Below, piece after piece: positions 1-48,332 of a stretch of DNA of 48,332 bases (its first letter is position 1; each line of letters opens with the position of its first letter). The notes under the pieces were generated by a model, which worked only from the letters and a program-made list of their open reading frames with translations, was not told where the DNA came from and searched no databases. The position numbers and the translations under genes were made by a program. The DNA comes from Ruminococcus sp. (GTDB lineage: Bacteria; Bacillota; Clostridia; Oscillospirales; Ruminococcaceae), in assembly GCA_017397925.1 (NCBI GenBank), contig JAFQHO010000008.1:1-48332 (forward strand), read 5' to 3'.

Positions 1-31
1 CTGATGACTTCCAGATGACTTTTGAATAGGG

Positions 32-310
32 GTGATAACTACGAAATACAAGGGCTTTGAAGTGAAGATCACACCGAGCAGACCGTTCCGAGTAAATCGG
101 GACGGTCAATCTGTTCAGTGCGATGGCTTCATGATTGAGATTTATGACAGCAAAGAAAAGAAAAACGCTGTCGACATTATCTATGCAGCAGTCGGCTATG
201 AGCTTCTGGAAAATGATATCCATGAAGCAGAGCAGCTTGCAAAGGATTATATCGACAGCGAAAAACTCGAACTGAGGGAAATGATGGAGGAATACCATGG
301 CGATGAATGA
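32..310 (+). CDS. hypothetical accessory-element protein, 92 aa
   Basis: Small acidic soluble protein with no signal peptide, membrane segment or motif I recognise. It opens at GTG; an in-frame TGA at 23-25 leaves no upstream alternative, and only a weak purine run precedes the start. The 3' end overlaps the next ORF by 14 nt, and three genes follow in the same direction, so translation is probably coupled. Small cargo genes of this style are common on clostridial conjugative elements; that assignment is inference from size, composition and context, not from a domain. Confidence 0.6.
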   Translation: MITTKYKGFEVKITPSRPFRVNRDGQSVQCDGFMIEIYDSKEKKNAVDIIYAAVGYELLENDIHEAEQLAKDYIDSEKLELREMMEEYHGDE

Positions 311-542
311 GAAACCGAAGTGTCCGCTGATTGGTGCGGACGGAAACATTTTCAATCTGCTTGGTATGGCAAGCAGGACGCTCCGTGAAAACGGCATGAG
401 AGAACAGGCGCAGGAAATGCAAAGCAGAGTTACAGCCTCCGGAAGTTATTCGGAGGCTTTGAACATTCTTGGCGAGTATGTGGAAATCTGCTCCGCTGAG
501 GAAATGAACGAAGAACCCGACGAGGGTATGAGCATGATGTAA
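297..542 (+). CDS. hypothetical accessory-element protein, 81 aa
   Basis: Short acidic protein with a helical N-terminal half (GNIFNLLGMASRTLRENG) and a Glu/Met-rich tail. The start is well supported by GGAGG at 286-290, six bases before ATG. It overlaps the upstream gene by 14 nt and is followed 24 nt later by the next gene, so the three form one operon. No catalytic motif is visible. Proteins of this type recur as uncharacterised cargo in clostridial integrative elements, as far as I recall; function unknown. Confidence 0.65.
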   Translation: MAMNEKPKCPLIGADGNIFNLLGMASRTLRENGMREQAQEMQSRVTASGSYSEALNILGEYVEICSAEEMNEEPDEGMSMM

Positions 543-566
543 ACCGAAAATATGGAGGGAAAGAAT

Positions 567-947
567 ATGATGATTTCAAAAACAACATTTGTGGCAATTG
601 TTTCTATGCTGATGAAGAACGTAGATGACAAAAAGGAACTTCTGGAATGCAGCGGTGACCTTCCCGATAAATGCGTAGAGTGCATTATGGAAGAAACAGA
701 GTTTCAGCAGGATCTGATTACAATGCTCACGGCAATCACCTTCGACCGCTTCGGGGTAATCCGTGATTATCTTTACGACAGAGATGACGATGGTGAATAT
801 TTCTTCGGGATTCCTAAGGGTAACAAAATTGAAGTTTACCTGCTGACTTCGGCAGAGGATCTGTACGAATACCTTGCTGAGGAAAGTGAGGGGTTCAGTC
901 TTATTGCAGAAAGGAGAAAAGTCTGGTTTTTTAAAAACCTCTTGTAA
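567..947 (+). CDS. hypothetical protein, 126 aa, last gene of the small operon
   Basis: The start is placed at the ATG-ATG pair at 567 because GGAGGG (554-559) sits seven bases upstream; an in-frame ATG at 552 lies before that ribosome site and is unlikely to be used. The protein is acidic (DRDDDGEYF, SAEDLYEYLAEESEG) with an N-terminal helical part and no membrane segment. I do not recognise a family. Its stop codon overlaps the -35 of the promoter at 942-970, so a new transcript begins right at its end. Confidence 0.6.
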   Translation: MMISKTTFVAIVSMLMKNVDDKKELLECSGDLPDKCVECIMEETEFQQDLITMLTAITFDRFGVIRDYLYDRDDDGEYFFGIPKGNKIEVYLLTSAEDLYEYLAEESEGFSLIAERRKVWFFKNLL

Positions 948-970
948 TCTTCGGAAAGATGTGGTATAAT
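942..970 (+). promoter_or_regulatory. sigma-A promoter
   Basis: TTGTAA (942-947), a 17-nt spacer and TATAAT (965-970). It drives rightward into the truncated ORF at 1012 and then runs against the sensor-kinase gene, so any transcript would be antisense to the 3' end of that gene. Confidence 0.55.
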
Positions 971-1011
971 GTATAAGCCAAGATTAGACTTTATTATTAC
1001 GGAAGGCTAAG

Positions 1012-1089
1012 ATGAATTTTTATGGGGGTTCGAAAGTCCCTATTATATTAGATTTCAGATGTAAAGTGTGTATAATTACAAATTTGTAA
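1012..1089 (+). pseudogene. truncated 25-codon ORF at the edge of the accessory segment
   Basis: ATG at 1012 is preceded by GGAAGG (1001-1006) and a good promoter at 942-970. The peptide begins MNFYGGSKVPIIL and ends at TAA inside palindrome site A. It looks like the first codons of an accessory gene cut by the junction with the signalling island; a genuine small peptide is the alternative. Evidence is limited to the start signals. Confidence 0.3.
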
Positions 1090-1090
1090 T
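1075..1090. promoter_or_regulatory. regulon palindrome site A (ATTACAAATTTGTAAT)
   Basis: Perfect 16-bp palindrome just past the sensor-kinase stop codon. On the minus strand a perfect TATAAT (1042-1047) lies exactly 28 nt downstream, the same geometry as at the lipoprotein promoters. It would start a leftward transcript near 1035, where no leftward gene exists, so this is an orphan promoter or one that makes an antisense or small RNA. Confidence 0.75.
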
Positions 1091-1094
1091 CCGG

Positions 1095-2654
1095 TCATCT
1101 TTGGAGTATCTGCTCGATCAGATTTGATTCTGTATCCGTTATCCCGTCTGACGCAGCCGGCAGCGTAAAGGTGAAGGCAGTACCCTTGCCCTCTTCGCTC
1201 TCAACGCCAATTGTGCCGCCGTGCGATTCTACGATAAATTTGCAGATAAACAGTCCGAGCCCCGTGCCGGTTTCGGAGTGCTTTCCCTTATAATAGCGCT
1301 CCCAGATGTGCGGCAGATCCTCCGGCGAAATGCCGCAGCCGGTATCTTTGACCGTAACCGTTACCGTTTCATCGTCCGCTTCTGCCTTGATGAGCACGGT
1401 TCCGTCTTTGGTATGCTTCAGCGCATTGGAGATCAGATTGACGAACACGCGCTGCAATCTGGTACTGTCCGCATGGACCGGCGGCAGGTCAATTGGGATG
1501 CGCAGTATCAGACGGTTATTGTTCTTATTCAGCACCGCAAAATAGGTCTCGACCGTTTTGCGCACAAGGCTGTCAAGATCACAGGGGGCTTTTTCCAGTA
1601 CCATTCTGCCCTCCTCAATGCGCGTCGCATCGAGGATCTGCGTCACCATGAGTGCCATGCGGTTTGCCTCGGAAGAAATGCGGCGCAGCTTATTCCGGAC
1701 GGTTGCCCTGTCGCCGCCGTGCATGAGGTCAAGCTCTGCGTCCTGCGCATAGCCGGACATGGCGGCAAGAGGCGTTTTCAGCTCATGCGATGCATCCGAA
1801 AGGAATGTTGTTTTCATCGCATTGACCTGCACCAGCATATCATGCTCGGAAACGACCGGAGCTGCGATTTTTTGGGAGAGAGCCGCAGAGATCACGAGAA
1901 ACACCGCAAATACGCAGAGAACCGCTGCGATCATCACAGACACATACTTCCGGAACATGCTGTCCAGACTGTCAAGCAGCGCATCGGTCTGCTCATCTGC
2001 ACATTCTCTGATCGGCTCCATCCAGCTGTTGACATTCTGCATGAGCACCCCGAAGCAGAGGTTGTCGCCGGTATAATTGCAGAGGTTATCCCATGCAATC
2101 ACATAGCCTGCACCGTCTTTTGAATAGGAACCGCGCTGTTGCTCCATGCAGACATCCAGCCACCCGGAAAAATCAGTCTGGCTGCCGTAGTATTCCGGCA
2201 TTTCGGCTGCTTTCTGATCGAACACGGCGATCGCATCCTGCATGATGAGGTCTGCATTGTCAGCCGTACCAAGCTCATAGCTGTGCAGCGCTTCGCCGTC
2301 ATACAGAAAGAACACATCGGCATTGTTGAAGTAATTGAACGCCTGATATTGCAGATTTTCGCGGCGGTCTTCCGCGCTCATGTCAAACTGATACAGCAGA
2401 AGCGCCATTTCCCTGCCGAAATCCCGCAGATATTGCTGCTGTGAAGACAAAAACTGCTGATAGTATGCATCGGAGACTGCGGAAACGGTCTGACCGGCAA
2501 GTTCGCCGGAATACAGATTGACATTCACCGATGCCTGCTGATAGATCATATTGAAAATAGCTGTGCAGATGCCCAGCACGGCAATCAGGCACGAGATCAG
2601 GGCAATCAAAAGCGTGCGCCGCAGCGAACGGCTTTTGGATGTATGTTTTCCCAC
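1095..2654 (-). CDS. membrane sensor histidine kinase
   Basis: A 519-aa kinase. Two membrane segments (about residues 13-38 and 238-262) bracket an extracytoplasmic domain of roughly 200 residues. Then come the phospho-acceptor helix SHELKTPLAAMSGY with His290, the N box VNLISNALKH (405-414) and the G boxes DTGCGI and GTGLGLFI. The start is set to GTG at 2654 because AAGGAG sits 8 nt upstream; an in-frame GTG at 2672 precedes the ribosome site. It should autophosphorylate and feed the divergent response regulator at 2867. The large sensor domain argues against an intramembrane-sensing BceS type. Two leftward -10 elements (2687-2692 and 2804-2809) precede it; the upstream one is phased to palindrome site B, suggesting autoregulation. 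Confidence 0.93.
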   Translation of the reverse strand: MGKHTSKSRSLRRTLLIALISCLIAVLGICTAIFNMIYQQASVNVNLYSGELAGQTVSAVSDAYYQQFLSSQQQYLRDFGREMALLLYQFDMSAEDRRENLQYQAFNYFNNADVFFLYDGEALHSYELGTADNADLIMQDAIAVFDQKAAEMPEYYGSQTDFSGWLDVCMEQQRGSYSKDGAGYVIAWDNLCNYTGDNLCFGVLMQNVNSWMEPIRECADEQTDALLDSLDSMFRKYVSVMIAAVLCVFAVFLVISAALSQKIAAPVVSEHDMLVQVNAMKTTFLSDASHELKTPLAAMSGYAQDAELDLMHGGDRATVRNKLRRISSEANRMALMVTQILDATRIEEGRMVLEKAPCDLDSLVRKTVETYFAVLNKNNNRLILRIPIDLPPVHADSTRLQRVFVNLISNALKHTKDGTVLIKAEADDETVTVTVKDTGCGISPEDLPHIWERYYKGKHSETGTGLGLFICKFIVESHGGTIGVESEEGKGTAFTFTLPAASDGITDTESNLIEQILQR

Positions 2655-2686
2655 GTGGCTCACTCCTTTCACGGACTGTGAATCTT

Positions 2687-2720
2687 ATTATACCATGTAA
2701 GCGAAGCGTTTATGGTATAA
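2687..2720. promoter_or_regulatory. divergent promoter region with mirrored -10 elements
   Basis: The inverted repeat ATTATACCAT (2687-2696) / ATGGTATAAT (2711-2720) puts a TATAAT on each strand. The leftward one serves the kinase gene and the rightward one could serve the response regulator. A further rightward TATAAT lies at 2782-2787. The -35 regions are poor, which fits activator dependence. Confidence 0.5.
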
Positions 2721-2803
2721 TCGCCCGATATGCAGGGAGCAGATCTCTGATCTGCGGATCTGCAAGGGCACAAAAATAAATTATAATGAATGCGTTTGCA
2801 TTC

Positions 2804-2853
2804 ATTATACCATATTTTTACCAAAAAATCAAACAGGATTACGATTTTGTAAT
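2804..2853 (-). promoter_or_regulatory. regulon palindrome site B with leftward -10
   Basis: ATTACGATTTTGTAAT at 2838-2853 keeps both ATTAC/GTAAT arms. The leftward TATAAT at 2804-2809 is 29 nt away, pointing at the kinase gene. The palindrome also lies 13 nt before the start codon of the response regulator, where binding could block its translation or transcription. One site could therefore activate the kinase and damp the regulator. Confidence 0.7.
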
Positions 2854-2866
2854 CGCGGAGGTTGCT

Positions 2867-3553
2867 ATGGCACATATTTTGCTTGTAGAGGATGATTCCG
2901 ATATCATGCGGATCAATCAGAACTTTCTGGAAAAAGAGGGTTATACCGTACATTGTGCGGATTCAGTTCAGCAGGCGGCATTTCTGTTGGAGGAATGCGC
3001 GCCGGATCTTGTCCTGCTTGATGTGATGCTGCCGGACGGCGACGGCATGGATTTCTGCAAAATCCTGCGGCAAAAGACACAGGCACCGGTCATATTCCTG
3101 ACTGCGCGTGACGAAAATGATGACGTCATCAAAGGATTCCGCAGCGGCGGCGATGACTATATCACCAAGCCCTATGATCTGAATGTACTGAAAGCGCGCA
3201 TCGAGGCGCAGCTTCGCCGCAATGCCAGACCGGAAGCGCAGCATCCGCGCATAGAGCTTCCGGATCTGACGATCGACCTGTTTTCCAGAACCGCAGAACT
3301 GGACGGCAATGTATGCTCCCTGCCGCAAAGAGAATTGCAGATTCTCTATCTGCTTGCATCCCGCATCGGCGCGCGCATCAGCTATCATGAGATCTATGAA
3401 ACGATCTACGGCTGCGACGTTGAAGACAGTAAAAACACGATCCGTGTCAACATATCACGCCTGAAAAAGCATCTTGCAATGGATGATATGAGCACCTATG
3501 AGATCGCCTTGACCGCAGACGGTGAATATGTCCTGCGCAGAGTGATTTTCTGA
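2867..3553 (+). CDS. OmpR/PhoB-family response regulator
   Basis: A 228-aa regulator with a receiver domain (acidic pair ED at 8-9, phospho-acceptor Asp52 in LVLLDVML, TKPYD near 101) and a C-terminal winged helix (SLPQRELQILYLLA, then NTIRVNISRLKKHL as recognition helix). The start at 2867 is fixed by GGAGG at 2857-2861 and by the usual ILLVEDD beginning; a longer frame upstream lacks a ribosome site. It is divergent from its partner kinase. Five copies of an ATTAC-N6-GTAAT palindrome in the next 10 kb are its most plausible targets, each in the position expected of an activator next to the -35. Confidence 0.93.
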   Translation: MAHILLVEDDSDIMRINQNFLEKEGYTVHCADSVQQAAFLLEECAPDLVLLDVMLPDGDGMDFCKILRQKTQAPVIFLTARDENDDVIKGFRSGGDDYITKPYDLNVLKARIEAQLRRNARPEAQHPRIELPDLTIDLFSRTAELDGNVCSLPQRELQILYLLASRIGARISYHEIYETIYGCDVEDSKNTIRVNISRLKKHLAMDDMSTYEIALTADGEYVLRRVIF

Positions 3554-3557
3554 CGCA

Positions 3558-3606
3558 ATTACAATTCTGTAATTATGCACCGGAACACAGCATAATCTGC
3601 TATAAT
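3558..3606 (+). promoter_or_regulatory. regulon palindrome site C and -10
   Basis: ATTACAATTCTGTAAT (3558-3573) with symmetric flanks (GCA / TATGC), then TGCTATAAT with its -10 at 3601-3606, exactly 28 nt from the palindrome end. The -35 position is poor. It drives the frameshifted lipoprotein gene that starts at 3629. Confidence 0.75.
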
Positions 3607-3628
3607 AAATGTATCAGAACAGCATATC

Positions 3629-4677
3629 ATGCGAAAAAAGAGCAAAAACATGAAAATGCAATGGATCATGCCGGTTCTTCTCGGTACAGCAATCTGCCTG
3701 ACCGGATGCGGTAGGCACGGTGATTTGACAGTTCAGGAGGACTCAGTTCCGCTTGTGCCGATTGAAACAGCAGTATCCGGAACATCGGGCTGGAGCTGAA
3801 TGAAAGCGGGCAATCAACGCTGACAGTCGGAACAGAGGATCATTCCGCATCGACTTCCATGCAGGGCAATTTTCTGACGGTTTGCACGGTCGATCAGGAC
3901 GATCCGGTTGACATGGTATTTTCGGTCAGCGAGGACAGAAACCAAATGACCGCCGAGCTGATGAACGGCAGGATCATTGCAGCTTTGAAACGCATCAGCC
4001 ATGACTTTTCGATCAAAGACTTTCTGAACGCAAAACCGGTGCAGGATGCCTCTGCACTGATCGGGGAATGGGTTTATGTGAATCCGCATTCTGTGCCGGA
4101 GTCGGTGATTGAAGTGCAGGCAGACGGCTCATTTTTTGAAACACTTGTCGAAAACAATCTGATCACAGCCGGAACCGTCAAAGCAGAAAACGGCGGATAT
4201 GCCTTCTATGACAGTGGGAATCATTTGTATCTGCGGTTTACACCCGATCCTCTGATACCGAACACCTATCAGGATGACAAGTCCCAAGGCGGCAGACTCG
4301 TCAGCATTGCGGAATACGAACAGCCGAATGACTGGGGCTATTATGATCCTGTGATTTACCCTGCAACCAGCATCAGCGTTGCAGGACTGAACGGAATATG
4401 GAAGAATGCAGACGGCAGCGGTGAATCCTTTGAGATCTATGACGGCAGAAGCATTTATCACGGCAGATTTGCGCTGACCGATTCGGACGGCAAAGAAGAA
4501 CTTGGTGATGTCCGGCTGCAATATCGGTATAATCAGGACGGAGAAAAGAGATTTTGCTTTACCTTCTATGGAGATAACGGGAAAATATACTATACGCTGG
4601 ATGCTTCCGGCTCGATTCCAATGAATGATCTGTTCGGCTATCAATCCGGTGAGTTGCATTTTATCAGGCAGGAATAA
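3629..4677 (+). pseudogene. frameshifted lipoprotein of the palindrome regulon
   Basis: The first part, ATG 3629 to TGA 3797-3799, encodes a lipoprotein signal (IMPVLLGTAICLTGC, lipobox LTGC) and about 30 further residues. The rest lies in another frame and reads NIGLELNESGQSTLTVG from about 3781 to the stop at 4677; an apparent first ATG at 3859 has no ribosome site. The two parts fit one lipoprotein of about 350 residues broken by a single indel between roughly 3766 and 3781. The C-terminal part has two beta-rich GxW modules (GEWVYVNP, NGIWKNADGSGE) of lipocalin-like style. No homopolymer run marks the break. Sequencing error is possible. It is the first gene after site C, so it belongs to the regulon. 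Confidence 0.7.
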
Positions 4678-4684
4678 CAACATG

Positions 4685-4717
4685 AAAACAGACAGTCTGA
4701 ACGGCTGTCTGTTTTTT
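4685..4717 (+). terminator. rho-independent terminator
   Basis: Stem AACAGACAG (4687-4695) / CTGTCTGTT (4705-4713) with a T run, directly after the frameshifted lipoprotein. Confidence 0.85.
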
Positions 4718-4765
4718 GCTGATACGGGCAAATAAGCATATTCCAAGGCTGAAAGGACACCTGCA

Positions 4766-4814
4766 ATTACAAATTTGTAATTCTGCACACAAACGCTTTA
4801 TCATTTGCTATAAT
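4766..4814 (+). promoter_or_regulatory. regulon palindrome site D and -10
   Basis: Perfect palindrome ATTACAAATTTGTAAT (4766-4781) and TGCTATAAT with its -10 at 4809-4814, again exactly 28 nt apart. It drives the SH3 lipoprotein gene at 4883. Confidence 0.8.
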
Positions 4815-4882
4815 GGCATTGTCAGCAGGAGAGCTGATGAAGCCAAATGATCAAATTCTGATAAGGCAAAGGAGAATGTACC

Positions 4883-6214
4883 ATGAAAAAGCAAATGATC
4901 GCAATCGCAGTCCTGATCGCAGCAGTCAGCCTGACCGGCTGCAACGTCAACATCAATGATGAAACCATGTCCGCAGCAAAGGATATTGCAGCTTCCGTGC
5001 CGGATGACACCGACATCAAAGTCAACGGGCAGTCCGTCGATGTTTCATTGGATTCGGACGGAAATGTCAGCGTCAACATGGAGCAAAAAGCCGCTGCAAA
5101 GCCGGGGGCAGATCTGTTCGGCGGCTATGTAATCGGAGATACCGCAGTGAAGAGTCAGCCGGATTCCAATTCTGAAACGCTGATTACAATTCCGGATGCA
5201 ACACAGATCAGCGTGAAGGAAAGCGGCGTATCCGGCTGGTTCATGACCGTATTTCAGGATCAGACCGGTTATATTGCCGCACAGTCCGTCAAGGATATTC
5301 CGCCCTATGATCCGGCACTCGGCGGTGACAATGTCCTCGGCGGTTCTGTCAATGCCGATGTCAAACTGATGAGCGGGACGCACCCCTATGCAGAGGTTCT
5401 GATTGAAATCCCGAACGGCACACAGGTCAATTATTATGCCGTTCCCGATCAATCCGGCTGGTGTGCTGTGAATTATCAGAATAAAATCGGCTATATCGAG
5501 GCAAAATATATCAGCCCGATCGAAGACTATGTGCCGGCAGAGCCGGATGTCAGCGTGCTTACCGGTGAATATCGTTATCAGCTTCGGGACGAGAAACCCG
5601 GTGAATTTTTCATTGATGAAGGATATGTAACGGTGAACGCAGACGGCACTTATATTTATCAGCCGAAGGACGGTTCGCTTCGGCAAAACGGTGTTGTGCA
5701 ACTGGAATATGACGAGCATCCGGACGGGAGCAGATCTCCGCTTTTCGTATTCCGTGAAAAAGAAAGCAACGAGGTCTGGAACGGAACATACGACTGCGAA
5801 CCGGACGGCAAGGGCGCGTTCTATCTTGGAAACGGCGGCATGGCAAGACTGCTGCCCAAAGATCAGCGTGAAGATGATTTCTCCGATTACATCGGAATCT
5901 GGCAGTACGACAGATGCACCATTCAGATCGGCGAGCAGGGTGAAGGCTATCTTGTGACAATTCACTGGGCAGACAGCGCATCCGAGGACAATGTCTGGAG
6001 CTATCAGTGCAGCGGTATGTCTGACAAAATGGGATTGGAATGCACGGGCGGCGGAACGCTGACACATATTGTCACGGCAGAGGACGGAACCGAAACTCGC
6101 ACAGTAGTATACAGCGACGGCACTGCATTTTTCCGTCAAAAGGACGGCAGACTGTTCTGGTCTGACGGCAAAGAAAACAAAGGCATGGAAATGGACTTTG
6201 AGAAGATCGGATGA
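4883..6214 (+). CDS. SH3-repeat lipoprotein, paralogue 1
   Basis: A 443-aa predicted lipoprotein: a short Lys-containing n-region, hydrophobic stretch and lipobox LTGC with Cys20. Two bacterial SH3-like modules follow: about residues 75-140 (GGYVIGDTAVKSQPDS ... SGWFMTVFQDQTGYIAA) and 150-215 (GGSVNADVKLMSG ... SGWCAVNYQNKIGYIEAKYI). The C-terminal beta-rich region contains IGIWQYDRCTI and DGRLFWSDG. GGAG precedes the ATG by about ten bases. SH3b modules usually bind cell-wall peptides, so a wall-facing sensing or binding role outside the membrane is likely. The same architecture recurs in the gene at 11395, on the opposite strand. It is monocistronic, between site D and the terminator at 6246. 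Confidence 0.85.
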   Translation: MKKQMIAIAVLIAAVSLTGCNVNINDETMSAAKDIAASVPDDTDIKVNGQSVDVSLDSDGNVSVNMEQKAAAKPGADLFGGYVIGDTAVKSQPDSNSETLITIPDATQISVKESGVSGWFMTVFQDQTGYIAAQSVKDIPPYDPALGGDNVLGGSVNADVKLMSGTHPYAEVLIEIPNGTQVNYYAVPDQSGWCAVNYQNKIGYIEAKYISPIEDYVPAEPDVSVLTGEYRYQLRDEKPGEFFIDEGYVTVNADGTYIYQPKDGSLRQNGVVQLEYDEHPDGSRSPLFVFREKESNEVWNGTYDCEPDGKGAFYLGNGGMARLLPKDQREDDFSDYIGIWQYDRCTIQIGEQGEGYLVTIHWADSASEDNVWSYQCSGMSDKMGLECTGGGTLTHIVTAEDGTETRTVVYSDGTAFFRQKDGRLFWSDGKENKGMEMDFEKIG

Positions 6215-6245
6215 TCACAGCTGAACTTCCCGAACCGCAAAACCG

Positions 6246-6283
6246 AAAACGGACGCCGGATCATCACCGGTGCCCGTTTTTTT
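6246..6283 (+). terminator. rho-independent terminator
   Basis: A 13-position stem of AAACGGACGCCGG type with an ATCATCA loop and a run of seven T, directly after the SH3 lipoprotein gene. Confidence 0.85.
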
Positions 6284-6919
6284 CATCTCAGCAGCATATT
6301 AAACTCCGCATATAATCCTGTATTTATTCCGCTGCGGCAGAATTGGTCGGAAGATATGTATTCAGCAGCCGCTCGATCCTGAACAGGATACCTATAACGT
6401 CTGTTTTTTCAAGGAATGCATCCTTGAATATAAGATGTTTATGTGAGTTTTCTCTGTCAGAATACCAGGCATTTTTTTCGTGTTTTAAGTTTTACTTTTC
6501 TATCAGAAGATACTTGTCGTCCATGTTTACCTCCTTGGAACTATACATAATCTCGATTATTCACGGGATAAGCTTATATTTAATCTCACTAAAGAAAAAG
6601 TATATGCTTCGAAATTTGATTTTTATAGGTATAGTGGAGTTCTATTACAATTCCCATTACAGTCTGTTACAAGATCTAAAGATATTGTAAACTTTATAAT
6701 ATCCAGACTTTTGATGAATTGAAACGAATGATAGATGATTATATCTATTTTTTTATAATCATCAGCACATTCAACTCAAAGCAAAACCGGCTCCGCTTAA
6801 GTTGCGGAGCCGGTTTGTTGCATAAACTTTTTAGTGACTATCATTCAAACTGTTTGTAATGTCAGTACAAAATGAAACGGTTCAATCAAACACAGCTGTC
6901 TTTTATGTAGTTCGAATTA
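6284..6919. other. AT-rich gap between convergent genes
   Basis: No convincing gene. A rightward frame at 6343-6690 has no ribosome site and an unnatural Ser/Phe/Ile-rich composition. The stretch holds only the strong bidirectional hairpin at 6783-6816. It separates the rightward SH3 lipoprotein from the leftward Hint gene. Confidence 0.5.
6783..6816. terminator. bidirectional terminator
   Basis: Near-perfect stem AAACCGGCTCCGC / GCGGAGCCGGTTT with a 7-nt loop and A/T flanks on both sides. It ends the leftward Hint gene. Confidence 0.8.
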
Positions 6920-9900
6920 TTATAATGCTAATACTGCCTGTTGATTTTCGTTAATGTGCTTGTCAACTTTGCTTTTCTCGTCAAGCCATTCTTTTGACGG
7001 TGACTGCAATTTATTGATAAACGGAATGCATCTGTTATTAATGAATGTTTCTAGAGGATCTTCAGGCTTTTTCTTTGGAATGAATATCAAAATTACAGCT
7101 ATTACAATTCCGACTATAGAAGCAATTGTACCGACAACAGGTATTGCAGCAAATACTCCGCTTGTAAGGAAGAGAGAGCCGACTTCTGCTAATAATCCGA
7201 TACCGATTGAAATTGTTTCCATTATTTGAAGCGTTTCAACTAGTGGACTTTCTCCGCTTTGGAATGCAAGAACGGTTTCGTATATCTCTACTGCCAGTGC
7301 TACTGCCATCATCGCTATATTCATTGCCTTGCCAGCTATCCTTGAAACCTTAGCAAATTTAGTAATACTTTCTGCAGCTTCTTCTGCTCTTCCACATTTT
7401 GATATTAATTCAGATGTGAATTCCCCCATTTCATTTATGGAATTTTCTACTTTAGTGCTTCCATATAATACGTTAAATACATCTTTTTCACTTTCAATAC
7501 CATTAATAATTACATCTTCTTCTCTCATCAGATTTCCTATTGATTTTGACAAGTTTTTGCAGGCTGCATAAACTGTAACATCTTTAATTGCAGATACTGC
7601 AATTAAAACAGTATTAGATATTATTGTTCCTTTTTCAAAATCTGACAGGTCATTCCAACGTAAAAATCCAGAAAATACTGTTATTAAGCCGCATGAATAT
7701 ATAACTGTAGTAAACAACTTCGGAAGACAAGGGAATTTTCTATATAGATTACTTACGCAGGTTATAACATCTCCTGCATTTATTTCAGACAAGCTAAAAA
7801 GTGTTTTTGCTATATCTGCTGAAATTGAAGATATATTCTGTATCATTTCTGATGCATCTTTATAATTCAGACTCTGTGCATAATCTTCTATTTCTTTTTT
7901 AGCTTCTGCATACATTTCTTCTGTCCAGTCAGTAAATGTTTTATGATTCAGATTATCGAAATATACTTTGAAAAATTCTTCAACTACTTTTGAAATGTAA
8001 TCTACAGATGCATTCTCTTTCCCGTCAGGAAATAGAACATTTTCAAATGCATAAAATAGAATTCCGTCTTCAACAAATTTATGAAGTGCTGCACCATAAG
8101 AATATAATTTATTTTCTTCATTATTGTTCTTTTCATCATGCGTTGTATTACTTATGTCAATATGAGGACTCTGATCAAGTATGTCAAGTATAGTACATAA
8201 ATGATTAATACGGGTATTATCAGGATCAACAAGATTTGATGTTATAAGTCCGTTGAGAACATTTGGTGATATACAGTATTCATAGAGCTTTTTTGCCCAT
8301 TTTGCACCGTTATCATTTATATATTTATTAAGTCCCGGAACATTTCTTGAATATAAATGTGGATAAATGCTGTTTGTTGAATATTTGTAGCCTTTCTGAG
8401 ATGACATACAGTTTTGATCTGTTCCCTGTAAATAAAACTTTAATTTATTTTCAGAATCCGGAGCATTATTAATCAGATCCCTGTATTTTTTAAAGTCATC
8501 ACCCGGAGCTTTTGAGTAAGAATAGCTTATATATGACAGAGCAAATTCATTAATAAAGAAATCTGAATATTGCTCTGCTAAATTAGCTTCATCGGTAGTA
8601 AGGTCATTTGCCTCAGTACCGACTGTCGGCTTTGTGATACCTATATATTTGGATACATCATCGTTACTATTATATGCTACATGAGCAGACATTTTTATAA
8701 GCTTATCAAGACTTGCTGAATGAATTGCCGATACATCCTCAGGCTGTGAAAGGTTAAAAAGATCATGCACATTTAGTTCGTCTTGGGAATTCAAAAAGCA
8801 TATTTCATCTGAATCAGGATAGTTGCAGGCAGTCATTTTGTTATTCATACTGTAAAAAGCAGCTTTTTCTTTCATAGCTTTTTTCTTATTTGCAATGTTT
8901 TCTTCCAGGGAGCCGAAAATAGTGCCAATATTGTTTTCTTCTTCTGCTTCTATGTTGTTATAACCGCAGCCTTTTACAGATTCAAAACTTGTGTCGAATG
9001 AAAACTGGCACATTTTAACTTCGCTGTTTTGAAGAGGAATAAATTGAAGCATTGCAGCACTCTTAAACTGAATTCTACTTGCAAGAATGTGCTCGGAGTC
9101 GATAAAGTAGGAGATTGACTTGCCTGTATCATATGAACTGGCAGCTTCATCCATTACCTGCTCACCATTTTCGTTTATATATTTCATTTCCCAGCGTCCA
9201 ACAGGGTAAAGTACACCGTCTTTGGCTTCATATCCCATTTCAAATGTTCCAAAATCAATGACTTCTCCGTTTTCGTGTGGCTGATATTTCATTGTATATT
9301 TGTTTGTGCTTGTGGATAAGAAAGAGAATATATTCTTGCCTCTTTTTATTATTCCTTTACCGTATAAGCCATGCTCATACATACGGAGGATACCTATTTC
9401 TTTTTCGCCGTTTTCAACTACACGCTTCCAGTAATAATTACCATCATTTATATAGAGTTTTACAGGTGTATCTTCTGAATCATCAAAGAAAATATGGTTG
9501 TTTACAATATGGATTTTTGAGCAGATAGAATCTCCAGACAAAGCATATATCTTCATTCCGATGCTGTCTATGCTCATTAATGCATTATCATCAGGTCTGA
9601 AAGATTTCAGAGGCACAACTCCGTTGGCTATATTTTCATTTTCGAGCATATCTGTCAAATAATTAATTGTTTCTTTTCCAAAGGCATTTTGTAGGTCTTT
9701 ACGGTTGTTTTTAACAAATCTTCTGAAATCTCTGTTTGCAAATACGTTTTTTGAACGTGATAATGAATCATTTATATTTTTCATTGTTATTTCAGGATAG
9801 TTTACATAGCAGACATATCCGTTTTCAGTGGTGTATGACTTGTATCCATCGGAAATATGAATATCATAGCAAAGCTTGTTATTTTCAGCGATATTTATTT

Positions 9901-11140
9901 TTTCAACCTTTACCATTTCTTCTTTTATACTTCCGTCAGGCTGCTGAATATGCTTAATAACAATATCTCCTATTTTTAACTTTGATACCTTGATCTTGTT
10001 GTTGATTTTCAGGGCTTGCTGAGGCATAGGGCATTTATATCCGTCGATGGTAAGGATCATATGATCAAGCGACATAAACGGTTCATCGTTATTAATTGAA
10101 TAAAGGAAAAGAACGTGATTGTTGAAGATGATTTCACCTGAATATTCAGACGGCATTAGTTTTTCTGATAAAAGCATATCCTTTTCTTTAAGCTGAGTTT
10201 CATCTGCAAGACTTCCGTCAGCAAGAATAAGCTTAGTACCACATAAAATACAGCCACCGCTATTATCTTCAACTTTTTTGGTGCGGGTTTTCAATGATGA
10301 CTTTTTACCACTGTAATATCGGCTTGTGGTTTCGATCCATTTCTGAACCTCGGCACCGTATGCATATGTAATAACAATATAGTTTTTGCAAATAGGTGCA
10401 CCGCTTGGTGTTATATCAATAACATCTTTCCTTTGTTCTCTTTTTATTTCCGATTCTATCATGCAATTTTCTTTGATGTCATTTTGCAGTGTATTAAATA
10501 TTTCCATACCTGATGCCAGCTGACCTTTTGGACCGTCCATCCATGGAAAATGATAAATAGATGATATAATTTTTGAATATTCAGTTGCATTCCATGCTGA
10601 CTTCAATCTTTCAGATTGTATATAACTGAGATGCTTTGTTAAAAGCCATAACAGTCTCAACGGTTGAAGGTGCTGTTCAGCAATGTCGCAGTAAACAGCC
10701 ATTCCGTTTATAAAAGCTTCTGTTGAAGCATAGTCAGTAATTTCCTTTGCAATCTGCTCATTGGCTGATGAATCGGCAAAAACATCAGGTAGATTGTCTC
10801 TAAGTACTTCAAGTGCAAGAGCTTCACCGATAGTGTGATTACTATCTTCAAAAAGTGCATTAAGGTCCTTATCTAATATATCTGAACCTAACACCATATT
10901 TCTGAGATCATAGTCACCGGTGTGTGAAATAACGTCGCTAATATATGTTCTTGCAATGTCGTTGAGCTGATCGTTGTAATTAGTGACAAGAGCAGGAATA
11001 TCCTGGCGTTCATATTTTTTAAAGAATACGTTCCTTATGTAGTTGTCAACATTATGAATGGAAACAACAAGTTTTTCTGACATGTTTGATGTAAGTTTGT
11101 CGATGTTCTTGATTTTCTGGAATAGTTCATTAATATTCAT
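6920..11140 (-). CDS. giant Hint-domain protein with pore-former-like C-terminus
   Basis: A 1406-aa protein of no family I can name. The start is ATG 11140, eight bases after GGGAG; there is no signal peptide. Residues 1-296 are mainly helical. Residues 297-447 look like a Hint/intein fold: Cys297 in GGCILCGTKLILADGS, block B FMSLDHMILTIDG, and an end block of the pattern YDIHI...ENGYVCYVN. Residues 448-900 are beta-rich, then helical. The last 350 residues contain four or more hydrophobic segments, the final one a Gly/Ala-rich hairpin (GVFAAIPVVGTIASIVGIVI) followed by PKKK, as in alpha-helical pore-forming toxins. The gene is much more AT-rich than the kinase and regulator genes. It is alone between convergent SH3 lipoprotein paralogues, without a regulon palindrome. 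Toxin-like is an inference. Confidence 0.7.
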   Translation of the reverse strand: MNINELFQKIKNIDKLTSNMSEKLVVSIHNVDNYIRNVFFKKYERQDIPALVTNYNDQLNDIARTYISDVISHTGDYDLRNMVLGSDILDKDLNALFEDSNHTIGEALALEVLRDNLPDVFADSSANEQIAKEITDYASTEAFINGMAVYCDIAEQHLQPLRLLWLLTKHLSYIQSERLKSAWNATEYSKIISSIYHFPWMDGPKGQLASGMEIFNTLQNDIKENCMIESEIKREQRKDVIDITPSGAPICKNYIVITYAYGAEVQKWIETTSRYYSGKKSSLKTRTKKVEDNSGGCILCGTKLILADGSLADETQLKEKDMLLSEKLMPSEYSGEIIFNNHVLFLYSINNDEPFMSLDHMILTIDGYKCPMPQQALKINNKIKVSKLKIGDIVIKHIQQPDGSIKEEMVKVEKINIAENNKLCYDIHISDGYKSYTTENGYVCYVNYPEITMKNINDSLSRSKNVFANRDFRRFVKNNRKDLQNAFGKETINYLTDMLENENIANGVVPLKSFRPDDNALMSIDSIGMKIYALSGDSICSKIHIVNNHIFFDDSEDTPVKLYINDGNYYWKRVVENGEKEIGILRMYEHGLYGKGIIKRGKNIFSFLSTSTNKYTMKYQPHENGEVIDFGTFEMGYEAKDGVLYPVGRWEMKYINENGEQVMDEAASSYDTGKSISYFIDSEHILASRIQFKSAAMLQFIPLQNSEVKMCQFSFDTSFESVKGCGYNNIEAEEENNIGTIFGSLEENIANKKKAMKEKAAFYSMNNKMTACNYPDSDEICFLNSQDELNVHDLFNLSQPEDVSAIHSASLDKLIKMSAHVAYNSNDDVSKYIGITKPTVGTEANDLTTDEANLAEQYSDFFINEFALSYISYSYSKAPGDDFKKYRDLINNAPDSENKLKFYLQGTDQNCMSSQKGYKYSTNSIYPHLYSRNVPGLNKYINDNGAKWAKKLYEYCISPNVLNGLITSNLVDPDNTRINHLCTILDILDQSPHIDISNTTHDEKNNNEENKLYSYGAALHKFVEDGILFYAFENVLFPDGKENASVDYISKVVEEFFKVYFDNLNHKTFTDWTEEMYAEAKKEIEDYAQSLNYKDASEMIQNISSISADIAKTLFSLSEINAGDVITCVSNLYRKFPCLPKLFTTVIYSCGLITVFSGFLRWNDLSDFEKGTIISNTVLIAVSAIKDVTVYAACKNLSKSIGNLMREEDVIINGIESEKDVFNVLYGSTKVENSINEMGEFTSELISKCGRAEEAAESITKFAKVSRIAGKAMNIAMMAVALAVEIYETVLAFQSGESPLVETLQIMETISIGIGLLAEVGSLFLTSGVFAAIPVVGTIASIVGIVIAVILIFIPKKKPEDPLETFINNRCIPFINKLQSPSKEWLDEKSKVDKHINENQQAVLAL

Positions 11141-11235
11141 AATATAATCTCCCATCTTATTAAAATTAAATAGAAAAGTTTATGGTATCATCTTTTTAAC
11201 ATTGGATATTCTATCGTAATGCAGGAAAAATTTTA

Positions 11236-11245
11236 GATCACCTCC
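11236..11245 (-). promoter_or_regulatory. orphan perfect Shine-Dalgarno (GGAGGTGATC)
   Basis: Ten bases matching the full anti-SD of 16S rRNA on the minus strand, about 95 nt before the Hint start, yet with no ATG, GTG or TTG start at usable spacing. It may be a relic of a lost gene or a ribosome standby site in the Hint leader. Confidence 0.35.
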
Positions 11246-11394
11246 GTTTGGCAGTAGTTTTCGAAAAAATATCTATGATAAAAGATGATCAGAAAACATT
11301 TAGTCAAAGTTGTGCTATCACTTGAAAACAAGGTTTGGATGCTTTAGTGTAAAAATGCATAAGGGGTGGGTTTGTGAATTATTAGGTCTATATA

Positions 11395-12435
11395 TCAGGA
11401 AATCTTCATTAATTCTGTATCATCGCCAACAATATTATCTCTTAATTCCTCCCAGATCAGATTACCATTGTCATTGAGTCGGAAATGCGCACATCCGTTG
11501 GTATAACGTACAGTGGCAGATTCATTTCCGTTCTCATCACAAATTGAATCAACGCAGAGGCCGTTGGTAGAATCGAGGTATTCTCCGTTGAATTCGCAAC
11601 TATATGTCCAGTTCGTCGATTCTGCTGCACTGCTCGACCATTTGACAGATGCTTCGTAACCTTCACCGCTTTTTGCAATGGTGATATAAATTCTGCCTAC
11701 ACTCCATGTACCGAGAAAATCATCACCTGAATGTTTTGCTATGGAAGATTCACCGGTCATATCGTAATTCTCTATTGCTTTGATATATTTGCTTTCCACA
11801 TAGCCTACATTATACTGATAATTTACAACACACCAGTTTGCATCCGAAGGGAGTAAATAATAATTAACCTGTGTGCCGTTCGGAATCGTGATAAGGCTTG
11901 TTGCATAGGAATGTATGCCGCTCATCAGATTGACATCCTTGGTGACAGAGCCGCCAAGTACATTATCACCGCCGAGTGCTGGATCATAAGGAGTAATTTC
12001 TTTTACATTGTTTGCGGGGATGTAACCTACTGTGTCCTTGAAATCCGTCATAAACCAACCGTCAATACCGCTCTCAAATACGCCTATCTGCGTTCCGTCA
12101 GGGATTGTCAGCAGCGTTTCAGAATTTGCATCTGCTGTCTTTTTTACAGTTGTATCATCTGTGACATAACCTCCGAAGATACTATTTCCGAGCTTTGCAG
12201 CTCCTGTTGAGGTGCTGTTTCCTTTGTTTTCAGATTTTATATTATCAGATTTTTTATTTGCAGCAGTTGTTGTTATCTTATTATCTTTTGATGTAACAGA
12301 TGTAGTTGTTGTTACAGCTGTAGTTTTTTTTGAAGATGTTAAGTTTTTGGTTGTTGCGCCACTTTCTGTACTTCCACATGAAACCGTGGAAACTAATAAT
12401 GTGAGTATTGCAAGACAAGATATCATTTTTTTCAT
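11395..12435 (-). CDS. SH3-repeat lipoprotein, paralogue 2
   Basis: A 346-aa predicted lipoprotein: MKKMISCLAILTLLVSTVSC with Cys20, then a long Ser/Thr/Lys-rich spacer (about 21-80) that could cross the wall. Two SH3-like modules follow (GGYVTDDTTVKKTADAN ... SGIDGWFMTDFKDTVGYI and GGSVTKDVNLMSG ... NWCVVNYQYNVGYVESKYI) and a C-terminal beta domain (LGTWSVGRIYITIAKSGEG ... NLIWEE). The modules, their linker and the C-terminal domain match the gene at 4883, which lacks the Ser/Thr spacer. GAGG precedes the ATG by eight bases. The promoter carries palindrome site E, so both paralogues answer to the same regulator. The two genes are convergent and flank the Hint gene. Confidence 0.85.
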   Translation of the reverse strand: MKKMISCLAILTLLVSTVSCGSTESGATTKNLTSSKKTTAVTTTTSVTSKDNKITTTAANKKSDNIKSENKGNSTSTGAAKLGNSIFGGYVTDDTTVKKTADANSETLLTIPDGTQIGVFESGIDGWFMTDFKDTVGYIPANNVKEITPYDPALGGDNVLGGSVTKDVNLMSGIHSYATSLITIPNGTQVNYYLLPSDANWCVVNYQYNVGYVESKYIKAIENYDMTGESSIAKHSGDDFLGTWSVGRIYITIAKSGEGYEASVKWSSSAAESTNWTYSCEFNGEYLDSTNGLCVDSICDENGNESATVRYTNGCAHFRLNDNGNLIWEELRDNIVGDDTELMKIS

Positions 12436-12491
12436 GATAATTACCTCATTTAAAATTTATTTTGCAAACTTGATGTTCTTGGTGTAATTAT

Positions 12492-12540
12492 ATAATACCA
12501 CATTGATCACGAAATGTGTTCAGAATTACAAATTTGTAAT
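12492..12540 (-). promoter_or_regulatory. regulon palindrome site E and -10
   Basis: Perfect palindrome ATTACAAATTTGTAAT (12525-12540). Leftward TATTAT at 12492-12497 is 28 nt away, the same phasing as sites A, C and D; a second possible -10, TATAAT, lies 5 nt further on (12487-12492). It drives SH3 lipoprotein paralogue 2. Confidence 0.8.
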
Positions 12541-13064
12541 TTTGAAAATTCCGCTCCGTTTTAGTAACGGCAAAGCTTGCTGATAAATACACTTTCTAAG
12601 TGGTATGCAAATTAGATGCCGATGAAATAATCAAGAAGATAATAGAAGCAGGCGGCATATCCTCCAAGACCGGTATTGCAGGGACTGTTGCAGCATAATT
12701 CTGTATAATTGAACAGGTAATATTAAAGCTTAAATATTTCGAATCAAGACAGATATTCTATCAATTCCATGCCAGTCCGCTGACAGTGATCTAAAACTAT
12801 ACCGAAAATGAAGCGGCAGCCAAATGGCTGCCGTTCTGGTTTGAGAGTAGTGTAGTTTAAGATGGTAATCAAACAAAAATGCCTATACGTACCATTGCAA
12901 GCCTGTTTGAGAGTATGTCAATTTTTATTTCCATTATATTTCCATTATTCTCAAATATTTTCATTAAAACTCATATACAACAATGAACTACTAATCAGTA
13001 AATTATAACGTAAAATAGCCATTAATCGTTATATAATAATCTTAGTGAATTAATCTATACAACA
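12541..13064. other. gene-poor junction, decayed coding fragments
   Basis: No intact gene. A 32-codon GTG frame at 12600-12698 (ending SSKTGIAGTVAA) looks like the tail of a lost gene. A GC-rich hairpin CGGCAGCC / GGCTGCCG lies near 12810-12832. The rest is AT-rich. The stretch separates the signalling island from the tRNA scar and the mobile mosaic. Confidence 0.45.
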
Positions 13065-13110
13065 CTCATAACCCGAAGGTCGTTGGTTCAAAATCCAGCC
13101 GCCGCAACCA
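13065..13110 (+). pseudogene. 3' half of a tRNA-Met (CAT), probable attachment scar
   Basis: The sequence from CTCATAA (anticodon loop with CAT) through the extra arm, GTTGG T-stem, TTC loop, CGCCGC acceptor strand and encoded CCA matches the 3' half of a methionine tRNA. The bases before it cannot form the anticodon stem, so the 5' half is missing. The T-loop also carries one extra A. Elements that integrate in tRNA genes leave just such 3' segments; a degenerate tRNA is the alternative. Confidence 0.7.
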
Positions 13111-13112
13111 GC

Positions 13113-13145
13113 AAACCTCCGATGTGAAAGCATCGGAGGTTTTTC
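13113..13145 (+). terminator. tRNA-type terminator
   Basis: AACCTCCGATG / CATCGGAGGTT stem with a 6-nt loop and T run, three bases after the CCA end of the tRNA half. It was probably carried along with it. Confidence 0.85.
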
Positions 13146-13217
13146 TTGCAATCGGATATGGGATGTGATATAATATAGGAGGTCGGACAGACCGGAAAAA
13201 AAGAATTTGACGAGGAT

Positions 13218-13676
13218 ATGACTTTTATGAGGTTAGAAAATGCAGAATTGAAACATATAAAAAGAATTGTGGCTATATCAAAGGCTGCGTTTGATAGCGA
13301 TATTAATGTTGGTGCTTCCGAAGCAAATAGACCTCCTGATTATGATTCAATTCCATGGCACATTCAGATGAAAAACGAAGGGCATTTACTACAGGCAGTC
13401 GTAGATGGCGAAATCGTTGGTGGTGCAGTTTTATTTGTGGACAAAAACAGTGAAACATTGTACATTGGCAGAATATTTATTAACCCAGCTCATCATCGAA
13501 AGGGATATGGTCTTTCTTTGATGAAAATTGTGGAAACTTACTATTCTGGTATTAAGAAAATCAAACTTGATACGCCACTTTGGAATGTAAGAACAAATGC
13601 TTTTTATACCAAGCTGGGTTATTGTGAAGTGAAACGGGACGAGGAATTTGCTTACTATCAAAAAGAATGCGATTGA
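13218..13676 (+). CDS. GNAT-family N-acetyltransferase
   Basis: A 152-aa single-domain acetyltransferase. Motif A is present as IGRIFINPAHHRKGYGLSLMKIVE (about 87-110), with the R-K-G-Y-G acetyl-CoA loop, and the C-terminal NAFYTKLGYCEVKR segment is typical. The substrate is unknown. Either ATG 13218 or ATG 13227 may be used, since GAGG lies just upstream of both. A TATAAT and AGGAGG occur around 13168-13182 together with a small GGTC/GACC hairpin. It is followed by a terminator at 13758 and is transcribed alone. It lies just downstream of the tRNA scar, so it is probably cargo of the element. Confidence 0.85.
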   Translation: MTFMRLENAELKHIKRIVAISKAAFDSDINVGASEANRPPDYDSIPWHIQMKNEGHLLQAVVDGEIVGGAVLFVDKNSETLYIGRIFINPAHHRKGYGLSLMKIVETYYSGIKKIKLDTPLWNVRTNAFYTKLGYCEVKRDEEFAYYQKECD

Positions 13677-13757
13677 CAAGTTCCAATTTGTCGAACTGAA
13701 TATTATTACATAGCCATTTTAATGTCATCTATTCTGAGCAAGACAGACAAATCATTA

Positions 13758-13800
13758 AAGCCTGTATTTCGAGAAAACACCGAAATACAGGCTTTTTTCT
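13758..13800 (+). terminator. rho-independent terminator
   Basis: AAGCCTGTATTTCG / CGAAATACAGGCTT stem with A-rich loop and six T; ends the acetyltransferase transcript. Confidence 0.85.
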
Positions 13801-13840
13801 TGCTTAGGCAAAACAGTTTCAACTGCAATTTTGCAGTTGT

Positions 13841-14020
13841 GTGTGAAGAAATAACAGTTGTTTTTCACACGTTTTCACACGAAATTCACACGAAAAAAGG
13901 TGGTATAACGTTACAACAAGCCAGCTCCCTTACGGGAGCTGAGTTTCTATATGCTATAATTTGAATTCTATTTCCCCAAATCACAAATATCTTGATTTCG
14001 GGAAATAGAAATGATATAAT
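13841..14020. repeat. phased TTCACACG repeats, hairpin and inverted repeat upstream of the deacylase
   Basis: Three direct copies of TTCACACG start at 13864, 13874 and 13885, about one helical turn apart, with an inverted copy (GTGTGAA) near 13841. A perfect hairpin CAGCTCCC-TTAC-GGGAGCTG follows (13922-13941), then a long inverted repeat TTCTATTTCCC / GGGAAATAGAA (13966-14010), then TATAAT at 14015-14020. The spacing of the repeats points to cooperative protein binding; the last repeat sits where an operator for the next gene would be. Confidence 0.5.
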
Positions 14021-14078
14021 AAATGCAGTACAAAGCATTTCCGGATGACTTTGAATAAATGAAAATGAGGAAGAAAAA

Positions 14079-14624
14079 ATGAATATTGATAACACACTTT
14101 ACAGTGGCCGCCCAACTGACAATCGCTCTGATGTTGAAATGGCTATATATGATAAGCTTGACTCTCTTGGCATAGATTACAAGCGTGCCGACCACGAACA
14201 TGCTGATACTATGGAGGACTGCCTAGCAATTGAGAAAGTTCTCAGTGCGAAGATATGCAAGAATCTGTTTCTCTGTAATCGTCAGAAGACCAGCTTCTAT
14301 ATGCTGCTTATGCCGGGAGATAAGCCTTTCAAAACGAAATTTCTTACTTCACAATTGAATTGTGCAAGACTTTCCTTTGCTGAAGCTGACAAAATGCAGG
14401 AGTATCTGCACACAATCCCCGGCTCTGTATCAGCTCTGGAACTCATATTCGATACAGATAATAACATTCAACTTGTCATTGACAACGACCTTATGAAAGA
14501 TGAACACATCTGCGGTCATCCGGGTATCAACACCTCTACAGTTCGCCTGCTCCGTGAGGATATGTTGAAATATGTTCGTGAAGCAAAACACGAGCCTATA
14601 TTTATAGATTTGCCAACAGAATGA
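14079..14624 (+). CDS. YbaK/ProX-type aminoacyl-tRNA deacylase
   Basis: A 181-aa protein of the YbaK/prolyl-tRNA editing family, which hydrolyses mischarged aminoacyl-tRNA (usually Ala- or Cys-tRNA-Pro). Visible family features are the YKRADHEHADTMEDC start, KNLFLCNRQKTSFYMLLMPG, LSFAEADKMQEYL, and the C-terminal CGHPGINTSTVRLLREDML. Length is normal for the free-standing editing domain. GAGGAAG lies six bases before ATG. It is transcribed alone from TATAAT at 14015 and ends with a weak hairpin near 14633-14652. Its place beside a tRNA scar within the mobile mosaic suggests acquired cargo. The exact tRNA specificity cannot be read here. Confidence 0.85.
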   Translation: MNIDNTLYSGRPTDNRSDVEMAIYDKLDSLGIDYKRADHEHADTMEDCLAIEKVLSAKICKNLFLCNRQKTSFYMLLMPGDKPFKTKFLTSQLNCARLSFAEADKMQEYLHTIPGSVSALELIFDTDNNIQLVIDNDLMKDEHICGHPGINTSTVRLLREDMLKYVREAKHEPIFIDLPTE

Positions 14625-14924
14625 TACCTTAAGCCTCCGTTGGAGGCTTCTGTATTCTCTTTTATTCGATAGAATTTTATAATTATGAAAATCGAAGGAC
14701 TTAATTCGACAAGTTTTTGAAATTATAAGAATTTTATTAGAATTTCTCTTGACTTTTTCTTATAAATTTCTCATAATTTGAATAATGAGGCTTCAATCAT
14801 TTATAATACAAGAGCTGAATTACTTGCATCTCATAGCACATAATAATATTCAGGAGAAATTACGCCTAATCACTTGACTTTTCTCCTAAAATAGATTATA
14901 ATTAGGAGAAAGGAGTGTAAATTT
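14625..14924. other. AT-rich intergenic stretch with weak terminator and fic operator
   Basis: AAGCCTCC / GGAGGCTT hairpin (about 14633-14652) closes the deacylase transcript. The centre is AT-rich without a gene. The last 75 bases form the fic promoter and operator. Confidence 0.5.
14851..14915 (+). promoter_or_regulatory. fic promoter with overlapping operator
   Basis: TTGACT (14874-14879), 17-nt spacer, TATAAT (14897-14902). A 9-bp inverted repeat TTCTCCTAA (14881-14889) / TTAGGAGAA (14902-14910) covers the spacer and the -10, and a third half-site CAGGAGAAATTA lies at 14851. A protein on these arms would block RNA polymerase; the Fic protein has a C-terminal winged-helix-like part that could be that repressor. 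Confidence 0.7.
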
Positions 14925-15974
14925 ATGAGAAACTTCGATTATAGTGAACTTGCAAAAAGTTTATGGAACAGCGAAATCATAGGTCTTGTAGCCCAGATTC
15001 ACGAATATAAAGGCAGACAGGAGCTTTATCTGAAACAGAAGCCTGCTGAGCTTGACCGCCTTATTGAGATTGCAAAGGTACAAAGTACAGAAGCTTCAAA
15101 TGAGATCGAAGGTATCCGCACTACTAATACTCGTCTGTTGCAGCTTGTCAAGGACAAAACTACTCCTCGTAATCGTGATGAAGAAGAGATCATGGGATAC
15201 CGTGATGTGCTGAATACTATTCACGAGAGCTTCGAGTATATACCTATAACATCGAATTATATTCTTCAGCTTCACCGTGATCTGTATAAGTATTCTCATA
15301 AAAGTATTGGTGGTACATTCAAGAACTCCCAGAATTATATAAGTGCGACAGATGCGAATGGACGTGAATTCGTATTGTTCACTCCTCTGCCGCCCTATGA
15401 AACGCCAGCCGCTATCGAAGCGATATGTGACAGCTATAATCGCATAATTGCAACGCAGGATATCGATGCACTGCTGCTGATACCAGTATTTATCCACGAT
15501 TTCCTTTGCATTCACCCTTTCAACGATGGTAATGGTAGAATGAGTCGCTTGCTCACAACTCTATTGCTATACCGTTCTGGCTATGTAATTGGTAGATATA
15601 TCTCCCTGGAAAGCAAGATAGCAAAGAACAAGAACCTGTACTATGACGCCTTAGAAAAGTGTCAGAAAGGCTGGAACGAAAACGAAGAAGATCCTGCTCC
15701 GTTTATAAAGTACTTACTACAGACTGTTCTTGCTGCATACCGTGATTTTGAGGAACGTGTTGCATTGGTCGATGAAAAGCTGCCGGCAATAGAAATGGTA
15801 CGGCGTGCTGTTTATAATAAGATCGGTAAGTTCACCAAGAGCGAAGTTATGGAACTCTGTCCTACACTTAGCAAAGCGTCAGTAGAGAACTCTATCAAGC
15901 AGCTCGTTGAACAGGGGCTTCTTCTAAAGCATGGCAGCGGTAGAAGTACGTTCTATACCAGGAGCGATATATAG
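14925..15974 (+). CDS. Fic-domain AMPylase-type protein with N-terminal inhibitory motif
   Basis: A 349-aa Fic protein. The catalytic motif HPFNDGNGRMSR is at 197-208, the flap with TPLPPYETP near 153, and an N-terminal inhibitory helix SNEIEG (58-63) matches the (S/T)xxxE(G/N) rule for self-inhibited class II enzymes. The C-terminal 70 residues (IGKFTKSEVMELCPTLSKASVENSIKQLVEQGLL) are winged-helix-like. Fic enzymes transfer AMP or other nucleotide moieties to target proteins. AAGGAG lies ten bases before ATG. The next gene starts 11 nt after the stop, so the pair forms one operon under the operator at 14851. Confidence 0.92.
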   Translation: MRNFDYSELAKSLWNSEIIGLVAQIHEYKGRQELYLKQKPAELDRLIEIAKVQSTEASNEIEGIRTTNTRLLQLVKDKTTPRNRDEEEIMGYRDVLNTIHESFEYIPITSNYILQLHRDLYKYSHKSIGGTFKNSQNYISATDANGREFVLFTPLPPYETPAAIEAICDSYNRIIATQDIDALLLIPVFIHDFLCIHPFNDGNGRMSRLLTTLLLYRSGYVIGRYISLESKIAKNKNLYYDALEKCQKGWNENEEDPAPFIKYLLQTVLAAYRDFEERVALVDEKLPAIEMVRRAVYNKIGKFTKSEVMELCPTLSKASVENSIKQLVEQGLLLKHGSGRSTFYTRSDI

Positions 15975-15984
15975 GAGGAAAAAT

Positions 15985-17244
15985 ATGTTACCTACAGTCA
16001 ATAACAAATCTTTTCTCGAATGTAATGAAGAGGATTTGAAACTTCTTATCGAGAATCCTGATTATCGTGAAAATGAATATATTGATTATAAAGAGAACTT
16101 ACACTATTTAGAAATCCCCAAAGATGTAAAAGACAGAAAAACAATAATAGTGCAAGGAAAGAGTGAATTCAAAAGTGATGTGTGTGCCTTCGCGAATGCC
16201 GAAGGCGGTTATCTTATTATAGGTATCAGTGATGACAACGGATGTGCTTCTGAGCTTTGCGGTATAAATATTCCTAATGATGACTTGGATAAGTTTGAGT
16301 TAGACCGACGAAATGACCTTATGGGTATTCAGCCACGTATACCATCAATCAAGTTTCATTTTATTAAAATCGAAAATGGAAGGTATATCGTTATTCTCTA
16401 TATAAGACATGACAATTTCGCACCATATCTACATATTGAGAACGAAAAAAATTACCAAGTATTCAGACGTACAGGAAACAAAAAAGCTACCATGACTTAT
16501 ACGGAGTTGAGAAATATGTTTAATCAGTCACTTTCTCTTGATAAGGAAATACACAAATATCGCCAAGAACGTATAGAGTATTACAGCGAGCAGTCAGAAA
16601 ATAAGAATGATATTTTTTCACGATTCTTGTTGTTGCATATTATCCCCGAAACTTTTACAGATTCCAGTTTTAATCAAAATATGTTTTTCCTTGAAAAAGA
16701 AAAGAAGATATCATTTGATTCTATTTTTACTACATTTAGTAATACTCAACGTTCTATGCCTTGTGCAGACGGATTACACTTTTTTCATGATGAAAGAGCA
16801 TATGACAAAATCGAGGGATATATCAATAATAATGGAGTAATTGAATGTTTCTTTCCGTTATCAAATTATCTCAATTTAAATAATAATTATATAAACGGAT
16901 ACTTTGAACGTGACGATATATGGAAAAAAATTGATGATGTACTATTTAATTTTAAAAAGATATTTGCATCAATAATAAATGATTGCAGAATTTATATTTG
17001 TATTTCTATAGTAGGTTGTAAAGGAGTTACTACACAAACATCCAAAGCGGATAATAATATTTATTATACAGGAATAATTGATAGAGACCGAATCATGTGT
17101 AATCCAATCATTGTTGAAAAATTATCAGATGATAATAACTATTGGTTTAGTATTAAAACGCTTCAAATCGCCTTTCTGCAATCTATAGGTATAAAATACG
17201 ATAAAAACTTTGACGAGCTAATGAAAGAAGTATATAATCTTTGA
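15985..17244 (+). CDS. AlbA_2 (Schlafen-like, divergent ATP-binding) protein paired with Fic
   Basis: A 419-aa protein. Residues 10-160 form an AlbA_2/Schlafen-type domain: the start LECNEEDLKLLIENP, YIDYKENLHYL, then FKSDVCAFANAEGGYLIIGISDDNG and a later RRTGNKKATMTYTEL. The remaining 250 residues are mixed and unrecognised, Asn/Ile-rich. The start at 15985 follows TAGGAGG closely; an upstream in-frame ATG lies inside fic. AlbA_2 domains are frequent in DNA-binding regulators and in phage-defence proteins. Pairing with Fic on a mobile segment suggests a toxin-regulator or defence module, which is inference. Its stop is followed in the same frame by a recombinase remnant, so the 3' end may have been altered by that junction. 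Confidence 0.8.
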   Translation: MLPTVNNKSFLECNEEDLKLLIENPDYRENEYIDYKENLHYLEIPKDVKDRKTIIVQGKSEFKSDVCAFANAEGGYLIIGISDDNGCASELCGINIPNDDLDKFELDRRNDLMGIQPRIPSIKFHFIKIENGRYIVILYIRHDNFAPYLHIENEKNYQVFRRTGNKKATMTYTELRNMFNQSLSLDKEIHKYRQERIEYYSEQSENKNDIFSRFLLLHIIPETFTDSSFNQNMFFLEKEKKISFDSIFTTFSNTQRSMPCADGLHFFHDERAYDKIEGYINNNGVIECFFPLSNYLNLNNNYINGYFERDDIWKKIDDVLFNFKKIFASIINDCRIYICISIVGCKGVTTQTSKADNNIYYTGIIDRDRIMCNPIIVEKLSDDNNYWFSIKTLQIAFLQSIGIKYDKNFDELMKEVYNL

Positions 17245-17418
17245 ATATACGTTTCAATAGCTCATACCAGAAACGATGAGGGAAGAACGATTATAAATAA
17301 AAAAGAATCAGATGTGGTTCGTCTGATTTTTTTGTCAACATTAAATGGTATGGGAACATACAAGATTGCACAAATGCTGAATAAAATGAAAGTGCCTGCC
17401 CGTAAAGGCGGAGAATGA
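17245..17418 (+). pseudogene. serine recombinase remnant
   Basis: Fifty-seven codons without a start, in frame directly after the AlbA_2 stop. They read NDEGRTIINKKESDVVRLIF followed by GMGTYKIAQMLNKMKVPARK, the start of a Recombinase domain, then a stop. Both ends are missing. Confidence 0.7.
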
Positions 17419-17511
17419 GGTGTTTTCTGATTTTGTAGAAAATATTTATGTGTACACAAGAACCTGCATCGGTTTCCGACTGAAATGCGGTCTGACTTTA
17501 AAGGAGGAAGT

Positions 17512-17904
17512 ATGTACGGGTACAAAATAGTAAACGGTGAAGCTGTTGTATATGAGTCGGAAGCGGCAGTTATCATAAATATTTTTAACGGTTATCTTTC
17601 CGGAATGAGTTTGCGTGACGCTTCTGTAAATGCAGGCAAACCAATGGTACACAGTATGGTGAAACGCATTATACGAAATAGCTGTTATGTTGGTGATGAG
17701 TTTTATCCTGCAATTATCAGTAGGCAGACATTTGCGAGAGCCAATGCAGAACTGATACGCAGGGCAGAAAAGCATCCCAAAGGAAAACGTCTGCAAGCTC
17801 CGACATTATATACGGAGTTCAGCATTTCTGAACCGAAGATGCATTATGATGATCCTATCAGGCAAGCTGAATACGTCTACAGTCTTATCGAGGTGATAAA
17901 ATGA
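17512..17904 (+). CDS. recombinase accessory protein (Recombinase-domain only)
   Basis: A 130-aa protein resembling the central Recombinase domain of large serine recombinases without the catalytic resolvase domain: [20 protein letters not shown], then [21 protein letters not shown] and [18 protein letters not shown]. The start at 17512 follows AAAGGAGG. The stop overlaps the ATG of the next ORF (ATGA). In related elements such a short protein sits just upstream of one or two full-length serine recombinases, as here; it may be a co-factor. It looks intact although its partner is broken. Confidence 0.65.
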
Positions 17905-18896
17905 ATGTAATAAAAATACCTGCCAAACCGCAGAAAGGAAACAATGCAGTTAAAATTGAAGTTCAGAAACTTCGTGTAGCAGCCTATTGCAGAGTTTCAA
18001 CTGACAATGAGGAACAGGCATCAAGTTATGAAACACAGATTACTCATTACCGTGAATTCATTTCAGCAAATCCAGAATGGGAACTGGTCAATGTGTATGC
18101 GGATGAAGGAATCAGTGCAACTTCAACGAAAGGCAGAGAACAGTTCAACGCTATGATTGAGGATTGCAAAGAGGAAAAAATTGATATGATATTTACCAAA
18201 TCAATCAGCCGTTTTGCTCGAAATACTGTTGACTGCTTAAACTACATCCGAATGCTTAAAGAAATAAATATTCCTGTTTTCTTTGAAAAGGAATCAATAA
18301 ATACAATGGATTCCAAAGGTGAAGTTTTGCTTACAATTATGGCATCGCTGGCACAGCAGGAATCGGAGTCGCTTAGTAAAAATGTAAAAATAGGAATTCA
18401 GTATCGCTTTCAGCAGGGAAAGTAGCCGTACTTGGTGACAAGAACTATCAGTGAGGAAACTTTAAAGGCTGCATTTATTGAGGCACTCAATGAAATGGTC
18501 GGCAACAGCAGCGATTATCTGTCAAGGCTTGCTGAAAATCTTGAAGTAGCACTTAATATGGCTAATCCTATGTCGGCAGAAACTCTGTCAGCGAGAATGG
18601 CTGAACTACAACAGGAACTTATCAACAGGACAGAGCAGCGTGAGAACTATGATGACATAACAGAAGAAATCCTCCGTCTGCGTGAATTGCAGGAACAGAA
18701 AGGCATGGACGATGCTGCACAGAAAGAACACACGAAACACATTAAGGAGCTTCAAAAATTCATCCGTTCTCATTCGAGTGAGATTACGGAGTTTGATGAG
18801 ACGCTTGTGAAGCATTTGGTGGAGAGGGTGACGGTGTTCGGGGATTATCTGGTGTTTCGGTTGAAATCGGGGGTGGAGGTTGTGGTGGAGAAGTGA
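17901..18896 (+). pseudogene. serine recombinase with central deletion and in-frame stop
   Basis: The N-terminal resolvase domain is present ([19 protein letters not shown] with catalytic Ser, [25 protein letters not shown]) up to FQQGK and a TAG at 18423-18425. The same frame continues with TISEETLKAAFIEALNEMVG, a coiled coil and the C-terminal end FGDYLVFRLKSGVEV. About 200-300 residues, including the Recombinase domain and zinc ribbon, are missing. It is therefore a deletion derivative and not functional as an integrase, though the catalytic domain alone may still be made. Confidence 0.8.
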
Positions 18897-18910
18897 ATGG
18901 ATAGAGGAAA

Positions 18911-18960
18911 GCCCCTCATCTGGCAGAAAGTTATGCTCCTGCTTGGTGAGGGGGATTTTT
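18911..18960 (+). terminator. terminator after the recombinase remnant
   Basis: CCCCTCATC ... GGTGAGGGG stem with a large loop followed by GATTTTTT. It also faces the 3' end of the convergent NYN gene. Confidence 0.55.
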
Positions 18961-18964
18961 TGCT

Positions 18965-19804
18965 TTATGGTAAATCTTTCAGAAGAGGCTGAAATTGCTT
19001 TATTATCTTACTAACATTTTCTCTGGGAAGAATTTTGCACAGTTCATTATTAGCCTGCTGACGTGTATTAGCATTTACTAAGATACTAATGATTTTTTCA
19101 CGTTTCTCTTTGTACACGCCTTTTTTGAAATACTGCCCATATGCTGATCTGAACTGTGCTTCCCATTTCTTTTTATCAACTTTTGGTTTTGCTTTCGTAG
19201 AGGGGAGATTCTTTATAAATTCTTTGAATACTTTATATAATGCTGGAATGTCGCTGCTTGGTATTAGTTTAGTCAACTCCGTATTGAGTGATTGCTTATC
19301 TTGGGAATTGAGTAGTAAAGCAATAATGGCTTCTTTTTTTGCGGCATAGGGTGATTTATTGAATTTCTGACCAAAAAGAGTCCGAATCTGCGCTTCTTTT
19401 GTTGTAGGAGTGCTTGCTTTTGTGTTGGTCTGTTTCTTGACTGTTGTTTCTTGAAGCTTCTTTTTACGCTCAACTGAAATGCTGAGTTCTTTTTTCCAGA
19501 ATTTTATCACATTATCGAAATCTGTATCGTTGCTGATAATTACAATATTACATTTAGATTTTCCTGCCAAGTAGCCCAGATAGGATCCTATATGTATATC
19601 CGCAGATTGTTTTCCAGCAGGTATTTCAATCATTTTTAATTCAGCAGCACCATGATTAGCGATTTCAGCCATATCAATTTTACGAGCGTTCTGTGTAAAG
19701 AAAATTATAATATGTTCAGAAGCCGTCATATTCTTACAACCTGAAAGACCATTGCTTCCTACATTTTCATAATCCACTAAGTAATATGTGTCTATTCTAA
19801 TCAC
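18965..19804 (-). CDS. NYN/LabA-like PIN-fold protein with two C-terminal repeats
   Basis: A 279-aa protein. Residues 1-120 form a NYN (LabA/DUF88, PIN-like nuclease) domain: YYLVDYENVG at the N-terminus and IVIISNDTDFDNVIKFW supply the conserved acidic residues; a K-Q-S-A-D-I-H-I segment lies between. Two similar modules of about 60 residues follow: one at about 140-200 (IRTLFGQKFNKSPYAAKKEAII ...) and one at about 215-275 (FRSAYGQYFKKGVYKEKREKII ...). Such NYN proteins are thought to be metal-dependent RNases. The start is uncertain: GTG 19804 lies close to AAGGA. The upstream region carries clustered repeats (19815-20000), so its expression may be controlled by a repeat-binding protein. 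Confidence 0.75.
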   Translation of the reverse strand: MIRIDTYYLVDYENVGSNGLSGCKNMTASEHIIIFFTQNARKIDMAEIANHGAAELKMIEIPAGKQSADIHIGSYLGYLAGKSKCNIVIISNDTDFDNVIKFWKKELSISVERKKKLQETTVKKQTNTKASTPTTKEAQIRTLFGQKFNKSPYAAKKEAIIALLLNSQDKQSLNTELTKLIPSSDIPALYKVFKEFIKNLPSTKAKPKVDKKKWEAQFRSAYGQYFKKGVYKEKREKIISILVNANTRQQANNELCKILPRENVSKIIKQFQPLLKDLP

Positions 19805-19814
19805 TTCCTTCTAT

Positions 19815-20000
19815 GTGCGTGACAACATTTCCACGCACTCACCCCTATATCTCAATCGCAATATTTGATAAGTCCAAATTTCTTGATTTTACGCCATTCT
19901 CAATCCGTGACAACATTTTGACGCACTATCAAACGCCTGTTATCATTTTGACCCACTTTCCTCAGTGTGCAGAAATGTTGTCAGCCGTTTTCAGTGCGTA
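19815..20000. repeat. cluster of TGACAACATTTTGACGCACT-type repeats
   Basis: Copies at 19820-19839 (this one itself bracketed by GTGCGTG / CACGCAC), 19908-19927 and a weaker one near 19938-19957. Inverted copies (AAATGTTGTCAG, AGTGCGTA) lie at 19972-20000. The cluster lies between two leftward genes, where the upstream serine recombinase ends. It could be an operator for the NYN gene or an iteron-like or recombination site. Confidence 0.6.
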
Positions 20001-20089
20001 GATGTCTTTCCAGATACAGAAAAAACGATGCCGGACTTCCATGTGCGATTTTACCATACCATCGAAAATCATCGTAAAATCGGGGATTT

Positions 20090-21769
20090 TCAGTCCTTAT
20101 CCCTTGACATCAAAACCACGCACTCCATATGACAATCGTTGTCCAAACACATACTTATATCTTCTTCGATAATAGGAAGTCTGAATTTGATGGATTTTAA
20201 CCACTGTCCGTTAGTCTGTCGTTTTTCATAAATCTGCACTTCAGAAACAAGCATCTCCATAAATTGCCGTCTTTCAATCTCACTCATAACAGCATACAAT
20301 TTTTCAAAGTATACCAATACTCTATAGATATTATCGCTCGTCATCTTCTCAGCTTCAATAGCCTGTTTCTTCGCTTTTGCAGCAATCAGCAGATTTTCAA
20401 TATCCTCTATCTTATCATACATCTTGTTGAGGCGTTCGTCAAGGTCTGCCTTGCGTTTGATATAATGCCTGTCATCAAGGTCAAGAGAATCAATTTCTTC
20501 CGTCAGCTTTGCTTTTGTTGCATATGCTTGACGAAGCTGCTTTTCATAGTTCTGCAACTCCTGTTCTATCGCACTTGTATCCACCTGCATATTGATTTTA
20601 TCCTGCATCATAGCGGCAAATTTTGGCATTCTCACAAGCTTGGTGATAACCTCAGCAACAGCGTTGTCCAGCAGTTCCTCATTAATCTGCTTTTTGTAGT
20701 CACATTTATGTCCACGAGTCAAAGCACGGTGTTTGCAACCGTAATAAAAGAAATCTTTGTATTTTGTACCGTCAGGCTTACGCTTACTGCATTTGTTACC
20801 ATACATTCCTGCTCCGCATACAGGGCATTTCACAATTCCCGACAGCAGGTGAACTCTGGTATCCTTTCCACGATTCACATGTTCGTATTTTTTCGCCATA
20901 GCGAGCAGTTTCACTTGTGCAGCCTGCCATAATTCCTCTGAAACGATAGGTTGATGCACGCCGTCAACAAGCAGGAAATTCTCTTGCTCTACCATATGGT
21001 AGTCATTTCTCGTTCCTTGCTTCTTCTCTGTTTTTCTGCGACCGTAGGCGATTTTGCCACAGTAGACAGGATTCTTGATAATCTTACGGATGAGTGCAGC
21101 ATCAAACAACGGATTCTTACCATTCTGACGCTGAATTTTTTGGATACCGTTATTTGCCAGATATTTTGCAAGACCGTTTGCTCCCATATCACTATTGACA
21201 TATTGGTCGAATATTAAGCGAATCGCCTCTGCTTCTTCCTCGTTGATTTCAAGACAACCATCGACCAACTTATAGCCATACGGAGCAAAGCCACCGTTCC
21301 ACTTGCCTTCACGAGCCTTTTGAATACGTCCTTCCATAGTCTGAACACGGATGTTTTCTCGTTCGATTTCAGCAACAGCAGACAATACCGAAATCATAAG
21401 TTTGCCTGCATCCTTTGAGGAATCAATACCATCTTCAACACAAATCAGATTTACTCCAAAATCCTGCATAGTTTGCAGAGTAGACAGCACATCTGCTGCA
21501 TTTCTGCCGAATCGGGAAAGCTTGAATACAAGGACATAAGATACACCGTCCTTGCCCGACATAATGTCATCCATCATCTGATTGAACTGCACTCTGCCTT
21601 CAATGGATTTTCCCGATTTACCTGCATCCTCGTACTCGCCGACAATCTCATAATCGTAGCACTCCGCATAGGTTTTCAGTTTCTCTTTTTGAGCATCCAA
21701 AGAGTAGCCTTCCACCTGCATTGCAGTGGATACTCTTGTATAAGTATAAACCTTTTTCCTGTCTCCCAT
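20090..21769 (-). CDS. large serine recombinase (integrase)
   Basis: A 559-aa intact large serine recombinase. The resolvase domain begins YTYTRVSTAMQVEGYSLDAQ with catalytic Ser14, and FKLSRFGRNAADVLSTL carries the active-site arginines. The Recombinase domain is at about 165-290, and a zinc ribbon has CPVCGAG and later CKHR / C near 330-380. A coiled coil at 400-490 is typical of large integrases. The start at 21769 is fixed by AGGAGA eight bases upstream. Such enzymes integrate and excise elements without homologous recombination. A 46-bp inverted repeat lies in its leader, adjacent to the gene as attP sites often are. It is the only complete integrase in the window. Confidence 0.93.
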   Translation of the reverse strand: MGDRKKVYTYTRVSTAMQVEGYSLDAQKEKLKTYAECYDYEIVGEYEDAGKSGKSIEGRVQFNQMMDDIMSGKDGVSYVLVFKLSRFGRNAADVLSTLQTMQDFGVNLICVEDGIDSSKDAGKLMISVLSAVAEIERENIRVQTMEGRIQKAREGKWNGGFAPYGYKLVDGCLEINEEEAEAIRLIFDQYVNSDMGANGLAKYLANNGIQKIQRQNGKNPLFDAALIRKIIKNPVYCGKIAYGRRKTEKKQGTRNDYHMVEQENFLLVDGVHQPIVSEELWQAAQVKLLAMAKKYEHVNRGKDTRVHLLSGIVKCPVCGAGMYGNKCSKRKPDGTKYKDFFYYGCKHRALTRGHKCDYKKQINEELLDNAVAEVITKLVRMPKFAAMMQDKINMQVDTSAIEQELQNYEKQLRQAYATKAKLTEEIDSLDLDDRHYIKRKADLDERLNKMYDKIEDIENLLIAAKAKKQAIEAEKMTSDNIYRVLVYFEKLYAVMSEIERRQFMEMLVSEVQIYEKRQTNGQWLKSIKFRLPIIEEDISMCLDNDCHMECVVLMSRDKD

Positions 21770-21793
21770 CTTAGTTTCTCCTGAAAACAAAAT

Positions 21794-21846
21794 ATCGTGA
21801 GAAGTATGTACAAAAAGTTTGGACATATCTTCTCACGATTATTATA
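21794..21846 (-). promoter_or_regulatory. leader inverted repeat and -10 of the serine recombinase
   Basis: ATCGTGAGAAG(A)TATGT arms at 21794-21809 and 21823-21839 around a 13-nt A/T centre. A leftward TATAAT (21841-21846) is immediately upstream. It is either an operator/hairpin that limits integrase synthesis or part of an attachment site. Confidence 0.6.
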
Positions 21847-21872
21847 CCATGTTGTTCTGTCTTTGTCAATTG

Positions 21873-22019
21873 CTATGCGACTTTTTCATCATCTTCCGTA
21901 TGTATTTTTTCATTGGTCTCTTTTCTCGGCAGCGGCATATCATCGAAATCAAGTTCAGATGCATGCCTCTCGATTATTTCCACCAACAACTTTGCGAATC
22001 CTGTCCATTCATCGTGCAT
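21873..22019 (-). CDS. small acidic protein, 48 aa
   Basis: A short ORF with an excellent start: GGGAGGTG lies eight bases before ATG. The product begins MHDEWTGFAKLLVEIIERH and is acidic, with a helical N-terminal half and a Lys/Glu tail. It lies between the serine recombinase and the mobilisation genes, transcribed with them. Function unknown; small proteins of this kind commonly accompany clostridial integrases. Confidence 0.65.
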   Translation of the reverse strand: MHDEWTGFAKLLVEIIERHASELDFDDMPLPRKETNEKIHTEDDEKVA

Positions 22020-22057
22020 TAAGCATGCACCTCCCTTCAAACTGCAAAGCTAATTAG

Positions 22058-22528
22058 TTAATCCTCAATATCATCCACAATCAAAGCTTCGACTTCAGCC
22101 AAAGTAAGAGCTGCTGCATCGGGAATGATGCTGTAATCATCCTTGTCAACATACTCCATTGGGTACACTTCGAGATTGGGGCTGATAATGGCATCGCCAC
22201 TCTGCACCGTCCATCTGATTTCCGCAGCATAGGCGTCCTCTGTCAAGTCTGCCTTGTCACCGATGGCAGTAAAACGCACAGCGTATTGCCCCGATGTTAT
22301 GTCAAGCGACAGCTCCATATCCTTGACGGCATCGAGGGAAAGCCCCATACTCTCTATCAGACACTCCACAACGGCATCATACAGTCCGTCCCAGTCCATA
22401 TCACGCCGCTGCACATTGGTGATAAAGCTGTAAATAAAGCTGTCCACACGCTTCTGCTGCCCTTTGGACTTGCGTTGTGGTTGTCCCACGATATGCGTGT
22501 GCATCTGCTTAGTAAATCCAATAATCAT
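22058..22528 (-). CDS. hypothetical protein, 156 aa, coupled to the relaxase
   Basis: An acidic, probably soluble protein whose start overlaps the relaxase stop by 4 nt, so it is translationally coupled. The N-terminal 40 residues are basic and Gln/Lys-rich (QPQRKSKGQQKRVDSF); the rest is beta/helical and acidic, ending ALIVDDIED. No motif recognised. The coupling suggests a role in mobilisation or relaxosome formation, which is inference. Confidence 0.7.
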   Translation of the reverse strand: MIIGFTKQMHTHIVGQPQRKSKGQQKRVDSFIYSFITNVQRRDMDWDGLYDAVVECLIESMGLSLDAVKDMELSLDITSGQYAVRFTAIGDKADLTEDAYAAEIRWTVQSGDAIISPNLEVYPMEYVDKDDYSIIPDAAALTLAEVEALIVDDIED

Positions 22529-23775
22529 CGTTCAAAATCTCCTTTACTTGTAGTCTTGTATTTTGCTTTTTCCAGAATTTCCTGTGTGCGTTGTTGCTCT
22601 GCCTTGCCCTGCTCCTGTGCCTGCTCCACTTCTGAGGCAAATGGTGTCTTTCGGCGTTGCAGATAGCGTTCATCTTCTTCACGCTGACGAATTGGGAAAG
22701 TCACAGGTGATAATCTCCGCTGCACTTCTTGTTCCTGCTTTGTAGCGGCATTGACTACCGCACCTTTGAATTGCTGCACACGCTCCCGAAATAATGCTCT
22801 CTTTTTGGAAAGAGCCTCTGCTCCTGCTTCGACCGTTCTCAATTTCTTTTCTGCAACTTTTTCTTTTCGGACTGCTTCTGCTGTCCTTTTGTCCGCCGCT
22901 TGTATTTTACGTTCTGCTTCGGCGGCAATCGACCTCGCAACAGCTTTTGCATTATCAATAATTTCTTCTGCGGCTTTCACTTTCGCCTTGCCCTCACCAG
23001 ACAAAAAAGCTTTGACCGCTTTCAGCCCTTTCTGCTCCTCACGCCATTCCCAAGTCTCCTGATGAGGTTTACTGGAATGCTCCGAGGGCAACACTTTGAT
23101 TTCATCTTTTCCAAGAAGCGAATCCACCATTTCTTGAAAATCGGATTCCAACTTTTCACGCCTATCACGAAGCCACTGTTTGTAAGGTGTGTTATCGTAC
23201 TTGTCTTTTTCATCCCGAACGAAACCGAGAGATTTTAACGCTCCCTCCATCGAAACTTTAGTTATCAGACCACGTTTGCTTTCCGCAACAGGCAAAAAGT
23301 CAATATGCAGATGTGGCGTTCCATTTTTTACTTCGTCCATGTGAATTGAAGCATGAAAAACTCTCAACGAGGGATTTTCCTTTTTCCAATTCTCAAAAGT
23401 CTGAATTAGAGCATTTTTGTAAAACACATCTGCATTTTCCTGTCCGAGTTGTTCCACTAAATCAATATAAGTCCGATGGTCACCAAACTGCAAAATTGCT
23501 TCTTGAACTTTACCTTTTTGCTGTTCAAAATAGTCTGAAACCGTCATCACACGGTCGGGATGCTTCTTCGCATTTTTCTCGTTGTACGCCAGTATCGCAT
23601 CGGCAAAAATATCATAAAACCATTTGCGTAAATCCTCGTTGACAAGCGTTACATTAAGCGGTGTTCTTGACGGATCAATGTGTCCGTCTTTATTCCATCC
23701 GTTATAGTCACGGTTGTTATGCTTGATGCTGTACTTCTTGCCAAGATGCATACTGCCTTTACATTCTATCGGCAT
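22525..23775 (-). CDS. MobV-type relaxase (Pre/Mob, plasmid recombination enzyme)
   Basis: A 416-aa relaxase. The metal-binding signature of the Pre/Mob family is present as HMDEVKNGTPHLHIDF (145-160), preceded by a DLVEQLGQENADVFYKNA segment. The C-terminal half is a long, highly charged Ala/Glu/Lys/Arg coiled coil (about 260-400), usual for MobV proteins. It should nick oriT to start conjugative transfer of the element in trans with another element's transfer machinery, since no T4SS gene is present here. A perfect 24-bp palindrome and a candidate oriT lie upstream. Confidence 0.88.
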   Translation of the reverse strand: MPIECKGSMHLGKKYSIKHNNRDYNGWNKDGHIDPSRTPLNVTLVNEDLRKWFYDIFADAILAYNEKNAKKHPDRVMTVSDYFEQQKGKVQEAILQFGDHRTYIDLVEQLGQENADVFYKNALIQTFENWKKENPSLRVFHASIHMDEVKNGTPHLHIDFLPVAESKRGLITKVSMEGALKSLGFVRDEKDKYDNTPYKQWLRDRREKLESDFQEMVDSLLGKDEIKVLPSEHSSKPHQETWEWREEQKGLKAVKAFLSGEGKAKVKAAEEIIDNAKAVARSIAAEAERKIQAADKRTAEAVRKEKVAEKKLRTVEAGAEALSKKRALFRERVQQFKGAVVNAATKQEQEVQRRLSPVTFPIRQREEDERYLQRRKTPFASEVEQAQEQGKAEQQRTQEILEKAKYKTTSKGDFER

Positions 23776-23796
23776 TTTTTCACCTCATTTTCTCGT

Positions 23797-23820
23797 CTAA
23801 GTATATCAAGATATACTTAG
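23797..23820. promoter_or_regulatory. perfect palindrome upstream of the relaxase gene
   Basis: CTAAGTATATC-AA-GATATACTTAG, 22 nt before the relaxase start. An operator for the mobilisation genes is the simplest reading; a relaxase recognition hairpin is also possible. Confidence 0.6.
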
Positions 23821-23918
23821 TTCGCATTTTCTCTTGATTTCACGCCATTTTCGGCGTAAAAACTGCCTTTATCGGATGTTGCACCCTCAAACTGCTTTAT
23901 TAGCGGATTCCTGTGGGT

Positions 23919-24045
23919 GCAGTTACGCCAATCACATCATAAATCGTATAATAATGTGCTTAGGCGTAACCTAATGGCATTTCGGGCAAGCCCAAAATAC
24001 ATTAGGCTCTCCGAGGGGCAGGGAGACCCCTGCACCCCTTGCACC
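23919..24045. other. candidate origin of transfer (oriT)
   Basis: Nested inverted repeats: GTTACGCC ... GGCGTAAC arms near 23919-23970, then CCTAATG ... ATTAGG (23970-24006) with an inner GGGC-AA-GCCC, then a GC-rich hairpin GCAGGG / CCCTGC (about 24018-24032). The density of hairpins beside a MobV relaxase, without a gene, is what oriT regions show. No known nick site is recognised. Confidence 0.45.
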
Positions 24046-24048
24046 GCC

Positions 24049-24615
24049 TTACAGTCCCCACTCCTTAACACGGCGGTAAAATGTGCTTGCTGTCAGTGAT
24101 AACTTACGCTGTGCCTGTATCGCTGTTATCTTTCCCGCACGCCACTCCTCGCAGACATTCTCAAATTTTAAGCGGTTTATTTTCAAAGGTTGTCTGCCTT
24201 TGTAAACTCCATTCTTCTTTGCGATGTCGATGCCCTCACGCTGTCGCTGTAACATCTGTTCTCGTTCCAGTTCTGCCAACGCTCCGAAGATGGAAAGCAT
24301 AAATTTCCCCTGCGGAGTGGAAGTGTCGATATTCTCTTTTGTTGAAACGAAATGCACTTTTTTCTCTGTGAGTTCATCAACTGTTTTCAGCAAATCTCTG
24401 ATGGAACGAGACAGCCTTGAAATGCTTTCTACATAAACCGTATCACCCTCACGGACATATGCCATCATTGCCTTAAACTGCGGACGGTCAGTGTTCTTGC
24501 CCGACTGCTTGTCCGTAAAGATTTTATCAATCTTGTAACGCTCTGCGAGTTCTTCCTGCCGTGCCGTCTCCTGCTCCTTTGTGGACACTCGGACGTATAA
24601 AATATTCGCCATCAT
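24049..24615 (-). CDS. small serine resolvase/invertase
   Basis: A 188-aa Hin/TnpR-type recombinase. The catalytic domain runs from ILYVRVSTKEQETARQEEL (Ser at about 10) through SISRLSRSIRDLL and ENIDTSTPQGKFMLSIFGALAELER. The C-terminal GKITAIQAQRKLSLTASTFYRRVK is the helix-turn-helix. Length is standard. AAAGGGTG precedes the ATG-ATG start. It likely resolves multimers of the circular form or controls an inversion. Gene order with relaxase and Rep fits a mobilisable plasmid-like module. Confidence 0.9.
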   Translation of the reverse strand: MMANILYVRVSTKEQETARQEELAERYKIDKIFTDKQSGKNTDRPQFKAMMAYVREGDTVYVESISRLSRSIRDLLKTVDELTEKKVHFVSTKENIDTSTPQGKFMLSIFGALAELEREQMLQRQREGIDIAKKNGVYKGRQPLKINRLKFENVCEEWRAGKITAIQAQRKLSLTASTFYRRVKEWGL

Positions 24616-24725
24616 ATCACCCTTTCATTAAAATTCAATTTGATTTTGATATAACTCATATAAACGGCTAACCACCTATATGACACACTGCCTGTTGCGG
24701 TCAATTGACTATGCCTTTGACACAG
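24616..24725. other. short gap between Rep and resolvase genes
   Basis: No gene or repeat seen; the resolvase leader and its AAAGGGTG ribosome site lie at its left edge. Confidence 0.5.
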
Positions 24726-24857
24726 CTAACAGCGGAGGTGCATCATCGTGAAATGCTCATAGACATAATCAGCCCAGCCACTGCAATCACGGTCGTCTTC
24801 GCATTCATATTCACATGATTGAGGTTCGGGGGCAGTTACAGGGGGTGTGGATTCACG
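24726..24857 (-). pseudogene. in-frame extension of the Rep gene beyond its TAA
   Basis: After the Rep TAA (24858-24860) the same frame stays open for 43 codons with a protein-like composition (SCEYECEDDRDCSGWADYVY ...) and ends at TAG 24726-24728. No start codon or ribosome site suits a separate gene. Either Rep was recently shortened by a nonsense change or the TAA is read through. Confidence 0.45.
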
Positions 24858-26187
24858 TTAGCAGGAAGATTGTCCATTAGCGATAATGGCATTCCACAAA
24901 GCTTCATTTCGTGTATAATAATAAGTGAAGTTGTGAAGTTTCAAGTCCTCTTTCTTCTCAAAGACGGAACTTGAAGCGTTGAGAATTTTTATCTCATGAC
25001 GGAGTGCGATGTGTTCACGCTCCGTCAATTTTTTTGCTTCATTTGCAGACAGGATAACCTTTTTCGGTTTTTCAGTTTCGCCGTATTTCTGCCTTGCTTT
25101 TTTCTTGTTCGGGTAAAATTTAAGACGGTCACGCTTTTTCTTGGACACTGGATTCAAGTAATCCAAATATTTTATAAATTCTTCGGCTGTATAAAAAAAT
25201 CGTAAGTCAACAAGATTTTCATCTGTTTTGTAAGTCTCACTTGGGACAATAATACGATTTTTCCATGATTTCAAGACAGTCTCATATAATCCGTCTGGAA
25301 ATTCATCTCTGAAACACAAAATCAAATGACAATGCCAACTGCCATCAGCGTGAGGCTCGCAAAAAGTGAAAACACACTTCAAGTTTTCGAATTTCGAAAA
25401 AAGATACTTTTTTACCATTTTTGAAACTGCACTTTTTATATCTGCAAACGATTGAGGGACATATGTAGTCAGGGTAAAAGCACATGATTTTTTGAAATAG
25501 CAACTTTTAATGCATTCATCTGCGAGCTTCTTAAAACTCGCTCTCTCGGATTCATAGTCTCTGCACAAGCCATCAATAACACCTGCATCATCTCCACCAA
25601 TACGCATCCGATACAGTTTACCATCCTTACCCATTACAAGTTCCCTACCGCCCACATAGTCAGCATCGCTTACAATATTAACATCGGTGCAGTTATCGGG
25701 GGTATCATGTTCTGCAACATTACCGGTAGAAGTATCGGCTTCATCATGAGAAGAACAGTTAGAGGGGATATCCTTTTCCGTAACACACTTTGGAAGTGCC
25801 GCCGTATCATCTGCTTTACAGTTATGAGGGGAGTTGTTATCAGGGGTACTTGTAAACTCAGAAATAGCTTCTTCTGCCGTTTTACAACGCTTTCGTTTTC
25901 CATAAGGCTTTGACATAGAGGTTTTGCGTTTTTCAATTTTTAACCCATTCGCACCATAATCGGTAACAAGAACATCTCCATCATCATCTGATAAAGCCCT
26001 AACACCCCATCCATCAATAGCTTTGATAAAAGCATCGCCGTTAATGTCATAAAAAAAGCCGTTCTCCTTTGCATAACGTGGACAGAGTAACGCTTGCAAT
26101 TCAGTTCCTTGAAATGGCATAATTATTCACTTCCTTTGTGTCGGATAATCAGTGGGGGCTACTTATCGGGGGTCAGTTATCGGGGTA
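24830..26187. repeat. dispersed CAGTTATCGGGGG-type motif
   Basis: Copies near 24833, 25690, 25756, 25819, 25834, 26160 and 26174 share [C/T]AGTTAT-NN-GGGG or a close variant. They lie inside the Rep linker, at the end of Rep, at the end of the HTH gene and between them. In Rep they encode recurring Pro-x-Asn-Cys peptides. The motif pattern fits iterons or a repetitive element spreading through coding DNA. Confidence 0.55.
24858..26120 (-). CDS. HUH-type replication initiator (rolling-circle Rep-like)
   Basis: A 420-aa protein. Residues 213-330 resemble a rolling-circle initiator: CAFTLTTYVPQSF (motif 1), SWHCHLILCF with the metal-binding HCH at 263-265 (motif 2), and a Tyr-rich motif 3 region (FFYTAEEFIKYLDYL, candidate nucleophiles Tyr318 or Tyr321). 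Residues 90-150 are a low-complexity linker with recurring Pro-x-Asn-Cys units. The C-terminal tail is basic. Rep would nick a double-strand origin and start leading-strand synthesis of the excised element. The ribosome site AAGGAAG is rather far (about 10 nt) from ATG. The small HTH gene upstream is probably its regulator. The exact Rep family cannot be named from sight. Confidence 0.75.
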   Translation of the reverse strand: MPFQGTELQALLCPRYAKENGFFYDINGDAFIKAIDGWGVRALSDDDGDVLVTDYGANGLKIEKRKTSMSKPYGKRKRCKTAEEAISEFTSTPDNNSPHNCKADDTAALPKCVTEKDIPSNCSSHDEADTSTGNVAEHDTPDNCTDVNIVSDADYVGGRELVMGKDGKLYRMRIGGDDAGVIDGLCRDYESERASFKKLADECIKSCYFKKSCAFTLTTYVPQSFADIKSAVSKMVKKYLFSKFENLKCVFTFCEPHADGSWHCHLILCFRDEFPDGLYETVLKSWKNRIIVPSETYKTDENLVDLRFFYTAEEFIKYLDYLNPVSKKKRDRLKFYPNKKKARQKYGETEKPKKVILSANEAKKLTEREHIALRHEIKILNASSSVFEKKEDLKLHNFTYYYTRNEALWNAIIANGQSSC

Positions 26188-26390
26188 ATACCAAGCCCTG
26201 TCTCTTTCTTCTCAGCGGCAATTTCCTCGATTGCTTTCAAAAACTGTTCACGGTCAGCCTGTGAAAGTTCCTTGCACATCCTGCGGTTGAAGGTGGATTC
26301 ACTCATGTGACAGTGCTGTGCAACCTCATACATACGCACACCGCTTAATAATGCTTTCGCCTTAATCTCGGCATTTACAAATGTTGTCAT
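26163..26390 (-). CDS. small helix-turn-helix protein, 75 aa
   Basis: A short HTH protein: MYEVAQHCHMSESTFNRRM is a clear helix-turn-helix, followed by a charged helix LSQADREQFLKAIEEIAAEKK. AAAGGA lies nine bases before ATG. It is 42 nt upstream of the Rep gene and co-directional, so it probably represses or tunes Rep synthesis and copy number. Its last codons are made of the dispersed GGGG repeat motif. Confidence 0.8.
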   Translation of the reverse strand: MTTFVNAEIKAKALLSGVRMYEVAQHCHMSESTFNRRMCKELSQADREQFLKAIEEIAAEKKETGLGITPITDPR

Positions 26391-26712
26391 TAAAAACCAT
26401 CCTTTCGTTTGACTGTTGAGCTTTACGCTTCACTTGTAAATGTAACGAGAAGTGTTGGAATGGAACGTTCTTCGAATGAAGAAAACAAAAAAGCCACCAA
26501 AACAGACCCATTATCAGGTCTGATTCAGTGACTTTTTTGTATAAGTTGCGTGATTTCAGTTCAGTCTCACTCACTTTATTTTGTTTAAAACAGAGAAATG
26601 AAAGATTTTCAGAAATAAAAAAAGAGATGTCATGATGACATCTCTTATAACGATGGATTTAGATTTTTAGTCTTCCATGCAATATTCTAATTTTTCTCAA
26701 TTGAGCCTAATT
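26391..26712. other. intergenic region with two terminators
   Basis: A bidirectional hairpin with CAGACC / GGTCTG core and A/T tails lies at 26487-26540. The perfect palindrome AAGAGATGTCAT / ATGACATCTCTT at 26621-26646 terminates the leftward lipoprotein gene. No gene seen. Confidence 0.6.
26621..26646 (-). terminator. terminator of the lipoprotein gene
   Basis: Near-perfect palindromic stem AAGAGATGTCAT followed on the minus strand by a T run. Confidence 0.8.
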
Positions 26713-27657
26713 TTATTCTACAAAATCTACGAATTCATAATAGACATATTCCAGCTTATCCGTGTCATCATTAAATAAAAAACTACATTTAAACAAAGGT
26801 TTCAAACCAGTTGAATTAGGCTCTCCTGTGAAATATATAGCGAAGGAATTTGTATTCGAATTTTGAGTGTACTTCATGTTTATTTCACTATAAGAAAAAG
26901 TAAATCCTTCGTGGAAAGTAAACCCCTGACCCTCAAGAAAAGTGGCAAAGTTAGATGCTGTATAGTTACCATTTTCAGAATTCAGTTCATCCTCACAGCT
27001 TTTTTTATAATCCAAAACAAAAAAGCCATTGGGTGTCCATACGGGTGTGTATTTTTTTCTATTATTTTCACATTCAGAAAAATACAAAACATAGGCTTGG
27101 TCTAATGTGACCTTTTCACCAGGGGATGTAAGATTCGCAATATAAGCAGTGACTCCATATCTGCCGTCACCGTAAAGCGGAGTCATATCAATCTGGTAAA
27201 TTTCAAACCATTTTTGAGTACCAACTGTATATCTAGTACCTACATTGTATTCAACCAGATAATCTTTTCTTTCTTCATAAGTTCCATCTTTGTATGTGAA
27301 TTCATATCTGTCACCATATTGTTCAACAAGCTCTGCAACAGTCATATAACCGCCCTGCTGGAATACATCGTTGTTCAGCTGAATCAAAAGTGAAGAAAAG
27401 TCTGCATCGATAATATCCTGTGAAGGCTCATAGACCACTTCTGTCGGTGCTTCTGTTGTTTCTTCTTCATCTGCAGCACTGCTTTCCTCATCCAACTTAT
27501 TTGCTCCATTAATAATCGCAGATTCCAGTTCTTCATCGGACATGGAATTGATAACATCCTCAGCATTGTCAGACGTTACTCCTTTTTCTCCACAACCAGT
27601 CATACATCCCAGAATCATCGCAGTCATAACTGCCATACCAATCAATCTTTTCTTCAT
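26713..27657 (-). CDS. lipoprotein of unknown function under a structured leader RNA
   Basis: A 314-aa predicted lipoprotein: MKKRLIGMAVMTAMILGCMTGC with Cys22 in lipobox MTGC, an acidic Glu/Thr-rich spacer (about 25-80), then a soluble domain of about 230 residues rich in Tyr and Phe (NVGTRYTVGTQKWFEIYQIDM, SFLFNDDTDKLEYVYYEF). No known family. The start at 27657 follows AGGAGG. A consensus promoter at 27875-27903 drives a leader of over 200 nt with an attenuator before the ribosome site, so it is regulated at transcription elongation. Confidence 0.8.
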   Translation of the reverse strand: MKKRLIGMAVMTAMILGCMTGCGEKGVTSDNAEDVINSMSDEELESAIINGANKLDEESSAADEEETTEAPTEVVYEPSQDIIDADFSSLLIQLNNDVFQQGGYMTVAELVEQYGDRYEFTYKDGTYEERKDYLVEYNVGTRYTVGTQKWFEIYQIDMTPLYGDGRYGVTAYIANLTSPGEKVTLDQAYVLYFSECENNRKKYTPVWTPNGFFVLDYKKSCEDELNSENGNYTASNFATFLEGQGFTFHEGFTFSYSEINMKYTQNSNTNSFAIYFTGEPNSTGLKPLFKCSFLFNDDTDKLEYVYYEFVDFVE

Positions 27658-27680
27658 TTTCTTTTTCCTCCTATGTGAAT

Positions 27681-27714
27681 AAAATAAAAAAGTGCGCAGC
27701 ATAGAGCTACGCAC
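27681..27714 (-). terminator. leader attenuator hairpin
   Basis: GTGCGTAGC / GCTGCGCAC stem with 5-nt loop, followed by TTTTTTATTTT on the minus strand, before the AGGAGG of the lipoprotein gene. Confidence 0.75.
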
Positions 27715-27870
27715 CGAAAAATGCATAACTCCGATTGCTGCGACACAACTTCGATAGCTCCACATAGGGAAAAGCATACGAAAAGAGTATGCACTTTTAC
27801 CGAAATAGTAAAAGTGTATACTTCTCCCCTTAAAATAAGAGCTACCATCGTTATTATGTTGTGTCGCATT
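27681..27870 (-). ncRNA. structured leader RNA with terminator/antiterminator
   Basis: The leader runs leftward from about 27868. An 11-bp outer stem joins 27858-27868 to 27739-27749. An 8-bp stem joins 27839-27846 to 27753-27760. Next is an 8-bp stem (27821-27828 / 27767-27774) and a 15-bp hairpin (27808-27822 / 27786-27800) with one mismatch and a 7-nt loop. The terminator stem 27706-27714 / 27692-27700 is followed by a U tract. The strand GAGCUA (27760-27755) can pair either with UAGCUC at 27844-27839 or with UAGCUC at 27709-27704, the terminator's 5' arm. That is a switch architecture. No known riboswitch core is recognised. Confidence 0.65.
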
Positions 27871-27874
27871 TTAT

Positions 27875-27903
27875 ATTATACCACAGCAGTGTACAAAAGT
27901 CAA
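27875..27903 (-). promoter_or_regulatory. consensus sigma-A promoter of the leader RNA
   Basis: TTGACT (27898-27903), 17-nt spacer, TATAAT (27875-27880), read leftward. Confidence 0.85.
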
Positions 27904-28028
27904 TCAAAATGCAGAAAAAAGTTGCAATTTACCTGAAAAAGTATTTTCATATAAAAAGAAAAGCACCATCACTCACATTCCATGAGCAACAGTGCTTCGT
28001 ATTTCATGCTTATTTCTTGTTTATATGG

Positions 28029-28265
28029 TTAATACCACATAGATGTAATCACCTCGGGTAAAACCTTACCTTTGTATCTGCGTAAGGCTGTCTTCGCCTG
28101 TCGTTCATATATCTTGTATTCTGACGGAATATCGCTGTTTATCACGGAATACCATTCTGTTTTGATGTCCACAGACAGCTGGCATGCTCTATTTGCATCA
28201 CCCTCAATCAGAACTGTCATAGTCAAAATATGTCCATTCAAAGATAAGTCAATCAGTTTCAGCAT
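28029..28265 (-). CDS. hypothetical accessory protein, 78 aa
   Basis: A small protein with an N-terminal beta stretch (LIDLSLNGHILTMTVLIEGD) and a basic C-terminal half (YERQAKTALRRYKGKVLPEV). GAGAGG precedes ATG. Flanked by a 20-bp direct repeat (27979-27998 and 28278-28297). Co-directional with two further small genes and rlmD. No family recognised; probable element cargo. Confidence 0.6.
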   Translation of the reverse strand: MLKLIDLSLNGHILTMTVLIEGDANRACQLSVDIKTEWYSVINSDIPSEYKIYERQAKTALRRYKGKVLPEVITSMWY

Positions 28266-28311
28266 ATTATCGTCCTCTCCATGAGCAACAGCACTTCACA
28301 TTAAGTGATAA

Positions 28312-28551
28312 TTAGAGATTTATCTCTTCGCTGTAGATAAAGCCGCAGTCGCAAGATACGATAGTTCGCTCACCTTTCGCAGTTGTTGTGATGCTTGGTT
28401 TTCTTTTGCACTTTGGACACATCGTTGTTATTTGTCCGTGCTTCGCTTTTTCCAATCTTGCTTGCTTTGCCAATGTGATGGATAGGCGTAATTCCGAAGG
28501 AGATGTTCTTTTCAAACTCTGAACATCCATAAAAGGGTATCTTTCTTTCAT
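28312..28551 (-). CDS. zinc-ribbon protein, 79 aa
   Basis: The start is set to ATG 28551, just after the preceding gene's TAA and its GAGG. The C-terminal half carries CPKCKRKPSITTT ... CDCGF, a Cys4-type zinc ribbon, with a Lys/Arg-rich helix before it. The likely role is nucleic-acid binding; function unknown. Confidence 0.65.
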   Translation of the reverse strand: MKERYPFMDVQSLKRTSPSELRLSITLAKQARLEKAKHGQITTMCPKCKRKPSITTTAKGERTIVSCDCGFIYSEEINL

Positions 28552-28552
28552 T

Positions 28553-28798
28553 TTATTCCTCAATCTCAATATATGGGCTGTATTTCTGACACATTTTATC
28601 CCATTCTGCATCGGTAATTACACCTTCGGTTGCAAGAAGTTTTCCTGCAATGTCGATGTTGTCGCAAATTTCATAATACGCAAACTCCTCGCCTTTACGT
28701 TCGGCTTCTTCTGCTTCTTCAAAAAGCTCAAAGACAGAACGAGGCAGTCTATCGGCGAAATCAGAAATATCAACACTTTCGTTTATCCATCTTTTCAT
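28553..28798 (-). CDS. hypothetical accessory protein, 81 aa
   Basis: ATG 28798 is chosen because AAGGAGG lies about nine bases upstream; a longer frame would overlap rlmD. The acidic helical protein (VFELFEEAEEAERKGEEFAYY, ITDAEWDKMCQKY) ends one base before the next gene's start. No domain recognised. With its neighbour it is translated as a coupled pair directly downstream of rlmD. Confidence 0.6.
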   Translation of the reverse strand: MKRWINESVDISDFADRLPRSVFELFEEAEEAERKGEEFAYYEICDNIDIAGKLLATEGVITDAEWDKMCQKYSPYIEIEE

Positions 28799-28824
28799 AA
28801 TATCGCTCCTCCTTGCTATCTCAC

Positions 28825-30453
28825 TCATATCATCTTGAAATGTCGTAAAGCCGCAACAATAGCCTCTTCCTTCTCCTTCGGACACTTCGGTTGTCTGGAA
28901 TCTTTTGACTTTGCCTTGTTGTAATTCTCACGCTCAATGATACCGCATTTCTGCTTTACCTGAGCGATGTTCAGAGAAGATACTGTCAAGCCTGTATGTT
29001 CTTTCACATAAGCCTTGATTTCATCGTAAGTAGCCTTGCTCTCAGCAGAGGTCAAATCAAGCTCATCCGTTTTCAGTTCAACCTCAATATGATGTGTTGA
29101 TTTTAGTTTGGACAATAATACCACGCATTCAACGTGCCTCGTCCCCGGGAAGAAATCCCCACCGCACACTCTTTCCACGTTATACCCGTTATCGGAGAGA
29201 TATTTCGCATCACGGGCTGCAGTAGAAGGATTGCAGGAAATCATAACGATTTTTCGGGGCGCAGCGGAGAGTATCACATCAAGGGACTGCTGAGAGCAGC
29301 CCTTTCTTGGCGGATCAACCACGATAATATGGGGATTGCAGCCATTTTTGTGGAGCTGAGTGAAAACTTCTCCTGCATCGCCGCAATAGAACTCAGCATT
29401 TGCCACATTGTTATCAGCGGCATTTTTCTTTGCATTTTCCACAGCTTCGGGAACAATTTCGATTCCCACGATTTTCTTTGCCCTGTGAGCCATAGAAAGT
29501 CCGATAGTGCCTGCACCACAGTATAAATCCGCTATAATTTCATCGCCTTCGGGAGAGGCATATTCCAGCGCTTTTGCGTAAAGTCTTTCTGCCTGTGGAG
29601 TGTTTATCTGATAGAAGGAAAGAGGTGAAATCTCAATTTTATTGCCGCACATTGTGTCGGAAATGGTATCTTTTCCCCACAGAGTAACGCAGTTTTCACC
29701 GAGGATAACGTTAGTTTTATCGGGGTTAATATTCATCACAATGCTCTTTATATCGGGGAATTTCTCCGCAAGTTCACGGCAAAGAGAGCTGAGCTGTCGG
29801 CTCATATTTTTACGCACAACAAGGCATACCATAACTTCACCCGAATATGCACCCTTACGCAGATAGATATGTCGCATTATGCCTGTGCCGCTTGCTTCGT
29901 CGTATATGGGGAGCTTTTTTTCGTTGATATAATCAAGGATATCTGCTGTTATTCTACTGAAAATCTCAGGCTGCAGGGGGCAATCCTCAATGGGAACAAC
30001 ACGATGACTTCTTGGCGCATAAAATCCGCAGACAGCCTTTCCGTCAGCTACAGCAAGAGGATACTGCGCTTTATTGCGGTATCTGTCAGGATTATCGCAG
30101 GGGATAAATTCGTCGTATTCGGGGGAAAGTCCGCCGATGCGCTCAAAGGCGCTCCGCACCGTATCGTCTTTGGCACGGCACTCTGCCTTGTAGCTTATAT
30201 GGCGGTAAACACAGCCGCCGCATTTCTTGTAAACTGCGCATTCACGGATTTCACGGTCAGGGGAGGGGGTGATCAGCTTATCCACAATGCCGAAACCATA
30301 GCTGCTCAGAACCTTTAAGATTTTAATATCAGCCACATCGCCTACAGCCGTTTCAGGAACAAATATTGCCATATTATCAATGCGGCATATTCCGCTGCCC
30401 TCTGAGGTAAGACCAGTTATTTCTGCGGTGTAGATTTGATTTTTCTCAGGCAT
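28825..30453 (-). CDS. rlmD: 23S rRNA (uracil-5-)-methyltransferase with C-terminal extension
   Basis: A 542-aa RumA-type enzyme making m5U in 23S rRNA. An N-terminal TRAM domain (1-60), the iron-sulfur cysteines in ECAVYKKCGGC (Cys72, 78, 81), SAM motif DLYCGAGTIGLSMAH, the VVDPPRKGC motif and the catalytic SCNPST. After the family's normal end (about residue 452) a 90-residue tail follows (SAESKATYDEIKAYVKEHTG ... ENYNKAK). This tail is known to me from clostridial RumA-like and element-borne methyltransferases. The gene overlaps the end of hemZ by 37 nt, and AGGAGG precedes the start. The tail abuts the accessory segment, and an element may have replaced the 3' end. rlmD versus another RumA paralogue (rlmCD) is not certain. 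Confidence 0.88.
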   Translation of the reverse strand: MPEKNQIYTAEITGLTSEGSGICRIDNMAIFVPETAVGDVADIKILKVLSSYGFGIVDKLITPSPDREIRECAVYKKCGGCVYRHISYKAECRAKDDTVRSAFERIGGLSPEYDEFIPCDNPDRYRNKAQYPLAVADGKAVCGFYAPRSHRVVPIEDCPLQPEIFSRITADILDYINEKKLPIYDEASGTGIMRHIYLRKGAYSGEVMVCLVVRKNMSRQLSSLCRELAEKFPDIKSIVMNINPDKTNVILGENCVTLWGKDTISDTMCGNKIEISPLSFYQINTPQAERLYAKALEYASPEGDEIIADLYCGAGTIGLSMAHRAKKIVGIEIVPEAVENAKKNAADNNVANAEFYCGDAGEVFTQLHKNGCNPHIIVVDPPRKGCSQQSLDVILSAAPRKIVMISCNPSTAARDAKYLSDNGYNVERVCGGDFFPGTRHVECVVLLSKLKSTHHIEVELKTDELDLTSAESKATYDEIKAYVKEHTGLTVSSLNIAQVKQKCGIIERENYNKAKSKDSRQPKCPKEKEEAIVAALRHFKMI

Positions 30454-31922
30454 TGCGTAACCTCCTGTTTTTTCTCCATAAGCTCATCAAATCGGTTGAT
30501 GTATTCATAGGGGAATTTATAGTTGTGAATTCTGTTGATAAGTCCATCGGGATATACAAGCTTTGTTGAAGCTGCACAGCCTGCACCGAGGATAGTCTGT
30601 GTTTCGTCCATAATGAAAATATTGTACTGGCTTTCATAGCCTTTTTTTGCATATCCCACATTTTCAAGATTATCCACCGTGTTTTTCTGACGGTACATAT
30701 AATATGGCAGATAGTTGTTATCCATAAGCTTTTCAATGCTGTAATCCACCATTTCTGCGGCTGGATTAGCCATATTTTCGTTGCCGTCACGGAAAAGTGC
30801 CGCTGATCTTTTAACTGTCAGGGTATGTACAGTTATACTCTCAGGAGAAAGCTCCACAATTCTGTCAAGGGTATTCTTAAAGCTCTCCGCCGACTCTGTG
30901 GGAAGTCCTGCAATAAGGTCTGTGTTGATATTGTCAAAGCCGATTTTTCTTGCAAGCTCAAAGGCTTTAACGGCTTCTTCCCCTGTGTGCTGTCTGCCAA
31001 TGACTTTGAGTACATCGTCATTGAGCGTCTGCGGATTTACGGAAATTCTGTCCGCGCCCAGCTCCTTGATAACACGGAGCTTTTCCTCTGTTATGGTATC
31101 AGGTCTGCCAGCCTCGAAGCTGTATTCGCGTATTCTGTCAAGGTCGAAATTAGCGGCAACAGCCTCCATAACCTTGCGGATATCCTCAGCAGAAATTGAA
31201 GTGGGAGTTCCGCCGCCAAAGTAAATCGTATCAATTTTTGTATCGCATTCTCTTACAAGTCTGCCGATTATTTCAAGCTCACGGCAGAGAGTGTCGATAT
31301 ACTGGGGCATAAGCTTCATAGCCGACGCCATACTGTGTGAAACAAAGGAGCAGTAGCTGCATCTTGTAGGGCAGAAAGGGATCGACACATAAAGGCTTGC
31401 GGCAGATGTATCAATGCTGTCAAGTATAGGCTGCTGATTTATTGCTGTTTCATAGGCAAGAGCAAGCTTTTTCGGTGACAGCTCATATCGCTCGGACAGC
31501 TTTTTCTCGATTTCCTCACGGGAGAGTCCCTGCGCCATAAGCTCAGTGACTTTTTTTACAGGGCGGATACCCGTCATAAGTCCCCAAGGTGGAGTAATAC
31601 CTGTTTTGCGGCAGAGTATGTGGTAAATCAGCCTGCATAATTCCTGTTCCGCAAAGCTTTTTTCCGTATTTTCCGGCAGGAGCTTTTCCTTCTTTTCGGG
31701 AGTATCACCGTTGAGCTTTACAACTGCGGAGAGCTTCATCTCGCCGACGCAAACAGCCTTTTCCGCAATGATATAGCTGTCACCCTGCGCCTCGGAGATA
31801 TCCTCCGTGAAGTTAAAGCGGGCGGTGTGGAAAAACAGCTTGCATATGGATTCAATTTCATATTTAAAAGAATTGCCGATCAGCACGATCGGCATTTTAT
31901 AATCATTATTCTTATTTATCAT
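30417..31922 (-). CDS. hemZ: HemZ-type radical SAM coproporphyrinogen III dehydrogenase-like protein
   Basis: A 501-aa radical SAM protein. The cluster motif CPTRCSYC is CX3CX2C (Cys184, 188, 191) and is followed by FGGGTPTSI. A 160-residue N-terminal extension is as in HemZ rather than HemN. The family is linked to oxygen-independent haem synthesis, although its exact reaction in Clostridia is unsettled. It starts 3 nt after the MBL gene and overlaps rlmD, inside the recJ operon. Confidence 0.88.
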   Translation of the reverse strand: MINKNNDYKMPIVLIGNSFKYEIESICKLFFHTARFNFTEDISEAQGDSYIIAEKAVCVGEMKLSAVVKLNGDTPEKKEKLLPENTEKSFAEQELCRLIYHILCRKTGITPPWGLMTGIRPVKKVTELMAQGLSREEIEKKLSERYELSPKKLALAYETAINQQPILDSIDTSAASLYVSIPFCPTRCSYCSFVSHSMASAMKLMPQYIDTLCRELEIIGRLVRECDTKIDTIYFGGGTPTSISAEDIRKVMEAVAANFDLDRIREYSFEAGRPDTITEEKLRVIKELGADRISVNPQTLNDDVLKVIGRQHTGEEAVKAFELARKIGFDNINTDLIAGLPTESAESFKNTLDRIVELSPESITVHTLTVKRSAALFRDGNENMANPAAEMVDYSIEKLMDNNYLPYYMYRQKNTVDNLENVGYAKKGYESQYNIFIMDETQTILGAGCAASTKLVYPDGLINRIHNYKFPYEYINRFDELMEKKQEVTQCLRKIKSTPQK

Positions 31923-31925
31923 TTT

Positions 31926-32561
31926 TTATCCTCTGAATGGCTTCATATAGGGATTATTCCGACGTTCATAGTCAAGGTCGGTAAATTCGTTATGTCCCGG
32001 GTAAACCTTGTAGTTACCGTCAAGCTCGTGAAGTATCTGTAATGACTGCATCATATAATGGGGGTCACTGCCGGGGAAATCCGTTCTTCCTACAGAGCAG
32101 CAGAAAAGAGTATCACCCGAGAAGATAACACGCTCCTCATCGCATATATAGCATACGCTGCCATGAGAATGTCCGGGAGTATGAAGGACGCGGAAGCTGT
32201 AGTCACCATCGTTTATTATACAGTTATCACGGATTATCTCATATTTCATAACAGGCTTGAATGGCATAATGGAAATCATTGAATGAAGTGAAAGTGCAGA
32301 GCTTTCAAGCATAGGAGAATCGGTTTCGTGGATAAATACTTCAGCACCTGTAGCCTGACGAACCTCCTCAACTCCTCCCGTGTGGTCGAAGTGACCGTGA
32401 GTGAGGAGTATTTTAGAGAGTTTCAGTCTGTTCATTTTCAGATATTCAAGGAGAAGTCTTGGTGTACCGCCTACATCAATGGCTATGCATTGATTGGGGG
32501 CAGTTACAGCAATATAGCAATTGGCGTTAAGCTCGCCCAGCTGTAAGGTTTTAATGAGCAT
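31926..32561 (-). CDS. metallo-beta-lactamase-fold hydrolase
   Basis: A 211-aa protein with the MBL metal motif THGHFDHTGG (HxHxDH), later histidines HTPGHSHGS and the C-terminal YPGHNEFTDLDYE. It resembles the YcbL/glyoxalase II-like group of small hydrolases; the substrate is not known. The start at 32561 is fixed by GGAGGG, which overlaps the relA stop. Gene order recJ-relA-MBL-hemZ is a recurrent clostridial arrangement. Confidence 0.88.
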   Translation of the reverse strand: MLIKTLQLGELNANCYIAVTAPNQCIAIDVGGTPRLLLEYLKMNRLKLSKILLTHGHFDHTGGVEEVRQATGAEVFIHETDSPMLESSALSLHSMISIMPFKPVMKYEIIRDNCIINDGDYSFRVLHTPGHSHGSVCYICDEERVIFSGDTLFCCSVGRTDFPGSDPHYMMQSLQILHELDGNYKVYPGHNEFTDLDYERRNNPYMKPFRG

Positions 32562-32571
32562 AATATCCCTC

Positions 32572-34869
32572 CTATATAGTGGAACGCTCAACGGAAATAA
32601 CGTTCTTGATTTTCTTTATCTTGTCAAAAACAGCTTTAAGCTGCTCCATACTTGAAATAACGATTGTACATTCAAAAAGGGCATTGCCATTTTTCAGAAC
32701 TCGTGAAGATGAGTGAACAATAGGTATACGGGACTCCATAAGAATTGCCGATATATCGTACACAAGTCCTATGCGGTTATCAGCAATAACCTCAAAGCTT
32801 GTCTGGAATTGCGAGCTTGTGTTTTCAGACCACTGGATATCAAACCAGCGTTTTGTTTCTTCCTCATCGTTACGCTGCATAGCGGCACGGTAATTGGTGC
32901 ATTTTGTGGTATGAACGGAAAGTCCGAAGCCTCTTGTAATAAAGCCAACAATGTCATCACCGGGTAGAGGATTACAGCACTGTGCAAATTTTATAGCAAT
33001 ATCATTAATCTGGTCAAGGATTATACTGTTTCTGCTATTAGGCTTGGCTTTTATCATTGAGGTGCTGGTAGGCTCCTGTGTATTTTCGCCGTACAGCTTG
33101 TTATAACGCTCTTTAAGGCGTGGTATCATCTTTTCAAGAGATGTACCCTTATAGCCTACAGAAGCGTAAAAATCGTCAAGGGTTTCGCAGTTGTGCTTTG
33201 CAAAGTCATCTTTGAGGAAGTCTGACATTTCCTTATCAGGGACATTTATATGGTGTCTGCGGAAAAGACGCTCAACCTCAGCTTTACCTTCAAGAATATT
33301 CTCATCGCGGCGTTCCTTCTTGAACCAAGAACGTATCTTAGAACGCGCATCAGTGGTAAATACCGTGTTGAGCCACGCTCTGTTAGGACCTTTTTCGGGG
33401 TCCTTGGACGTGAGAATTTCGCATATCTGTCCAGTTTCAAGCTTGAAATCCAGAGGAACAATTCTGCCGTCAACCTTTGCGCCAACGGTTTTATGTCCTA
33501 TTTCCGTGTGTATACGATAAGCGAAGTCAATGACATTTGAACCCATAGGAAGTATAATTGACCTGCCTTTGGGAGTCATTACAACAACATCTTCCGGAGC
33601 AATATCCGTCTTTATAATACGTACAATTTCCTCAACATCATCGGATGTCTGCTGTGCCTCAATAACCTGTCTTACCCAGGCAAGTCGCTGCTCCATTTTA
33701 TCGCGGGAGCGTATGCCCTCTTTGTATTTCCAGTGGGCAGCAATGCCGTATTCAGCCGTTTCGTGCATATCCCAGGTACGTATCTGTACTTCAAATGGTA
33801 TGCCCTCCTTGCCTAAAACAGTGGTGTGGAGTGAACGGTAGTCATTGGCCTTTGGTGTAGCGATATAGTCCTTGAAACGGTTGGGGAGGGGCTTGAACAT
33901 ATCGTGGATAAGTCCCAGTACTCCATAGCATTCAGGGATTGTGTATACAATAACTCTTACGGCATATTTGTCATATATCTCGTCGATGTTCTTGTGCATC
34001 ATAAAGATTTTTTTGTATATGCTGTAGATACTTTTAACTCTTCCCGACACAACAGGCGGTTCGGAGAATTCCTCTTTCTTGAAACGTTCTTTAATACGTT
34101 CCTTGATTATCTCAATGAAAGCTTCTCGCTCCTCTTTTTTATTTTCGAGAATATTTTCAATCTCTGTATATGCAAAGGGGTCAAGATAGCGGAAAGAGAG
34201 ATCTTCAAGCTCCTCCTGAATTGCGCGGATACCAAGACGGTGGGCGAGGGGAGCGTATATATTCATAGTTTCAAGGGCTGTATTACGCTGTTTATCGGGT
34301 GGACGGTGTTTCAGTGTCCTCATATTGTGCAGACGGTCTGCAAGCTTGATAATCATAACGCGGATATCCTGTGACATTGCAAGGAGTATCTTGCGGACGT
34401 TTTCAGCCTGCTGCTGTTCTTTTGAATTTGTTGGAATTTTACCCAACTTTGTAACGCCGTCAACAAGAAGCGCAACGTCCTGACCGAAGCGTTTTTTTAA
34501 GTCGTCAAGGGTTGCAGGGGTATCCTCCACAACATCGTGGAGCAGGGCAGAGCATATGGTATCTGTATCCATACCAAGCTCAAGGAGTATGAAGCTTACG
34601 GCAAGGGGGTGGATGATATAATCCTGTCCCGAGGAACGTTTCTGTCCCTTGTGAGCTTTTTCTGCGAATTCATAGGCTGAAAGTATCTTGCTCAGGTCGT
34701 ACTGACGGTCATCTTTCAGAATTTTCTGGATAATCATTTCGATTGTAAAATTATCATCATATTCGGGGATTGTCTTGATATAATCCTCTGAAAGAGCCTC
34801 AACAGGCGCTATGGGGATAGGCAGGTCGTGAATAGCTTCTGCGTCCGTTTTTCGGTTTTCGTTGTTCAT
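32572..34869 (-). CDS. relA: bifunctional (p)ppGpp synthetase/hydrolase
   Basis: A 765-aa Rel protein. The HD hydrolase domain (HPLAVSFILLELGMD, LLHDVVEDT) is followed by the synthetase domain (GRVKSIYSIYKK, YRSLHTTVLG, AEYGIAAHWKYKEG). The TGS domain begins VVMTPKGRSIILPMGS, a conserved Cys-rich helix reads FAQCCNPLPGDDIVGF, and a C-terminal ACT domain ends the protein. Both catalytic halves look intact. It controls the stringent response. ATG is preceded by AAAGGATG and lies 4 nt after the recJ stop; its own stop is used by the next gene's ribosome site, so it is tightly coupled. Confidence 0.96.
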   Translation of the reverse strand: MNNENRKTDAEAIHDLPIPIAPVEALSEDYIKTIPEYDDNFTIEMIIQKILKDDRQYDLSKILSAYEFAEKAHKGQKRSSGQDYIIHPLAVSFILLELGMDTDTICSALLHDVVEDTPATLDDLKKRFGQDVALLVDGVTKLGKIPTNSKEQQQAENVRKILLAMSQDIRVMIIKLADRLHNMRTLKHRPPDKQRNTALETMNIYAPLAHRLGIRAIQEELEDLSFRYLDPFAYTEIENILENKKEEREAFIEIIKERIKERFKKEEFSEPPVVSGRVKSIYSIYKKIFMMHKNIDEIYDKYAVRVIVYTIPECYGVLGLIHDMFKPLPNRFKDYIATPKANDYRSLHTTVLGKEGIPFEVQIRTWDMHETAEYGIAAHWKYKEGIRSRDKMEQRLAWVRQVIEAQQTSDDVEEIVRIIKTDIAPEDVVVMTPKGRSIILPMGSNVIDFAYRIHTEIGHKTVGAKVDGRIVPLDFKLETGQICEILTSKDPEKGPNRAWLNTVFTTDARSKIRSWFKKERRDENILEGKAEVERLFRRHHINVPDKEMSDFLKDDFAKHNCETLDDFYASVGYKGTSLEKMIPRLKERYNKLYGENTQEPTSTSMIKAKPNSRNSIILDQINDIAIKFAQCCNPLPGDDIVGFITRGFGLSVHTTKCTNYRAAMQRNDEEETKRWFDIQWSENTSSQFQTSFEVIADNRIGLVYDISAILMESRIPIVHSSSRVLKNGNALFECTIVISSMEQLKAVFDKIKKIKNVISVERSTI

Positions 34870-34873
34870 ATGA

Positions 34874-36904
34874 TCATCCTTTCTTTTCTGATAATTTACG
34901 GAGTTTCACAAGTATCTCCGCTGAGTCAAGGTCGGCTTTCTGAGTTACTCTGACGCGTTTTATGACGGTATCACTACAGCTCTGAGTTATAAGTCCCAGT
35001 TGTTTCAGAGCCTCTGCAGCAACGCAGAAACGGCAGTAGTTAATCTTTCCGCACACTCTGAAATAGAGGTTATCAGCGGTTATACCGTCAGCAGGTATCA
35101 GCTTGTATATTTCAACAGCAGTTTCTCTTGTGGGGAGCATTGCGGGATAATATCCCGAGGGCAGCCCCTCATTGCGCATAAATGCGTCAAAGGTGCTTAC
35201 TGCGGCAAAATATCTGTCCTGATTGAAGTCGTGGCTGCGTATGTCGGAAATAAATATACTCAGTGAGCGTTTGTCCATAAAAGTATTAATTGACAGAGTT
35301 ACAGCCATATCGCACACATCGCCGGCCTTTACGGGCAGTGCGTCGGGGGATATTCTGAAACGAAGCGCATCGAATTCAGCAGCACCAAGCTTTATTCTGA
35401 GTTTGGAGTGAATACCGCCGGAAAGGGGACGTATTTCCTTAACAAGGGCATTTTCTATGAGGAATACAGGCTTTTCGTTGCCCATACCGAAGGGTTCAAG
35501 GACTTCAAGTCCCGTTATGTTTTCAATTGTCATATCGGCAGGTGAGATTGAAAGGTCTGCCAAAAGCTCGTAACAGGGCATTTCCCTGTGATTTTCAAAG
35601 GCATATTTATTTATAAGGCGGCGGAAATCATCGCCCATACCCGATTTTACGGTAAATCCGCCTGCACCGGGGTGTCCGCCGAATTTTTCAAGAACCTCCG
35701 AGGCGGCAGTAAGTGCTGCAAATACGGAGAAGCTTCCGAAAGAACGGGCAGAGCCGCGCAGCTCGCCGTTTTCTTCTGAGGCGATAAAACAGGGCTTTCC
35801 GAACTGTTCCATTATACGGGATGCGGCAATGCCGATAACACCGTGATGCCAGCCATTTCCGCAGACAACAATTACACGGTCGCGGAGTATAGACGGGTCA
35901 TTGTCCAGAATTGCGTATATTTCGGAAATTATGTCATTTTCAGTCTGCTTTCGCTGACGGTTCAGCTCATCAAGCTCCTGAGCCAAAACTATAGCTTCGT
36001 CATAGTCATCGCAGAGGAAAAGATTTAAGGCAGTCATAGGTGAGCCGAAACGTCCTGCTGCGTTGATTCTTGGGGCAAGTCCGAAGCCGAGAGCGTTGGT
36101 ATCAACGGCTTTTTCGCTGTATCCGCTTAGCTCTTTCAGAGCCATAAGAGCAGGTCGGTCAGTTTCATTTATAAGATTCATACCATACCGTACCAGCAGA
36201 CGATTTTCACCTGTAAGGCTTACAATATCGGCAACAGTGGCGATAGCCGCAAGGTCACCGAATTGCTCTAAGGCAAGGGTATAGTCGCCGCCGTCAAGGG
36301 CTGCAACAAGCTTCAAGGCGATAAAAGCACCGCAGGCATATTTAAAAGGGGAGCAGTCATCGTGGCGGTGAGGGTCAACGATAGCTTCCGCACGGGGGAG
36401 AGTATCGCCCTGCTGATGGTGGTCGGTTATGACAAGCTTCATACCGAGAGAGTAGATGTACTCTGCTTCATCAATAGCTGAAATGCCGTTATCAACGGTT
36501 ATAATCAGCTCAACACCGTCGTTGTGGAGCTTTTCAATGGCATTTTTATTAAGTCCGTAGCCCTCAGCGCGTTCAGGAATATAGCAGGTTACATCTGCCC
36601 CTGTTTCAGTGAGGTAGGTTGAGAGTATAGCGGTTGCCATAATGCCGTCACAGTCGTAATCGCCGTAAACGCAGATAGAAGTGCCGTTTTCGATAGCCTC
36701 GTTTATGGTATCAGCGGCAAGCTCCATATCTCTTATGAGAAATGGGCTGGAAATCTCCTGTACTTCCAGCTTTTCTCTTACAGCTTCAGGGGATGTATAC
36801 CCCTTTGCGGCAAGTACAGAGGCGGTCAGCGATGAAACACCGCAGCCGACAGCAAGCTTTTGTACAAGGCTTTTATCAATTTCTTTTTTAGTCCATTTTT
36901 TCAT
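34874..36904 (-). CDS. recJ: single-stranded-DNA exonuclease RecJ
   Basis: A 676-aa 5'-3' ssDNA exonuclease. DHH-domain motifs: DYDCDG at 82-87, DHH at 161-163, a later GHPGAGGF in the DHHA1 domain, and FGMGNEKP in the OB-fold. A C-terminal extension of about 100 residues is common in Firmicutes. First gene of the recJ-relA-MBL-hemZ-rlmD transcript from the promoter at 36937-36965. Confidence 0.95.
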   Translation of the reverse strand: MKKWTKKEIDKSLVQKLAVGCGVSSLTASVLAAKGYTSPEAVREKLEVQEISSPFLIRDMELAADTINEAIENGTSICVYGDYDCDGIMATAILSTYLTETGADVTCYIPERAEGYGLNKNAIEKLHNDGVELIITVDNGISAIDEAEYIYSLGMKLVITDHHQQGDTLPRAEAIVDPHRHDDCSPFKYACGAFIALKLVAALDGGDYTLALEQFGDLAAIATVADIVSLTGENRLLVRYGMNLINETDRPALMALKELSGYSEKAVDTNALGFGLAPRINAAGRFGSPMTALNLFLCDDYDEAIVLAQELDELNRQRKQTENDIISEIYAILDNDPSILRDRVIVVCGNGWHHGVIGIAASRIMEQFGKPCFIASEENGELRGSARSFGSFSVFAALTAASEVLEKFGGHPGAGGFTVKSGMGDDFRRLINKYAFENHREMPCYELLADLSISPADMTIENITGLEVLEPFGMGNEKPVFLIENALVKEIRPLSGGIHSKLRIKLGAAEFDALRFRISPDALPVKAGDVCDMAVTLSINTFMDKRSLSIFISDIRSHDFNQDRYFAAVSTFDAFMRNEGLPSGYYPAMLPTRETAVEIYKLIPADGITADNLYFRVCGKINYCRFCVAAEALKQLGLITQSCSDTVIKRVRVTQKADLDSAEILVKLRKLSEKKG

Positions 36905-36936
36905 TGCTCTACCCTCACAGATTTTCGTAATACTAT

Positions 36937-36965
36937 ATTATACCATATTTTTATGCTGTTTTCAA
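36937..36965 (-). promoter_or_regulatory. sigma-A promoter of the recJ operon
   Basis: TTGAAA (36960-36965), 17-nt spacer, TATAAT (36937-36942), read leftward. Confidence 0.85.
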
Positions 36966-37027
36966 TCACTTTAAAAAAATTAAATAATATAATTCTTCAT
37001 TAGTTGAACAACGGAGCAATAAAAATA

Positions 37028-37056
37028 TTGCATATCCTCGTAAATTGTGGTATAAT
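37028..37056 (+). promoter_or_regulatory. sigma-A promoter of tcdA
   Basis: TTGCAT (37028-37033), 17-nt spacer, TGGTATAAT with -10 at 37051-37056. Confidence 0.8.
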
Positions 37057-37088
37057 CAGTATAAATTAAAAATCAAGGAGCAAAAAAT

Positions 37089-37805
37089 ATGTCAGAAACC
37101 TTTATAAGAACGGAAATGCTCATCGGCACAGAGGGTATGGAACGGCTGAAATCGGCACGTGTAGCTATTTTCGGCATAGGCGGAGTAGGCGGATATACCG
37201 CAGAGGCTCTTGCACGTTCGGGAGTAGGTGCACTTGACCTCATCGACAATGATACAGTAAGCGAATCAAATCTTAACCGTCAGATAATCGCCTTGAGAAG
37301 CAATATAGGACAATATAAGACGGATGTTGCAAAAGCTCGCATAAATGACATTAATCCTGAGTGTAAAGTAACGGCTCATAATCTCTTTTTTATGCCTGAT
37401 ACAGCGGATTCCATTGATTTTTCACAGTTTGATTACGTTGTGGACGCAATCGACACAATAACGGGAAAAATCGAGATAATTATGAGAGCGAAAGCCGCAG
37501 GAGTTCCCGTTATAAGCTCAATGGGCGCAGGAAATAAACTCGATCCTACGGCTTTTGAAGTTGCTGATATATACAAGACCTCCGTCTGTCCTCTTGCAAG
37601 GGTTATGCGCCGCGAAATGAAGAAAAGGGGAGTGAATTCCCTGAAAGTCGTGTACTCCAGAGAGGAAGCGATTTCCCCGAAAATCAGCGGAATTACGCAA
37701 TTATCGGGTAAGCCCGTTGCAGGCTCATGCGCCTTTGTTCCTTCTGTGGCAGGGTTGATTATTGCAGGGGAAGTTATAAAGGATTTAATTAAGAATTCAG
37801 AATGA
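37089..37805 (+). CDS. tcdA: tRNA threonylcarbamoyladenosine dehydratase (E1-like)
   Basis: A 238-aa ThiF/MoeB-fold protein. The nucleotide-binding loop IFGIGGVGGYTAEALARSGVG (about 28-48), LIDNDTVSESNLNRQ, and YVVDAIDTITGK are present, with the C-terminal segment VCPLARVMRREMKKRGV typical of TcdA (CsdL). It converts t6A37 in ANN-decoding tRNAs to the cyclic ct6A. AAGGAG precedes ATG. Single gene; it is divergent from the recJ operon. Confidence 0.9.
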   Translation: MSETFIRTEMLIGTEGMERLKSARVAIFGIGGVGGYTAEALARSGVGALDLIDNDTVSESNLNRQIIALRSNIGQYKTDVAKARINDINPECKVTAHNLFFMPDTADSIDFSQFDYVVDAIDTITGKIEIIMRAKAAGVPVISSMGAGNKLDPTAFEVADIYKTSVCPLARVMRREMKKRGVNSLKVVYSREEAISPKISGITQLSGKPVAGSCAFVPSVAGLIIAGEVIKDLIKNSE

Positions 37806-37990
37806 AGAATTAAGAATTAATGAGATCTTCTTACAAAAAATGTGGGCGGAAATTGTCTTGAAAATCATAAATTTCGTTCCAAAATTGCGGAAACAGCTTA
37901 ACCTGCCCCTACAATAATTACGTTTTTCGATAAAATTACCGTACCTAAACCTAATGGCTAAAGGCTAACGGCTAAAAGCTTTTTTTAAAA
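37793..37990. repeat. dispersed repeats: AATTAAGAATTAAGAAT unit, GGGCGG/CCCCTAC hairpin parts, GGCTAA heptads
   Basis: Directly after tcdA comes an AGAATTAAGAATTAA stretch. Next is a unit with TGTGGGCGGA ... GCCCCTACAATAAT, then GGCTAAAGGCTAACGGCTAAAAGC (about 37955-37980). The same three units recur at 39000, 40354 and 43545-43770, so they are interspersed repeats of the genome. Confidence 0.65.
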
Positions 37991-37996
37991 AACCTA

Positions 37997-38025
37997 TTGC
38001 ATTTTTCTTCATTTTATAATATAAT
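37997..38025 (+). promoter_or_regulatory. sigma-A promoter of cysK
   Basis: TTGCAT (37997-38002), 17-nt spacer, TATAAT (38020-38025). Confidence 0.8.
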
Positions 38026-38058
38026 ATTAAAGGAAATTTTTTAAAGGAGAAATCTGTA

Positions 38059-38988
38059 ATGGTTTGCAACAATATACTTGAAGCAATAGGACATACGCCT
38101 ATAATAAGGCTGAATAAGATGAATAAGCCGGGAAATGCCGAAGTACTGGTAAAATTTGAGGGACTTAACGTAGGCGGTTCAATTAAGACAAGAACTGCTT
38201 TCAATATGATTCGACAGGCTGAAAAAGAGGGCTTAATCAATAAGGATACAATAATTGTTGAGCCTACAAGCGGAAATCAGGGTATCGGTCTTTCGCTGGT
38301 GGGAGCTGTAAAGGGCTATAAGACTATAATTATTATGCCCGATTCCGTTAGTGAGGAACGCCGCAAGCTTGTCCGTCACTACGGTGCGGAGGTTATACTC
38401 GTTCACGATGACGGCGATATCGGCAAATGTATTCGTGAATGTCTTGATACGGCACTCCGTATGAAAGCCGAGGACAGCAGGGTATTTGTTCCGCAACAGT
38501 TCACAAATATGAACAATATTTTTGCTCATAAGTACTACACGGCACTTGAAATTCTGGAGCAGACAGCAGGCAGAATTGACGGTTTTTGTTCGGGAATCGG
38601 CACAGGGGGAACTATTACAGGTATCGGCGAAACTCTCAAATCCCAGTATCCCGATATGCTTATATGGGCGGTAGAGCCTGAAAATGCGGCTATTTTAGCA
38701 GGCGGAAACATTGGTACACATTTACAAATGGGCATCGGTGACGGAATTATTCCCGACATACTTAATCAGAAAATTTACGACGATATTTACATTGTAACCG
38801 ATGAGGAAGCAATTCAGACTGCTCAGGATCTTGCACGCAAGGAGGGCATTCTGTGCGGTATTTCCAGCGGAACTAATGTTGCTGCGGCTCTGAAAATGGC
38901 TGAAAAGCTGGGCGAGGGCAAGACGGTTGTAACAATTCTTCCCGATACTGCGGAGAGATATTTCTCGACACCCTTGTTTGAGGATTGA
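38059..38988 (+). CDS. cysK: PLP-dependent cysteine synthase
   Basis: A 309-aa fold-type II PLP enzyme that makes cysteine from an activated serine and sulfide. Lys43 in GGSIKTRTAF is the Schiff-base lysine. The substrate loop reads PTSGNQG instead of the usual PTSGNTG, and the phosphate loop is GIGTGGTITGIG. ISSGTNVAAAL is the C-terminal PLP contact. GGAG precedes ATG. It is next to the cysteine desulfurase-thiI pair, so cysteine made here could supply sulfur there. The loop change suggests a clostridial subgroup whose activated serine donor is not certain. Confidence 0.85.
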   Translation: MVCNNILEAIGHTPIIRLNKMNKPGNAEVLVKFEGLNVGGSIKTRTAFNMIRQAEKEGLINKDTIIVEPTSGNQGIGLSLVGAVKGYKTIIIMPDSVSEERRKLVRHYGAEVILVHDDGDIGKCIRECLDTALRMKAEDSRVFVPQQFTNMNNIFAHKYYTALEILEQTAGRIDGFCSGIGTGGTITGIGETLKSQYPDMLIWAVEPENAAILAGGNIGTHLQMGIGDGIIPDILNQKIYDDIYIVTDEEAIQTAQDLARKEGILCGISSGTNVAAALKMAEKLGEGKTVVTILPDTAERYFSTPLFED

Positions 38989-38989
38989 T

Positions 38990-39192
38990 TTTTTATTTAT
39001 AGCTATTAGCCGTTAGCTGTTAGCCTTTAGCTTTTAGTCGAATTAATAATTTCTATGGGCGGATTTTATCCGCTCTTTGTTTTATATAACATATTTAAAA
39101 ATATCCCTCACCTATAGCATTATCACAAAATATATGCTATAATAAATAAAATAGGCTTATTGTAGGGACACAGCGTGCTGTGTCCGTGCAGA
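38990..39192. repeat. GGCTAA heptad repeat and GGGACACAGC-type hairpin
   Basis: TAGCCGTTAGCTGTTAGCCTTTAGC (as units of about seven, 39003-39038) is the reverse of the repeat at 37955. A hairpin GGACACAGC / GCTGTGTCC lies at 39165-39185; related units occur at 41714 and 43767. Confidence 0.55.
39138..39143 (+). promoter_or_regulatory. probable -10 of the desulfurase gene
   Basis: TGCTATAAT with -10 at 39138-39143; the -35 position (TAGCAT) is weak. Confidence 0.45.
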
Positions 39193-39226
39193 TAAATGTA
39201 TAAGATTATTCTGTTTGGGAGGAAAA

Positions 39227-40354
39227 ATGATATATTTAGACAATGCCGCAACCACAAAGCCCTGCGAGGCGGCTGTGGCGGCGGTTACGGAGATGATGAC
39301 CGAGAATTTCGGCAATCCCTCATCTCTCCACCGTGCAGGACTTGACGCACAGCTTGCGGTGGACAAGGCGCGGAAAATAATTGCAGGGGCTTTAAATGCC
39401 GACAGCTCCAACATAATTTTCACATCGGGAGCAACTGAAAGCAATAACCTTGCAATCCGCGGAGCCTGTGCTGCATATGGCAGAAATAAGCGTAAAATTG
39501 TGGCTTCCTCGGTGGAGCACGCCTCCGTTGACGAAACTCTTACCGCTATGGAAAAAAGCGGCTTTGAGATAGTTCGCGTATCTCCACGTGAGGACGGAAA
39601 ATTCTATCCTGCGGATTTTCTCTCCGCCTGCGATGAAAACACTGTACTGCTGACAATGATGCAGGTCAACAACGAAACGGGGCATATCCTCCCTGTTAAG
39701 GAGACTTTCACGGCGATAAAGCGGAGATTTCCCGATATAATCACTCACAGCGACTGCGTTCAGGCTTTTATGAAGCTGAATATTTCCGCAAAAGCTCTCA
39801 ATGCCGACCTTATTTCCATAAGCGGTCACAAGGTACATTCCGCTAAGGGAGTGGGCGCTCTTTACATAAAAAAGGGAATTCGTGTACTTCCCATTGTGAC
39901 AGGGGGCAAGCAGGAAAAGGGCATACGTTCAGGAACAGAATCAGTTCCCCTTATCTGCGGATTTGGTGCGGCGGTGGAGCATTTGCAGCCTACAATTGCC
40001 GAGAGATATGCTCATGCACAAATGCTGAAAGATACGCTGATTGGCGAAATATCGGCAATTGAGGGAGTTACTGTAAATTCTCCCGAGGACGGCTCACCCT
40101 ACGTTATAAATATTTCTGCCGCAGGAAAACGCTCCGAAATTATGCTTCACTATCTTGAAAGCTTCGGAATTTACGTCAGCAGCGGCTCAGCCTGCTCAAA
40201 GGGACAGCAAAGCGGAGTTTTAGGGCAGTTTGGCATACACGGCAAATCTGCCGATAGTGCATTGCGTGTCAGCGTCTGCGGCGATACAACAATTGAGGAT
40301 ATACGGTCATTTGCGGAAAAACTCCGTGAGGGGATAAATTCCGTAAGAGGATAA
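39227..40354 (+). CDS. cysteine desulfurase (NifS/IscS type)
   Basis: A 375-aa PLP enzyme taking sulfur from cysteine as a persulfide. Features: YLDNAATTKP at the start, FTSGATESNNLAI, the PLP lysine in SGHKVHSAKG, and the catalytic Cys loop SSGSACSKGQ near 325. The start at 39227 follows GGGAGG; an earlier TTG precedes that site. Followed by thiI, the usual partner, so its persulfide most likely goes to tRNA 4-thiouridine. Could also supply Fe-S assembly. Confidence 0.92.
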   Translation: MIYLDNAATTKPCEAAVAAVTEMMTENFGNPSSLHRAGLDAQLAVDKARKIIAGALNADSSNIIFTSGATESNNLAIRGACAAYGRNKRKIVASSVEHASVDETLTAMEKSGFEIVRVSPREDGKFYPADFLSACDENTVLLTMMQVNNETGHILPVKETFTAIKRRFPDIITHSDCVQAFMKLNISAKALNADLISISGHKVHSAKGVGALYIKKGIRVLPIVTGGKQEKGIRSGTESVPLICGFGAAVEHLQPTIAERYAHAQMLKDTLIGEISAIEGVTVNSPEDGSPYVINISAAGKRSEIMLHYLESFGIYVSSGSACSKGQQSGVLGQFGIHGKSADSALRVSVCGDTTIEDIRSFAEKLREGINSVRG

Positions 40355-40456
40355 TTAATAATTAAGAATTAAGAATTAAGAATGCAGAATTAAGAATAAA
40401 TATGAAATTTTTGTTGAACGCTACAATTCTTAATTCATAATTCTTAATTCTGAATT
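40354..40456. repeat. MITE-like inverted AATTAAGAAT repeat
   Basis: Left arm of repeated AATTAAG units (to 40397) and right arm ATTCTTAATTCATAATTC (from 40426) form an inverted repeat around a 28-nt centre, between the desulfurase gene and thiI. The unit recurs at 37793. Confidence 0.6.
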
Positions 40457-40475
40457 TGATAATAGGAGAATGAAA

Positions 40476-41654
40476 ATGAAAGAAATCGTACTTGTAAAAT
40501 TCGGCGAAATGGCGCTGAAAGGTCTGAATAAGCGCAGCTTTGAGGATATGCTTAAAAAGAATATCAAAAGACGTATAAAGAATTTAGGCAAATTCGAGCT
40601 TACATCTGCTCAGTCCACAACATATATCAACCCACTTGATGAAAATGTGGATTTAGGCGAGGTCGTTGACCGTGTCGGCAAGATTTTCGGCATTGCGGCT
40701 CTCTGCCGTGCCTGCGTCTGCGAAAAGGAATTTGGCGACATTTCCGTAAAAGCTGTTGAATATCTGGAGGACGTTCTCAGCTGTGCAAGAACATTCAAGG
40801 TAAATGCAAAGCGCTCAGATAAGGCTTTTGCTATGAAATCCCCCGAAATCTGTGCGGAACTCGGCGGTATTCTCCTTGAAAAATTCCCACATCTGACGGT
40901 TGATGTGAAAAATCCCGAAGTTACGGTAACTGTTGAGGTTCGTGACACTAACGCATACGTTCACGCTGAAAATATCCGCGGTGCAGGCGGCCTCCCTGTT
41001 GGATGCAGCGGAAAGGCTATGCTGCTTCTTTCAGGAGGAATTGACAGCCCTGTTGCAGGCTGGATGATGGCTAAGAGAGGTATTCACATCTCTGCTATCC
41101 ACTACGTAAGCCCTCCATATACATCTGACAGAGCGCTGCTGAAAGTTGAAACACTCTGCGATAAGCTGACGGATTACTGCGGAGATATAGCATTTTTCTG
41201 CGTTCCATTCACTGAGATACAGGAAGCTATCAAGGATAACTGCCCTGAGGAGTTTTTCACAATCATTATGCGCCGCCTTATGATGGAAATTGCACAGAGA
41301 ATAGCGGAAAAGAAGAATTGTCTTGCTCTTATTACAGGCGAAAGCGTGGGACAGGTTGCAAGTCAGACTATGGCGGCTATGGCTTGTACTGACGCGGCTT
41401 GCAGAATTCCTGTGCTTCGTCCCTGCGTTGGTATGGATAAGACAGAGATTATTGAAATTGCACGTAAAATCGACACATTTGAGACATCTATCGAGCCTTA
41501 TGAGGACTGCTGTACTGTATTTACTCCCAAGCACCCCAAGGTTCGCCCTCGTCTTGAGGACGTTGAGAAGGCGCAGAACAGTTTCGATTTTGAGCCGCTT
41601 ATTCAGAAGGCTGTTGAGGAAACAGAGCTTAAAATATTTGAATATAACAAGTAA
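40476..41654 (+). CDS. thiI: tRNA 4-thiouridine synthetase ThiI
   Basis: A 392-aa ThiI without a rhodanese domain, the usual Gram-positive form. N-terminal ferredoxin-like and THUMP domain (about 1-165), then the PP-loop adenylation motif SGGIDSPVAGWMM near 185 and the C-terminal ETSIEPYEDCCTVF. It adenylates U8 of tRNA and accepts sulfur from the adjacent cysteine desulfurase. ATG 40476 is seven bases after AGGAG; ATG 40470 is too close. A repeat element separates it from its partner gene. Confidence 0.93.
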   Translation: MKEIVLVKFGEMALKGLNKRSFEDMLKKNIKRRIKNLGKFELTSAQSTTYINPLDENVDLGEVVDRVGKIFGIAALCRACVCEKEFGDISVKAVEYLEDVLSCARTFKVNAKRSDKAFAMKSPEICAELGGILLEKFPHLTVDVKNPEVTVTVEVRDTNAYVHAENIRGAGGLPVGCSGKAMLLLSGGIDSPVAGWMMAKRGIHISAIHYVSPPYTSDRALLKVETLCDKLTDYCGDIAFFCVPFTEIQEAIKDNCPEEFFTIIMRRLMMEIAQRIAEKKNCLALITGESVGQVASQTMAAMACTDAACRIPVLRPCVGMDKTEIIEIARKIDTFETSIEPYEDCCTVFTPKHPKVRPRLEDVEKAQNSFDFEPLIQKAVEETELKIFEYNK

Positions 41655-41710
41655 TTATGTCTTTAGCCGGCAGCGTATAGGCGCGGTGGCTATTATGACA
41701 TATTGCCGTT

Positions 41711-41745
41711 TACAGGGACACGGTCAGACCGTGTCCTTTCTTTAT
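41711..41745. terminator. hairpin between convergent thiI and sigE
   Basis: GGGACACGGTC / GACCGTGTCC with a short loop and T-rich downstream side. It serves as a terminator and belongs to the GGGACAC repeat family. Confidence 0.6.
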
Positions 41746-42443
41746 AACAGGGCTTTTTCCAGCTTTGTCCGCAGCTTGCGGATTATTTTCTTTTCAAGCC
41801 GCGATATGTACGATTGAGATATGCCAATTAGTTCCGCTGTTTCTTTCTGTGTCTTTTCCTTGCCGTCAATAAGTCCGAAACGCAGCTCCATTATCTCCCT
41901 TTCGCGGTCGCAAAGCTCCGATACGGCACTCCGCAGAAGCTCGCGCTCTGCCTCTGTTTCTATGCCTTTGCTGACGATATCTTCATCTGTGCCGATTACA
42001 TCGGACAAAAGCAGTTCGTTTCCGTCACAATCCGTATTCAATGGCTCGTCTATTGACAAATCTCCCCGATATTGGGACGATTTGCGCAGAAACATAAGTA
42101 TCTCGTTTTCTATGCATCGCGAGGCATAGGTGGCAAGCTTTATATTCTTATCGGGACAGAATGTATTTACAGCCTTTATGAGCCCTATTGTGCCGATAGA
42201 CACTAAATCCTCTGTGCCTATTCCTGTTGACTCAAATTTCTTGGCGATATACACCACAAGCCTCAGATTACGCACTATCAGGGTATTTCTTGCCTGGGGG
42301 TCCTCCGCTGTCAGGGCGGCAAATACCTCCTCCTCTTCCTCACGGGTAAGGGGCGGCGGCAGCGTATCGGGGCCGTTTACGTAAAATACATTCCCGTTGA
42401 GCAGTTTTTTTACCTTTTCCATAATTCGTCTGATAATCTCCAT
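41742..42443 (-). CDS. sigE: sporulation sigma factor E
   Basis: A 233-aa sigma-70 family factor for mother-cell transcription. The first about 30 residues look like the pro-sequence removed by SpoIIGA. Region 2 reads [21 protein letters not shown] and [33 protein letters not shown]. Region 4 ends [21 protein letters not shown] precedes ATG. It follows spoIIGA by 12 nt in the classical operon. The usual downstream neighbour sigG is absent here; the next gene is the convergent thiI. Confidence 0.95.
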
Positions 42444-42455
42444 AGCTTTTCTCCT

Positions 42456-43241
42456 TTAATTAATAATCTTTGGATTGAATATGGCTTTTCCGCGGGCGTC
42501 GCCCAATCCTATCATTACATCGGCTGACCGTCTTTTTTTCTCTCCCTCTGCGGATATCATAACCTCATCGGGGCGGAAAATTTCTATCAATCCGCCACCC
42601 GATACGGTTGTTATAGGGATAATTCTTCTCCCTACGCTGTCGGGAAGTACGCCGATATCCTCCTTTGAGCATATTATCACGGGTTTTCCCGTAAAATAGT
42701 CCACAAGGCAGTTTCCTGTATCGGCAAGACCGTCAATTTTCAGCAGCTTTTCTCCTATGCGGATAAAGACAGCGTATTCTCCCGCGGGAGAGCTGTCCCA
42801 CAGGCGGCGGATTATACACGCTGCAAGGTAAAATGCCGCCGTTGCTCCTATAAGGAGAAGAAGTGAGAAATCTATGTAAAAATAGGAGTTGGAAAAGTGC
42901 ATAAAATCCGGTTCAAGCCATATGTATATCCCGTATATCCCACCTGCAAGGAGGAAATTTGTTCCATAAAATGCCGCTGTGCAGCGTAAAAGCCGCTTTT
43001 TATCGCGTATTCCGAATGCTGCCATAACAACTGTTATCGCTGCTGCAAGTTTTATGGCTGTGTTGATGAAAACAGGCAGCGTGGGCGCAAGTATCAGCAG
43101 GGAAAACAGGCTTCCGTATACCGATGCCGCCACACATCGCAGGGGTTTAAGATATGCACCGCTGAGTTTTGATGTTATCAGCAGGAGAAAATAGTTAACA
43201 TATATATTCAGAACTATAAGAACATCTACATAAATTGTCAT
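42456..43241 (-). CDS. spoIIGA: pro-sigma-E processing peptidase SpoIIGA
   Basis: A 261-aa membrane aspartic protease: five hydrophobic segments in the first 150 residues, then a cytoplasmic domain with the active-site motif LADTGNCL (Asp-Thr-Gly) and later IPITTVSGGG. It cleaves pro-sigma-E after a forespore signal. First gene of the operon; a leftward TATAAT is at 43270-43275. Confidence 0.93.
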   Translation of the reverse strand: MTIYVDVLIVLNIYVNYFLLLITSKLSGAYLKPLRCVAASVYGSLFSLLILAPTLPVFINTAIKLAAAITVVMAAFGIRDKKRLLRCTAAFYGTNFLLAGGIYGIYIWLEPDFMHFSNSYFYIDFSLLLLIGATAAFYLAACIIRRLWDSSPAGEYAVFIRIGEKLLKIDGLADTGNCLVDYFTGKPVIICSKEDIGVLPDSVGRRIIPITTVSGGGLIEIFRPDEVMISAEGEKKRRSADVMIGLGDARGKAIFNPKIIN

Positions 43242-43269
43242 AATCGCTCCTCCTTGTCTTGTCTATTCT

Positions 43270-43312
43270 ATTATACTACGGTCAGGGTGAAAAAAATGTC
43301 AGCTTTGGACGA
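43270..43312 (-). promoter_or_regulatory. spoIIG promoter region with possible Spo0A box
   Basis: Leftward TATAAT (43270-43275). About 30 nt upstream, TCGTCCAAA (43304-43312) matches the 0A box at seven of nine positions and lies near where Spo0A acts in other spoIIG promoters. The box is weak evidence. Confidence 0.4.
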
Positions 43313-43946
43313 GGTTTTTTATTGTGAATTCTTATGATGTATTATTATTGTGATTTCAGATGTTTGAAACATACCCTCTCACTAAAGGGCAAAAATCGGC
43401 CTTTTTTCAACCAAAAATGGTTGATTATTGAAAAATAATTTTTATTTTCTACTTTTTCACTAATTATCAACAGGTGAATTTGTAGGTGTAATACAAAATT
43501 TGCTGTTATATATTTTTCTTGATTATGTTATATTATATCACCTTTGCGTAGGGGCGGATATTATCCGCCCGAAATGTATAACAGTGTATAACAGTATATA
43601 ACAGTTGATATAAAATGCGGACCGCCGAAGGCGGCCCCTACATAGTGTAAAATAAATTTATTTTGTAGGAGCTGCCTTTGGCAGTACGCGTTTTTTGAAT
43701 TTCGTTCCGAATTTGTGGGCGGATGATATCCGCCCCTACACAGAACGGCGAAAAATAGCCAATTCGTAGGAACACGACGTGCTGTGTCTGTTATGCAATA
43801 CACCTTTTTCTACAGAATGAACAGGCGGTTATACTGCCTGTTTTATTTTGTGTGAAATTAAATGAATGGTTTGTGCAAATATTCTTAAAAGATGATGAAA
43901 ATTTGTGCGCGATTAGTGAATGTTGTCGGAAAATTGTGTGTGATGC

Positions 43947-43975
43947 TTGACATAGTTGCGGAAATAGTGTATAAT
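43947..43975 (+). promoter_or_regulatory. perfect consensus sigma-A promoter of the sortase operon
   Basis: TTGACA, 17-nt spacer, TATAAT. Confidence 0.9.
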
Positions 43976-44057
43976 AAAGTATCATAAAATAGGTGTAGTA
44001 TGACAAATTATATACCTGATTTATGTAAAACTTTTCCTGCGGAGGCGACGACAGCTG

Positions 44058-45632
44058 ATGAACAATTCAGAGAATAAAGACATCTTAGACAACACAGGCA
44101 GTAATGAAGCATCTGCAAGGGCTGAGAAAATAAGGGCAATCCGTGAATCCCTGCGTAATGCACAGGAATCGGCTGAGGACGTACAGTCTGCGGCTGTTCC
44201 CGAGGCTGTACAAGCTAATGCTGCGGCAATGGGTATTCCTGCAGCGGCGTCATCCGAGGCTGTTGATAAGGCAGAAACAGCAAATGAGCCTGTTAAAACA
44301 GCGGCACAGCCTGCTGCGGCTGCTGATGCACCTGCGGCGGTAATGGAAATGCCGAAAAAGAAAAAATCGGGCAAGAAGAAAAAAAAGAAGAAAAAGAAAA
44401 CGCTGAAACAGAAAATCCGTGGATTATTTCCTGAAAAGGGCGATAGTGTTGCGGAAATAATCAGAAAAATCGTTTTCCTTATCTCTATTATTGCCATTAT
44501 TGTATGCGGATATCTCGTTGCGGACTACTATCTCGACTTGTGGCGCAGTCGTATGCAGTATAATGATATTTCTGAGATTTATGAGACCTACGAGCCTGAG
44601 GAAAAGCCTGCAAATCCTGATGTGGAAAGTCCCGACGGTACTGTGCCTGAAAAGTACTACACTATGCTTAACGGCGCGAGAAAGCTTCTGGATATAAATC
44701 CCGATACTGTGGGATATCTCCGTATTCCTTCAAAGGATGGCAGCGATCCCATTATTGACCTCCCTGTTGTACAGGCTGAGGATAATATGAAATACCTTGA
44801 TCGTAACTTCAAGGGTGAGGATTCGAGAACAGGTACTCTGTTCCTTGATTTCAGAAACCGCTTTGACAGAGTTGAGGATCATCGACTTGCAGAGCCTAAT
44901 TCAGACCATTTCGTGATTTATGGTCATAATATGGCTGATGAAAGTATGTTCGGCAAGTTGAAGTATTACTATGGCAGCGCTGATTACTATGTTGAGCATC
45001 CTATAATTCAGTTCAATTCCAACTATGAGTCATATAAGTATAAGATTTTTGCTGTATTTATTGTTGACGCAAAGGATGAATCTGAAACTAAATATGATTG
45101 CTGGAATCAGCTTACCTTAGACGGTGAGGAAGCGTTCTATAACTTTGTCAATGAGGCAAAGAGAAGAACTATCTATACTAATGATGTTGACGTTAAATAC
45201 GGCGACAGTCTGCTTTCTCTTTCTACCTGTCACTACCTCTTACAGGACAGAAGCCGCCTTATGATTATGGCGAGAAGTATCCGTCCCGGCGAAGATGAGT
45301 ACGAGGGTACTGAAAAGAGCAAGAAAAATAAGAATATCAAGTGGCCTTCAATGTACTATAATACAAAGACCAATGAAAAGTACGATGAAAAAGCCATTTT
45401 CATACCATATGGACCTGAGGAGGCTGTAAAGGAGGCAGAAGCCAAGCTTGCAGCTCAGAAGAAGAAAAAGGAAGAAGAGAAGAAAAAGAAGGAAAAAGCT
45501 TCTCTTGAAGCCGAAAAGGCTAAAAATACAACTACGACGAAGAAAAAATCTGACAGCAAGAAAACTAACAGTAAGACTACTAAGGCAAAAACTGTAAAAA
45601 CTACTGCTGTTAAAACATCTGCCGAGGACTGA
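44058..45632 (+). CDS. class B-like sortase with Ala-rich N-terminus and Lys-rich tails
   Basis: A 524-aa sortase. Residues 1-95 are Ala/Glu-rich and cytoplasmic, 100-115 nearly all Lys, and one membrane segment is at about 136-156. The sortase domain (about 200-410) has catalytic His290 (VIYGHNM), Cys391 (LSLSTCHY) and Arg400. A C-terminal Lys/Glu/Ala coiled coil and Thr/Lys-rich end (436-524) are unusual for sortases. GGAGG lies 12 nt before ATG. Followed after 9 nt by a second sortase. No pilin or LPXTG substrate is in the window. Confidence 0.88.
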   Translation: MNNSENKDILDNTGSNEASARAEKIRAIRESLRNAQESAEDVQSAAVPEAVQANAAAMGIPAAASSEAVDKAETANEPVKTAAQPAAAADAPAAVMEMPKKKKSGKKKKKKKKKTLKQKIRGLFPEKGDSVAEIIRKIVFLISIIAIIVCGYLVADYYLDLWRSRMQYNDISEIYETYEPEEKPANPDVESPDGTVPEKYYTMLNGARKLLDINPDTVGYLRIPSKDGSDPIIDLPVVQAEDNMKYLDRNFKGEDSRTGTLFLDFRNRFDRVEDHRLAEPNSDHFVIYGHNMADESMFGKLKYYYGSADYYVEHPIIQFNSNYESYKYKIFAVFIVDAKDESETKYDCWNQLTLDGEEAFYNFVNEAKRRTIYTNDVDVKYGDSLLSLSTCHYLLQDRSRLMIMARSIRPGEDEYEGTEKSKKNKNIKWPSMYYNTKTNEKYDEKAIFIPYGPEEAVKEAEAKLAAQKKKKEEEKKKKEKASLEAEKAKNTTTTKKKSDSKKTNSKTTKAKTVKTTAVKTSAED

Positions 45633-45641
45633 TAAGCAAAT

Positions 45642-46565
45642 ATGAACAAAAACGGCAAGATAATTGCATCAGTTGCTGCACTTCTTATTGCGGCAGGTCT
45701 TGGAGTTACCGCTTGTGTCAACAGCAAAAGGGATAAGGAAAATCCTACCCCTCCCGTTGATATGGTACAGACTACGGAAGCTCCTACTGAGCCGCCTACT
45801 ATGCCCGTATATGACAGCTATGTGTCGTCATACGACGGCAAAACGGAAAAAACAAAGCTTATGCTTGAGAAAAATAAGAATTATGCAGGCTGGATTAGAA
45901 TTAAAAATACCCCTGTGGACTATCCCTTTCTGAAAGACCCCGGAGAAATCCAGGAGGGACAGCCATATTATAATAATGAATACCATAACCCGAATTCGTT
46001 TTATCTCCATAAGAATTTTGAGAGAAATTACGAATTTGCAGGCGCATTGTTTATGGATTACCGCGATGATTTCGGTGCATTTGAGGAAACTCAGTCCGAA
46101 AATATCGTAATCTACGGTCACAATATGCTCAATCTCACAATGTTCGGCTCTCTCAGAAATTATTACAATGACCATTCTTTCTGGGAAAATGCTGCATTTA
46201 TCGAGCTTAGCTCGGCATATGAGGACTATGATTATGTAATCTGCGGCAATGCCATTACAAGCGGTTACAAAGAATCTGACTTTGTATACTGGGATATGGA
46301 GGAGCTTGATACTGAGGAGGATTTCAACTTTTACAGAGATAAGCTCCGTGAAAAACAAGTTTTCGATTCGGGCGTTGATATGGAGTTCGGCGATAAGCTG
46401 GTAACTCTTTCAACCTGCTATGGTGCTTCTGAAAACAATATGAGATTCATACTTGTTGCAAGAAGACTCCGCGAGGGCGAGGTTGCGGGCGATATGTCCA
46501 CAATTCAGCGTACCGACGAATATATACAGATACAAAAAGAAAAGACGACAAAGGAAAAAAGCTAA
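45642..46565 (+). CDS. class B-like sortase, predicted lipoprotein
   Basis: A 307-aa sortase. The N-terminus (MNKNGKIIASVAALLIAAG ... VTACVNSK) ends in a lipobox-like VTAC with Cys25, so it may be lipid-anchored instead of held by a transmembrane helix. After a Thr/Pro-rich spacer (36-56) the sortase domain shows His160 (VIYGHNM), Cys259 (LSTCYG) and Arg268. It lies 9 nt after the first sortase and shares its promoter. The two sortases are only distantly alike outside the active site. Confidence 0.88.
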   Translation: MNKNGKIIASVAALLIAAGLGVTACVNSKRDKENPTPPVDMVQTTEAPTEPPTMPVYDSYVSSYDGKTEKTKLMLEKNKNYAGWIRIKNTPVDYPFLKDPGEIQEGQPYYNNEYHNPNSFYLHKNFERNYEFAGALFMDYRDDFGAFEETQSENIVIYGHNMLNLTMFGSLRNYYNDHSFWENAAFIELSSAYEDYDYVICGNAITSGYKESDFVYWDMEELDTEEDFNFYRDKLREKQVFDSGVDMEFGDKLVTLSTCYGASENNMRFILVARRLREGEVAGDMSTIQRTDEYIQIQKEKTTKEKS

Positions 46566-46606
46566 CATAAAGCACGGTTATATATCGTGCGTTTGAGGTG
46601 ATTCCA

Positions 46607-48118
46607 ATGGATAATAAACGCTTAAAGAAGGCTTCTGCTGCGGCTCTTGCTGTTCTTGCGGTGTGCGGTACCTTTATCGGAACTGCTTACGCTGAGGATA
46701 CAACAGCCCCATCAGCTGAAAGTGCTTCTTCTACAGCTGCTCAGTTATCCGAAGCCGAAACCACATCCTCAACGACGGAAGCGTCTACAGAGGCTGCGGC
46801 AGAGGAGAATGGTGAGGAATCCGACTGGTATAAGGCAGAGCTTGACAGCTACGATGACAGCCTGTCTCTTATCAGCTACGAAACTCCACCAGAATCATCG
46901 GGAAGAAACAAGAAAAAGGGACCAACTCCTGTTGAGCTCAATGTTACCGGCGGATATGTCGGTGATATTCCGTGGCTTGAGAGTGAGCCGGTTATTGAGT
47001 CCAAACCCGGACAGTTCGCAGTCGTTACATACGGTTGGGGACACGGTGTAGGAATGAGCCAGAACGGTGCTAATTTCTATGCTACATACAGCGGCTGGAC
47101 TTATCAGGATATCCTTTTCCATTATTATCCCGATACATACCTTATGGATACAGGCGAGGCATATGATGAAGAAATCACCGTTGCGGGTGTTTCGGGCGAT
47201 GTTCTCTCTATGGTCTCCCAGATTGTATTCAACGAGGTGGGCAGCACTATGAATTACGAGGCTATAAAAGCTCAGGCTGTTGCGGTATATACTTATTGTA
47301 AGTATAACGGCAACGATTCAAATGACCTGAGATGTAAGCCTTGTCCGCCACAGGTAGTTGTTGACGCTGTTGCTGAGGTTCTCGGTCAGGCACTCTACTA
47401 TGAGGGCGATTACGCATTGACTATGTTCTCCGCTTCAAGCGGCGGTGTTACTGCAAACTGCGATGAAGTATTCTGGAGAGATTTACCGTATCTGCGTTCT
47501 GTTCCCAGTGATTATGACGCAGCATACGACCCGCATTACGGAACAGTTACATATATTGATGACTTCCAGTTCAGAAATATGATTGAATCGGCATACGGAA
47601 TTACTCTTTCGAATGACCCCTTCAATTGGATTAAGCCTGAATACTCGGATTCAACAGGATATGTAACATACGTAAATATAGATGACCAGATTACGGTCAA
47701 GGGTTACGACTTTAAGCTTGCTATGGGTCTTAAAGCACCTAAGTTTAATATTCACTATACTCCCAGACCTGAGGGTGAGGCTATTCCCGATGGTTCTTCT
47801 GAAATAGTCGTGGTTGAACCCGAGTATACTCAGACTCCTGGAGTATGGTATCCGAATAATCAGCCCACGGATATAGGTGCAGTTATTCCTACTGAGCCTG
47901 AGTATACCGAACCCACAGAGGGCGAATGGTATGAGCCTTCTACTGATTGGTATGAGGAGCCTACCTGGACAGACAACACTACAGACTGGTCTGAAGGTAC
48001 TACCTGGACTGATGATACAACAAGCTGGACTGATGATACAACAAGCTGGACTGACAGCACTACAGGCTATACAGACAGCACATATGACTACAATTACGAT
48101 TATAATTACGGTTATTAA
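46607..48118 (+). CDS. secreted SpoIID-domain protein with Thr/Trp/Asp repeat tail
   Basis: A 503-aa secreted protein. Signal peptide (KKASAAALAVLAVCGTFIGTAYA), a Ser/Thr/Glu-rich linker to about 85, then a SpoIID/LytB-type domain (about 135-365): GWGHGVGMSQNGA, SMVSQIVFNEVGS, EAIKAQAVAVYTYCKY, TMFSASSGGVTANCDEVF. Such domains cut or stimulate cutting of peptidoglycan glycan strands. The last 110 residues are Pro/Glu then repeats of WTDDTTS type, ending in Tyr/Asn/Asp pairs. ATG 46607 follows AGGTGA; an earlier GTG 46598 is inside that site. In line with the sortases, so part of wall remodelling or surface display. It lacks an LPXTG signal. Confidence 0.88.
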   Translation: MDNKRLKKASAAALAVLAVCGTFIGTAYAEDTTAPSAESASSTAAQLSEAETTSSTTEASTEAAAEENGEESDWYKAELDSYDDSLSLISYETPPESSGRNKKKGPTPVELNVTGGYVGDIPWLESEPVIESKPGQFAVVTYGWGHGVGMSQNGANFYATYSGWTYQDILFHYYPDTYLMDTGEAYDEEITVAGVSGDVLSMVSQIVFNEVGSTMNYEAIKAQAVAVYTYCKYNGNDSNDLRCKPCPPQVVVDAVAEVLGQALYYEGDYALTMFSASSGGVTANCDEVFWRDLPYLRSVPSDYDAAYDPHYGTVTYIDDFQFRNMIESAYGITLSNDPFNWIKPEYSDSTGYVTYVNIDDQITVKGYDFKLAMGLKAPKFNIHYTPRPEGEAIPDGSSEIVVVEPEYTQTPGVWYPNNQPTDIGAVIPTEPEYTEPTEGEWYEPSTDWYEEPTWTDNTTDWSEGTTWTDDTTSWTDDTTSWTDSTTGYTDSTYDYNYDYNYGY

Positions 48119-48332
48119 AAATATGCAGCAGGTCTTTGAGGCTGACGGACAGGTCAGTTTCAGGGACTTGTTTGCGTTTCAGCTTTGTTGGTATAATACC
48201 AATCCCTGAAACAACAGTAGACAAATCTAATGGCATAAATGCTGTATATCGTCGTTGTCCTCCTCACCATACGGCAGTATGCTTTCGTCGTCCGCCTTGA
48301 TATACATCATTTCTGCTCATCATCTTTGTCTA
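48119..48332. other. end of window, intergenic with inverted repeat
   Basis: TTCAGGGA (near 48158) and TCCCTGAA (near 48204) form the arms of an inverted repeat around GGTATAATACC. A leftward 27-codon frame at 48227-48310 (MMYIKADDESILPYGEED) may be a small gene, and its start overlaps the end of a frame entering from outside the window. Support is weak. Confidence 0.35.

Follow-up and report, generated by a model that had tools for sequence, protein, structure and literature searches.

A candidate two-component regulon of Ruminococcus marked by phased inverted repeats at sensor kinase and surface-protein genes

The window analysed here, a 48,332-nucleotide stretch of Ruminococcus DNA, carries divergent genes for a sensor histidine kinase and an OmpR/PhoB-class response regulator together with five inverted repeats, ATTAC-N6-GTAAT, each at a near-fixed distance from a −10 box (Table 1). 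A sequence-only reading had proposed that this regulator binds and activates the promoters so marked. Its assignment of the sites to one regulon is strongly supported by the conserved palindrome, its phase, the type of target, and the co-occurrence of phased sites with the regulator. The explanation as a whole, in which the kinase would signal to the regulator and a regulator dimer on RATTACAAWTTTGTAATT would activate the kinase gene and genes for surface proteins, we consider likely on sequence evidence.

Table 1. Positions of sites, promoter boxes, and genes in the window
Feature	Positions	Strand	Details
Palindrome A	1075–1090	−	exact match; 27 nt from −10
−10 of site A	1042–1047	−	TATNAT box
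Sensor histidine kinase, 525 aa	1095–2672	−	divergent from regulator; predicted Cache-type ectodomain; phospho-acceptor His296
−10 of kinase promoter (site B)	2804–2809	−	gap 28
Palindrome B	2838–2853		exact match; between kinase and regulator, 13 nt from regulator ATG
OmpR/PhoB-class response regulator, 228 aa	2867–3553	+	Response_reg E 2.5e-29; Trans_reg_C E 2.8e-10
Palindrome C	3558–3573	+	exact match
−10 of site C	3601–3606	+	gap 27
Lipoprotein gene, broken	3629–4677	+	stop at 3799; rest open in other frame, 3859–4677
Palindrome D	4766–4781	+	exact match
−10 of site D	4809–4814	+	gap 27
Lipoprotein, 443 aa	4883–6214	+	two SH3b (SH3_3), then two beta-rich modules, the first lipocalin-like (model)
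Lipoprotein, 346 aa	11395–12435	−	SH3 domain (Pfam); relative in genome G081
−10 of site E	12492–12497	−	TATTAT; gap 27
Palindrome E	12525–12540	−	exact match

Palindromes and phased promoters

Exact matching recovered all five palindromes where the sequence-only reading had placed them, against 0.06 expected, and none of 100 dinucleotide shuffles of the window reached five. Allowing one mismatch added no further site in the window. The boxes are TATAAT at four sites and TATTAT at one, as had been reported, and the reported spacing of 28 or 29 nt, which includes the first base of the box, corresponds to gaps of 27 nt at A, C, D, and E and 28 nt at B. In shuffled flanks, a TATNAT box at a gap of 27 or 28 on either side arises at 0.6–1.6% per site, and the product of these per-site rates gives a joint probability of ~1e-10 for phased boxes across the window sites. 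A scan of the whole assembly (2,709,615 bases, 87 contigs) for unphased random copies gave no refutation: seven exact copies were found, five of them in the window; the two elsewhere, on contigs C15 and C81, differ in their centres and lack a TATNAT 25–30 nt away. The pattern read backward has five matches in the same genome, so a few exact copies are expected by chance, yet not five within 11.5 kb. That the palindromes are products of chance or of repeats has next to no probability; exact copies do occur in 53 of 60 genomes of the genus, many with unlike centres, but the window shuffles, the flank shuffles, the scrambled half-sites described below, and the phasing all refute this origin.

A search for orthologous regulator loci returned 31, of which 29 are at 83–99% identity and two are distant. 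The 29 loci (421,612 bases), which are mutually related so that their counts are not independent, contain 87 palindromes, or 68 once near-identical contexts are collapsed, compared with a mean of 0.62 and a maximum of 4 for 29 alternative arrangements of the half-site's five letters. Only the spacer of 6 is populated in this way, each other spacer from 0 to 15 giving 0 or 1 match, and the direct repeat GTAAT-N6-GTAAT occurs once on both strands of the same sequence as compared with 87 inverted repeats. A phased −10 is present at 81 of the 87 palindromes (on one side of 78 and on both sides of 3). Five of the six unphased palindromes are outer members of tandem pairs, and the sixth is a site B that lacks its kinase. 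Among 93 phased sites, a set collapsed at ≤6 differences, the gap is 27 in 83, 28 in 7, and 26 in 3.

For the 83 sites with a gap of 27, the consensus is RATTACAAWTTTGTAATT followed by a weak NTGNACA, an A-rich stretch, and TGnTATAAT. In TGn, T occurs at 92% and G at 90% of these sites, which identifies the promoters as extended −10 promoters. Transcription starts ~7 nt after a −10 box, so the palindrome centre would lie near −47 relative to the predicted start. The description of the −35 positions as poor was fair, as the best TTGACA match is at most 3 of 6 at 57 of the 83 sites; the remaining 26 match at 4 or 5 of 6, above the 11.8 expected from shuffled spacers. Tandem exact palindromes occur in six distinct sequences, all of them 19 nt start to start; no other two exact palindromes in the fetched loci are 130 nt or less apart, except for one pair at 130 nt in a genome without the regulator. 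These double operators at some targets suggest two stacked dimers. The extended −10, the exact 19-nt tandem spacing, and the palindrome in the regulator's leader (see below) are new features of the sites.

The geometry bears on the sign of regulation. A palindrome upstream of a weak −35 and at a near-fixed distance from an extended −10 is what activation by a docked dimer would be expected to look like. The regulator could instead repress these promoters until a signal releases it, as palindromes suit repressors too, the palindrome of site B sits in the regulator's own leader, and extended −10 promoters can function without an activator. Repression at these promoters is nevertheless unlikely, because the 81 phased palindromes lie clear of the core promoter, ending 26–28 nt ahead of the −10 and upstream of the −35 position, the −35 is weak, and the phase is fixed nearly to one base, as activators require.

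Three of the window sites depart from their relatives. Site A, which had been described as a site with no gene, is explained by the relatives L031, L032, and L033, in which a lipoprotein gene of 348–354 aa stands at this position; homology to L031 and L032 extends to base 1041, one base past the −10, and then ends, so that the lipoprotein gene is missing in this assembly. Parts of bases 1–1041 are 88–96% identical to another contig of the same assembly (C4) and 87–91% identical to genomes G018 and G066, and 8 of 60 genomes match this segment at E up to 0.001, a pattern consistent with either a mobile element or an assembly join. At site C, the lipoprotein frame meets a stop after 56 codons, whereas intact relatives are 435–439 aa long. 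The surroundings of site E are AT-rich (35% GC versus 50% for 1042–6220). Its lipoprotein has a 75% identical relative (L105, in G081) with two differences in the 49-nt operator–promoter stretch, and an identical copy of this stretch is found in G023.

Regulator, kinase, and co-occurrence with the sites

The two proteins form an OmpR/PhoB-class two-component pair by their Pfam matches above cut-off, the regulator having a receiver and a winged-helix domain and the kinase HisKA and HATPase_c. Key residues of the regulator are Asp52, Thr79, Tyr98, and Lys101. The kinase ectodomain comprises ~190 residues as delimited by eye and is predicted to adopt a Cache fold; a fold search ranked WalK/YycG first, but within a tie. 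HAMP and PAS domains were not found either in the window kinase, which matches only HisKA and HATPase (Pfam, E up to 0.01), or in two relative kinases (Pfam, E up to 0.05). This Cache-type sensor is new, as is the finding that the one regulator is accompanied by two strongly diverged sensor classes.

Named carriers of the regulator are R. flavefaciens MA2007, YAD2003, Y1, 007c, and ATCC 19208 and R. albus KH2T6, and further near-identical regulators are encoded in many rumen and other assemblies, with an overall identity of 81–99%. At ≥81% identity, the regulator is present in 14 of 60 genomes of the genus (9 of a first set of 36, searched at an E cut-off of 1e-30, and 5 of a further 24, searched at 1e-45). 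No comparable regulator was found in 24 genomes from the order level, where the best match (E 1.4e-48, 41%) has an internal stop.

The same 60 genomes were scanned for ATTAC-N6-GTAAT-N25-30-TATNAT, and 20 have a match. All 14 regulator-bearing genomes have two to seven phased matches each, 59 in total. Of the 46 genomes without the regulator, an absence that is uncertain in individual cases because assemblies are often incomplete (64–100%), none has two or more matches, 40 have none, and 6 have one each, which we regard as background. The backward control of the phased pattern gave three matches across all 60 genomes. In six of the 59 matches, the apparent −10 is, by eye, the start of the regulator's coding sequence; with these subtracted, each regulator-bearing genome keeps at least two phased sites.

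The palindrome is also physically tied to the regulator gene. Among 29 sequences (the window and 28 loci, one locus that is cut at the gene start, L058, having been left out), 26 have an exact site B palindrome in the regulator's leader. Two of the exceptions, L034 and L047, have one mismatch, and L054 lacks the palindrome. The regulator's promoter must be further upstream, so binding at site B probably limits the regulator's own transcription.

By sequence, the nearest solved relatives of the DNA-binding domain are SaeR and RstA, and OmpR-class regulators are described as often binding direct repeats (PMC6222199). An inverted-repeat operator is therefore not predicted from the protein, and a palindrome that is unusual for this class, as that source portrays it, could be taken to mean that another DNA-binding protein owns the sites, with the two-component genes as just some of its targets. 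We consider such an owner very unlikely: the co-occurrence described above speaks against it, as does the palindrome abutting the regulator gene in nearly all sequences, and no other common regulator gene was evident in five loci from the first 60 residues of the open frames.

Target genes and proposed circuit

Targets were taken mechanically as the first open frame after each phased site in the window, the 29 close loci, and distal loci, which gave 103 frames. The sensor kinase and a single family of surface proteins with lipid anchors, LPxTG signals, or dockerin-like ends predominate. BLAST grouped 62 frames, all for exported proteins, in one cluster; kinases account for another 29 and CotH-kinase-like secreted proteins for 2, and the last 10 are single. 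The exported cluster repeats a module, GxW...DGTY...GTV...AFY...W, with or without SH3b domains; an alignment of 29 sequences has two positions conserved in nearly all. Apart from SH3 domains, the family has little Pfam coverage. Outside the kinase length range, 52 frames show a lipobox-like pattern, and 10 of all 103 frames contain LPxTG. A joint scan of 15 longer secreted targets at E up to 0.05 gave LPXTG-anchor matches in 8 and matches to the dockerin I model in 4. Of the scores inspected singly, only that of the L101 dockerin passes the curated threshold; the remaining assignments depend on weak matches and on the LPxTG string itself. Distal sites in genomes G010, G019, G035, and G081 are mostly upstream of exported-protein genes. 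Off-theme targets are few, for example a PI-PLC-X protein (L099) with no evident signal peptide. No gene of the target family follows the sites examined in L107, L108, and L110, which come from three of the six genomes that have a match but no regulator.

We propose that the kinase senses an external signal through its Cache-type domain and phosphorylates the regulator. The phosphorylated regulator would bind the inverted repeat as a dimer, centred ~47 bp before the predicted start, and, positioned beside the weak −35, would recruit RNA polymerase to the extended −10. As the kinase is among the targets, this arrangement would create positive feedback. The regulator would also switch on exported proteins with SH3b and lipocalin-like or similar beta-rich modules, which could be anchored in the membrane through a lipid, on the wall through an LPxTG signal, or probably on cellulosome scaffolds through a dockerin; products of the dockerin form would thereby reach the cellulosome. 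Proteins that bind peptidoglycan often contain SH3b domains, and the wall is therefore probably what the products decorate or monitor.

Ruminococcus flavefaciens and R. albus are rumen fibre degraders, and for a proposed surface-protein circuit of these species an operator, a regulator, a kinase, and a target list can now be named. One strictly spaced DNA mark makes this unstudied control circuit directly testable, and it links a protein family with lipid, LPxTG, or dockerin-like ends to a signal pathway. The fixed geometry (a 16-bp inverted repeat, 27 nt, an extended −10, and an optional second copy at 19 nt) offers a clean test case for inverted operators in the OmpR class, and one regulator with two sensor classes is a natural experiment in signal exchange.

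Comparison with known systems

A literature search found no published account of this Ruminococcus system, and its features recall several systems studied elsewhere. The operator type is held in common with BceRS-type systems (BceR, PsdR, ApsR, and pneumococcal TCS01). The BceR-type operator is given as TNACA-N4-TGTAA with an AT-rich centre (PMC9020739), and by this form the likeness noted in the sequence-only reading is correct; sites A, C, D, and E fit, and site B is off at one base of the left half. The sequence is also close to AnnTTACnAnnnnGTnAG, which PsdR/ApsR promoters carry (PMC10858260). It could follow that the locus is a Bce-type antimicrobial-peptide resistance module that has lost its transporter. 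In one relative, L032, genes for an ABC ATPase and an 830-aa permease lie as a transporter pair ~2 kb beyond the kinase, and FtsX-family permeases are plentiful elsewhere in the 14 regulator-bearing genomes (260 matches in all). At E up to 1e-8, however, neither the window nor any of the other 28 loci contains a match to the L032 permease, and no FtsX match among those listed for the 14 genomes is closer than 19 kb to the regulator, some regulator contigs being short.

Further differences make this origin quite improbable. BceRS-type kinases are described as having no extracellular sensor domain (PMC7864038, PMC10858260), whereas the kinase here has a large predicted Cache ectodomain; its gene is divergent from that of the regulator, no BceAB-type transporter is kept beside the two genes, and the targets are surface proteins. 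The switch residues are Thr and Tyr instead of the Ser and Phe of BceR, BraR, and NsrR, which is a weak test in that GraR and VirR have Ser without Phe (PMC4773095). NsrR ranks only 50th of 95 solved matches. The doubt expressed earlier about BceS-type membership is thus borne out by the ectodomain, by a transporter pair in only 1 of 29 relatives, and by the switch residues.

WalRK offers another set of likenesses. WalRK kinases have cytoplasmic HAMP and PAS domains, neither of which was found in the window kinase or in the two relatives scanned. The two systems share an OmpR-class regulator and surface targets, and the predicted Cache fold of the kinase ectodomain here ranks WalK/YycG first, within a tie. 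The half-site TGTAAT fits TGTWAH, but WalR sites are described as direct repeats, TGTWAH-N5-TGTWAH (PMC4168254), whereas the operator here is strictly inverted, and WalRK is described in all Firmicutes (PMC9210968), whereas this system was found in only 14 of the 60 genus genomes. SaeR and RstA are the closest solved kin of the DNA-binding domain by sequence; over the full protein, the resemblance is one common to the OmpR/PhoB class at large. Overall, there is perhaps an even chance that the system represents an OmpR/PhoB regulator outside the Bce group whose operator has shifted from a head-to-tail to a strict head-to-head arrangement with 19-nt stacked doubles, and which would govern a modular surface-display regulon of cellulolytic Ruminococcus in which regulator and operator stay constant and the kinase sensor is swapped between two strongly diverged classes.

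Probable repeat and mobile-element features in the window

The leader between the -10 box of site B, the palindrome separating kinase and regulator genes, and the start of the kinase gene is common to the related loci L032 and L056 and absent from L031 and L033. It contains inverted repeats and an apparent second copy of the -10 region, which would fit the insertion of a small repeat element. The small open frames adjoining orphan promoter A lie in DNA that recurs elsewhere in this assembly, on a second contig, as well as in two genomes of the genus (G018 and G066); this segment is likely a mobile element. Further along, several frames appear by eye to be recombinase- and relaxase-like, which suggests integrated mobile elements there.

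Coordinates of the features discussed
Feature	Coordinates	Strand	Position
Small open frames	window 1-1041		adjoining orphan promoter A
Kinase leader, ~130 nt	window about 2673-2803		kinase -10 to kinase start
Open frame, 1411 aa	window 6920-11155	(-)	directly downstream of site E lipoprotein
Recombinase-/relaxase-like frames	window 17485-26120		
Tandem operator	L099:2169-2203		upstream of PI-PLC-X domain protein gene

The large frame beside site E

The 1411-aa frame carries a stretch judged by eye to be intein/Hint-like, and its C-terminal segment is hydrophobic. Neither Pfam nor NCBIfam gave a match to it at E up to 0.01, it had no relative among the related loci compared with it, and a search for a solved relative found none.

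Distant kinase genes and unusual targets

At two loci, L041 and L059, a kinase gene distant from the regulator is divergent from a lipoprotein gene, with its own palindrome between the two. L059 lacks the regulator-adjacent kinase, and the palindrome at that place has no phased -10.

In two genomes, far from the regulator locus, a phased palindrome with the -10 box TACAAT precedes a CotH-kinase-like secreted protein (L098 and L100); the assignment comes from Pfam matches for L098 and for one member of set A5, which includes L100. The PI-PLC-X domain protein behind the tandem operator of L099 differs from all other targets.
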